DNA of 42,739 nt. It comes from a virus. Location: the IMG/VR virus record IMGVR_UViG_3300021090_000054, positions 1 to 42,739 of that record; one strand, given 5' to 3'. The notes beneath the pieces are model-generated. The model saw nothing but the letters and a program-made list of their open reading frames with translations. It was not told the origin of the DNA and did not search any database. The translations under genes and the position numbers were made by a program. Position 1 is the stretch's first letter. Every line of letters begins with the position of its first letter. Of this stretch, positions 1 to 42,739 are shown piece after piece.

Positions 1-2
1 CT

Positions 3-512
3 TCCGGCGGATCAAGCGTTGCAAACGGTACCGGCGGCAATTCGGCCTCAACCGGCGGCAACTCCGGCACCACGCCAACCGGAACTGGCGGCGGCACCGT
101 TGTCACAACCACCGCAACCGGTGGCACGACCACGACAACATGCGTGCCCAAGACATGCGCCGACGTTGCTCCGGCTTGGAATGCCACGAGCACTCTCTCG
201 AAGCCGACCGCGTGCGGAACGACCACCGATGGCTGCGGAGGAATCTTGTCATGCGGCGATTGCCCAAACGGAACAGCAAATACTGGCTGCGGCCAAGCTC
301 CTGGGATTACAACCATTGATTGGAGCGCGGTTGGCCTCGTTCCAGTCCCCAATGTCTGCGGGTCTCGTTGCGTCAAGAATGCTGGCGGTGCTTCCACCAG
401 CGATTGTGCGACTGGAAAAGAGGCCTGGCTGTGCCCATCATCACTACCACCAATTGGGCTGAATGGATGCACCACGCTCTTCACAAACGCATGGTGCTGT
501 AACGCAGCTTAG
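3..512 (+). CDS. Cys-rich secreted-type protein, 5' end cut by window edge
   Basis: The frame is open from the left edge, so the true start lies outside. The visible 169 residues begin with a Gly/Ser/Thr/Asn-rich linker (about residues 1-45) and continue into a domain with many Cys, including TDGCGG, CGDCPNG, NVCGSRC and a final WCCNAA. The pattern TCAD...DGCGG...CGDC is one I associate with secreted proteins of Myxococcota; that is recollection, not a search. Base composition is clearly richer in G+C than the minus-strand genes, which suggests transfer. It converges on the tailspike gene and the two stop codons share bases (TTAG at 509-512). It could be a host-derived adhesin or cell-surface protein carried by the phage, or flanking host sequence if this is a prophage. 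Function unknown. Confidence 0.75.
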   Translation, partial: SGGSSVANGTGGNSASTGGNSGTTPTGTGGGTVVTTTATGGTTTTTCVPKTCADVAPAWNATSTLSKPTACGTTTDGCGGILSCGDCPNGTANTGCGQAPGITTIDWSAVGLVPVPNVCGSRCVKNAGGASTSDCATGKEAWLCPSSLPPIGLNGCTTLFTNAWCCNAA

Positions 513-3500
513 TACATGTAGGTAATCCAAGGCTGCCCGATTCTCATCGTCTGAGTACCAGAGCTAGTTGGGCCTATCCATCTGCCATAAGCTGGCGATC
601 CCGCTCCAACATAACCCTGCTTCATCTTCACTACCATCTCCTTGATGAGTGGCGCTTCTGGCCTGTATCCGTAAATCAACGCATCGGACTGATAGACCAA
701 TGTGACGCTACCAAAGCCAGTGACCCAATCAGGATTGGAGGTGAATGGGTTCTTGGAATCAACCATGTTGCCGTTCAACTCCAGAGAAATCTGCGGGAAG
801 GTAGTAGGTAGAGCTGTTGCTTGGTAAACATCCCAATCACAGCTGAAGTAAAGAGTTACTGATAGGGATAGCAAGTACGCACGATCCGGAAGTACTGAGG
901 ATAGCGGAATGATCAGTCCTACGGTTCCGTCGTTGCTTCCTATACCACCACCATTCCATTCCCAAACCCAACCTTGGTTCTCAGTGAAGGTTGCTTTTTT
1001 GAGACCCTTGTTGATGCTGGTGGCCGGGCTGCCATACAACAACCTCTCATTGTTTTCGCTGCTGGTAATTGGGACTCCTGCACCAGGATCTAGGTGGTAC
1101 AGCGGAATTGCCGATGCTAAGTTGGGCACGGTTCGAACGACCTGGTTGACGTTCCAAGCAGCGAATGTCGCACCCTGACCGGTGATTCCGTTGAAGTTCG
1201 AATCGGACAAATCTCCGTAGCCGTCCACGGTACCAGACCAGAACGCCAAGTTGGCATGGCTGAGAGTGTTCCCGTAGATCGCAGAGTTGGCCGTTGAGAA
1301 AATATACCCACCAATGGCCACTCCATTTTCCTTATTGAGGGTGTTCCCCACGATGGTACTTTGCTCCGACAGCGTAGTACCCTGAATCCAAATGCCATAA
1401 CCTCCGGCGGCAATGTTGTTGATGATGTTGCCGGTAACAGACGCACCAGCACCAGAGATATAGATACCATGCATGTATCCGTTCCACCCATCAATTGTAT
1501 TATTCGAAACAGTTACGTTTGTTGGGTTTAGGCCTTGGCTTTGGACGACCATAGCCCATGGTACAGGATCCGGAATAAACAAATCGCGAAGATAAGTATC
1601 CCATAGCTTTATAGTATTTCCTGTAATGCTTGATCGTAGGTTGTTTGCGCCACCAGACGACTCAATTTTCATAAAGTTGCAATCGTTATCGCGAACTACA
1701 AACGCAACCGATTGCCCAGTAGAACTATTGGTTCCATCAGCAAAGGTGAAGTCTGTAGGATGCATTGTAGCAGCAAACCCCGAGTAAATCAGCTCGGCTT
1801 TATTGTTGTCGATGATGAACCTACCAGCTTCAACGGCTGGAGCCCCACCAATCCAATTTTCCACATTGTATCCAATCAAACCAAAGCGATTGTCTTTGAT
1901 GATAAAATTCTCGATACGTACAAAGTTCATTGCCGAATAGCCAGAGCCCGAAGGGTTTGGGGTGGCGCGACCCGCAATCAAAATTCCTTGCCTCCTATTG
2001 ATTTTGGTATCTGAAACCAAAATATCTAAGAAATATGGTGCGGCACTAGAAACATCCGGCGTGTTTCCATTTACAAATGCGTAACAAAGGCCGGCCGAAT
2101 CGTTGTTGGCGAACGTATCTGTAAACGTGTTGTTCACAAACCTACCATTGGAGAATTGATTATCACTTTCTCCGGTAGCTGAATATATTCCAACAAACGG
2201 TGGCCGTTGATTAGCACCAGATATGAAGCGAGAATTTTCAATTCCAAAATTAGATATTGAGGCCGCTAATACCGATTCTAAATCAACTAGAACTCCACCC
2301 CAATTATATTTGGTGTTGAACACATCATTGGCGTCAAACGATCCTCCGAGTACCGTGCCAGTTAGATAGTAAATATCAGCGTCGTCAATCTTCCAATTTC
2401 CGCTGGTAAACGACAACCCTTGAACATTGTTGATGGTATACGACCCTCCCTTCAAAACCACTGGATTAGTGAAGTGAAGTGTCAACTTACTATCAATGAG
2501 AACATCCCTTACCTTAACCTCTTCGATACCATATTCATTAACCCAGTTCATCAAAGCGTCTGGAGTTACAAAGTTTACGTTGTGAGGGTTGCCATTATCA
2601 ATGTACGAATTATCACCACCAAACAATGTGGCAAAATCAGAGTATGCCCAGGTATAAGACCCAATATCTTGATTGGTAATGTGACGACGAGCATCTGTCA
2701 CTGCCACCGCTCCAGTACTGATTGTGACAGTGGCTTTTGCGATAATTGTTAGATCTTTTCGAGTATCTACAATGTCACGGAACGTAAGGGATTCCACAAA
2801 ATAATCATTTGTCCCCTCAAAGAATTGAGTTCCGCCCTTCAAAACAGCCTTTAGTTGCCCGGTTTCTGTTACGCAGATAAAGTATTCCGCCACATCAGAA
2901 TATGGCACCGTCAAAACCGGAAGGCTTACATCCATCGCGTCCATAGCCACAAAAGCACCATTGACAAGCGCCAGTCCGCCATAGAACTTCAGTGTATACG
3001 TATTCACTCCATATCCAGGAGCATTGGTATTCAGGTCAGTCTTCCACTTGAACCCACGCACAACTCCATTGGTGTGCAAATAACGCTCACCAGCTTGGAT
3101 AAACTTTATAGCGGAATCGGAGAAGTTCTCCTCCGAAATAGTGCCGAAATCTCTTAGGTCTGTTATAGATTTGAAAGCTGTTCCGCTATGGCTTACACCT
3201 GCAACGGCAAAGTACTCGTCATTCTGTTTCGGGGTTGGGAATAGCTCAACAAACATCCCGTTGCCGCCTGATGGAACAGGAGACCCTGGGTAGCCTGCCA
3301 CAAAATCTTCCCGGAATTCAATCTCAATAAAGTTAACGAACGTTTCATCATACACTTTGACTGGATGATTCTTCTTTCCGCGTGTGATTGGACCGCTGTA
3401 AGATCCGTCAAGATTATACATGTAGATATCAAACTCGCCAGTCCCGGCATTGTAGTTATCAATCCACAACCAAACAAAGTATCTGAAATCTGTAACCCCA

Positions 3501-5860
3501 GAACGATATCCCTTCAACTTCGGAGAGACTCTTCGAATTCTCCAATGTGTATCATTACCAGAATCCACGTGAGGTATCCTAGCGCGTTCCACAGCCACAG
3601 ATTGTCCCAGTCCATTTACGAAAATCTCATGATAGTGATGATATGCGGTCGGATCGACTTGCTCAGCCCCGGCCATATTTCCATTATTGAACTGTACGGA
3701 ATCATCCGAGAAATAGATATTAACAGGAGTTTGTGCTGGCAGTGGTACTTGTGCGGGATTTGCCGTACCATGAATGCTATTCAAAACCGTAATATTGGTC
3801 TGCCCAGCACCAGTACAAGAGAACGAAACCGCATCAATGATGAATCGTCCATAATTGTCAATGCTAGTATCGTCAGAACTGACCGGCTGAACAACAATTG
3901 TCTTTCCTGGAGCCAAACCTTCTGTGGCTAAATTAAAAGGAATTGCGTATGTTATGCTATAACCAACTGGGAAAATTGGAGACGGTGCGCCAACTGTGGT
4001 CGCGCTCCAATATCCATCGCCCTCGGTAAATCTAGGCTTCGCCAAAGAGTCCCGGCGATTTCCATTGATGATTACATTTCGATTGCTAACCGGAGTGATA
4101 ACTAGAGTAGAGTAGTTGGCGGCTGCAATTGTAGTTGGATAAGGAACGCTGGCCCCTCCACGACTCATAACAGGTGTTGCGAATCCCGACCTGGTATATC
4201 CAAGACCTAATGCATCATATGGAGGAGTTTCAACAGCATCTCCAACCACATTCCATAGATAAACGCCAGTATCCCAAGATCCAGTTGCATAATTCAACTG
4301 CCCAGCAATGATAGTAAATGCAGCTCCATTATACTCATCAGCCAACATAATCCCAAATTCACCTTTGTGCGCGAATGCAATGAATCTATAATTGTAGCCA
4401 GCGGCTCTAAAGCCAACATTGGTAGCCTCTACAACACTATCAAGGCTATATGCCCCAGGTGTTGCTCCGATATTTCCGGTAACATCAATTGGCGGCAGAT
4501 CATAGAAAGTACTTGGGTTGCCGTTGGGGTATAGGCGAAGATACAGCATGCAGTGATTGGCATCAAGCTTACCAGGATCAAATCCAATACCAACCGCAAC
4601 AGCGCCTCTTGGACTTCCAACAATAACACTATCGTAAGCCAATTGAGTAGGAGCTACGTTTGCACTTGGCGGTGCTCCAGCTGCCGCAAATACGCCCCAG
4701 GTATTTCTGTCGAAATTCGGGCGATCAATTCTGGCATAACCGTCGTATCCATCGTCGGCATTGAAAAGATTGTTGGCATTTACGCGAACGGTCCAATCTG
4801 TTCCAGCATTGAACCGAATTGCCATAATTGGATAAGTCGCTTCAATTCCATTTCCGTAATTGATGCGAAGAATATCCCCAACCCGAACATTGGTAAACTT
4901 AGAATCAAAAACAAAATTCGTATTATCTGGTAAGAACCGAATAACATCATCACCATTACTGATGTTATCATGCGGAGCTAGCTGGCTTGGCTCGGCCAAG
5001 TAAGCATGAATCTTGGTTACTGGAACAACATTGATGGTATATCCATCACGTGGAAGATTTTGAATACGGGCAGTTCGAGGAATACCATTTGAATTCAACG
5101 TGGCCCTATCAACACCAGTAGATAATGTCTCTTGATTATCCACAAATCCCAAGGCCTCTTGTACGTTGGTGAGGTAAGCTGGAAGTTGTGTAAATGTAGA
5201 CGTATCGACAGAGATAGCTGTAGCAGGGTGAATGAGTACGGTGGTGGCATTTTCGTGCCCAACCAATTCGTTATTAATCTCTAGAAGGGCCTCGGCTACC
5301 TGAGTGGCGGAGCGCACATCTCCATTCACATCAAGCAAACCAGTCCAAGAATACGTATCACGAGAATCCACTGGCACTGCGTTCAAATCAATATGGCTTG
5401 CAACGTGTCTAGCTGGAGTGATGTTATCCACCAACAATACGCCGCCAGAAATATGCGTTAGGAAATTAGAATTTTCTTCTGCCAAAAGATCTTGAACAAT
5501 CTCCAGATTGGATTCAAGAGAGACAACGCTTGTGTGCAGAGAGGCGGTACTAAAGCTCAGGGCCAGTTTCACTTCTTTGATACCTGCATTATTGGCAACT
5601 TGATTATCAGTAATCGGAAGGGTAACCAACCCAATTGCTTGTAAGGCCTCGGCTCTTGGGTTACCGTCTGGCCCAATTAGAACTGAAATACGCTCATTAA
5701 CACTGGATTTTGATCCTTGCGGATTTACTCCGAGAGTCTTCTCAATTGCAAAAACAGCTTCTCGCAATTGATTGATAGCAGACGAACCAAGCTCCGAGAG
5801 ATTGTCATCAATTCTATAAATTGTTGAATCATTATCTAGTGAATTTGGATATCTTATCAT
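509..5860 (-). CDS. giant tailspike/tail fibre, beta-helix type (1783 aa)
   Basis: The largest gene here. I start it at ATG 5860 (MIRYPNSLDN), which has AGAGAG upstream and overlaps the stop of the preceding 53-residue ORF as ATGA; an upstream TTG looks unused. The N-terminal and central parts (about 1-1100) are mixed beta-type sequence with several DGY tripeptides, including a tandem DGYDGY. About 1130-1550 holds repeated short strands ending in Asn/Gly turns (GNTIKL, NNTIDGW, GNIINN, GNTLNK, GNTLSH), the hallmark of a right-handed parallel beta-helix as in pectate-lyase-fold tailspikes. The last 230 residues look beta-rich and could bind sugar or trimerise. Known tailspikes of this fold bind or cut surface polysaccharide; the catalytic residues cannot be picked out here. 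It is the last minus-strand gene before the convergent plus-strand gene. Confidence 0.85.
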   Translation of the reverse strand: MIRYPNSLDNDSTIYRIDDNLSELGSSAINQLREAVFAIEKTLGVNPQGSKSSVNERISVLIGPDGNPRAEALQAIGLVTLPITDNQVANNAGIKEVKLALSFSTASLHTSVVSLESNLEIVQDLLAEENSNFLTHISGGVLLVDNITPARHVASHIDLNAVPVDSRDTYSWTGLLDVNGDVRSATQVAEALLEINNELVGHENATTVLIHPATAISVDTSTFTQLPAYLTNVQEALGFVDNQETLSTGVDRATLNSNGIPRTARIQNLPRDGYTINVVPVTKIHAYLAEPSQLAPHDNISNGDDVIRFLPDNTNFVFDSKFTNVRVGDILRINYGNGIEATYPIMAIRFNAGTDWTVRVNANNLFNADDGYDGYARIDRPNFDRNTWGVFAAAGAPPSANVAPTQLAYDSVIVGSPRGAVAVGIGFDPGKLDANHCMLYLRLYPNGNPSTFYDLPPIDVTGNIGATPGAYSLDSVVEATNVGFRAAGYNYRFIAFAHKGEFGIMLADEYNGAAFTIIAGQLNYATGSWDTGVYLWNVVGDAVETPPYDALGLGYTRSGFATPVMSRGGASVPYPTTIAAANYSTLVITPVSNRNVIINGNRRDSLAKPRFTEGDGYWSATTVGAPSPIFPVGYSITYAIPFNLATEGLAPGKTIVVQPVSSDDTSIDNYGRFIIDAVSFSCTGAGQTNITVLNSIHGTANPAQVPLPAQTPVNIYFSDDSVQFNNGNMAGAEQVDPTAYHHYHEIFVNGLGQSVAVERARIPHVDSGNDTHWRIRRVSPKLKGYRSGVTDFRYFVWLWIDNYNAGTGEFDIYMYNLDGSYSGPITRGKKNHPVKVYDETFVNFIEIEFREDFVAGYPGSPVPSGGNGMFVELFPTPKQNDEYFAVAGVSHSGTAFKSITDLRDFGTISEENFSDSAIKFIQAGERYLHTNGVVRGFKWKTDLNTNAPGYGVNTYTLKFYGGLALVNGAFVAMDAMDVSLPVLTVPYSDVAEYFICVTETGQLKAVLKGGTQFFEGTNDYFVESLTFRDIVDTRKDLTIIAKATVTISTGAVAVTDARRHITNQDIGSYTWAYSDFATLFGGDNSYIDNGNPHNVNFVTPDALMNWVNEYGIEEVKVRDVLIDSKLTLHFTNPVVLKGGSYTINNVQGLSFTSGNWKIDDADIYYLTGTVLGGSFDANDVFNTKYNWGGVLVDLESVLAASISNFGIENSRFISGANQRPPFVGIYSATGESDNQFSNGRFVNNTFTDTFANNDSAGLCYAFVNGNTPDVSSAAPYFLDILVSDTKINRRQGILIAGRATPNPSGSGYSAMNFVRIENFIIKDNRFGLIGYNVENWIGGAPAVEAGRFIIDNNKAELIYSGFAATMHPTDFTFADGTNSSTGQSVAFVVRDNDCNFMKIESSGGANNLRSSITGNTIKLWDTYLRDLFIPDPVPWAMVVQSQGLNPTNVTVSNNTIDGWNGYMHGIYISGAGASVTGNIINNIAAGGYGIWIQGTTLSEQSTIVGNTLNKENGVAIGGYIFSTANSAIYGNTLSHANLAFWSGTVDGYGDLSDSNFNGITGQGATFAAWNVNQVVRTVPNLASAIPLYHLDPGAGVPITSSENNERLLYGSPATSINKGLKKATFTENQGWVWEWNGGGIGSNDGTVGLIIPLSSVLPDRAYLLSLSVTLYFSCDWDVYQATALPTTFPQISLELNGNMVDSKNPFTSNPDWVTGFGSVTLVYQSDALIYGYRPEAPLIKEMVVKMKQGYVGAGSPAYGRWIGPTSSGTQTMRIGQPWITYMY

Positions 5861-6018
5861 ACATCTCTCTTGTATAGTTGATCTGATGCCCCACAATAAT
5901 TCTTACCACAAGATGTACGACTGTAAATCGACATATCATGGCCACGCCTGCAATGAGCCCTTGGCCTAGGACCTGGCTTGCAACGTATTTTCTCTATAGA
6001 TGATGGGTAGTTTGTCAT
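5857..6018 (-). CDS. 53-residue Cys/His-rich putative zinc-binding protein
   Basis: A short ORF from ATG 6018 (MTNYPSSIEKIRCK) to TGA 5857. It overlaps the tailspike start by four bases (ATGA), typical of coupled phage genes. GAGAAG lies just upstream of the start. The sequence has Cys and His in a finger-like arrangement: CKPGPRPRAHCRRGHD, then CGKNYC. The CxRGHD element followed by CxxxxC recalls the small zinc ribbon found in some phage HNH-associated and DNA-binding proteins. It may bind zinc or simply allow coupled translation of the giant spike. Function unknown. Confidence 0.6.
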   Translation of the reverse strand: MTNYPSSIEKIRCKPGPRPRAHCRRGHDMSIYSRTSCGKNYCGASDQLYKRDV

Positions 6019-6027
6019 ATCTTCTCA

Positions 6028-7602
6028 TTAAGGAATTGGGAGTAGTGGGTTGGATAATAAGAACGAGTCCCCACTAGGCGTCATGCAATAAAGGTTACCG
6101 TTATTAGCCCACATAAAAACTCCATCTACTGGTGGCGAAGTGGGGCCGAGTGTATTGGGGAAGAAAATCAAACCCATCAAATTCACACTACCAGAACCAT
6201 TACGGGCGGTTCCTCCAATATTTATATACCCAGTGCCAGCAAAGATGTTTATATCTCCATCGTCGCCAGGAAGGGCAGGTGGATCTAAAATAAACCCTTG
6301 CCCAGAATAAATAGTGAGGTCCGCTCCAAAGTCATGGTTACTACTTTGTGCCGCAATTGTCATACCATTTGCCACCCCATCAATTGTGGGTTGACTGATT
6401 TGAACCCCAGGTATTGATTCGGCAAACAAGAGATTTCTTGTCTCAAGCATTATATTCCCATCATTAGCGCGCAATATAATGTTGCCATCCATGTAATACG
6501 GATCGGCAAAATATCCCCAACCAGAATCTAGAACTACATTACCACCAGTTCCATCACTGCTGTTTTGTCCCTTAAGTGTAATTGGTTGTCCTACAGTCTC
6601 AAAAGTATTAATCCCCTCTTGAGAAATTGTTGGGTTCACATAATTGAAACCGAATACCATATTAGAGGTAAGAACGTTAACTAATCCAGTATCTGCAAAT
6701 AGGTATATATTTCCAGACGCAAGACTGTTGTAATTGTACCCAGAATTCAACCATAGGTTTCCTGGAGTCCCGAATTCATTCACTGCGCCAAATGGAATAG
6801 ATTGTGGCGAAATATACATACTAGTCGCCGTTGGAGTGTCCAAATCTCCTTGATTCAATACGGCTGGATAGTTAGGATCAAAACTTATAGATGATGCTTG
6901 GACAGAAACCACACCCGGATAGCTGTATAGATATATACTTCCAGCCTGTCCTAAACTATTGACGCCAGACTCTAGCCACAGACTGCTTGGAGCAAAGCTG
7001 CTGTTGGTGCCTTGAGAGATGATGAACAGATCATTCGGCGTACCAGTTGCATCATTTTGAGTTATCAATGGAGATGGTTGCCCGACATCAAATGCCAAGC
7101 GTGACGAGAACAGCTGAATAGAGCCGTCATACAAACCAGAAACACCATTGTGGCCGCCAAATAGCTTCAAATCTCCGCCAGGACCACCTAAGTTATTTTG
7201 AGGTACAATCCACAGATCTTGTCCTTTAGTGGGAATATCTACAACCTGCCCTTTTATGGTGTTCCAATCCGTACCATCTGGTAAGATTAAATCTCCCCAA
7301 GTTGGGTCTAGGGTAGTTACATAAAGAGATTCGACTAATACATCGCCGGTAGTGCCTTGAAATATTGCGATTCCATTAGCCACGGACGTGGGAGGCCCAA
7401 CCACAACATTTCCAAGGCCAATAACCATGTTATATAGATCATCCAATGCCTGTTGAACATTTCCAGAGTAGAGCTCGGATATGTTATAGGCCGGATGAAT
7501 CCAATCTCCACCGGTCACATGGGCCGTAAAGTCCTGTTTATGAGTGGCTGAGAACCCAGCCTCTCGCGCTCGGGTAGATCCGATGTACCTAGTCCTTACC
7601 AT
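6028..7602 (-). CDS. tail fibre/virion protein, repetitive beta sequence (524 aa)
   Basis: The N-terminus (MVRTRYIGSTRAREAG) is followed by a segment with FTAHVTGGDWIHPAYNI and NVQQALDDLYNMV. That form, a short strand then an xVQxALDDLY helix, is common at the base of phage tail fibres. The rest repeats a motif of the type LxSGxNxxGxxGxIYLxxxxGxVxxxxSxIxF, pairing GN(I/V)-rich strands with short loops, which suggests a long beta-solenoid or trimeric shaft. The C-terminal piece (GVFMWANNGNLYCMTPSGD) resembles a fibre tip cap. It contains several DG pairs but no DGY, unlike its neighbours. No strong ribosome site is visible before ATG 7602. Exact role unknown. Confidence 0.75.
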   Translation of the reverse strand: MVRTRYIGSTRAREAGFSATHKQDFTAHVTGGDWIHPAYNISELYSGNVQQALDDLYNMVIGLGNVVVGPPTSVANGIAIFQGTTGDVLVESLYVTTLDPTWGDLILPDGTDWNTIKGQVVDIPTKGQDLWIVPQNNLGGPGGDLKLFGGHNGVSGLYDGSIQLFSSRLAFDVGQPSPLITQNDATGTPNDLFIISQGTNSSFAPSSLWLESGVNSLGQAGSIYLYSYPGVVSVQASSISFDPNYPAVLNQGDLDTPTATSMYISPQSIPFGAVNEFGTPGNLWLNSGYNYNSLASGNIYLFADTGLVNVLTSNMVFGFNYVNPTISQEGINTFETVGQPITLKGQNSSDGTGGNVVLDSGWGYFADPYYMDGNIILRANDGNIMLETRNLLFAESIPGVQISQPTIDGVANGMTIAAQSSNHDFGADLTIYSGQGFILDPPALPGDDGDINIFAGTGYINIGGTARNGSGSVNLMGLIFFPNTLGPTSPPVDGVFMWANNGNLYCMTPSGDSFLLSNPLLPIP

Positions 7603-7626
7603 ATTCTAATGCCCCAATATTGCGAG

Positions 7627-7866
7627 TTAAAGGATATCTTTGACAATATCAAATTTGCGCCCCAAATACCTATCAGAATCAACGATATCAGAGTATAGCC
7701 ATTTGGCAATTTGTCTACATATGTTATTTCCATTGTATTGTAAAACTGAAGTTCGCCATCCGTTTAGAGACTTTCCCAAACACCTATCGGGTAACCCACC
7801 ATAACCAACCAAGCACCCGTTCATTCCACTTAAAAAATCCTCAGTGCCTCGTGTAGAAAATACCAT
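7627..7866 (-). CDS. small uncharacterised phage protein (79 aa)
   Basis: Starts at ATG 7866 with AAGGG placed correctly upstream and lies in the minus-strand gene train between two tail genes, so it is probably translated. The sequence contains MNGCLVGYGGLPDRCLGKSL, a WRTSVLQYNG stretch and an amphipathic C-terminus ending FDIVKDIL. I recognise no domain. Its size and position would fit a small tail accessory protein or a fibre chaperone, but nothing in the sequence proves either. Confidence 0.55.
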   Translation of the reverse strand: MVFSTRGTEDFLSGMNGCLVGYGGLPDRCLGKSLNGWRTSVLQYNGNNICRQIAKWLYSDIVDSDRYLGRKFDIVKDIL

Positions 7867-7911
7867 TTGGCCCTTATGATTTGGTCTGGATTTAACTTTG
7901 TGAATTATGCT

Positions 7912-9531
7912 TCACAGTATTATTGTGTGCGAATGTCCTAAAACTATAGAAACCTGCCCTAAAACTACGGGATGATTGTGTCCTTGGTCCGAGCTGGTCA
8001 ATTGGTTTATTTGAGATACTGATGTAATTTTCTCGTTGACGATCACGCGATGCATATGGGCAAGTATGCCTCCTGGCCCAGATACCATTCCAATTGAAGT
8101 AAGAATCTCTGATGGAAGAGTGCTTGTATCTCTAATCGAACGAACCTGACAAATTGGGTCTGTCTTGCGCACACGTACCGCCGTAAACTTCTGAGCGCCT
8201 GATTCTTGAAGTAATGTTCTATTCCGATCCACATCAATAATCTCATAGCGCCATTCTTCCGTTCCATCCTGATTGAACCGGATGATGAAATCTCCATCCT
8301 TGATTGTTGGTGTTACCAAAGTCCAGCAATTTGGAATGAATGAATTCTCAATGCCAGAATCCTCACGCTTTAGATCTTCCTTAGTTGGGCCGAACCGAAC
8401 CAAAATCTTACCATCACTTCGACGTGGACTGAAGTATTGGTCATATCCTGTTACCAAAGAAGTTCCATATGTATCTAAACCGCGATAAGTGGTGTTCTCT
8501 CGCGTCCAGCCAGTATGTTGAGATTCCTTTCCGGCCCATTGACGCCTGAACAATACCACCGGCTCCCCAGTAATCTCTAATAGGTATTCCTCTCTCATGT
8601 TCATATGGTCTTGCACGCCCAAACCACGTACAGCTCCATCGCTCTCCGAACCGTCAGCACAACCATACTCGCCACCAAAGTACGTCCCTATGCATTTTCC
8701 AGATAAGTAATCTGGAATGTACGTACGATCCCAGCCCGCCTGGTCGTATGCTGGGAAGCCGGCGTTTGAGGCATCAACAACATTCAGGTTTCCCGTGCCG
8801 GACAAGATATCCTTTCGTTCTCTGAATCCATACCCATCTCTGTGAACTCTAGCGTATTGGTCATCGAACCTGATGGTTGTCATTCCGACAGCCGTATTCT
8901 CATCCTCCCAACCTTTAAAGAGGCGTACAAACGGATCGTCAAACGTATGATATCCATCGTATCCATCAACAGTATGGATTCTGGGTTGATAACCATATAC
9001 TCCACGTTCTGCTACAATCAAATACCCATCAACAACATCAACGTTTGAGTACTTGATCGGTTCAGCGCCAATTAAAACAATTCCTGTTGGAGGGAAAAGC
9101 GAAACATCATCCAGCGGAATAACCATTTCTGTAGCTGAGATGTTGCGTGTAAGAACGGCATCTGGATACATCTTCAATCCAGGCTCGTTTCCATTTGGTA
9201 ACTGATCAAAAAGCAATGTCCCAGGCTCATGACCAGCTCCCTTCACTGCAAAGTAGTAGGTCTTGCCTGGATTAAAGTCCCCATGAAGGTCCATCGATAA
9301 ATAACTAGCGGTGGTACTAGGTTTGACAACAAACTTTACCCCTTCACTGTATACATCGCTTTGTTTTGTGGACCAATACAGATTATAAACCAACTGCCAA
9401 CTGCTGGGCTGAAGGTATTCTTTATGCCATTCAAGGGCAACGGTATAGCCATCTCCACCGCACGCCACGGTACGAACACCGTGGAGAGATAGATCGAATG
9501 TGCGTAGAAATACAGGAGGGTTGCACGCCAT
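7912..9531 (-). CDS. tail/baseplate-type structural protein with His-rich C-terminus (539 aa)
   Basis: The N-terminal 110 residues read like a fibronectin-III-type domain (VALEWHKEY, YNLYWSTKQSDVY, GKTYYFAVKGA). A second beta domain follows, with EPIKYSNVDVVDGYLIVAERG, a pattern seen in phage proteins of the base or neck. The C-terminus carries closely spaced His motifs (AHMHRV, GHNHPV, GHSHTI). Similar HxH groups bind metal in trimeric tail fibres such as T4 gp12, so metal-assisted trimerisation is plausible. Five DGY tripeptides occur, one as a DGYDGY pair. It lies just after the metallopeptidase gene. Precise role not assigned. Confidence 0.75.
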   Translation of the reverse strand: MACNPPVFLRTFDLSLHGVRTVACGGDGYTVALEWHKEYLQPSSWQLVYNLYWSTKQSDVYSEGVKFVVKPSTTASYLSMDLHGDFNPGKTYYFAVKGAGHEPGTLLFDQLPNGNEPGLKMYPDAVLTRNISATEMVIPLDDVSLFPPTGIVLIGAEPIKYSNVDVVDGYLIVAERGVYGYQPRIHTVDGYDGYHTFDDPFVRLFKGWEDENTAVGMTTIRFDDQYARVHRDGYGFRERKDILSGTGNLNVVDASNAGFPAYDQAGWDRTYIPDYLSGKCIGTYFGGEYGCADGSESDGAVRGLGVQDHMNMREEYLLEITGEPVVLFRRQWAGKESQHTGWTRENTTYRGLDTYGTSLVTGYDQYFSPRRSDGKILVRFGPTKEDLKREDSGIENSFIPNCWTLVTPTIKDGDFIIRFNQDGTEEWRYEIIDVDRNRTLLQESGAQKFTAVRVRKTDPICQVRSIRDTSTLPSEILTSIGMVSGPGGILAHMHRVIVNEKITSVSQINQLTSSDQGHNHPVVLGQVSIVLGHSHTIIL

Positions 9532-9545
9532 ATTTACATGCTAGA

Positions 9546-10106
9546 TTATCCTACAATGCTAAGACCAACATTGAACTGGCTGGCTAGTTCAAGCAGTTTT
9601 TCACGCCTTTTGTCTCTTTTTTTATCATCTGCATTATCTTTGGTATGATGATCGAGCACCTGCTCTACATATTCCTCTGCCTCATCATCGCCTTGAGTAT
9701 CAGAAATGTACTTGGTTTGATTGCGAAACCCTTCCTGCTCAGTGGGGTTGTCAAGGTAGTTATCATCCGTAGACCCTGGAGTTGCCTTGCTTCCAGTTGT
9801 TTGTTGACATACATGGGTCATTTCATGTGGCAGATAATGATCGCTCTTCTCCACATCTTCACGAATCTTTCCATTCTCATCCAACAGCAAATCAACATTG
9901 ATGTAGATAACGCCATGGTCGGTACGTGCAGAAACTGGAATTTTCGCCGCGCAAATAGGCCAAAGATCAATCTCAGATCTGTCAATCTCGTGTTCCTCAA
10001 GCATCTCTTTGACAACATCACTATCAAAGACACGCTTCTTCAGCGCATCCAACAGAGGAGCCAGCTTCTTATGAGGAAGTCCTTTGGTTACAATCTCATC
10101 GGGCAT
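9546..10106 (-). CDS. putative zinc metallopeptidase, HExxH (DUF4157-like signature)
   Basis: 186 residues, ATG 10106 with AAGGAAA upstream. The helix LPHEMTHVCQQ (about 92-102) contains the zincin HExxH motif in the form HEMTHVxQQ, very like the HExTHVxQQ signature of DUF4157 proteins that occur with contractile injection systems. Glu residues at 123 and 125 (NPTEQEGF) are candidates for the third zinc ligand. Earlier, GVIYINVDLLL resembles the strand preceding the active-site helix in zincins. No signal peptide. The C-terminal third is very acidic and basic (DDEAEEYVEQ, DDKKRDKRREK). It sits among tail genes, so it could process a tail protein, be carried in the virion and delivered to the host, or act in maturation. 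The activity is inferred from the motif only. Confidence 0.7.
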   Translation of the reverse strand: MPDEIVTKGLPHKKLAPLLDALKKRVFDSDVVKEMLEEHEIDRSEIDLWPICAAKIPVSARTDHGVIYINVDLLLDENGKIREDVEKSDHYLPHEMTHVCQQTTGSKATPGSTDDNYLDNPTEQEGFRNQTKYISDTQGDDEAEEYVEQVLDHHTKDNADDKKRDKRREKLLELASQFNVGLSIVG

Positions 10107-10114
10107 GAATTTCC

Positions 10115-11809
10115 TTACAATGTGATGTTTGCCATTCCAGCTAAACCGGTTGCCGAATCGGCGGTTGGGGCAGCCGATGCTGCGGTCGATGCTTGCGCTT
10201 GTGCCTTGTCCAATATACCTTTCACCTGACCTTGTAGCGCAGATAGTGGATCTTTTGTTTGCTTTACCAATTGAGAGAATTCTTGATAATCATTCCAGTT
10301 ACCGCCCCAGCCACCAACGGCCGCCTGCATAAAGTTACCAACACCACCCCAAAATCCCTGAAGCTCATTCAAAGCACCAACAACACTATCAAATGAAATT
10401 ACTGTATTCCCAGCCGCTTCAACAAACTTTTGGCAATTATTTAGTTGGGTTGGGTCTTGAGCGTTGCTAGCTGGCTTAACCATACCATCAATCAAATCTG
10501 CTGTGGTCTTAGTATTATTCCTAAACGTTGTGAATATATCCTTAAACTTACCAAACCCATCCTGCTCTTTGCCTTTCTCGTCAATTATCTCAACCATACG
10601 ATTGAGCTTTTGTTTTACTTTATCAACATTACCGGACGATGATACTAATGTATCAACTAAATTTCCTACAAGCGGAACTAGAAGTAATAATTGAGCCCAA
10701 GCCTCTTTGACAATACTTTGGTAATATATGTCAACATACGCCGCTGCCGTCTTAGATGAAGCTATCGAAGACCTAGCCTGCCCAACACTTACCAAAAATT
10801 CTCCGAACCCACCTTGCAACTCGTCAATCTTAGGAACCTGATCGCCAACAACATCTTCCAGATCACCAACCTTTTCAAACGCCACATTTACCGCAGCTTC
10901 GGCGGCCTGAACCTTTTGCGCAAAGGTCGTTCCAGAAGTCGGATCGTCAACGCTCAGTGTTGCTTGAGAAAGCGCAGAAAGAGCTGTTTTGGCAATAGTA
11001 AGAGATTGCGATACTTCAGGATGATTGGCGGCCAGGGGTAAGACTACATCTATTTGCTGAATTAGTTCTGGAATTATTGGAGAGCTTCCTGATGTGCTAA
11101 CAGACTTGACAATTTCTTTACCGTCTGGAGTTGTGGCACTGGCAGGTTTTCCGGTAAGAGAAAGATACAAAGCCCCAAGCCCCAACGAAACAGCTATGGC
11201 ACTTCGAACAGGATTTCTCGCCAATACACCCTTGATACCAGCCCCTGTAAAGGCCGTGGCGACCATATTTTCTAGGTTATCAGCAGACCTGTTTTTTGCC
11301 ATCTGCCAAGCTCTAATCTTGGCCATCTTCTTCGTATTAGCAAACGTCTGCCTGGCAGCGCGCACTGCGTTTCGAATATCTGCTGGATGATGCCCGGCCT
11401 GCCTAAGAGCTTTGATAGTGGCCGCCTGATCTCCATGTACCGAAGTGATAGCCTCTACTTTAGTTCTTGGATCTCGTACAAGCCGCAACTTACTCTCAGC
11501 GAGAATCTTCTTGGCTTCTGGAGAGGTTTCAACTTTACTAATGAATTTTTTAGCTACATTAGCGGTGGTTTTCGCAACAGCTCTTTCTGCATTGGCTGCC
11601 GCTCCAACGCCAGTAGCAATACCCTTGGCCGCCGCCCTCTCGGCAGAGCTAAGACCCTTGCTTACAGCCCCAGCTCCACCACGCAAAGCACTAACGCCTT
11701 GACTAAGCCCTTTACCAAGGCCCTTTGTAACAGCACGGCCAACCCCTGCCCACTGAGCCTTGGTTTCAAGTTCATAGATCTTGGCAAATTTTAGAGTTCG
11801 GTCATCCAT
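10115..11809 (-). CDS. large Ala/Gly-rich virion-type protein with one membrane-like segment (564 aa)
   Basis: The first 110 residues are rich in Ala, Gly and Lys (KGLGKGLSQGVSALRGG and similar), followed by a helical region. A hydrophobic stretch near 205-222 (AIAVSLGLGALYLSLTG) could cross a membrane. The remainder is predicted helical, with Gln/Ala/Val heptads suggesting coiled coil, and the C-terminus ends in an Ala-rich tail. No family recognised. Such composition is seen in internal or ejected virion proteins and in tape-measure-like proteins, but 564 residues is short for a tape measure. The start at ATG 11809 has AGGG too close upstream, so the start is uncertain. Confidence 0.65.
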   Translation of the reverse strand: MDDRTLKFAKIYELETKAQWAGVGRAVTKGLGKGLSQGVSALRGGAGAVSKGLSSAERAAAKGIATGVGAAANAERAVAKTTANVAKKFISKVETSPEAKKILAESKLRLVRDPRTKVEAITSVHGDQAATIKALRQAGHHPADIRNAVRAARQTFANTKKMAKIRAWQMAKNRSADNLENMVATAFTGAGIKGVLARNPVRSAIAVSLGLGALYLSLTGKPASATTPDGKEIVKSVSTSGSSPIIPELIQQIDVVLPLAANHPEVSQSLTIAKTALSALSQATLSVDDPTSGTTFAQKVQAAEAAVNVAFEKVGDLEDVVGDQVPKIDELQGGFGEFLVSVGQARSSIASSKTAAAYVDIYYQSIVKEAWAQLLLLVPLVGNLVDTLVSSSGNVDKVKQKLNRMVEIIDEKGKEQDGFGKFKDIFTTFRNNTKTTADLIDGMVKPASNAQDPTQLNNCQKFVEAAGNTVISFDSVVGALNELQGFWGGVGNFMQAAVGGWGGNWNDYQEFSQLVKQTKDPLSALQGQVKGILDKAQAQASTAASAAPTADSATGLAGMANITL

Positions 11810-11834
11810 CCCTAATTTGCCGGATTATGCAGGG

Positions 11835-12182
11835 TTATGATTCCCTAACAAAATCATCATAGAAACTATCGCTCTGCTTCAGATTGTTGACCTGAGAATC
11901 CCAGTTATTCCACAATTCACGGGCTAGAGTGATACGATCATGGAACCCATTTTCGCTGATCGATCTGGATGCTTGCTTAGTTAGAATCACATAACAAGCA
12001 TAGGTTATGAGAATATCTTTCAACTGATCAATATTCTCATCATCCTCAAATGTAAAATACGTCACGCACGGAACCATATTAAAAGCACTCAACGCCAACT
12101 TTAGCGCCGGCTCAATCTCTTTCGCATCAACAGCAATCCTAAAACTAACCAACTCAACAAGATTTTCTAATGAAATGGACAT
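11835..12182 (-). CDS. small connector-like protein, paralogue family member (115 aa)
   Basis: Start set at ATG 12182 (MSISLENLVEL) because GGAGG lies seven bases upstream. The all-alpha sequence matches, in layout, the proteins at 16174-16470 and the C-terminal half of 13374-14270: an N-terminal helix, a helix ending ALSAFNMVPxxTYFTFEDD, then DQLKDILITYACYVIL. The shared core is FNxxPxxTxFxWxDxxxxxxxxxDxLxxxAxxL. Small helical proteins repeated around head-tail junction genes are often neck or completion proteins; this is inference from position and size. Confidence 0.6.
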   Translation of the reverse strand: MSISLENLVELVSFRIAVDAKEIEPALKLALSAFNMVPCVTYFTFEDDENIDQLKDILITYACYVILTKQASRSISENGFHDRITLARELWNNWDSQVNNLKQSDSFYDDFVRES

Positions 12183-12236
12183 ACAAACCTCCAATGGTTC
12201 ATATACCCGTTAGCTCACTGGCCGAATTGAAAAATC

Positions 12237-12557
12237 TTAAGCGGCTGGCGGAGGCCCACCAGGTGACATTCCTGGAGGTAGCGGCAACGCTGCGGTAGGT
12301 GTATCAATCACGCTCACAATGGGCGCAAACTTCGCCGGCAGCGTGCCCTTGGCCAACAGGGAAACCCCCTGAATGATGAGCCAAGGATCGGCAGGCAAGA
12401 ATCCACGGACAAGCTTCAGGAAGCCGCCCATCTTTGGATGTGAGGTAACCCAACTATCCAATTGACTACGATGTCCTAATAGCAGATTGCAAATATACAA
12501 TACTACAAATGCAATCCAAACCCAATGAGCTGTAACAAAAGTAATTGCTTGTTGCAT
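12237..12557 (-). CDS. small membrane protein, possible holin
   Basis: About 106 residues from ATG 12557 (MQQAITFVTAHW). A single long hydrophobic segment near residues 9-27 (AHWVWIAFVVLYICNLLLG) is followed by a basic and amphipathic region and a Pro/Gly-rich tail (LPPGMSPGGPPPAA). One N-terminal membrane helix plus a short polar tail would fit a holin or a small virion membrane protein. No lysis enzyme lies next to it, so the holin label is weak. No clear ribosome site is visible. Confidence 0.5.
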   Translation of the reverse strand: MQQAITFVTAHWVWIAFVVLYICNLLLGHRSQLDSWVTSHPKMGGFLKLVRGFLPADPWLIIQGVSLLAKGTLPAKFAPIVSVIDTPTAALPLPPGMSPGGPPPAA

Positions 12558-12587
12558 ATATGTATTCAAATAGTTTAGTAGAAATAC

Positions 12588-13307
12588 TCAAGCATCACCT
12601 CCCCCTCTTCTAGTTGATACATTTAATGCTGCAACAATCAAGGGTGTGCTATTACCCACCGCCCCACCCTGATTTGACCCAATTGAAGGGGCTGTTCCCA
12701 TATCCGAACCTACAGAGGCATGTTGAAGCTTCCACCGCTCCACCATACCGTTTACAATCGAATCCCTACCACGAGAATTGGCAATGATTTGAACTTCTTG
12801 TGCCGTCAACGCTCTATTATAAACGCGCACATCGTCTAATACTCCACCTATATTAGTTCCACTATCCGAAGCCGCTCTTCCAGCCATGCGAGCCGTAGAA
12901 CTATCGGTATCGCTACTACTACCAGTCCAGCCCGCAATGGTCAGCGAATTCTCCTGTATTCCATTAACATAAATTCGCATAACGGTGTTATTCCACTCAA
13001 ACACACCACATACATGGCAAAGCGTGCCTACAGTGGGGACTGTTGTCCCATCCACAGAAGATACCGAGTTAGCATCAAGACGACGCGCACTAGCACGAAA
13101 CCCCGTGCCCATTCTCATAGTAATCGCCGCTCTAGCATTGGTAGCTGATGCGCCGGTTGAAAAAAACAACATCATTTTTTCAGTTCCGGCCGTTGAGGTA
13201 GGATTAATCCACGTCATCAGCGTGCAACCAGTAATATTTCTCAACACACCCAGCGATGAGGTCAAAGCTGCCGTCTGTAAACTGCCTAAAACAAAATCAA
13301 CTGCCAC
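12588..13307 (-). CDS. LamG/concanavalin-type jelly-roll virion protein (239 aa)
   Basis: GTG start at 13307 preceded by AGAGGT. The order of features matches LamG-like domains: TLMTWINP near the start, GTLCHVCGVFEWNNTVMRIYVNGI in the middle, then GGVLDDVRVYNRALTAQEVQ. The DDVRVYNRALTxxEV element is the best-known signature of this fold. Such domains bind sugars and are common in phage tail fibres and in bacterial surface proteins. No signal peptide, so a virion role is likelier than secretion. A related domain ends the protein at 21914-23668. No DGY motif here. Confidence 0.75.
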   Translation of the reverse strand: MAVDFVLGSLQTAALTSSLGVLRNITGCTLMTWINPTSTAGTEKMMLFFSTGASATNARAAITMRMGTGFRASARRLDANSVSSVDGTTVPTVGTLCHVCGVFEWNNTVMRIYVNGIQENSLTIAGWTGSSSDTDSSTARMAGRAASDSGTNIGGVLDDVRVYNRALTAQEVQIIANSRGRDSIVNGMVERWKLQHASVGSDMGTAPSIGSNQGGAVGNSTPLIVAALNVSTRRGGGDA

Positions 13308-13373
13308 TATTTACCTCTAATGAATATCTATATATCAAATGCTCTATAAAATCGTGTAAGTGCTTGATATTGT

Positions 13374-14270
13374 TCAGAATATTTGTCTCGCTCTGAGGTG
13401 TCTAAGCCTGCGCACCTGCGGAGAGACACCGCCTACAAATGAGAGAGTGCCCAATCCTAATGGGCTTGGTTTCATGTTATGCTTAATTAACTTGCACTTG
13501 TCGTACCAGTTATCAAGCTCCTTCTGATATTGGGTATTCAAAAGCTCAGAAACGGTTGGTGGAGTAAACCCAATACCATTATCCTGAACATTAAACTCTC
13601 GTCCTCGTTCGATAAGTGCCTGAGCCCCCAGCGCCAAATACAAAGCCCCTTGTACCAAAATATCATGGAATTGTTCAATAATTGGCGTATCTTCCCAAGT
13701 GAACAGCGTAAAGTGAGGGATTTCGTTGAACATAGTTAATGCTTGGCAAATAAAAGCCACCAGTTCATCCACGGTATAAACGTCACAATCTTTGTACACC
13801 GCGTTTCCATTCTCATCCAATCTGCGCGCCTTTCCACGGCTCTTCAACCTCACTCGCAATGACTTCAGCACGTTATTGATATTGCAGATGGCAATCTGAC
13901 TGAAGTTATAACCAGGATCATCTCCAAGCTTCTTCAGACCATCGGTATTGAGGCCAGGAAGCTGAGAATTGAATGTGGTAAACGTATATTCTCCAATCAT
14001 ATTGAAACCCTGGTAGACGCCTTGCCAAGCATCTCTCCAAGTTCCGACCGGAGGATATAGACCAACACTGTAATTAAATTGATATTCCCCAACACCAATA
14101 TGCATGACACCCATGCTAGTGGGCCCTACAGCAACGCCACCGCTTGGTTGAATCACCGTTACATTTGGGAAACTATCCAGGTCAACCGGAGCACCATCGA
14201 CGGCAAATTTAGCCGCAAGAGCTACGGTATCGTTTGGTTGTATGATATCGGATCGTGGAAGTGTGGCCAT
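13374..14270 (-). CDS. two-domain connector/neck-like protein (298 aa)
   Basis: Start chosen at ATG 14270 (MATLPRSD); upstream in-frame starts would add hydrophobic sequence lacking a ribosome site. The N-terminal 110 residues form a beta domain (DTVALAAKFAVDGAPVDLDS...GVGEYQFNY...GTWRDAWQGV) that is paralogous to the protein at 14706-15425. The C-terminal part repeats the helical domain of 11835-12182 and 16174-16470: NNVLKSLRVRLKS, VYTVDELVAFICQAL, FNEIPHFTLFTWED. Here both modules are fused, which suggests that the separately encoded copies act at the same virion site. Probably head-tail joining or tail completion, by inference. Confidence 0.65.
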   Translation of the reverse strand: MATLPRSDIIQPNDTVALAAKFAVDGAPVDLDSFPNVTVIQPSGGVAVGPTSMGVMHIGVGEYQFNYSVGLYPPVGTWRDAWQGVYQGFNMIGEYTFTTFNSQLPGLNTDGLKKLGDDPGYNFSQIAICNINNVLKSLRVRLKSRGKARRLDENGNAVYKDCDVYTVDELVAFICQALTMFNEIPHFTLFTWEDTPIIEQFHDILVQGALYLALGAQALIERGREFNVQDNGIGFTPPTVSELLNTQYQKELDNWYDKCKLIKHNMKPSPLGLGTLSFVGGVSPQVRRLRHLRARQIF

Positions 14271-14353
14271 ACTTCTATGCATCACTAGCGATATATTTAA
14301 GCGAAGAGACAAAATTACAGATCTGCACCAACTCTCTAGCTTAAAGAGAAAAA

Positions 14354-14713
14354 ATGAAAAACCTAGCATCCAAAGGATGCAAGACGAACTTTGCTCGAAC
14401 ACTATCTATATTGGGGATTTTGTGCCTAAGCTGCTTCCAAGAGCAAGAGGCTAAATCAGTAGATAGCGCATACCAATGCGCACCAGCTTGCAGACACGCG
14501 CAGTCACTCAATTGCAAAGAATCTGAAGATGCAGTTTACCCAATTGATTGTTCAGTGAGCGCAGAGTGCCCAGACGGAATATGCATCAAAGGCAAATGCA
14601 CAGACACATGCGAAACACTATGCCGACAAAACATTCGCAAAGATCAACACCAAGGTTTAGCTTGTTGGTCAAAAATAACATCCTGTGAACAGATAGCAAC
14701 TTGCGCTAAATAG
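14354..14713 (+). CDS. Cys-rich putative lipoprotein on the opposite strand
   Basis: 119 residues, ATG 14354 with AAGAGA upstream. Residues 1-27 look like a lipoprotein signal: basic N-terminus, hydrophobic TLSILGILCLS, then Cys27. The lipobox is imperfect (Cys at -3, Leu -2, Ser -1). The mature part has twelve Cys, including SAECPDGICIKGKC, a CPDGxCxxGxC pattern that I associate with secreted proteins of Myxococcota. It is the only plus-strand gene within the structural operon and its end overlaps the convergent minus-strand gene by eight bases. Position and type fit a moron: a gene expressed apart from the late operon, perhaps altering the host surface or excluding other phages. That role is inference. 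Confidence 0.7.
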   Translation: MKNLASKGCKTNFARTLSILGILCLSCFQEQEAKSVDSAYQCAPACRHAQSLNCKESEDAVYPIDCSVSAECPDGICIKGKCTDTCETLCRQNIRKDQHQGLACWSKITSCEQIATCAK

Positions 14714-15425
14714 GAGTGACCGAAGTTACACCAAATGGCCGTGAGGCATTGATGGCATACGTTTCCCATCTCGATACATTTTGTATATATGAAGATCCGC
14801 TGGCCGTCCAGGTCCAAGCAATTATTGATTCATCATAAGAGCTAGTACTGGAGAACGCAAATTGAGTTGTGGTTTGGGAGCCTGGCACTAGTGTAATTTC
14901 GCCAATAACTCCAATCGAAGTTGCACGACTAAATGTTATTACAGCGCCTTCTGGAATTCCTCCAGATGGAGTAACCAACACATATCCATCTATCAAAGTT
15001 GCATATCCAAGACCCACACTACTTGCTTGTATTACCTCAACATTTTCCTTCCAAGAAACAGATGCGACATACGTTCCAATAGCCGGAACACCAATTGGCA
15101 GCTGTAGACCATGAATATATAAACCAGATCCAATTCTGGTCATTGGTCTTGGGTAATAAGCAGCTGATGAAAGATCTGGGAAGATTACTTGATTCACTAC
15201 TGGAACATAATATCCATCATTGGGACCGGCATAACCATCCGAATAACCATCTGGGTAGTAACCATCTGGCGCATCGGTATAATATCCATCAATTAGATAA
15301 CCATACCCATCGAGCCAATTGCCATCACTACCCAAATCACTAGGGATTCCATCAGCATCTAAAACCTGGACAACCAAGCGGACAGTTTGCCCAGTATTCG
15401 CAAATATGTAATTTACAGATCCCAT
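14706..15425 (-). CDS. neck/tail-type protein with dense DGY insertion (239 aa)
   Basis: The N-terminus (GQTVRLVVQVLDADGIPSDLG) and the segment GSGLYIHGLQLPIGVPAIGTYVASVSWK align by eye with the N-terminal domain of the protein at 13374-14270. Between these halves, where the paralogue has no insert, is a stretch of about 40 residues with six DGY copies. The C-terminal 75 residues (ATLIDGYVLV...IGEITLVPGSQTT...ESIIAWTW) repeat a small beta domain also found in 21914-23668. The gene is convergent with the lipoprotein gene. No ribosome site is obvious before ATG 15425. Probably a virion component of the neck or tail. Confidence 0.7.
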   Translation of the reverse strand: MGSVNYIFANTGQTVRLVVQVLDADGIPSDLGSDGNWLDGYGYLIDGYYTDAPDGYYPDGYSDGYAGPNDGYYVPVVNQVIFPDLSSAAYYPRPMTRIGSGLYIHGLQLPIGVPAIGTYVASVSWKENVEVIQASSVGLGYATLIDGYVLVTPSGGIPEGAVITFSRATSIGVIGEITLVPGSQTTTQFAFSSTSSYDESIIAWTWTASGSSYIQNVSRWETYAINASRPFGVTSVTPI

Positions 15426-15439
15426 GCTTATATGTCCGG

Positions 15440-15904
15440 TTATTCGTCGTCAGCTTTTCTCTTAAAAATCGGATCAACAGCCAAAATAGGAGCGCGATCT
15501 GCGGCGTCCATATCGGCCGTCTCTGCCGCAAAGGCTTCATCTGCAGCCACCGAATCATCCTCTTTATCCAGCTCAGGGAATTCAATCTTCTCAATCTCTG
15601 GTGGCTTGCGCACGTTACGAGTAGAGGATACATCAAGAACTGGAGCTACTTCAACGCGAGCAACAAACACCTCAGGGGCCACATCACGTCTCTTGATGTG
15701 AAGGCCCTTCTTGAAAAGAGAACCGCTTTCAAAGCTCTTATCAATTTGCTTTCGAGTCAAATTGTAGAGGGATAGTCCATTCTTCTTTTTAGCAAGCAGA
15801 TTTATGCTTCGTCCAAGCGGTAATGTAATGGCCAAGTCTCCAAGCGTAATATCTTGAAATCGATTGACGTTCGTAATCCAAAGTTCTTCTTGTTTATTTT
15901 TCAC
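15440..15904 (-). CDS. phage structural protein of unknown role (154 aa)
   Basis: GTG start at 15904 preceded by AGAGGTAAATA, the same ribosome site form used by several genes here; it overlaps the cold-shock gene by eleven bases. The N-terminal 65 residues (ITNVNRFQDITLGDLAITLPLGRSINLL...LTRKQIDKSFESGSLFKKG) resemble a domain I recall from large-phage virion proteins, where a short beta unit is followed by a helix that stacks on sequential copies. The C-terminal half is acidic and probably disordered (DDSVAADEAFAAETADMDAADRA). No enzyme motif. Confidence 0.6.
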   Translation of the reverse strand: MKNKQEELWITNVNRFQDITLGDLAITLPLGRSINLLAKKKNGLSLYNLTRKQIDKSFESGSLFKKGLHIKRRDVAPEVFVARVEVAPVLDVSSTRNVRKPPEIEKIEFPELDKEDDSVAADEAFAAETADMDAADRAPILAVDPIFKRKADDE

Positions 15905-16130
15905 TATTTACCTCTGTAACAATTGTAACATCAACCGCTTTTGGTTGTTTGCGATTGTTCAAACCTACCGAAAAGACAACTTCTTGTCCCTTCTTCAGTG
16001 TCTTGAAGCCTTCACCAGTAATATCCGACCAGTAAACGAACAAGTCCGCTTCGTTTGGCCGAGATATAAAGCCATACCCGAGTTTGGCATCGAACCATAC
16101 CACCTTACCTACAAACTTTTCTTCTTGCAT
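15894..16130 (-). CDS. cold-shock (CspA-family) nucleic-acid-binding protein
   Basis: Start set at ATG 16130 (MQEEKFVGKVVW) because AGAGGAAG lies upstream; this gives 78 residues, close to the usual 65-75 for the family. The signature is clear: GKVVWFDAKLGYGFIS corresponds to the RNP1 strand (usual form KGFGFI) and DLFVYWSDI to RNP2 (usual form DVFVHFSAI), followed by GFKTLKKGQEVVFSV. The His of RNP2 is Tyr here. CspA-type proteins bind single-stranded RNA or DNA and melt RNA structure. In a late structural operon it may help translate hairpin-rich late transcripts, which is speculation. Confidence 0.85.
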   Translation of the reverse strand: MQEEKFVGKVVWFDAKLGYGFISRPNEADLFVYWSDITGEGFKTLKKGQEVVFSVGLNNRKQPKAVDVTIVTEVNSEK

Positions 16131-16173
16131 AATCTTCCTCTTGGCAGGCAAACCTGCGTCTTTCAGGATTATG

Positions 16174-16470
16174 CTAAAGTATTGCCTTCTTTCTAAGACC
16201 AATCTTGATTTCCCAAAGGTCCATCATCAACAAACACGCAGCCATTTCCGCTAAATCACTATAAAGCGGTTCTAGAAAAGCCGTATCATCCCATGAGAAA
16301 TTGGTAAAGGGCGGGATAGAATTAAATCTAGCCAATGATTTATTAGAAAACTCAACCAATTGATCCGGTGTATATACATCATATTCGCGATGACATGTAT
16401 CTAACCGCAACTTAATGAGCTTTAGAACAATATTGACATTGTTGATAGCTACTTGACTATAATCGTCCAT
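16174..16470 (-). CDS. small connector-like protein, paralogue family member (98 aa)
   Basis: Start chosen at ATG 16470 (MDDYSQVAINN), one base after the stop of the preceding gene; ATG 16503 is possible. Its layout matches 11835-12182 and the C-terminal half of 13374-14270: SQVAINNVNIVLKLIKLRLD aligns with SQIAICNINNVLKSLRVRLK, VYTPDQLVEF with VYTVDELVAF, and FNSIPPFTNFSWDD with FNEIPHFTLFTWED. So the window carries three copies of one helical domain. Likely a neck or completion component by size and context. Confidence 0.6.
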   Translation of the reverse strand: MDDYSQVAINNVNIVLKLIKLRLDTCHREYDVYTPDQLVEFSNKSLARFNSIPPFTNFSWDDTAFLEPLYSDLAEMAACLLMMDLWEIKIGLRKKAIL

Positions 16471-16471
16471 A

Positions 16472-16771
16472 TCAATCCAACCGCACCAATCCCTTGTGTT
16501 CATTGATTGCTTCTTGATATGAGACTTCTGGGGGTAAAATAGCAACGCCATCCACCACCAAACCACCAACACAACCAATCGTCTTATGAATCTCAGCAAT
16601 CCCAAGGGCAGCAATTTGTTGGCGCTCTTGTGGCGTCTTAGCTCCCTTCACAGCATTTTGAAACTTCTCCATCAGCTTGCGCACTTTATCTTCACAACCC
16701 TGCTCACGCGCCAGGCCAAGGATAACTTGCATAGTTTGTTTTTCGGACAGTAGCTTATTCTTTCGACTCAT
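16472..16771 (-). CDS. small helical protein of unknown function (99 aa)
   Basis: Overlaps the upstream HNH gene by four bases (ATGA), with AAGGTG as ribosome site. The first 60 residues are charged and helical (KQTMQVILGLAREQGCEDKVRKLMEKFQNAVKG, with no break). A small apolar segment follows (IGCVGGLVVDGVAILPPEV). No known motif. It links the HNH gene to the connector-like gene and is probably a phage protein of the same operon. Confidence 0.5.
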   Translation of the reverse strand: MSRKNKLLSEKQTMQVILGLAREQGCEDKVRKLMEKFQNAVKGAKTPQERQQIAALGIAEIHKTIGCVGGLVVDGVAILPPEVSYQEAINEHKGLVRLD

Positions 16772-17097
16772 AAAAACACCTTCATTGATTCAGCTTTTGA
16801 CTTAAAGGGAGGATTAGTCAATCCCGGAGCATTGCTCTTACCATTCTCTTCGAACACCAATGTGCGCTTGTATGGTAATTTGGTAGAGGGAAATACTCCA
16901 ATAATCTTGATTTGAGGAGGGGTGGCGTGAATTCTATTGTGGCAATTACTGCAGACGATCACCAAGTTCATCTCATGATTGCTTGTATCCGGGTCGGTGC
17001 GCTCCACAATATGATGCTTATGCAGGACGGCTGTATTGTCCTCATTGCATATTTCACATACACTAGGAATCAGCTTTTCCTTCTTACGTCTTCCCAT
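16768..17097 (-). CDS. HNH endonuclease (109 aa)
   Basis: Start set at ATG 17097 (MGRRKKEKLIPS), 14 bases after the desulfurase stop. A CxxC pair (CEIC, about residues 14-17), then HKHHIVERTD and VCSNCHNRIHA give a zinc-bound HNH (beta-beta-alpha metal) fold: the HH pair supplies the catalytic His, followed by the Asn/His helix between the two zinc Cys of CSNC. Free-standing small HNH proteins in phages are either homing nucleases or helpers of terminase cleavage. No terminase is visible nearby, so a homing or nicking role is more likely. Confidence 0.8.
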   Translation of the reverse strand: MGRRKKEKLIPSVCEICNEDNTAVLHKHHIVERTDPDTSNHEMNLVIVCSNCHNRIHATPPQIKIIGVFPSTKLPYKRTLVFEENGKSNAPGLTNPPFKSKAESMKVFL

Positions 17098-17111
17098 ATT
17101 CTGAGAATATA

Positions 17112-18188
17112 TCAGGGCTTTGGACAATATTTAACTAATGCCTGGGCCACTAACCGAGCCTCTCTCTCGCCGTAATCTCCCCATTGAGAAATGCGAATGT
17201 TGTCTTGAAAGCTGCCACCATATCCAAGCGCAGTCATGATTGGATTGGTCTGAGAATGCAAAGATCCACAAGCCGACCCAAGCCCAACAAAGATTCCGTC
17301 AGCTTCCAGTTGAGCCATTACATGCGGACCCATCTTCTTTCCAACGTTGAGAAAAGTAGCATGTGGAATCCGATTGGCATTTTCGCCAACAATATCAACC
17401 CCAATGGATTTTACAGCTGATTCAATTATCGATCTGAAATTCAATGCTCTATGATATCTGGCGGATAATGTCTTGACAGCTTCTTCCAATGCTACGGCCG
17501 TCGCAACAACCATTCCTACATCAGGAGTTCCGGGGCGATCGAAATAGTACCGGCTACCCAAACCAAATTCCCGCCACCAATTACTATCACGTAAGTATAT
17601 AAACCCAACATTTACTGGGCCTCCAAACTTATGAGCGCCAAATATACCAATCCTTAGATTAGGTATCTTTGAAACATTGATGGGAATCTTACCTAATGAT
17701 TGGGTCAGGTCACAAAAGAATGGAACAGTGATATTCTCTATATCTTGTATTGTTCCAATCTCATTCTGCACATGCATACATACAAAGGCCGATTTTTCAG
17801 GAGGCGTAAATGTACATGCAACAACTCCGTTTTTATTCACAAAGAGATCATTATTACCAAAGAGTTCTCTGGCTTTCATTGCCACTGACTTATGTTCGAT
17901 GGTAGAACAATACACCTTATCAAAGTTCTGAGCTTTTAAGATTTCCAAGCCCCATTCGCAGGCTTGTGTGCAGGATGATGTGAAGACTATTTGATTGGAA
18001 TTTTCCGCCCCAATCAATTTGGCAATTTGGGTTCTGGCCGTCTCAAGCGCTGACGCCGCCTGTCTTCCAGGCTGAGAAATTGACATAGCATGGCCATGCC
18101 CACCAATTGACTTATTGAAGTTTACGTAGGCTTCGAGGGCCTTTGGGGTGAGTGGTAGGTGTGCGTTAGCGTCCAGAAATAGTTGCAT
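17112..18188 (-). CDS. cysteine desulfurase (NifS/IscS-type, PLP enzyme)
   Basis: 358 residues, ATG 18188 with AGGAAG; overlaps the patatin gene by 23 bases. It is a full-length class V aminotransferase-like enzyme: EHK at 98-100 (ring-stacking His99), NEIGTIQ at 142-148, DLTQSLGKIPI at 160-170 (usually DATQSVGK), the PLP Lys187 in GAHKFGGP, and the catalytic Cys307 in GLGSACGS. The family removes sulfur from cysteine as a bound persulfide for Fe-S clusters, tRNA thiolation or DNA phosphorothioation. No Dnd, Isc or tRNA-thiolation partner is in the window, so the acceptor is unknown. Very unusual among virion genes. All key residues are present, so it is probably active. Confidence 0.88.
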   Translation of the reverse strand: MQLFLDANAHLPLTPKALEAYVNFNKSIGGHGHAMSISQPGRQAASALETARTQIAKLIGAENSNQIVFTSSCTQACEWGLEILKAQNFDKVYCSTIEHKSVAMKARELFGNNDLFVNKNGVVACTFTPPEKSAFVCMHVQNEIGTIQDIENITVPFFCDLTQSLGKIPINVSKIPNLRIGIFGAHKFGGPVNVGFIYLRDSNWWREFGLGSRYYFDRPGTPDVGMVVATAVALEEAVKTLSARYHRALNFRSIIESAVKSIGVDIVGENANRIPHATFLNVGKKMGPHVMAQLEADGIFVGLGSACGSLHSQTNPIMTALGYGGSFQDNIRISQWGDYGEREARLVAQALVKYCPKP

Positions 18189-19149
18189 TTGCTTCCTGAA
18201 TCGTCATGGGTTTGAGGGCTACTCTTTGGCCCTGTTCAAACATATAACGAATAGATTTAGGATCGAAAGACAAAGAATCGTCTGTCAATACCACGTCTGG
18301 CAGGAATACCCGAACCTTAACATCTGGATACATTCTAGCTACATCAAGAAGATTATCTCTGATTATTTGGTTTGTGAAAATATCCAATGTCCTCATCAAC
18401 TGTCCAGTTAGAGGTGGCATGACAGCACTATCTCCTATAGCCAACATACTCGCAAGAACAATATCTACCTCGGTTGCACCGGCATCAATCGCATCTTGTA
18501 GAGGAGCTATACGACGCACACCGCCATCTGTATACCAAAAGTGTTCAATTTGTATGTTGTCTAGGAAGAGCGGAAATGCACTAGATGCCAAAACCCAATC
18601 TCGAATATTTGGATTGTCTTGAGTGGCGCTTTCGTACGTTCCTTTCCCCCAACTGACAGCACCAACAATCAATTTCTTACCCGCGGCTTTGGTTTTATCA
18701 GGATCGAAATGCTTGTAAACCAATTTTTGAAGAGGTTTTGAGCTATAGATTGACTTTACCTTCACCATTACAAGGTAAGGTAATACAAAAGATGCGAACC
18801 AACAAATTCCCAATATAGCCGTAAGCCACATAGGCGCATCTAAGAAAAATGATACGGAGGTTGCCGCTAATAGAAACACAACTGGAATGCCACTTATAAT
18901 TAGCCACTTATACAGCTTGTGCTTCCAAATAGAACGGTTTCCTTTGATAACATTGAACCAAAGATTTTCCCCGAACTCTATCATCTCTTTCAAGTTTCCT
19001 TGGGAAAACATTGAGGATAACAAGGCCCCAACCGATACGCCAGCAAAGCCCTCGTACTCCAGAGCCGGATCAAGTTCTTTCAGCTTGCTCACCACTCCCA
19101 GTTGAAACGCCCCTTTCGCGCCGCCACCCGATAAAACCAAGAATTTCAT
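18166..19149 (-). CDS. patatin-like phospholipase with inserted membrane segments
   Basis: Start at ATG 19149 (MKFLVLSGGG) with AAGGAG upstream; 327 residues. The N-terminus holds the oxyanion loop GGGAKG (8-13) and the nucleophile elbow GVSVG with Ser39. The partner Asp208 lies in YTDGGVR, the usual DGG box. This Ser-Asp dyad defines patatin-like lipases, which release fatty acids from phospholipids. Between the two halves, at about 82-103 and 107-129, are two strongly hydrophobic stretches that look like a membrane hairpin; the family normally lacks these here. It may anchor the enzyme in the host inner membrane for lysis, takeover or exclusion. Coupled to the downstream desulfurase gene by overlap. 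Confidence 0.88.
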   Translation of the reverse strand: MKFLVLSGGGAKGAFQLGVVSKLKELDPALEYEGFAGVSVGALLSSMFSQGNLKEMIEFGENLWFNVIKGNRSIWKHKLYKWLIISGIPVVFLLAATSVSFFLDAPMWLTAILGICWFASFVLPYLVMVKVKSIYSSKPLQKLVYKHFDPDKTKAAGKKLIVGAVSWGKGTYESATQDNPNIRDWVLASSAFPLFLDNIQIEHFWYTDGGVRRIAPLQDAIDAGATEVDIVLASMLAIGDSAVMPPLTGQLMRTLDIFTNQIIRDNLLDVARMYPDVKVRVFLPDVVLTDDSLSFDPKSIRYMFEQGQRVALKPMTIQEANATISGR

Positions 19150-19255
19150 ACAATCTCCTTCCATGTATGCCCAATCAAAACATTATCTTAGATAAACCAT
19201 CTGGATTGCTCTTGATAAACCTTACAGCATCTACATTGAGCTTGGAATACTTTCA

Positions 19256-19546
19256 TTAGGTTCCTATATGCCAAACATGAACATCTACAGTCCCAGTGCC
19301 TCTAAAGAAGATTTTGTCCTCAGCTCTAGTTCCAAAGTTAAAAATCTGCGCATTGCTAATTCGACCATGTAAGTGTTGGCCATCAAAAGAATACTCTACA
19401 TTAGTTCCAGCCGCGCACACAAACATCATTCGGCGAGCCCCTCGGAAAGCAGTGGTCACCTGTGGGGTGGTTGGGAAGTATCCATCAGTGATAGCAACAA
19501 CTACCGATTGAAAGTAATTGAAATCTTTTCCTCTATTCTCAGTCAT
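19256..19546 (-). CDS. small tail-type beta protein (96 aa)
   Basis: ATG 19546 with GAGGTAAATT upstream. The sequence NRGKDFNYFQSVVVAITDGYFPTTP, followed by VEYSFDGQHLHGRI and EDKIFFRGTGTVDVHVW, fits a family of small phage beta-sandwich proteins in which VEYSFxGxTxHG and SKIWFRxxxGTVxVxxW are typical; this is recollection. In the members I recall, the position of DGY reads AGS. It is the last fibre-block gene before the accessory cassette. Probably a minor virion protein. Confidence 0.65.
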   Translation of the reverse strand: MTENRGKDFNYFQSVVVAITDGYFPTTPQVTTAFRGARRMMFVCAAGTNVEYSFDGQHLHGRISNAQIFNFGTRAEDKIFFRGTGTVDVHVWHIGT

Positions 19547-19598
19547 AATTTACCTCAAATGCTTGCAAGTTGGTATCCTACTTATACAGCAATATGCT

Positions 19599-20204
19599 TT
19601 ACTCATCAAACCTGGTTGGTACCGTTGCCAAATAAGTGTTTGTGGCCTCAATAATCTCTGCCTCTGTAGTAGCAGCTTGTATAGCTGCCTTAACGACCTC
19701 CGATCCACCAAGAACAGAGGCAATAAATTGCGCCATGGTCCCAAATACTGCGCGCACTTCATCGGCATTGTTGATAGAAATATAGTCCGAATCATCAATT
19801 GTTCTAACAGTGAATGGATAAGACATGCCCATCAACTCCCATTGATCGGCCACAGACGCCCACCCCATCCATTTTAGTTGAGCATTTGTACTTACAGATA
19901 GATACTTACCCGAACCAGGAGGAAACTCAACCCCAGGGCCTCTGATAATATACGCCTCTCCTGCATTGTTGACGATACTCAAATACTGGAGTTTTATATT
20001 AGTCAGCTCAGTAGCTTCAATGGCAGCTATCTCCTCAGTAGATTTTAGCACTAATTTGAAATCAGCATCAAAGGTCAAATGCGATAATGGATATGGCCCT
20101 ATCAATGACAAGTATGGATTAATAACCCATTCAGTTTCGGGAAAGTCTGGCGTGTTTACACTATACTTAATTTCCATGGTTGTTTTGTTGATTACATTAG
20201 ACAT
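19599..20204 (-). CDS. tail fibre-associated protein, DUF4376-like C-terminus (201 aa)
   Basis: Start set at ATG 20204 (MSNVINKTTM) because AAAGGAGA lies upstream. The N-terminal part is beta-rich (IKYSVNTPDFPETEWVINP). The C-terminal 75 residues run VRTIDDSDYISINNADEVRAVFGTMAQFIASVLGG...KAAIQAATTEAEIIEA, a helical tail with the AIxxAxTxxEI pattern of DUF4376-type domains, which occur in fibre-assembly and fibre-tip proteins. No DGY. Likely a fibre accessory or chaperone by position. Confidence 0.55.
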   Translation of the reverse strand: MSNVINKTTMEIKYSVNTPDFPETEWVINPYLSLIGPYPLSHLTFDADFKLVLKSTEEIAAIEATELTNIKLQYLSIVNNAGEAYIIRGPGVEFPPGSGKYLSVSTNAQLKWMGWASVADQWELMGMSYPFTVRTIDDSDYISINNADEVRAVFGTMAQFIASVLGGSEVVKAAIQAATTEAEIIEATNTYLATVPTRFDE

Positions 20205-20214
20205 ATACTCTCCT

Positions 20215-21207
20215 TTATACCAACCACTCAAGCATCACGAAGAACAAGCCCCAATCGCCCGTAAGTTCGGTACCTCCCGATGGGTTTTGTCGGACCAACT
20301 CCATTTGGTAAAATCGATCAGCCGTATACGACAACGTGGACAGCGTAATTGTCTGTGTATCACGCTGGAACGTCACGTTCGTGGGAATGCTGATATCAGT
20401 CAAGGTTGTGCTAATCCACGAGCTCAACGTCGAGTTGTCAGGAACCTCTCTCGCTTTAATGGACAAACCTACCGTTCTAGTACCACCTGGTGCCGTCATA
20501 GCCTTACTCATGAAAGTAAACTTAACTTGAGTACAAGTAGCCGGAATGCGCACAGTCCAACCAACTCCCTCGGAGGTGGTATCGTCAAACCTACGAATCA
20601 AGACCGCAGCATTCACCAAATCTGTATTAAGCGCGGCTGGGGATGTAACTGCCCAATCAGATCCAGGATCATCAAAATCAGGCGCGGCAAAGTTTTGAAT
20701 AAGTAACGGTCCTGAGCTACCACCAGTTGGCGTCTGCCACGTAGCGGCCGTCGAAGAGGTGGCAGTTAAAACCTGCCCACTACTAGGCGCTGTAGCAGAT
20801 GATACGGATACCACTGTGGTGGCTGATTTCAAACCAGAAGCATTGAAGGTATATCCATCAATATATCCCTTGGTGGCCGCATCTGTAGATGCAGTAGGGG
20901 TTGTTAATCCTTTAATCTGAATACTATTCATTGTCAGCGCAGTATCACTAAGAGTCATGCGCAGATTAGTACTAGTAGTTCCTCCAGTAGCAAATTTAAT
21001 AGTCTTGGTAGCCGTTCCAGCAACTATTGCCAAATGACCACCGATCGAGAATAGATAAGAATCATTGATGCCAGAAATGTTGTATGCTGCCTCAGAATAC
21101 GTAGAGCTATTGAACCACAAATTTCTACGATCAGTAGAAACATCAATCGGATTTATAACCTGATTGACATTGAATTGCCAGGTTTTTTCAAGTGATGGTA
21201 ATCCCAT
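20215..21207 (-). CDS. tail fibre/virion protein (330 aa)
   Basis: ATG 21207 with AAGGAAAAT upstream. The N-terminus (MGLPSLEKTWQFNVNQ) is of the kind that starts large-phage virion proteins. A beta-solenoid-like segment follows (GGTTSTNLRMTLSDTALTMNSIQIKGL split by turns), then the junction TDAATKGYIDGYTF, which is the usual fibre ATKxYVD joint with GY added after Asp. A linker, SGQVLTATSSTAATWQTP, is a common phage fibre element. The last 150 residues form a beta domain. One DGY. Confidence 0.75.
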   Translation of the reverse strand: MGLPSLEKTWQFNVNQVINPIDVSTDRRNLWFNSSTYSEAAYNISGINDSYLFSIGGHLAIVAGTATKTIKFATGGTTSTNLRMTLSDTALTMNSIQIKGLTTPTASTDAATKGYIDGYTFNASGLKSATTVVSVSSATAPSSGQVLTATSSTAATWQTPTGGSSGPLLIQNFAAPDFDDPGSDWAVTSPAALNTDLVNAAVLIRRFDDTTSEGVGWTVRIPATCTQVKFTFMSKAMTAPGGTRTVGLSIKAREVPDNSTLSSWISTTLTDISIPTNVTFQRDTQTITLSTLSYTADRFYQMELVRQNPSGGTELTGDWGLFFVMLEWLV

Positions 21208-21214
21208 ATTTTCC

Positions 21215-21901
21215 TTATGTAGCCGTAATTACAATGCCGGCAGCCAAACACGAAGAACTTCCACCAGTAATAGTAGGTGTCGCTAACCAAAACTCTATTA
21301 TCGCTGATCCGGTAGGTGGCGTGAAAATTTGAGGACCAAAATTGTAATCGGTTTCCAAACCAGCAACCACTCCCGATTCGAACAAAATTGTTGTATTTGT
21401 TTTGTCGTACAATCGGATCTGTGCAGTAGATCCTGCAGGAATTTGAACTAACGTATTGAGTCTAAACACAGCCGTTCCGGCTCCCAATACGGTGTAATCC
21501 AAGACCGGAATGGCACCAATTAATGTGTAAGTTGACCCTGCTGGTTGGGTTCCGGAGACTAGCGGAAGATACGTCAGAGCGGGCCCAGAGCTTAGTTTTG
21601 CATCAATATTAGCAAGGTGTTCTCCAATGACATTGTTCGTTGGAGCGGTGTAATTGGTAGGAGAATATACAAGCCCAACATGATAGCCATCAATTGATCT
21701 GGAATCATCAGCCCACTGAACACTATCTTGGCCATCAATTACATGGTAACCATCTGATGCCCCAAAAGTTCCAGCGGGTGCTGCGGAATAGCGGCCATAC
21801 CCATCAACCCACGCTATAAACCCTGGCTTAACAGCAGTTTCGCTAGCTAGGGCTAACAAACTTGGCATGTGCAAACTTTGTCTGAAAAATAATCCTGTCA
21901 T
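21215..21901 (-). CDS. tail/virion protein with DGY motifs (228 aa)
   Basis: ATG 21901 with AAAGGCG upstream. The N-terminal part has three DGY copies (WVDGYGRYS, ASDGYHVID, SIDGYHVGL). The phrase TNYTAPTNNVIGEHLANIDAKLS is a typical fibre trimerisation or joint element. The C-terminal 100 residues are a beta domain rich in Thr and Gly (AVFRLNTLVQIPAGSTAQIRL broken by loops). Probably a fibre or adhesin component. Confidence 0.7.
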   Translation of the reverse strand: MTGLFFRQSLHMPSLLALASETAVKPGFIAWVDGYGRYSAAPAGTFGASDGYHVIDGQDSVQWADDSRSIDGYHVGLVYSPTNYTAPTNNVIGEHLANIDAKLSSGPALTYLPLVSGTQPAGSTYTLIGAIPVLDYTVLGAGTAVFRLNTLVQIPAGSTAQIRLYDKTNTTILFESGVVAGLETDYNFGPQIFTPPTGSAIIEFWLATPTITGGSSSCLAAGIVITAT

Positions 21902-21913
21902 AGCGCCTTTGTT

Positions 21914-23668
21914 TTAGGTAAATAACCCTATGCCTTGTTGATATTGTTGCAATAAATAGTTTTGAGATCTGATAGTGCTTTCAATGCGTATATCGTCCAC
22001 AAACCCCGCATTAGAACCCCAAGGACCATTGAACCCCCAATCTATACTCGCTGGCGTGATTGTTGTAGTAGCGGCCTGTAAACCATTTATATATACAATG
22101 GCCACACCAGTAGTAGCATTGTAAGTTGCCGCAACAAACGTCCAGTTGACCAGAGAGTTAGCTGGTGTACTAACAGCACGTGCGCTGGTTGACCAACTGA
22201 AATTTATTACTCCGCTAGCATCAATAAATATGGCAGCCGAAGGATACGGAGCTGACCAAGTATCTCCTGTATGATAGTTTTTTGCGATAAGAGAGATACC
22301 TCCTCCTCCAGAATATAGGCGCGTCCATGCAGAGAGCGTAATAGAGCTAGATTCTCCAATACTGGTATCGGCAGTCATCATAGATGCAAAATGTACGCTT
22401 GTAACTGCCCTTGCACAGTTGCCAAATATACCTGGCGTACCTGCAATAATCGAGTTGCCAGAGGGAACAGTTAAGTCAAGCGTTCCACCAACCCCTGTAT
22501 TGGCAAAAGGCGCAGCTAACTCATCACACGTCCACAAAATCTGCGTATACCCATCTGTAACTGTTGTTCGGAGCGCACCTGTTCCACCACCTCCCCCGCT
22601 ATATCCATCTAAAGCCGATTTGATAATATTCTCTTCAGCTACCGCTCTGTTCGTCTCTGCGGTTACTAAGGAGATAATAGAGGACGCATAGCCATCTACA
22701 TATACAACGGTTGCATATCCATCAGCAGACCCTCCGCCTCCACCACTATACCCATCCAAAGCTGCTTTGATAATATTCTCTTCAGCTATCGCTCTGTTAG
22801 TTTCTGCAGCCACAGAAGCTATGATTGAAGCTGCATAGCCATCTACATACGTTTGGGTCGTATAGCCGTCTAAGGCCGTCTTGATTTGATTCTCGGCACC
22901 AATTGCCCTATTAGTTTCCGCCTGCAATTCCACTGTGGTAGCGTATCCGTCGAGACTTTGAGGAACTCCATAACCATCTAGTGTCTGTCGTATTAGCGCC
23001 TCAGCAGCTTCGGCCCTGGATATCTCAGATTGTAGCAATCCTCCATCCGCAGCGGTACCAGATGTAGTTCCAATAACCAATGCCCCAGTCACAATACTGT
23101 TGATAGTCCAAGTCATTATCGACTGGTCATATTCACTTGAGCTTACCAAAGAGAATTCATTTGTAGTCTGGGAGCCCAGAGACACATCTCCAATTTGGCC
23201 CAATGGAGTTTTTCGACTCCACATTACTTTAGCATCTACAGGAATTGCTCCAGGTAAACTAACTGCAACATATCCATCCACCAATGTTGCTTCGCCACAG
23301 GTGCCTATGGAATTATAACCATCTAGAGCACTTTTAATTTCTTGTTCAGCCGCCAAGGCTCGATTCGTTTCCCCTTGCAAATCAACGAGAGTGGCATATC
23401 CATCCAGGCTTTGTGGCACTCCATATCCGTCCAATGCAGTCAAGATGGTTTGTTCAACCGCTACGGCGCGATTTGTTTCAGCTTGCACCTCTGCGGTGGT
23501 AGCATAACCATCCAGATCTGGTGGTGCCCCATAACCATCTAGAGCAATTAGAATATCCTGCATTCCCGAAGTAAGCCCATTTAGCTTATTCTTATCAGCA
23601 GAGGACATAACACCATTAGCTGCTAAATTTGCTAAAAGACTTGGATCTTTGTAATTAATTGTACCCAT
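21914..23668 (-). CDS. coiled-coil tail fibre with LamG domain; paralogue of 25909-27105
   Basis: Start set at ATG 23668 (MGTINYKDPSLLA), which matches the start of the paralogue (MSTIDYRDPSLLA). The next 370 residues are repeated units of the form DGYATxxxxQAETNRAxAxExxIxxALDGY, short coiled-coil rods separated by DGY joints, 15 DGY in all. A small beta domain (TLVDGYVAVSLPGAIP...IGDVSLGSQTT) interrupts them and also ends 14706-15425. The last 200 residues form a LamG jelly roll ending FVDDIRIESTIRS. The repeats share near-identical DNA with the paralogue, so exchange between the two is likely. Probably a receptor-binding fibre. Confidence 0.8.
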   Translation of the reverse strand: MGTINYKDPSLLANLAANGVMSSADKNKLNGLTSGMQDILIALDGYGAPPDLDGYATTAEVQAETNRAVAVEQTILTALDGYGVPQSLDGYATLVDLQGETNRALAAEQEIKSALDGYNSIGTCGEATLVDGYVAVSLPGAIPVDAKVMWSRKTPLGQIGDVSLGSQTTNEFSLVSSSEYDQSIMTWTINSIVTGALVIGTTSGTAADGGLLQSEISRAEAAEALIRQTLDGYGVPQSLDGYATTVELQAETNRAIGAENQIKTALDGYTTQTYVDGYAASIIASVAAETNRAIAEENIIKAALDGYSGGGGGSADGYATVVYVDGYASSIISLVTAETNRAVAEENIIKSALDGYSGGGGGTGALRTTVTDGYTQILWTCDELAAPFANTGVGGTLDLTVPSGNSIIAGTPGIFGNCARAVTSVHFASMMTADTSIGESSSITLSAWTRLYSGGGGISLIAKNYHTGDTWSAPYPSAAIFIDASGVINFSWSTSARAVSTPANSLVNWTFVAATYNATTGVAIVYINGLQAATTTITPASIDWGFNGPWGSNAGFVDDIRIESTIRSQNYLLQQYQQGIGLFT

Positions 23669-23721
23669 ATATTGCCCTGTAATCACATGCTGCAATATGC
23701 AGCCTAATATGCGCAATTTAC

Positions 23722-25899
23722 TTACGGATAAGCCACTGCCAAAACAGTTCCAGTTGGTTGCGCAGTGGTAACTGTAAACCAAGTTGCGCCGCCATCTTCT
23801 GTGATATATGCCACAGAGGCTCCGGTATCAGCTAATATAATTCTACCAGTGTACGGATCATAAGTCGCATCTCGAACATTCACCGCACCACCTCCGATAG
23901 TGCCACCATTCGACCAGGTTACTCCGCCATCTATAGAATACATCGTTTGAGAATCGGTAGTGGCAATGGCAATAAGCCTCTGATGAATAGGGTCCCAAAC
24001 CAACGCATACCAATTCCTACTTGTAATTGTTCCACCATTAACCCAATTATATCCATCTGTAGTATACTGGGATTGAGTACCACCAAGACTTGGCAAAACC
24101 ACAACACGTGCATGCACCGGGTCATATGCTATTGCATTCATAGGAACAATAGGATTGGCCATTGGATAGAAGTTCACACCACCATCATCGGTATACAGTG
24201 CATCTGCTGTGCTGCCGGCAACCCACATACATCTATTATGCCCAGGATCAAAGCAACCGGCAAACCACCCTGCGGCCACAATAGTAGATGCACTCTGCGT
24301 CCAAGTAACCCCGCCATTGGAGGTCATATATGCTCCAGAAGTTTGCGATTGGGCTATAGCGATTGTGGTTTGATGATATCCATCATACACCAACTTAAAC
24401 CAAGCTTGATATGAGGCATTAGTAACCCCTCCAGCCGTCCATTTAGCACCACCATCAATGGAATAATAAGTAGACCCGGATAATGTTGCGCCATTCGAGA
24501 TGGTGATATACCTAGAGTGCGCAGCATCCCAAATCATACCATACCAACCACCACTTGGTAATGTGCCACCAGTTGCCCAATTAAATCTACCATCTTGAGA
24601 ATAACAAGATGTTGTAGAGTTTCTAGTAGCTGTAACTATACGCCCTGAATACGGGCCAACAAACAAGCCTTGCGGGCCTTGTGGTCCTTGTGCCCCTTGC
24701 GTAACCACTCCGGGAACACCCTGGTCTCCTTTGATAGTAGTCGGGCTTACCACCGACCCAACCGCCCCAGTGTAATACCACAAAATTCCGCGGACTGTAG
24801 TGTCTTGAGTGGTTGGGTAAGCTCCATCCCATCCGTTTCTTAGTTCAAAAACAAATGTAGAACTAAACACCAAAGGGTTGGCATAATGCCACTTATACCA
24901 AGCCACATGACCACCACTTGGATTAAACACCACACCCGCATCTCTGGTCTTGCCTGGAGTTCCAGAGCTGAAATAAAACCCATTTTGAGCATAGTCTTCA
25001 ATTGAATCATATTTATATTGGTCAGTTTGAACCTGCGCCCCACCGACATTTATCCAATTATACCCATCTTCACCATACCCATCGATTACGGCGTTCATCC
25101 ATCCTTCAAGATAATGAAAATCAGTTTGCCCAGTTAGATCATAATATCCACCAACAAACACGCCACCGGTTGGAGAGTTGACAGTCAGTAAATTTTGAGT
25201 AGCATAAGGAGCCACCACATAATTCATAGTAGAGGACCAGAGCTTTCCATATAGCCCCCAATTCATACCAGTTCCCAACTTATATTCCAAATATCCACCT
25301 AAAAGATGGTTTCCGACGTTGACAAGATCTACAAACTGAACCTTCACATGACTGCTGAATGGAGCAACGAAGTCCAAATAGAAACTAAGGCCATTGTTGC
25401 TCGAAACTCCACCGCCAGCCCTATCGCTGTAACACGCAGCAGCACGAAAACAACCAATATCTTCTACATATCCATCTATAGATGGAGTCAGCTCACCATC
25501 AACAAACACCTGAAACTTCATGGTTGGCGTAGCGCCGGAATACCCTAGCATCGCTAGTGTGCAAAAAATCTTAGATAAATACCCAGCACCATCGATATCA
25601 AGCACAGTATATCCACCACCAGCTGGCAATTCAGGGCCCCTCAATGTCGAGATGTGTGAAGTAAATACGCCTGGATATTGAGGTGAATCTAGTCCAGGTA
25701 CACGAGCCGCTAAATCAGCATAAGCTTTCGGCACCACGTCATCGATACCAACTGGGGTTGCTGTTCTCATAACTGCAAAACCAGTATCGGTAGAGTTGCG
25801 CACCTCAACCACCCCAGCATTGTTCTTTAATTGAGGCCCGCCAATTCCCAACTGAAACAGATTGTCAACAATACCACTTATTCTTTGCAGTAAACCCAT
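23722..25899 (-). CDS. multidomain adhesin: DUF2961-like, collagen-like and Asp-box propeller (725 aa)
   Basis: ATG 25899 with GAGGAAT upstream. Domains in order: a phage-fibre N-terminus (about 1-60, with VEVRNSTDTGFAVMRTATP); a beta domain (about 65-290) with FQVFVDGELTPSI, the VDGExTPSI phrase of DUF2961-type jelly rolls; a short collagen-like GxY stretch (about 393-412, GAQGPQGPQG); and a seven-unit Asp-box array (about 420-725) with YSIDGGAKW, YSIDGGVTW and ITEDGGATW. Seven such units suggest a seven-bladed sialidase-like propeller. One unit reads TTDGYNW instead of DGGxTW. No sialidase catalytic Arg triad can be identified by eye. Likely the distal receptor-binding protein. Confidence 0.82.
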   Translation of the reverse strand: MGLLQRISGIVDNLFQLGIGGPQLKNNAGVVEVRNSTDTGFAVMRTATPVGIDDVVPKAYADLAARVPGLDSPQYPGVFTSHISTLRGPELPAGGGYTVLDIDGAGYLSKIFCTLAMLGYSGATPTMKFQVFVDGELTPSIDGYVEDIGCFRAAACYSDRAGGGVSSNNGLSFYLDFVAPFSSHVKVQFVDLVNVGNHLLGGYLEYKLGTGMNWGLYGKLWSSTMNYVVAPYATQNLLTVNSPTGGVFVGGYYDLTGQTDFHYLEGWMNAVIDGYGEDGYNWINVGGAQVQTDQYKYDSIEDYAQNGFYFSSGTPGKTRDAGVVFNPSGGHVAWYKWHYANPLVFSSTFVFELRNGWDGAYPTTQDTTVRGILWYYTGAVGSVVSPTTIKGDQGVPGVVTQGAQGPQGPQGLFVGPYSGRIVTATRNSTTSCYSQDGRFNWATGGTLPSGGWYGMIWDAAHSRYITISNGATLSGSTYYSIDGGAKWTAGGVTNASYQAWFKLVYDGYHQTTIAIAQSQTSGAYMTSNGGVTWTQSASTIVAAGWFAGCFDPGHNRCMWVAGSTADALYTDDGGVNFYPMANPIVPMNAIAYDPVHARVVVLPSLGGTQSQYTTDGYNWVNGGTITSRNWYALVWDPIHQRLIAIATTDSQTMYSIDGGVTWSNGGTIGGGAVNVRDATYDPYTGRIILADTGASVAYITEDGGATWFTVTTAQPTGTVLAVAYP

Positions 25900-25908
25900 A
25901 ATTCCTCA

Positions 25909-27105
25909 TTACGCATTTGCGACTACATAATTAACACTACAATATCCCGCGCCTGCACCAGGGCTTCCTCCAACCGTCACTTGTACCTGCCCCAACACGC
26001 CCCAGAGCGTGTCTTGTGGCGCTTGATACAATCCGGCGATAGTTGGGTCATTATCAGTGGTCGCTTGCACTAGAGCCGCCGATCCAGAACGACCCACACT
26101 AATAGTAGTTCCAGGAGAATATGGTGTATCAATTCTCACCACACAATCTTGAACTACGGCAGTGGCTGGTATGCTTGAAGCTGAATTTTGAGTAGCTCCA
26201 GTTCCAATCGCAAACCTTATAGTCTGAACGACCCCAGAAGACGACCCGCCATAACCATCCAAAGCCGATTTGATAATATTCTCTTCAGCTACCGCTCTAT
26301 TAGTCTCTGCGGTCACAGAGGCTTGAATGGCCGCCGCATAACCATCTACATACGCTTTGGTGGCATATCCATCAGTAGAACCACCGCCGCCACTATACCC
26401 ATCTAAAGCGATCTTGATGATATTCTCTTCAGCAATCGCCCTATTTGCCTCATTCTGCACTAATGTTTCAACGTCTTCGGCGGTTAGCGTTGCAACTCCT
26501 TCAAATACCGAAATACCAATTCCGCCCGTTGCTTGTATTATGGAAAATGGCTCTCCTCCATACGTCATTACATAACCATCTAGGGCGACCTTGATGATAT
26601 TTTCTTCAGCTATAGCTCTATTTGTCTCAACCGAGATAAGCGCTTTGATTGAGGCTGCATATCCATCTACATAAGCCTTGGTAGCATATCCATCTGTTGC
26701 GGAACTACCACTATAGCCATCCAGCGCCTGTCTGATTTGATACTCTGCGGCCATTGCTCTATTAGCCTCTGCCGTTACAGATGCTTTGATAGAAGCCGCA
26801 TAGCCATCCACATAGGTCTTTGTGGTGTATCCATCAAGTGCGGCTTTGATTTGGTTATCGGCAATTGTGGAGCGGCTTACTTCGGCAGATAGTGAGGTTT
26901 TAGAGGCATAGCCGTCAATAAGCACCCTGATTTGGGCCTCTGCCGCTGTGGCCCGATTTGTTTCAGATTGTAACGCAGCTGTGGAGGCATAGCCGTCTAT
27001 TATTGGGCCAATTCCATTTAGCTTATTCTTATCATCAGAGGACATCAACCCATTGGAGGAGATGGTGGCTAAAAGGCTAGGATCTCTATAGTCAATTGTA
27101 CTCAT
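25909..27105 (-). CDS. coiled-coil tail fibre with twelve DGY joints (398 aa)
   Basis: ATG 27105 with GGGTAAC upstream. Residues 1-35 (MSTIDYRDPSLLA...DDKNKLNGI) are the shared fibre anchor. Residues about 36-300 are units of ATKAYVDGYAASIKASVT, then AExNRAxAEExIIKxALDGY. In ordinary phage fibres the same joint reads ATKAYVDxA without GY. The C-terminal 100 residues (AIGTGATQNSASSIPA...TTISVGRSGSAAL...VTVGGSPGAGAGYCSV) are a fibre-tip domain I recall in other phages. Probably a second receptor-binding fibre, alternative to or assembled with the paralogue at 21914-23668. Confidence 0.8.
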   Translation of the reverse strand: MSTIDYRDPSLLATISSNGLMSSDDKNKLNGIGPIIDGYASTAALQSETNRATAAEAQIRVLIDGYASKTSLSAEVSRSTIADNQIKAALDGYTTKTYVDGYAASIKASVTAEANRAMAAEYQIRQALDGYSGSSATDGYATKAYVDGYAASIKALISVETNRAIAEENIIKVALDGYVMTYGGEPFSIIQATGGIGISVFEGVATLTAEDVETLVQNEANRAIAEENIIKIALDGYSGGGGSTDGYATKAYVDGYAAAIQASVTAETNRAVAEENIIKSALDGYGGSSSGVVQTIRFAIGTGATQNSASSIPATAVVQDCVVRIDTPYSPGTTISVGRSGSAALVQATTDNDPTIAGLYQAPQDTLWGVLGQVQVTVGGSPGAGAGYCSVNYVVANA

Positions 27106-27186
27106 ATGTTACCCACGGCATTAAGCCTAAAAAGCGATATCAACAACATACGAAAATATTCGCTGCACATCACAACATAAACAAAA

Positions 27187-27208
27187 AGCCCCGGTTTTCA
27201 CCGAGGCT
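27187..27208 (-). terminator. rho-independent terminator after the homing endonuclease gene
   Basis: Read on the minus strand, AGCCTCGG and CCGGGGCT pair with one T-G wobble around a short loop, followed by TTTTTG. The wobble works only in the minus-strand RNA. It lies 27 bases after the LAGLIDADG gene stop and before the fibre genes. Its stem is the same as the one at 38152-38178. Confidence 0.8.
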
Positions 27209-27234
27209 CTCTGTATTCACTGTGGTAACGTGGG

Positions 27235-28197
27235 CTAAGCCGCTCGCCTGCGTGCATCCCTATCCAACTTCTTCTCTATCCATTCAGTCAGCTTCAGAAA
27301 CCGCTCGTGCTTACGGTCAAGATAAATAGACGAATCAGAGCCTTCATACAGCCAAGAACAAAAGCGAAAGACTTGTTGATTTCCAGTAACCTCTGAAGTC
27401 CAAGTGTTGTTGTCTGACACATGTGCAATATACGAGTGTATAGATAATTCATTTTCGACAATATCAACAATGGCCCTAATAGTATTTTCAGTTCCAACAA
27501 AACTAGCATTCCACTCACCAGTCTTACTAGCCATTTTAATGCTTCCATCTCCATCAAACACTCCTCTGATAAAGTGGCGATGTAGGCGCTTATCAAGCCA
27601 TAACGGATATTCCGCAATCAAGCTCTTAGATTTCGGAACACCAACCTCAGTACAACGCTGGCAAAGATGCTTGCTATAAAGATTAAGATTAGTTACATCA
27701 GCACCATCGTTCCTAATTTTCCTGGTCACTTTATCTTCCGAAAGACCAAAGAAAATTGCTGCTTTTTTCAGGTGTCCATCATCAGATCCTTTCAGACCTA
27801 TCCTAACTGTGTTTACATCAGGTGCATTACAACCATCAGCGTAAATAAAACCAAGCCAATACGCCTTATTTGGTGTATCGATTGCATCAAATACAGTTTC
27901 GTTAAATTGCGTAAATCTATGGCTTTCATTTTTTGAGCGAAGCAATCCTTGTTCAGCCGCCCATCGCTGAACCCGCTCCTTTCGTATTGAGAACTTCTGA
28001 GCCAGAGATTTTGCAGAGACTCCATCTGAATATAGCCTGACAATTCTTTCGATTTGAGAATTGTCGAAAATTTCCCTTTTCAATTGGAAGTTGTTCTTAT
28101 AAATCTCTTCTTTTACCAGAAGAAGAGAAATGTTTAATTTGGCGGCAATTCTGGTTATTGCCATTCCATCCGCTACTAACCGCGATATGTCAGTCAT
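27235..28197 (-). CDS. LAGLIDADG homing endonuclease (320 aa)
   Basis: Residues 1-90 carry two helix-turn-helix-like repeats (GMAITRIAAKLNIS, GVSAKSLAQKFSIR). Two LAGLIDADG helices follow: YWLGFIYADG (about 113-122) and FIRGVFDGDGS (about 209-219), with acidic residues at the expected ends. The spacing fits a single-chain, two-motif enzyme that cuts a long asymmetric DNA site to copy its own gene. It is free-standing between the major capsid gene and the fibre genes, flanked by a terminator on each side, and no intron or intein scar is seen in the capsid gene. The ribosome site before ATG 28197 is poor. Confidence 0.85.
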   Translation of the reverse strand: MTDISRLVADGMAITRIAAKLNISLLLVKEEIYKNNFQLKREIFDNSQIERIVRLYSDGVSAKSLAQKFSIRKERVQRWAAEQGLLRSKNESHRFTQFNETVFDAIDTPNKAYWLGFIYADGCNAPDVNTVRIGLKGSDDGHLKKAAIFFGLSEDKVTRKIRNDGADVTNLNLYSKHLCQRCTEVGVPKSKSLIAEYPLWLDKRLHRHFIRGVFDGDGSIKMASKTGEWNASFVGTENTIRAIVDIVENELSIHSYIAHVSDNNTWTSEVTGNQQVFRFCSWLYEGSDSSIYLDRKHERFLKLTEWIEKKLDRDARRRAA

Positions 28198-28242
28198 ACC
28201 AATATACCGCGTTAATTACTTTGGCTCGACTTATTTAAAGAA

Positions 28243-28272
28243 AAAAGCTGGATATTTACATATCCAGCTTTT
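28243..28272 (-). terminator. strong terminator after the major capsid gene
   Basis: A perfect 13-bp inverted repeat (AAAAGCTGGATAT and its complement) with a 4-base loop, followed on the minus strand by TTTTTTC. It lies about 65 bases after the capsid stop. The plus-strand reading also ends in TTTT, so it may work in both directions. Confidence 0.88.
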
Positions 28273-28287
28273 CATCATCCTAATTAG

Positions 28288-28325
28288 GCCATTTGATATT
28301 CGGCGTAGCCGCTGCACGAAATGGC
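28288..28325 (-). other. structured 3' untranslated region of the capsid mRNA
   Basis: An outer 7-bp stem (GCCATTT at 28288-28294 with AAATGGC at 28319-28325) encloses a small hairpin (CGGC-GTA-GCCG, 28301-28311). It sits between the capsid stop codon and the terminator at 28243-28272. It may protect the capsid mRNA 3' end; this is inference. Confidence 0.5.
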
Positions 28326-28336
28326 TTGTTTTAGGC

Positions 28337-29338
28337 TTATCCGACTAGTGTTGACTTACGCGATGCAGCGACTGCTCTCGGGTTTACAATACCAATACCA
28401 ATTTCCTCTGACACCACCCAGCCGAGTTTTAATTGTTTTGGCTCGTCTGCTGGAATGACTTCGATGTCCTGACGGATTGGAAGCACACCAACGAACTCTG
28501 GGTCCGAAGCTCCGTAGACAGTTCCTGGTGGAACGATCTTCGAAACCATGATGTCCGCGCCCCAAATGTGAGCGTACAGACCGGTCTGGAGAATTTCACG
28601 CTGCGTAACCGGATCAATCTCACCAGCCGAGGTTCCGGAAGCTGCCCAGTTAAGGATGTCCGTAAACTCGTTGATGTTCATGAAGTACTTCGTGGTCACA
28701 AGGTCCCAACGATCAATCTGAACCTTGATTTCAACCAAGTCGCGCTTCATCAGGCCGCTGTCAGTGATGTCCTGAAGCGTGTTCTCAACCGAGGATGCTG
28801 CATCGATGGCGGCGAAGATGTTGGCATCTTCCTGAGCCATAAGCTCTTGACGAGCCTTCTGCACTGCACGGTCGATAACGTTGAATCGACGACGACGAAC
28901 CTCTGAAATACGAACGGTTGGGTTCGAGTAAAGCTCGAACGTAGGAACCGTAATACGGTCGCCGAACACACGAGACTCTCCACCGGTACCATTGCTGGAA
29001 ATAACGGTTGCGGCGACATCAATGTCACGCTCGTACTTCGGATCCACGCCCTGTGGCAGAGGATCTACGACCAACAGACGACGGGCGATTCCCTGGTAGT
29101 CCAAGTTACGACGAATTGGATTCGCCATGGCCTGGGCAAGAGCAAGCTTTCCTTCCTGCGTCATAATTGCGCGGGCGATGAGTTCGTCGCGCTTCTCGTC
29201 ATTCAGACTTGGCTGACCCGAAAGGGCCATATTCGATGGCTGTCCTTCTTCGAGGATAGCTGCATACTTCACTAGAGTATTCAATGCGTCCTTGACGGAC
29301 GAGGCATTCATACCACCACGGGTATCAAATAAAGACAT
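28337..29338 (-). CDS. major capsid protein (HK97-fold)
   Basis: 333 residues; ATG 29338 with AGGAGA upstream, the best ribosome site of the region. The central part (RRNLDYQGIARRLLVVDPLP, then ERDIDVAATVIS and FGDRITVPTFELYSNPTVRISEVRRRRFNVIDRAVQKARQEL in pieces) matches the pattern of HK97-type capsid proteins of large phages: TVPTFExxSNPxVxxxEVxxRRFxxIxRxxxKAxxxL. The C-terminal half has the VSKIVPPGTVYG and GVLPIRQDIEVIPAD strands of the A-domain. No long N-terminal scaffold domain is visible, so scaffolding is probably separate. It is followed by a structured 3' region and a terminator, consistent with high expression. Confidence 0.88.
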   Translation of the reverse strand: MSLFDTRGGMNASSVKDALNTLVKYAAILEEGQPSNMALSGQPSLNDEKRDELIARAIMTQEGKLALAQAMANPIRRNLDYQGIARRLLVVDPLPQGVDPKYERDIDVAATVISSNGTGGESRVFGDRITVPTFELYSNPTVRISEVRRRRFNVIDRAVQKARQELMAQEDANIFAAIDAASSVENTLQDITDSGLMKRDLVEIKVQIDRWDLVTTKYFMNINEFTDILNWAASGTSAGEIDPVTQREILQTGLYAHIWGADIMVSKIVPPGTVYGASDPEFVGVLPIRQDIEVIPADEPKQLKLGWVVSEEIGIGIVNPRAVAASRKSTLVG

Positions 29339-29397
29339 ATGTATCTCCTAAATTGTTTGGTTGTTAAGCTGCCAAAATCCATCAACAGCTCGTGGAG

Positions 29398-29421
29398 TTG
29401 GGGCCACGAAAGCAGCCCCAA
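29398..29421 (-). other. intergenic hairpin upstream of the capsid gene
   Basis: TTGGGGC and GCCCCAA form a perfect 7-bp stem with a 10-base loop, 19 bases after the decoration-like gene stop. There is no T-tract, so it is more likely an mRNA stabiliser or processing site than a terminator. Confidence 0.55.
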
Positions 29422-29439
29422 GCCCTATTCAATCAGCGA

Positions 29440-30138
29440 TTACACCATTGGAGGCGCGAAGTAGATCAGTGCGCGAGCCATTCCACCGTTTGCTGGAGCG
29501 CCTGGGCTCGGAGCATAGGCAGCCGTTACCAAGCTAACTGGCGTGGTAACCAGACTTCCACCCTTGTAAGGCTCGAAGTTCAAGAAGCGACCGAGTGTGC
29601 AATATCCATCACCAGCGTCGAAACTGACAGCCTGGTTAGGAGTCAAAAGACCAGCACCCGTGGCAAACAACTTTGCTCCGATCTGCAGAGTGGCGTTCGT
29701 TGGCACAAGACCAGTGGTGGTCGTGGTGTCAACTGCATCCAATGTCACAGCGTACGTTCCTGGCTTGTCCCACAGAGTGAGCTTGCCGGAGCCGAGTGCC
29801 GTGTGTGGGCCTAGTTGAATAGCAGGAGCCTGTCCAGCACCATAAGCTTGCTGTCCAGCGATTCCACCAATAACTGAGCCGAAAAGTGTTCCGTATCCCC
29901 AAATACCATCGTCCACCAACATGAGAGGACGATCGCCAGCTACAAGAGCTGTCGTTGCGACTGGACGGGTTGTCTTTACATAACCGTCAACCTTCACATC
30001 ATAAGCTGCGCTATCGGTATTAACCGTTACGCCCTTAATTGTTGCAACTTCTCCACCCTTTACGGTGAGGTAGATGCCGTCAGCGCCATCAAATTGTCCA
30101 AGCGGATTTACGCCGGGATTTACGAGTTCTAATGCCAT
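29440..30138 (-). CDS. probable capsid decoration protein (232 aa)
   Basis: Start set at ATG 30138 (MALELVNPGVNP) with AGGA upstream; an earlier GTG would add six residues. All beta-type sequence, rich in Gly/Ala/Thr/Val, without enzyme motifs, directly upstream of the capsid gene in the same transcript. It carries two DGY copies (VKVDGYVKT, GDGYCTL). Position, size and composition fit a protein that coats the head or a head-vertex protein. Family not recognised with certainty. Confidence 0.65.
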   Translation of the reverse strand: MALELVNPGVNPLGQFDGADGIYLTVKGGEVATIKGVTVNTDSAAYDVKVDGYVKTTRPVATTALVAGDRPLMLVDDGIWGYGTLFGSVIGGIAGQQAYGAGQAPAIQLGPHTALGSGKLTLWDKPGTYAVTLDAVDTTTTTGLVPTNATLQIGAKLFATGAGLLTPNQAVSFDAGDGYCTLGRFLNFEPYKGGSLVTTPVSLVTAAYAPSPGAPANGGMARALIYFAPPMV

Positions 30139-30152
30139 GTTATTTCCTGTTT

Positions 30153-30170
30153 GCACCACTTCTTTGGTGC
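30153..30170 (-). other. hairpin just upstream of the decoration-protein ribosome site
   Basis: GCACCA and TGGTGC form a 6-bp stem with a 6-base loop, ending about four bases before the AGGA element of the next gene. It could tune translation or stabilise the 5' end. A weaker 5-bp stem lies at 30201-30218. Confidence 0.45.
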
Positions 30171-30256
30171 GCCATGAGTCTTACATCTGTTGGTCTTAAA
30201 TCTCGATAAAAACCGAGACACCATAAATCAATACAAATGTAGTAGTAGATGAGAAA

Positions 30257-30778
30257 TTATTTTTCTACATTTTCTATCAAATTCGTCATAGCCCTCATAC
30301 GCTCATCAATAGTTGAGGTTTGAGGCTGTTTTTCAGGGACTTTCTGCTCAGTTTTTTTACCAGAGAATGGTAGTTTTTTAGGTGTTGTGCTACCTTCCCG
30401 CCCCTGATTTTGGTTGCCTCCAGGACTCCACTCATCCAAATTTGAATCCTCTTGTGAAATGAACATGCTATTCAATGGAGTGCCACTAAACCTATTTGAA
30501 TCGCTGGGGTCGCCTAGGTCATCGAGCGTAGCCTGCCCGAACTTAGCAAGAAGCGTGAGTGCAGCGTCCACGTCAGCAATTGTAGCGTTTGGGTTGAGTT
30601 GCCCATTGCTCCAAATCATTCCTTTAGTAGAAGGAACTCGGGACGCAATCAAACTATCAAGCCGTCTCATTGCGCCATGAAACGCGCTCTCAGAGCCCAT
30701 AATTTCGCGATGGAGCAGAGATTTGCTCTGTAGATATCTCTTCCAATCGTCTATGGAATTCCGAGACCTATCATCCAT
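30257..30778 (-). CDS. head-block protein of unknown function (173 aa)
   Basis: ATG 30778 with AGGA upstream, two bases after the previous stop. Helical N-terminus (SIDDWKRYLQSKSLLHREIMG split by charge clusters), then SNGQLNPNATIADVDAALTLLAKFGQA. The C-terminal 60 residues are polar, Gly/Lys/Pro-rich and probably disordered. No motif known. Placed immediately upstream of the decoration and capsid genes, so it could be a scaffold-like or head-assembly protein. Confidence 0.6.
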   Translation of the reverse strand: MDDRSRNSIDDWKRYLQSKSLLHREIMGSESAFHGAMRRLDSLIASRVPSTKGMIWSNGQLNPNATIADVDAALTLLAKFGQATLDDLGDPSDSNRFSGTPLNSMFISQEDSNLDEWSPGGNQNQGREGSTTPKKLPFSGKKTEQKVPEKQPQTSTIDERMRAMTNLIENVEK

Positions 30779-30779
30779 C

Positions 30780-32006
30780 TTATCCTAGCTGTGAAATAAG
30801 AGCTTTATTGATAGATTCTGTTGGAGATTGTGGCGTATTCGCCGCCACCAGATCTGGTTGAGGAGGAGCTTGAATCTGTGGCTTTTCAGCTTCACGAGCG
30901 ATAGCTGAATGAACTTCTGGAGCTTTTTCCTGTACAACTTCTGCGGTATCTTTGATTTTGGCTAGTTCTTGATTAATGGCACCAAGCAAACCACCACGCT
31001 CCGACTTACCAGTGGTTCCAGGTACAAATTGTTTGAGTTGACCAAACATATCTGCTTTGCCTTGAAGAGCAAAAATTAATTTCTCTTCTGGGGTATCGGT
31101 GAGCGAACTGGTAAACTCATGGAGCTTCGCCATCCACTCTCCTCTTTCTTCAGTGTCGGTATTACTAGACATCGCTTGAATTTGTTTAACCCACTTCGGT
31201 ATTTCGGCTCTGACCTGACCTAATACTGTGTAAAAGTTATTAATCACTTTATGAGCCGCTTCTGCTTTCGTAGCCTCAGAGGCCTTTTGTGCGGCACTAA
31301 CAGAATCTCTAATAGAGCGAATCGGCGACAACTGACCCTTGACACTGTTTACCTGTCTAGCCAAAGTCATCAAATAATTCATATCCTGCTTGATAGGATT
31401 CAGATTCATACGATCTGAAAGTTCCTCTGTAGCAGCAATAACTTTTTGAGCGTTTTGATAAACACTTTCAGCAGGCGGTGCCCCGCTGTAGAAGTAATAA
31501 CCAAGACCCAATAATGCTACCGCAATTGCACCAACGGCTACTGGAGCTATAGCTTCCTTTTTTATTTGACGCTCTTCCAAACGCTGCGCGCAAGAATCAG
31601 CCAATGTCATCAATCCATCTTCGTCTTGGTGATCAAGCGTGAATGCTGATCTGATCAAAGAGTCAAGTAGTTCTTTCTTGGCCGCAACATAACGCCTCTG
31701 CGTCAGATGACCATTTGGCATCTTCTGCGCAATGTAAGCCATCATGTCGTGACGTTGTTCCTCATTTTCAACAATGGAATTCATGGCGTCATAGGCTCGA
31801 CCAACAACGGCGGTTTCCGGATGAGCTAGTTCAATGATGGACTTCTTCTTTTCCGGCTCTGGTTCGATGTTGTAAAGCAAACGAATCGCGTCATCCGAGA
31901 GAGAATCACGAGCTTTGGACTTTGGTTGCTCGTCATCATCAGCTACTGAGATTAATCCTTGAGCAACTGCGATCTTTTCAAATTCATTCCAAATATCCTG
32001 ATTCAT
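30780..32006 (-). CDS. head-block virion protein with one membrane-type helix (408 aa)
   Basis: Overlaps the previous gene by one base (TAATG). Residues 1-150 are acidic and helical. A hydrophobic segment near 154-173 (VAVGAIAVALLGLGYYFYSG) looks like a membrane span, preceded by basic EERQIKKEAIAP. The following 150 residues are coiled-coil-like. The C-terminus is Pro/Gln-rich. Virion proteins with such a segment are candidates for internal proteins injected into the host membrane during infection; that is inference. No family recognised. Confidence 0.6.
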   Translation of the reverse strand: MNQDIWNEFEKIAVAQGLISVADDDEQPKSKARDSLSDDAIRLLYNIEPEPEKKKSIIELAHPETAVVGRAYDAMNSIVENEEQRHDMMAYIAQKMPNGHLTQRRYVAAKKELLDSLIRSAFTLDHQDEDGLMTLADSCAQRLEERQIKKEAIAPVAVGAIAVALLGLGYYFYSGAPPAESVYQNAQKVIAATEELSDRMNLNPIKQDMNYLMTLARQVNSVKGQLSPIRSIRDSVSAAQKASEATKAEAAHKVINNFYTVLGQVRAEIPKWVKQIQAMSSNTDTEERGEWMAKLHEFTSSLTDTPEEKLIFALQGKADMFGQLKQFVPGTTGKSERGGLLGAINQELAKIKDTAEVVQEKAPEVHSAIAREAEKPQIQAPPQPDLVAANTPQSPTESINKALISQLG

Positions 32007-33064
32007 TATTTTCTCCCTTCATTTTGAACGGCTCTAAACACATCATCAATGAACAGATTGACCACATCATCCCTTTTCTTGAAGGGATCTGGGATAGATA
32101 TATCACCCTGTCCTGGTCTCCACTTCTCGGTTGCGCTACGCACGGCATTCCAAAAAGAAGGAGTATTCAATATTATGCTTCTATATTGACTTAGGTTGGG
32201 ATATGACTGTATTGCCCATTGCAAAATCATCTCTTGAGGTTGCCGACCTGCCAGATCCTCAATCCACAAATCTCCCGGTTGAGTCTTGTAAACATATGCC
32301 CCCGCACCAGTTGGAGCCGGCTTATTCACATCACTTTGAACAGGAGCTGAGGCCGATGCGCCAGGCGTTGTTGCTGACTGACCCATTTCGTGTTTTGGCA
32401 ATACAGCGCCAGCCACTGCAAGCAGGCCAGCTGATAGCAATACTGTCTTCATAAACCATACCAATAGCCCGACAATGATATTACCCCTTCGTCTAGCCGA
32501 GAACAGATTTAGCAGTCCCTTAAGCGGATTCAGCCAACCACCCTCAGCTCGATTGCGGGCAATGTACCCAGTGCCAATAGCCTCTTTGGTAAGTTGTCCT
32601 TTATCCCGCATAGCCCTTAAAGGATACAAAAGATCATCGGCCTGGCCCTCTTCCTCTGGTGACTCTGGTGGGGTGTCTGGAACTTCAGGAATTGCTGCTT
32701 GGGCAACGCTATTGATTTTCGCAGGATCTACTGGTTTTCCAGCCTCAATATCAGGTAAAATGGCACTTTTTATCTTATTGAAAACCGATACTATATCGTA
32801 TCCAAAATGTTCAGCTACGGTAACTAAAACTCCAAGTAGCGGATGTATGCCAAAGAATATTCCTGGGACTAACAGATCTACAATCTTTCTTGGAGTGCTA
32901 TAGTTACCTCCCACTAAGGTCGAAACCTCATTACCAATACTGGGTAGGATTGAGGCTAAATCAAAAGCGTATTTATTCATGCCAGATTGGTTAAATTCAG
33001 CAAGCACCTGAAACGTTTCTTCAAGCAGAATTGTATCGGCTACGTACTGAACCTCACCTGACAT
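32006..33064 (-). CDS. head-block virion protein with hydrophobic segments and LysM-like stretch (352 aa)
   Basis: Overlaps its neighbours by one base on each side (TAATG). Two apolar stretches: about 65-85 (VDLLVPGIFFGIHPLLGVLV) and about 199-225 (IIVGLLVWFMKTVLLSAGLL), the second after a basic ARRRG. A C-terminal part YVYKTQPGDLWIEDLAGRQP resembles a LysM-type peptidoglycan-binding unit (YxVxxGDxLWxIA), but the match is loose. Together with its neighbours it could form an ejected channel or wall-contact complex. Speculative. Confidence 0.6.
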   Translation of the reverse strand: MSGEVQYVADTILLEETFQVLAEFNQSGMNKYAFDLASILPSIGNEVSTLVGGNYSTPRKIVDLLVPGIFFGIHPLLGVLVTVAEHFGYDIVSVFNKIKSAILPDIEAGKPVDPAKINSVAQAAIPEVPDTPPESPEEEGQADDLLYPLRAMRDKGQLTKEAIGTGYIARNRAEGGWLNPLKGLLNLFSARRRGNIIVGLLVWFMKTVLLSAGLLAVAGAVLPKHEMGQSATTPGASASAPVQSDVNKPAPTGAGAYVYKTQPGDLWIEDLAGRQPQEMILQWAIQSYPNLSQYRSIILNTPSFWNAVRSATEKWRPGQGDISIPDPFKKRDDVVNLFIDDVFRAVQNEGRK

Positions 33065-34797
33065 TATAATCCTCTTCTGGCCTTTTCCATTTGTTCTTTA
33101 TACTCAGTTCTCCAAGTTCCATAAACACTATTGATGGCATCAATCCAGCGATTTAGCCATGTATTCTGAATCTTCAACTCATCGTCATTTGGTCGATACG
33201 CCTTCCAAGAATTATAGACCTCTCTGATAGAGTCTCGAACCGCAATTACCCATGGGCCGAAGTTAGCAATTCTCTCGGCATTGTCTTTACCTTTAACATT
33301 GGCTTGAGCTAGTGTGGTCCAAGCGCCACCATGCCACTGACCAATATCTAGTTCAGGCAACACTCCACCATACTGCTTAACAGTCTTCAAAGCTGGAACT
33401 GAGAAGTCGGCAAAGTTGTCAAGAGACATAAACCTACTTAGCGGTGGCTTCTGTTGATCTTGATGAACAGTTCGGCCTCCACGATCCTCTCCACCGCCTT
33501 CACGATGAGCCCGACCACGGCCGCCAGAACCAGCACCTCCACCCCCTCCTAATGCTTCTCGAAGAACACTAGAGGTTATGACCGGTGACTTACCGCGCTT
33601 CTTTAATAGATCGATAATGGCATCCTTTGCATCCTGCCATTCATCAGAAATTTTACCCATCTGCCTGACATAATAGTCAGCTAACTGAGCGTCTAACAAA
33701 GTTCCTACTTTGCCCTTACGATCTGGTCGTGGACTCGGAAGTGACTTACCACGATACGCTTCATAGATTGGGTCGAACATCTGCTTAGCTCTATCAGTGA
33801 ACCACTCGATGATAGCCTCCAAAGTGCTTACGCAATGTGGGTCATCGGCAGCTGGCGCGGGAGCGGCGGTTGGAACTGTAGTTACTGGAGCAGTTGAGAC
33901 ATCTTGCCCTAGTCGATAAATCGATCTGTCAAGAACTTCACGAGCCATTTTTTGCATATACTCCTCAAAGGAGGCTTCTTTAGGCTCGGTTCTTGGGGCT
34001 CCCTTAGCCCACGGATTCTTAATCTCTGCTGATGGGGCTTGGTTTTCCTCTGATTCCTTTTCGCCACTTGACATTTGAATTAGCGGAATACAACGAAACT
34101 TACCACCTTTCGGCATCAAGCCTCGGGTGAATTCAAAAAACGCAGTTAGGTTTGTGAGGTCGGTCACCATCACTGGTCGGCTTCCCCAATGAGCAAATGG
34201 ATTATTAACTCCATCTTCTGGAAGGCCAGCATCAATCATATCCACTATCAAAGAACCAGTGCCTTGAGCTTCTGGAACAGTGGTGGTTATTCCAACATGA
34301 GAGAATAACCGAGATAGATTGTCTATATTTTGCTTGGCTAAGGTAAGGAGATCATCGTTTGTTTTATACGGTGACGGACCGGTTCCTTCTGAAATAATTA
34401 CATCTTGAAATCCAAGAGCATTTACAAGCGTCTTGATTTGTAGCAATACTTCGCGAGTGTTCTTCCCCCAAACACCGTCTACTGGAGATTTGCCCAAACC
34501 AGCAGCCGCCGTCTTCCCAAATTGCCTCGCTAACCCCTGAATATAATCGACTGTCACCTGGGTATTTGGAGCTGTTTGTTGAAGTTTTGCTAGCGCAGCT
34601 TTAGCAACATCTGTTTGGCTTAATTGGCTTCCCAGATCCATCATGAGCTTCTGCATTGTGCGGACAGCACCATCAACCTCATCATTACTCTTGGTAACTG
34701 GAGCGGCCCCAGCTGGAGCGGTCCCACCACTCGTCGGAGCATGAGCCTTTCCAGTATTACCAACACCGTTTACAAGTGATACTAAATCAGTTGCCAT
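33064..34797 (-). CDS. large head-block protein, peptidoglycan-binding-like segment (577 aa)
   Basis: Starts one base after the previous stop and ends in a TAATG overlap. Residues about 104-125 (SPVDGVWGKNTREVLLQIK) resemble the DGxxGxxTxxAVxxFQ helix of PG_binding_1 domains. The middle includes an Ala/Pro linker. A Gly/Arg-rich stretch lies near 415-440 (GGGGGAGSGGRGRAH and on), followed by a helical C-terminal domain with many Trp. No catalytic signature. Possibly an internal virion protein that meets the cell wall. Confidence 0.6.
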   Translation of the reverse strand: MATDLVSLVNGVGNTGKAHAPTSGGTAPAGAAPVTKSNDEVDGAVRTMQKLMMDLGSQLSQTDVAKAALAKLQQTAPNTQVTVDYIQGLARQFGKTAAAGLGKSPVDGVWGKNTREVLLQIKTLVNALGFQDVIISEGTGPSPYKTNDDLLTLAKQNIDNLSRLFSHVGITTTVPEAQGTGSLIVDMIDAGLPEDGVNNPFAHWGSRPVMVTDLTNLTAFFEFTRGLMPKGGKFRCIPLIQMSSGEKESEENQAPSAEIKNPWAKGAPRTEPKEASFEEYMQKMAREVLDRSIYRLGQDVSTAPVTTVPTAAPAPAADDPHCVSTLEAIIEWFTDRAKQMFDPIYEAYRGKSLPSPRPDRKGKVGTLLDAQLADYYVRQMGKISDEWQDAKDAIIDLLKKRGKSPVITSSVLREALGGGGGAGSGGRGRAHREGGGEDRGGRTVHQDQQKPPLSRFMSLDNFADFSVPALKTVKQYGGVLPELDIGQWHGGAWTTLAQANVKGKDNAERIANFGPWVIAVRDSIREVYNSWKAYRPNDDELKIQNTWLNRWIDAINSVYGTWRTEYKEQMEKARRGL

Positions 34798-34798
34798 A

Positions 34799-36406
34799 TT
34801 ATACCTTCTTCTCGGCTGGTGTTACACTATTCACAAGCTTCTGAATCTCTTTTTCAAGAGTCACTTGATCTGGTACCTCTAATCCGAATTTCTTCTTAAG
34901 CTCAGCCGAAACCATTCCCCACGGAGCATGTAGTTTGCCCTTCAAGAATTCTTGTAGATTGGAAACGAACTTCTGCTTAGACTCTTCATGCGTATCCGAA
35001 TAATGCTTCACAACAGCCGACAAAACATCTGGATTACCGGAGTATTGCGACAATTGAGAGCTTTGAGAAATTCTGGAATATTGGTTAGCTGCTTCTGTGT
35101 AGTTGCCAACAACATATTCATGTAGCTGTGCGGTAGCGGGAAATAATCGTGATATGAAATCAAAACGAGGTTGAGATTCCAAGTTAGCCTGAACCTTCTT
35201 GAGTGCCGCAACACAATTACTTAAGAGCAACATGGACTCGTTGAAGGATAACGTCTGGAAATCTTTGTTTGGGTTGACATTATCAGAATCAGCGTATATC
35301 TTGTTTACGAAATCACTAACGTACTTTTGAGCGGCAGCAATGTTCTCATTGCCAGCGCCAAACGCAGCTGCGTATACAGCACGAGCCCTGTCGGCCAAGG
35401 CCTTAGCAGCAGCTCTGGCATTCGCTTCATTCAACCCAATCTCCATACCTCCAGCAAAAATATATTGAGATTGATTTTGTTTATTCAAATACGTACCCTG
35501 GAAGTTAATTCCTAGAGCACTAGCAATTGCATTAACTCCAGCCATTTGATTACCGGTCCAAGCAGCAATAGCTTCATAAACCTTATTATCATCTACGTAT
35601 GGAATGTTCTGTTGTCCAAAGGATAGAAGCCCGGCCTGATTAGCAATACCCTTTACCTTGAACCACGTACTGACACTTGCAATATCTGATTTTTGACCAG
35701 CCAATCCAACAAGTGCGACAAAGGACTCAGGATTTCGAGCAACTACAGCGTCATCAAGCCTGAAACTATCAGCGCTTACAGGTTTTTTTGCTATACCACC
35801 CATCACCTTAGTGAATACATTACCAACCTGTACATTGATAGGAAAACTGCTTTGTTGGGCGAATTCTGCTGGAACGGACGAAACCTCTTCTGCCTGCGCT
35901 ACTTTATTAATCATGGAAGCTAATGAAGCCATACTATTCATCGGCTGCTTGCCAGTAGGTTGTTTGCGAGTAACAGCCAGAATCTTGTCGGCAATACTCT
36001 GCATTGTCTCGAACGCGCCAAGATCGCCAGAACCATCAATAAGATTCACATCCCCATCTCGGTGAGCAAATCCAATCAAATCAGCATTAGTCTCTTTGGT
36101 AACGTTGTACAAAGCATTTTCAGCAGTTTTGTAGAGAACTAACTTCTGCTCAATATCTTCGGCTTGAGTAACGAAGCCCTTACGTCTCATGGCATAAGCA
36201 AGACGAGCTACATCTTGAATAAGATCGTCAGAAGGAACTGCATCTACTTCTTGATTGATCTGTTGCTCACGCTCCACTTCCTGCGCAGCAAGTTTGACCA
36301 ATTCAGTTTCGGTTGGCTTGAAAAATCCTTTCTTGACAGCCTGACGCTCAAGTTCGCGGTACACTTCAGACTGATATAGGTTATCTGTATATTTTGAAAG
36401 CGTCAT
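34799..36406 (-). CDS. large helical head-block protein (535 aa)
   Basis: Start set at ATG 36406 (MTLSKYTDNLYQSE), overlapping the previous gene slightly; an upstream TTG is unlikely. Residues about 60-100 contain DDLIQDVARLAYAMRRKG, then FVTQAEDIEQKLVLYKTAEN, a helix-turn-helix hairpin of the sort repeated in this head block. NADLIGFAHRDGDVNLID follows, which I recall from other large-phage structural proteins. The rest is mostly helical, with a KQNQSQYIFAGGMEIGLNEAN joint. Likely an abundant virion or internal core protein. No enzymatic motif. Confidence 0.65.
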   Translation of the reverse strand: MTLSKYTDNLYQSEVYRELERQAVKKGFFKPTETELVKLAAQEVEREQQINQEVDAVPSDDLIQDVARLAYAMRRKGFVTQAEDIEQKLVLYKTAENALYNVTKETNADLIGFAHRDGDVNLIDGSGDLGAFETMQSIADKILAVTRKQPTGKQPMNSMASLASMINKVAQAEEVSSVPAEFAQQSSFPINVQVGNVFTKVMGGIAKKPVSADSFRLDDAVVARNPESFVALVGLAGQKSDIASVSTWFKVKGIANQAGLLSFGQQNIPYVDDNKVYEAIAAWTGNQMAGVNAIASALGINFQGTYLNKQNQSQYIFAGGMEIGLNEANARAAAKALADRARAVYAAAFGAGNENIAAAQKYVSDFVNKIYADSDNVNPNKDFQTLSFNESMLLLSNCVAALKKVQANLESQPRFDFISRLFPATAQLHEYVVGNYTEAANQYSRISQSSQLSQYSGNPDVLSAVVKHYSDTHEESKQKFVSNLQEFLKGKLHAPWGMVSAELKKKFGLEVPDQVTLEKEIQKLVNSVTPAEKKV

Positions 36407-36407
36407 A

Positions 36408-36731
36408 TTAGTCCTCAAGGTCAAGCAACTCTAAGCCATTCAGAAAGTCCTGATCTACTTTCTCTTTTAGCTCTGGGTGTTGTTTCAATACATCCGCAGC
36501 CTTCTTGAGATATGCCTTCAACGCTGGGTCACCGGCAACCTTTTGACGGAATGCTGCGATCTCTGCCATTACCTGGTTCTCGTGATCGAGAGTGGCGGTA
36601 ACAGCATTCGCCTTCTGAAGCTGCTCTCGCGCAAGCTCAGCTTGAGAATAGTTTCTCCACACCTCCGAGCTATTCATCACTCGTCTAGTCTGGGTATCGT
36701 CGAAAAAATCCTTCCAAACCTCATCGTTCAT
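36408..36731 (-). CDS. small helical head-block protein (107 aa)
   Basis: Start set at ATG 36731 (MNDEVWKDFF), six bases after AAAGGTG. Almost wholly helical and charged (SQAELAREQLQKANAVTATL, AYLKKAADVLKQHPEL), ending in an acidic LLDLED. Its stop overlaps the start region of the next large gene. Function unknown; perhaps a small core or chaperone protein. Confidence 0.6.
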   Translation of the reverse strand: MNDEVWKDFFDDTQTRRVMNSSEVWRNYSQAELAREQLQKANAVTATLDHENQVMAEIAAFRQKVAGDPALKAYLKKAADVLKQHPELKEKVDQDFLNGLELLDLED

Positions 36732-36797
36732 GTAAAACACCTTTAAATATGGCTGTGGGCAAAACCTATTTGTATGCTTAAGTAGTCATATATTTCC

Positions 36798-37199
36798 TCA
36801 AAGCCATAAAATCTGCATATGACTCTTTTCCTCACTTGCTGGAGTGATGACCTTGGCCAATATAAAAGCATGTTCAGATGGCCGCTGACTGCTCAAAAGT
36901 CCCATCTTGTTACAATAGAGAGAGCTCCCAATATTTATCTCGTGATCTCTATCGAACCTATTCAAATCCACCACCATTCGCTGTGGATATACATTTGCTT
37001 TTCTACCAAAATCAATAAACCCTCCACCAAAACAACGATTTCCTAATAGGCCAAATGGAGAGTTACCATCACACAAATCCACTACCAAATCGCCTTCATA
37101 ATCAACAATGCTGACGATGTGCCCTGGAGCAAGACTTACACCTGGTTTTATAGGAAACCGAACCGGCTCCGTGAATAAAGACTCAACCAGTTTGAACAT
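36798..37199 (-). CDS. small paralogue of the 37422-38117 head protein (133 aa)
   Basis: The sequence LAPGHIVSIVDYEGDLVVDL then CDGNSPFGLLG parallels FEPGMIAQLYLRGNNLVCGV then SDGRAPFGIID in 37422-38117. Both end in a short hydrophobic strand (MQILWL versus LEFVWL), and both share GLLSSQRPSEHA-like and GKLTTSQPNEDYPGVA segments. So this is a compact version of the same fold. The ATG lies two bases after the HNH-remnant stop, and its AGGGG ribosome site lies inside the end of that ORF, so the two are coupled. Probably a head decoration or vertex protein. Confidence 0.65.
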   Translation of the reverse strand: MFKLVESLFTEPVRFPIKPGVSLAPGHIVSIVDYEGDLVVDLCDGNSPFGLLGNRCFGGGFIDFGRKANVYPQRMVVDLNRFDRDHEINIGSSLYCNKMGLLSSQRPSEHAFILAKVITPASEEKSHMQILWL

Positions 37200-37201
37200 T
37201 G

Positions 37202-37408
37202 CTAAACCCCTGACACTCTTCTTTGAGCCTCATCCAGGGATATTAGCTTATTACCCTTCTTGATGTTCGCAATCGTCTCTAGAGGGCGAAGATTCTCAAG
37301 CGCCCATAGCTTCTTGAAGTTTTCACAATCCAAAGATTCAAATGTACGTTTGCTTTTCGGAATTATATGATCTATCTGCCATGTAAGTTTACAGCATCTC
37401 TTATCCAT
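37202..37408 (-). CDS. truncated HNH endonuclease (68 aa)
   Basis: Contains WQIDHIIPKSKRTFESL, then FKKLWALENLRPLETIANIKKGNK: the DH of the first HNH strand, the ALENL turn and the NxxKGNK helix. Homologues usually have 60-100 residues more at the N-terminus for DNA binding; these are missing, so it may be a decayed homing nuclease or a minimal nickase. It lies exactly between two paralogous head genes and carries the next gene's ribosome site. Confidence 0.7.
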   Translation of the reverse strand: MDKRCCKLTWQIDHIIPKSKRTFESLDCENFKKLWALENLRPLETIANIKKGNKLISLDEAQRRVSGV

Positions 37409-37421
37409 AAATGCTCTAATT

Positions 37422-38117
37422 TTAAAGCCAGACGAACTCTAAAGTGCCGAAGGCAGCTGTTGGGGGGCCTGTCACCATCGCAACTCCCGGATAATCTTCA
37501 TTTGGCTGCGAAGTAGTTAATTTTCCATTTTCGGATACGAATAATATAGAATTTAGCGGATAGCGCTGATTTGTCTCGTACATATCGCATTGGAAGATGC
37601 CGCGTTGGAACCACACGGTAATATGGCCACTTCCTAGCGTCGAGTCATCGCCCGATACGTTTGGAATTTGGTATGTATAACTAACAACGGTGCGAATAGC
37701 ATCTGGAATACCATCGCCATCAAAGTCGAAATTGAGCGCCGTTCCGGCCGGGAATAAGATCATGCCATTGCGCGGAAATAATGCCACATCCACCGGAGAG
37801 GTAATGAAACTAGATGGAATGATATTGGGATTATTCAATTCCCATTTTACATCAACACTAGTTACCAGCTGTCCTTGCTGCTCAACTGCCATTGTGATAG
37901 GTACAATAACTTCTTCATCAACAGATGGGGCCGTAAATGCCCGCGTCTTGAAATCATCGATAATACCAAATGGTGCCCTTCCATCACTCACACCACACAC
38001 CAAATTGTTTCCACGCAGATATAATTGAGCAATCATTCCAGGCTCAAATTCTGCGGTTGGATCTACTGGGTATGATACTGGAATTGAATTTCCTATTTGT
38101 ACAATCTTTAAGCTCAT
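37422..38117 (-). CDS. conserved large-phage head/virion protein (231 aa)
   Basis: ATG 38117 with AAGGAGAG upstream, just after a terminator, so it probably starts a transcript. The whole layout (GNSIPVSYPVDPTAEFEPGM, GRAPFGIIDD, VDVKWELNNPNIIPSSF, ILFPAGTALNFDFDGDGIPD, VWFQRGIFQCDMYET, QPNEDYPGVAMVTGPP) is one I recall from virion proteins of large phages. DFDGDGIPD looks like a calcium-binding loop (DxDxDGxxD). It has a shorter paralogue at 36798-37199. Role probably in head decoration or vertex structure. Confidence 0.75.
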   Translation of the reverse strand: MSLKIVQIGNSIPVSYPVDPTAEFEPGMIAQLYLRGNNLVCGVSDGRAPFGIIDDFKTRAFTAPSVDEEVIVPITMAVEQQGQLVTSVDVKWELNNPNIIPSSFITSPVDVALFPRNGMILFPAGTALNFDFDGDGIPDAIRTVVSYTYQIPNVSGDDSTLGSGHITVWFQRGIFQCDMYETNQRYPLNSILFVSENGKLTTSQPNEDYPGVAMVTGPPTAAFGTLEFVWL

Positions 38118-38151
38118 CTCTCTCCTTCTAACTCTATACCAGTATATATAA

Positions 38152-38178
38152 CAAAGCCCCGGCGTTACCGAGGCTTTG
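38152..38178 (-). terminator. terminator between two head-block transcripts
   Basis: An 11-bp stem (CAAAGCCTCGG with CCGGGGCTTTG on the minus strand, one wobble) and a 5-base loop, followed by TTATATATA. It lies 22 bases after the 38200 gene stop and 35 bases before the next start. Its stem is almost the same as at 27187-27208. Confidence 0.75.
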
Positions 38179-38199
38179 CGTATTCAATTTGTGTGATTT

Positions 38200-38775
38200 T
38201 TACAGGGAGAGCAAATAAGCCTTAAGCTGTGGATTTGCTGAATTGCTAGCAAGGGCATTAACAATTTCTGGCCATCGCTCTGCAGTTGCCCAATTCATCT
38301 TGCCACGAGCCGGTGTCCTGACCCAATTAGCAAACTCTTGTGCAGCAACCTGGGCAGGTTCAGATAAAGCACCATTTGCTCCACCAACGATCCAGTCGTA
38401 CAGAGGCCTGGCCTTCTGCTGTAGGGCTGATGCCAAATTACCCCAATCAACAGGCTGTGCCTGCATTACGACCTGACCAACATCATCAGCTTTTGCAGAA
38501 TCAACCTTACCAAAGATAGGGTCTTTTGATGGATCTGGCACCTTGCCCCATGGCTCTGGAGCCTTTCCCATATCAGGAACAGGTAGTTCCTGGGCCATCT
38601 TCAGAATAGCTCCATAAGAAGCTGCTGCGGCGGCCTTTGCGATATCCTGCCAAGTTGGAGAGGTTTTGAAGCTAGTGCCTGCAACCTTCCAAACTGGTGG
38701 ATTGAGAATTGCCTTATATGTAGCGAGAGCCGCTGCCCTGGCAGCTTTCTTTGCTATCTGTTCTTTGCGTGTCAT
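38200..38775 (-). CDS. head-block protein of unknown function (191 aa)
   Basis: Start set at ATG 38775 (MTRKEQIAKKAAR), five bases after GGAGG; an ATG three bases earlier is too close. The N-terminal 65 residues are Ala/Lys-rich helix, with two similar phrases (AALATYKAILN and AAASYGAILK). Then a Pro/Asp linker (PDMGKAPEPWGKVPDPS) and a helical C-terminus. The last gene before the terminator at 38152-38178. Function unknown; may interact with capsid or core. Confidence 0.6.
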   Translation of the reverse strand: MTRKEQIAKKAARAAALATYKAILNPPVWKVAGTSFKTSPTWQDIAKAAAAASYGAILKMAQELPVPDMGKAPEPWGKVPDPSKDPIFGKVDSAKADDVGQVVMQAQPVDWGNLASALQQKARPLYDWIVGGANGALSEPAQVAAQEFANWVRTPARGKMNWATAERWPEIVNALASNSANPQLKAYLLSL

Positions 38776-38800
38776 CATGTCCTCCAATATAGATGTCTAA

Positions 38801-39118
38801 TTAGTCGTCATCGGCCAGCCCTAAATCCTTTGGCTTAAATCCGAAATACTTAAAAACCTTCGCAGCCTCATCTTTGGAATTGCCCTTTTTAGACGTATCC
38901 GTTTTGGAGTCTGCTAACGATACCATCACTGCAGTCACTTCTTCTGCACGAGCTGTCCTCCCAACTCTCTCAAAACACTCAGCTGCATTATTCAACGCTT
39001 GCAACGCTGCATAAACAACCTGATCGTGTTGTTGAGTTTCTTCTACAAGAGATTCTTGCTGAGCTGCTTGCATCCCATCAAAAAGTTCCTGTTCACAAGA
39101 TCCTTGTTTGAAAATCAT
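38801..39118 (-). CDS. small helical head-block protein (105 aa)
   Basis: Overlaps the upstream gene by four bases (ATGA). It contains the helical hairpin VYAALQALNNAAECFERVG, then TARAEEVTAVMVSLAD, the same pattern as in 39115-39330 and 39640-40602. The C-terminal VFKYFGFKPKDLGLADDD is a short amphipathic tail. No enzyme motif. Perhaps a core or scaffold component. Confidence 0.65.
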   Translation of the reverse strand: MIFKQGSCEQELFDGMQAAQQESLVEETQQHDQVVYAALQALNNAAECFERVGRTARAEEVTAVMVSLADSKTDTSKKGNSKDEAAKVFKYFGFKPKDLGLADDD

Positions 39119-39330
39119 ATAGTTACCTCGATATCGCTTTCATCAATGGTTTGTGCCTTCTTGATAATTGCATCGATGGCAGCGCAATGAGTTTCGAAAC
39201 CGGCATTTTGAAGCAAGTTACGAGCTTTAGAAAGAGAGGATATGGCCTCGTCTGCCCCAAGAGATTTTTTAAGATCTCCACTGAGCAAAAAGGCCATATC
39301 GCGTTCTATGTTTGCGGTGAAATTTTTCAT
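39115..39330 (-). CDS. small helical head-block protein (71 aa)
   Basis: A short gene in the train, overlapping the next by ATGA. Nearly all of it is one helical hairpin: EAISSLSKARNLLQNAGF, then ETHCAAIDAIIKKAQ. The consensus ALxxLxxAxxxLxxxGxxxxAxxIxxIIxxA recurs in neighbours. Upstream AAAAGAG is a weak ribosome site. Function unknown. Confidence 0.6.
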   Translation of the reverse strand: MKNFTANIERDMAFLLSGDLKKSLGADEAISSLSKARNLLQNAGFETHCAAIDAIIKKAQTIDESDIEVTI

Positions 39331-39340
39331 ATTACTCTTT

Positions 39341-39652
39341 TCATTTTCCCAGAGACTCTAAAAGTGCTTCCATTGCCGCTTTCTTTTTCTTGCCTTCACT
39401 CTTTATGCTTGGATACTTGTTATGTACTGCTCTAGATACTGCGTTTTGTAGTTCTTTCAACGAACCACTCCACCACGATGGAGCTGATTTATACTGATGA
39501 GATCTGGCAAGAGCATTTCGACCGCGACCAATCGTATCAATTGGAAAGTGATCTTTATCGTCCTTCACTTTTGGATGCTTGTTATCAAATACTGCAGCCG
39601 GCTTATTTCGTACCTTCGCTTTGGGATCTTTTTCTCCAGCTACTTTTGTGCT
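39341..39652 (-). CDS. -1-frame C-terminal domain made by ribosomal frameshift
   Basis: An open frame with no ATG in its conserved N-terminal part. The sequence KDPKAKVRNKPAAVF, HPKVKDDKDHFPI, RNALARSHQYKSAP, WWSGSLKELQNAVSRAV and KYPSIK is a domain I recall from structural proteins of other large phages. The conserved part begins before the only usable start (GTG 39568, no ribosome site), so an independent start would remove conserved residues. The frame lies at -1 relative to 39640-40602 and meets it at the heptamer T TTT TTA (39652-39658). The fusion product would be about 420 residues, this domain being its last 103. A sequencing error cannot be excluded. Confidence 0.65.
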   Translation of the reverse strand, partial: STKVAGEKDPKAKVRNKPAAVFDNKHPKVKDDKDHFPIDTIGRGRNALARSHQYKSAPSWWSGSLKELQNAVSRAVHNKYPSIKSEGKKKKAAMEALLESLGK

Positions 39653-40602
39653 AAAAAATCAGCAAGCTTCTGCAAAGAGGTCTTCTTGCTAGCAACTTGA
39701 AGCAGAGATTCCAAACCCTCTTCTGGAACATCGGCCCCCTCAACTCCTTCCACCAAAGACTCAAGCTCTGGATCGTCAATATCAATCTCCTCTGGTTGCT
39801 TATCGAGAGCTTCCCAATCGCCTCCATCTTCGCTCGGTTCATCCAGCTCTGCCATCAAGGCTTCAAAATCCTTGTTATCGGCATCATCTTCGGCCATGCC
39901 CATATCGCAATCGGCAGCGCCATCAATCTCATCGGAAGCCTTCTTTACCTTCTTCTTGTCGTCCTTCTTATCTTCTTTCTTATCCTTCTCCTCTTTCTTC
40001 TCATCCTTCTTGCCGTCTTTCTTCCCCTTATTCAACCACGGAGGGAGACCCTTGGCATCGCCCTTATCTTCCTTCTTCTTAGCCTCTTCCTTCTTCTTGT
40101 CGGCGGCCTTCTTATCTTCCTCTTCCTTCTTCTTATCCTTACCCTTGCCCTTCTCCTTCTCTTCCTTCTTCTTGGCAGCGGTCTTCACGAGATCGTCAAG
40201 TGCCAAAAGTGCAAAAGAGGACGCCTTACCAAGTCCGGCCTCATCCAAAATCTCGGATGCTTTGCACAAACTATAAATGCAAGCTTCGTACTTAGTCATA
40301 GCCTTCTTCTTGGTAGCTTTGGCTTTGGCCTTCTCTTTATCAGCCTTCTCTTTCGCCTTCTCTTTCTCGGCCTTTTCTTTGGCCTTTTCCTTCTCGGCTT
40401 TTTCCTTGGCTTTTTCCTTGGCAGCCTTCTCAGCTTCCTTTTCCTTCTCGGCCTTGGCCTTCGCCTTTTCTTTTTCAGCCTTCGCCTTATCATCTTCTTT
40501 TGCAGCAGCAGTCTTTGTTAACTGTGGCTTTGCAAAAATATTCTGATATACTGGGCTGGCAATAATACCATTCATCTCTGTAGCAATATCGAATTTAGAC
40601 AT
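39640..40602 (-). CDS. Lys/Glu/Ala-rich head-block protein with slippery 3' end (320 aa)
   Basis: Start set at ATG 40602 (MSKFDIATEMNG) with GAGGTAAAC upstream; an earlier start adds eleven poor residues. About residues 40-110 are a nearly pure repeat of K, E and A (AKEKAEKEKAKEKAEKEK and on), a likely single alpha-helix rod. TKYEACIYSLCKASEIL follows, a helical hairpin shared with neighbours, then a second KE-rich stretch and an acidic C-terminus. The 0-frame ends at TAG 39640, three codons after the slippery heptamer T TTT TTA. Ribosomes that shift add the 39341-39652 domain. It could act as a core or scaffold with a limited amount of the extended form. Confidence 0.8.
   Translation of the reverse strand: MSKFDIATEMNGIIASPVYQNIFAKPQLTKTAAAKEDDKAKAEKEKAKAKAEKEKEAEKAAKEKAKEKAEKEKAKEKAEKEKAKEKADKEKAKAKATKKKAMTKYEACIYSLCKASEILDEAGLGKASSFALLALDDLVKTAAKKKEEKEKGKGKDKKKEEEDKKAADKKKEEAKKKEDKGDAKGLPPWLNKGKKDGKKDEKKEEKDKKEDKKDDKKKVKKASDEIDGAADCDMGMAEDDADNKDFEALMAELDEPSEDGGDWEALDKQPEEIDIDDPELESLVEGVEGADVPEEGLESLLQVASKKTSLQKLADFLAQK
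39652..39658 (-). promoter_or_regulatory. probable programmed -1 frameshift site (TTTTTTA)
   Basis: On the minus strand the codons read GAT TTT TTA GCA CAA AAG TAG. T TTT TTA fits the X XXY YYZ slippery rule. Slipping at TTT TTA moves reading into the -1 frame, which continues for 103 codons with a conserved-looking domain. No clear stimulatory hairpin or upstream Shine-Dalgarno was found by eye. Confidence 0.65.
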
Positions 40603-40619
40603 GTTTACCTCGTATGGAT

Positions 40620-40643
40620 GGGCGGGGCTCTTCAACCCCGCCC
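40620..40643 (-). other. GC-rich hairpin between two head-block genes
   Basis: GGGCGGGG and CCCCGCCC form a perfect 8-bp stem with an 8-base loop, 11 bases after the upstream stop and about 10 bases before the GAGGT ribosome site of the next gene. There is no T-tract, so it may be an RNA stability or processing element, or hold back translation, more than a true terminator. Confidence 0.6.
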
Positions 40644-40654
40644 GGCCCAGAAAA

Positions 40655-42739
40655 TTAGAACTTCAGACCCTTCGAATCAAAGTAATTATCAAAGAATCCC
40701 TTGATGTCAGTTTCACCCTGCGATGCCGTCTTAGCCATTGGGAGAATTACTTCACCCGAGTTCAGAAGGCCAACCATAGGAATGGAAGCCTGTCGTGTCA
40801 TTGCTGGCTGACGTGCCAAAATGTTCTTGAAGCTCTCAAATCCTGCGTCATTCCACTTCATAATGTCGTTGACCTGTGAATCAACCTGAGCCTCACTAAT
40901 CATGCCCTTGGAAACCATTTGGTTAGCAAGTTCATATGCTCTCTTGATACGGCCCTTGTACGACTCAACTTCCTCTGCCTTCTTGGCTGTGGCATGTTCC
41001 TGCGTCAGTTTAGAGGCGAAGTCTTTACTCTCCGCATCACCGGCACCGAACAGTTCCTTCCAATACTTGACGGCATCAGCGTCAACGCCATGGGAAACCA
41101 GCTTGTCAACATCTTCAGACTTCATCTTGCCTTCGGAGACAAGCGCCTGAATCATCTCGGCCTGCTTCTTTACGCGAGGTGGCATATTAGCCAACTCAAG
41201 CATGGCGTCCTGGATATCCTTGGCAACATGGAACGCTGCGCCATCGACCTTTGGAGTTACATCCAAGTTACCGGCGTCAACCGCGCTAACACTACCACCT
41301 GGGTGTGCATCGTTAGACAGTTCATTAAACCCAAGCAAGCCCTTCTCGGCAAGCTTAACACGTGCCTGAGCACGACCTTCTTTAGTTGTTAGTTCCAATT
41401 TGTCTCCTGCTGTAACTGTGGTAACTTCATCTCCTGGTTGAATTGGGATAACCTGATTAGAGCCAGACGCCTTCTCAACTTTGACTTCAGTCGCGTCAGC
41501 AGTATCAACCGATCCCTTGCCAATATTGCTCAAGAATTTATCAAATGCACCGGCTGTATCTTCAGCTGGTTCATCCTTTGCCGCATCACAATCTTCGGTC
41601 TCGCAATCCACGGCTGGGGCATCGTCCTTGTCCGAGAAAATCTCATCCAAAATACCCTTATCTTCATCCTTAGCCTCAGCAACCTCTTCGGCTTGTGCTC
41701 GCTTCTCAAGTTCGGCAGTTCCGTAAGCATACTTAACAACTGCTTCCATCAACTTACCAGTCTCTCCAAGCATAGCCCTTGCATCCTTGACGGCTGAAAT
41801 GGTTAGCTCATTCAGATAGTCACGCTGCTCTTCGGACATGGAAGCATAAGCCTCCTTGTACACGCGCTTGGCCGTGTCGATCTCGCGCATATGCTTTGCC
41901 AAAGAGGTAATGGTCTCATCAATGCCCTCTTGCAACATCCCATTTACACGCTTACGCATTGACTGCAATTGAGCTGCCGTCTTTGGACCCTCTTCGAACT
42001 CTGCGTCATCGGCCGGAGCAACGTCTGGCATTGCGTCCGCATCTTCAGCAACTGGTCCGCTGACCTTGTCACGAAGATCACTAAGCTTTTCTCCCATCTC
42101 ATCTTGTAGAGATTGAAGATCACTCACGATTTCTGCTGGGTCCCCACCCTCAGCGCCGACATCTTTCGGAGCCTCAAGAGGAGGAAGATCTCCAGCCGGA
42201 GCAGCTTCTGGAGCCGGAGCTGGCGGAGGTGGTGGCGCAGCTTGAGCGCTCTTCAACAGAGCAGACGCGGTAGCTTCGAAACCTTCACTCTGGATACGGC
42301 TCAGAAGTGACTTGCCAAAACGCTCAGTTGCAACTGCATCATACAACGAATCGGAATTACCCTTGGTGATTTGCTCAACCGAGGCACGAAGAATTGGTTT
42401 GTCATTTGCGAACACAATCCAGCTCGAAGCTGACTTGTTGACGCGGCCATCTGGAAGAGCAACCTTCTCAAAACGAGCCTTCAAAGATGCACGAAGCAGC
42501 TTCTCTTTCTCTGGAAGATCGTCTCCATAAAGACCATCAACCTTACCAACCTCTGGGAATGGCTTCTTTCCAACCATGTTCTTGTGCTCGGTACGAACCT
42601 TTCCTTCGAGAGGATCGATTGGGTACTGTTGCTTGCCTGGCTTTGGCTCTTCTGTGCCCTGGTAGTAACCCTGGCTCATCAATTGTTCCTTGGCCTTCTT
42701 GAGAGCTGCTTCGCGGAACATTGCACGCTCGTGTTCGTC
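40655..42739 (-). CDS. large acidic head core/scaffold-like protein, 5' end outside
   Basis: The frame is open through the right edge (DEHERAMFREAAL), so ATG 42721 is only a possible start. At least 694 residues. The first third contains FEKVALPDGRVNKSASSWIVFANDKPILRASVEQITKGN, in two ordered parts. A Pro/Ala linker (PPPPPAPAPEAAPAG) and an acidic coiled-coil region follow (AEDADAMPDVAPADDAEFEE). The C-terminal 150 residues are helical and conserved in feel: RIKRAYELANQMVSKGMISE, QVNDIMKWNDAGFESFKNIL, ending SIPMVGLLNSGEVILP. I recall similar tails in large-phage virion proteins. Most likely a core or scaffold-type virion protein; portal and protease genes probably lie further right. Confidence 0.7.
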   Translation of the reverse strand, partial: DEHERAMFREAALKKAKEQLMSQGYYQGTEEPKPGKQQYPIDPLEGKVRTEHKNMVGKKPFPEVGKVDGLYGDDLPEKEKLLRASLKARFEKVALPDGRVNKSASSWIVFANDKPILRASVEQITKGNSDSLYDAVATERFGKSLLSRIQSEGFEATASALLKSAQAAPPPPPAPAPEAAPAGDLPPLEAPKDVGAEGGDPAEIVSDLQSLQDEMGEKLSDLRDKVSGPVAEDADAMPDVAPADDAEFEEGPKTAAQLQSMRKRVNGMLQEGIDETITSLAKHMREIDTAKRVYKEAYASMSEEQRDYLNELTISAVKDARAMLGETGKLMEAVVKYAYGTAELEKRAQAEEVAEAKDEDKGILDEIFSDKDDAPAVDCETEDCDAAKDEPAEDTAGAFDKFLSNIGKGSVDTADATEVKVEKASGSNQVIPIQPGDEVTTVTAGDKLELTTKEGRAQARVKLAEKGLLGFNELSNDAHPGGSVSAVDAGNLDVTPKVDGAAFHVAKDIQDAMLELANMPPRVKKQAEMIQALVSEGKMKSEDVDKLVSHGVDADAVKYWKELFGAGDAESKDFASKLTQEHATAKKAEEVESYKGRIKRAYELANQMVSKGMISEAQVDSQVNDIMKWNDAGFESFKNILARQPAMTRQASIPMVGLLNSGEVILPMAKTASQGETDIKGFFDNYFDSKGLKF

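Follow-up and report, generated by a model that had tools for sequence, protein, structure and literature searches.

A tripeptide word, DGY, in virion proteins of a jumbo-phage clade and its expansion in the loop of an Ig-like domain: a candidate glycosylation sequon

The N-glycosylation sequon N-X-S/T is a short, exact word that lies in surface loops of viral proteins and multiplies under selection. The tripeptide DGY described here is likewise short, exact, located in surface loops, multiplied and defined at the protein level, but it consists of different residues, and we know of no enzyme or chemistry for it. Among phages, the nearest described case is that of the mycobacteriophages, in which glycans are reported on capsid and tail-tube proteins at their C-termini (Freeman et al., 2023, as cited in PMC12619734). 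The likeness is that phage genomes carry glycosyltransferases, with structural proteins decorated in the mycobacteriophages; in contrast to the C-terminal glycans in that account, the proposed DGY site is an exact internal tripeptide, found in many external proteins. The open-access literature searched contained nothing relevant on a DGY motif or on over-represented tripeptides in phage virions, and no known sequon of sequence DGY.

The 42.7-kb stretch of DNA analysed here (the window) is part of a jumbo-phage genome. Its major head protein (28337..29338, minus strand, as are all features below unless stated; no DGY) is 98% identical to that of G001, a 392-kb metagenomic phage, and shares 53% identity with the head protein of Bacillus phage G (Donellivirus gee), the closest cultured relative by this protein among the phage records searched. 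The same protein was used to define the phage-G-like clade. Phage G differs in having a small DGY excess (~29 versus 18 expected, 400 kb examined) and in being without a homologue of the GT1-type glycosyltransferase gene found beside a DGY virion gene (see below). Naming a host through a search of bacterial genomes with the head protein was abandoned, the result being a single contig in a Chitinophagales MAG, which is too weak. In two genomes the major head protein gene is interrupted by an intervening sequence (G018:C1:187659-192111 and G026:C1:219801-221869), which suggests introns or inteins.

DGY was the most over-represented tripeptide both in the window (56 versus 2.6 expected) and in G001 (91 versus 16.4), with expectations taken from a composition model for each predicted ORF and ORFs called mechanically. 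The original prediction had noted a local enrichment; the stretch it pointed to is indeed enriched, but DGY is not just a local feature, being a virion-specific word of the whole clade. Among 940 non-redundant proteins encoded at loci that the head protein had retrieved without regard to DGY, a sample centred on virion genes, DGY occurred 490 times versus 43.5 expected (11.3-fold). Substitution at the third residue gave 1.3-fold (DGF), 1.4-fold (DGW) and 1.1-fold (DGH); NGY (0.8-fold), EGY (0.7-fold), SGY (1.1-fold) and DAY (0.8-fold) were no more frequent, and TGY, AGY, DSY and DNY each fell within 0.7- to 1.4-fold. All three residues are needed. DGY exceeded expectation in 47 of the 48 head-protein-fetched loci of at least 10 kb (286 versus 34 in total).

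The excess is limited to virion genes. In G001, the virion gene block (283-346 kb) contained 69 DGY versus 3.8 expected and a small fibre-like block 8 versus 0.7, while the other 414 predicted proteins contained 14 versus 11.9. Between orthologues of 35-75% identity, DGY was kept identical in 67% of cases versus 37% for other DG tripeptides, and an indel lay no more than eight columns away from 38% of DGY versus 21% of other DG. Control phages gave 10 versus 2.7 expected (T4 virion genes), 5 versus 1.9 (Tunturi_5), 0 versus 2.6 (Yoloswag) and 0 versus 1.5 (LR745208); some DGY excess is ordinary, but not at the level or exactness seen in the clade. A region of RaK2 was discarded as a control, being mostly non-structural. 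Long xxDGY/xxNGY pentapeptide-repeat proteins (L155, L129) were considered and rejected: these GYD-type repeats are different proteins, in contigs where nothing matched the head protein of the clade; low-complexity matches of the GDGYGSG type from pattern scans looked like chance readings of repetitive DNA and were discarded.

The stretch first pointed to belongs to a 239-residue virion-cluster protein (14706..15425) with an N-terminal Ig-like domain. The whole protein had no match in annotated phages by tblastn, and its N-terminal domain no family in PHROGs or Pfam. Six of its seven DGY fall inside one 42-residue stretch, GSDGNWLDGYGYLIDGYYTDAPDGYYPDGYSDGYAGPNDGYY (15207..15332), which bears out the dense six-copy insertion predicted at about 15200-15330. 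Over 100,000 shuffles, the whole protein never yielded more than four copies, and six were never reached on shuffling the stretch itself. TRF reported no tandem array at 15207-15332, and both spacing and synonymous sites vary between the DGY units; on these grounds a DNA tandem repeat or microsatellite was rejected as the identity of the stretch. The seventh DGY lies in an inserted domain (residues 135-207; 14805..15023), which is 51% identical to part of the fibre-like protein 21914-23782 and is missing in the orthologue L285 and in the short orthologues. Residues 139-205 of this domain scored 15.8 bits against PF24146 (K1-lyase_C), below the curated cut-off of 27 bits, and we therefore call it only PF24146-like. 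Adjoining the DGY gene is a counter-oriented gene for a predicted Cys-rich lipoprotein (14354-14713, plus strand), and a homologue in a relative (L289:6561-6920, minus strand) likewise runs counter to the DGY gene; by analogy with T5 Llp, we guess that it may be a superinfection-exclusion lipoprotein.

Structure prediction, the check that had been suggested, places the stretch in a surface loop that links two strands of an Ig-like sandwich predicted with confidence. The orthologue with the shortest loop (L288) was modelled from 17 sequences with a mean pLDDT of 89 as an Ig-like beta-sandwich, in which the DGY loop connects strands 14-20 and 35-40. The top PDB matches of this model were Ig domains and its top viral matches phage Ig-like and minor tail proteins, consistent with a phage Ig-like virion domain. 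In the model of the window protein (seven sequences), which is of low confidence as a whole, residues 31-72 had pLDDT below 50; this is as expected of a flexible loop, in a model that is poor overall. The domain that bears the loop shares the fold of the phage Ig-like virion domains in BFVD, which include minor tail proteins and uncharacterised phage proteins and among which A0A6J5RY45 (31% identity, TM 0.82) is a likely orthologue. What sets the present protein apart from phage Ig-like domains generally is the DGY loop expansion.

Twenty orthologues from related jumbo phages, frequently encoded directly upstream of a gene of the neighbouring family described below, were collected by searches with growing alignments. 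Their loops range from 12 to 116 residues and from one to eight DGY, with at least one in all 20, so that the copy-number variation that the original prediction had proposed to look for is present; DGY in the loop is ancestral to the whole family. A tree was built from 88 columns of the domain, with the loop and the inserted domain removed. The window protein and two long-loop sisters form a group (97/97) within a group of five (100/100), the other two members of which, L288 and L289, have 12-residue loops with two DGY. Long loops nested among short-loop relatives in a loop-free tree argue for gain and not loss, the direction that had been proposed, and the comparison supports a copy-number expansion in the window starting from about two DGY. 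Loops also lengthened separately in L291, L292 and L294 (68-70 residues, five or six DGY, with unlike intervening sequence) and in L290 and L299 (22-23 residues, three or four DGY), which makes at least three lengthenings with DGY. Both sisters of the window protein, its closest orthologues (L003:8001-8903 and L005:8001-8582), carry a His/Trp/Cys-rich segment (HHHHHH...HEWHRWW) within the DGY loop; the window copy is without it and, from its position in the tree, has probably lost it. The surroundings of the DGY gene (L283:6918-10421; L289:4057-6333) are an insertion hot spot, with a fibre gene after it in G001, and in L289 the Ig-like domain is read through from a fibre-like upstream part of 648 residues.

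The neighbouring gene (13374..14270) encodes a homologue with the same N-terminal domain, a short loop of about 12 residues and no DGY. The alignment of the two domains, first made by eye, agrees with hhalign profile-profile comparison of the two families (79%, E 1.6e-5), in which the DGY stretch falls opposite a gap. That the paralogue is devoid of DGY is correct for the window copy but not for its family, whose members usually have one DGY elsewhere; one of them, L114, has a single DGY at the equivalent loop. The stretch itself was absent from all five aligned homologues of the neighbour family, in which its presence would have pointed to loss.

Several other genes of the window carry DGY. 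Two fibre-like proteins contain 15 (21914..23782; 0.17 expected) and 12 copies (25909..27105; 0.13 expected). Five copies each are found in a DUF2961/BNR virion-cluster protein (23722..25899), a large virion-cluster protein (509..5896) and a baseplate-like protein (7912..9531), the last with a DGYDGY pair that is also present in several relatives. A further virion-cluster protein (21215..21901) has three, and a protein beside the major head protein (29440..30159), located where phage G has its annotated gene for capsid decoration, has two. An orthologue of the baseplate-like protein (L003:14698-16815) contains a His/Cys-rich insert, CNCSEEHHCDKGHHCHCSERREHHCHC, a candidate metal site.

Phage glycosyltransferases can serve the modification of DNA or of the host surface as well as that of virions. 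Among ten DGY-rich genomes, PF00534 was above cut-off in all ten and PF00535 in nine, and phage G fell under the cut-off for both. In G001 a GT1-type gene (G001:282270-283388; PF00534 plus PF13439), together with several GT2 genes (one at G001:281577-282254), adjoins a virion gene of about 1000 amino acids (283641-286637; seven DGY); a 2265-residue gene with 16 DGY lies beside GT1/GT2 genes in the same neighbourhood, and sugar-epimerase genes are also near. A search of 35 records recovered the ~1000-residue virion gene in 27 and a GT1 homologue in 26 of these; the remaining record is G021, whose virion gene extends as far as the end of its contig. On all 26 contigs with both, the two genes are 25 bp to 10 kb apart (median ~0.9 kb), that is, a phage-encoded glycosyltransferase is linked to virion genes, as virion glycosylation would have it. 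Neither gene was found in phage G, LR745208 or Tunturi_5, all three outside the clade. Because most of the contigs were picked by DGY pattern and all belong in or near one clade, this is linkage and not proof of function, and shared ancestry confounds the co-occurrence of glycosyltransferase and DGY. The locus lies outside the window fragment. 2OG-Fe(II) oxygenases were dropped as the modifying enzyme, being present in only one of 11 genomes. A tubulin/FtsZ (TubZ-like) gene lies near the glycosyltransferase locus (L029:6371-7762, equivalent to G001:265071-266462), with homologues in most relatives inspected.

Taken together, the counts and comparisons show DGY to be a selected, exact, virion-limited word at the protein level, clade-wide, repeatedly gained and conserved in indel-prone loops. 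Chance is excluded as its source, and DNA-level repeats and a generic preference for turns are unlikely. An element acting at the DNA level (slippage, a mobile repeat, a packaging or recombination site) and encoding DGY incidentally would fit the copy number differing among relatives, but all 56 DGY of the window (GAYGGNTAY) are in the sense coding frame only, their codon use is near average, the site holds no tandem array and the word is defined strictly by amino acids, which leaves such an element scarcely credible. A protease site or intracellular targeting tag would suit a word so exact and so confined to the virion; single proteins, however, have up to 15-16 copies, and copies also lie within repeated fibre segments, so that a protein cut at every one would not survive, and we regard a processing or sorting signal as quite improbable. 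Somewhat better placed, yet still unlikely, is that DGY is merely a favoured beta-turn or flexible linker of beta-rich fibre proteins that drifted to one spelling in this lineage. DG often forms a tight turn, turns abound in loops and fibres, and the T4 virion genes are mildly enriched; but NGY, DGF, DGT, DGS and other turn spellings remain at 0.8- to 1.6-fold against 11-fold for DGY, so that the tolerance of equivalent residues that a turn would allow is not seen, and other jumbo phages have little or no excess.

A selected, exact and virion-limited word is normally read by a modifying enzyme or by a binding partner. Were it bound non-covalently, each copy would dock one partner, either from the host surface (a glycan or a protein) or from the phage (a protein of decoration or assembly), with added copies raising avidity and no modification involved. 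Exactness, conservation and position in surface loops serve binding equally, multivalent loops suit avidity, and some orthologues pair the DGY loop with the His/Trp-rich segment. An aromatic or turn-based contact, however, would normally accept DGF, DGW or NGY, none of which is enriched, and the one word is used across many unrelated folds; binding is a serious possibility on which we would nevertheless not wager. The adjacent glycosyltransferases incline us slightly towards modification. Our best explanation, held tentatively, is that selection for additional DGY copies extended a loop on the surface of this Ig-like protein. DGY, a strict short linear motif that the phage uses throughout its external virion proteins, would act as a recognition site and is a candidate glycosylation sequon. 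The glycosyltransferase encoded beside the DGY-bearing virion gene would be the enzyme, and tyrosine is our guess for the modified residue; DGY-rich loops may then form patches of dense decoration, shielding the virion or promoting its attachment. We are more doubtful of the broader proposal that the clade uses DGY as a previously undescribed tripeptide sequon for phage-encoded modification, probably Tyr O-glycosylation, of many external virion proteins, with density tuned through loop copies. That so exact and virion-limited a word is enriched 11-fold throughout this uncultured clade of jumbo phages suggests that the virion surface bears a recognition code. As a sequon, DGY would be a phage protein-decoration code comparable to N-X-S/T, its enzyme probably encoded beside its substrates; as a binding word, it would mark host attachment in a form that can be counted; in both cases, decorated jumbo phages could be looked for in metagenomes through this sequence.

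Two further genes within the virion cluster of the window were named by eye. A cysteine-desulfurase-like (class V aminotransferase) gene at 17112-18188 is found in the same place in L285, L288 and L049, and a patatin-like phospholipase gene at 18166-19164 lies among the virion genes and has a tandem duplicate in L302:3855-5593.
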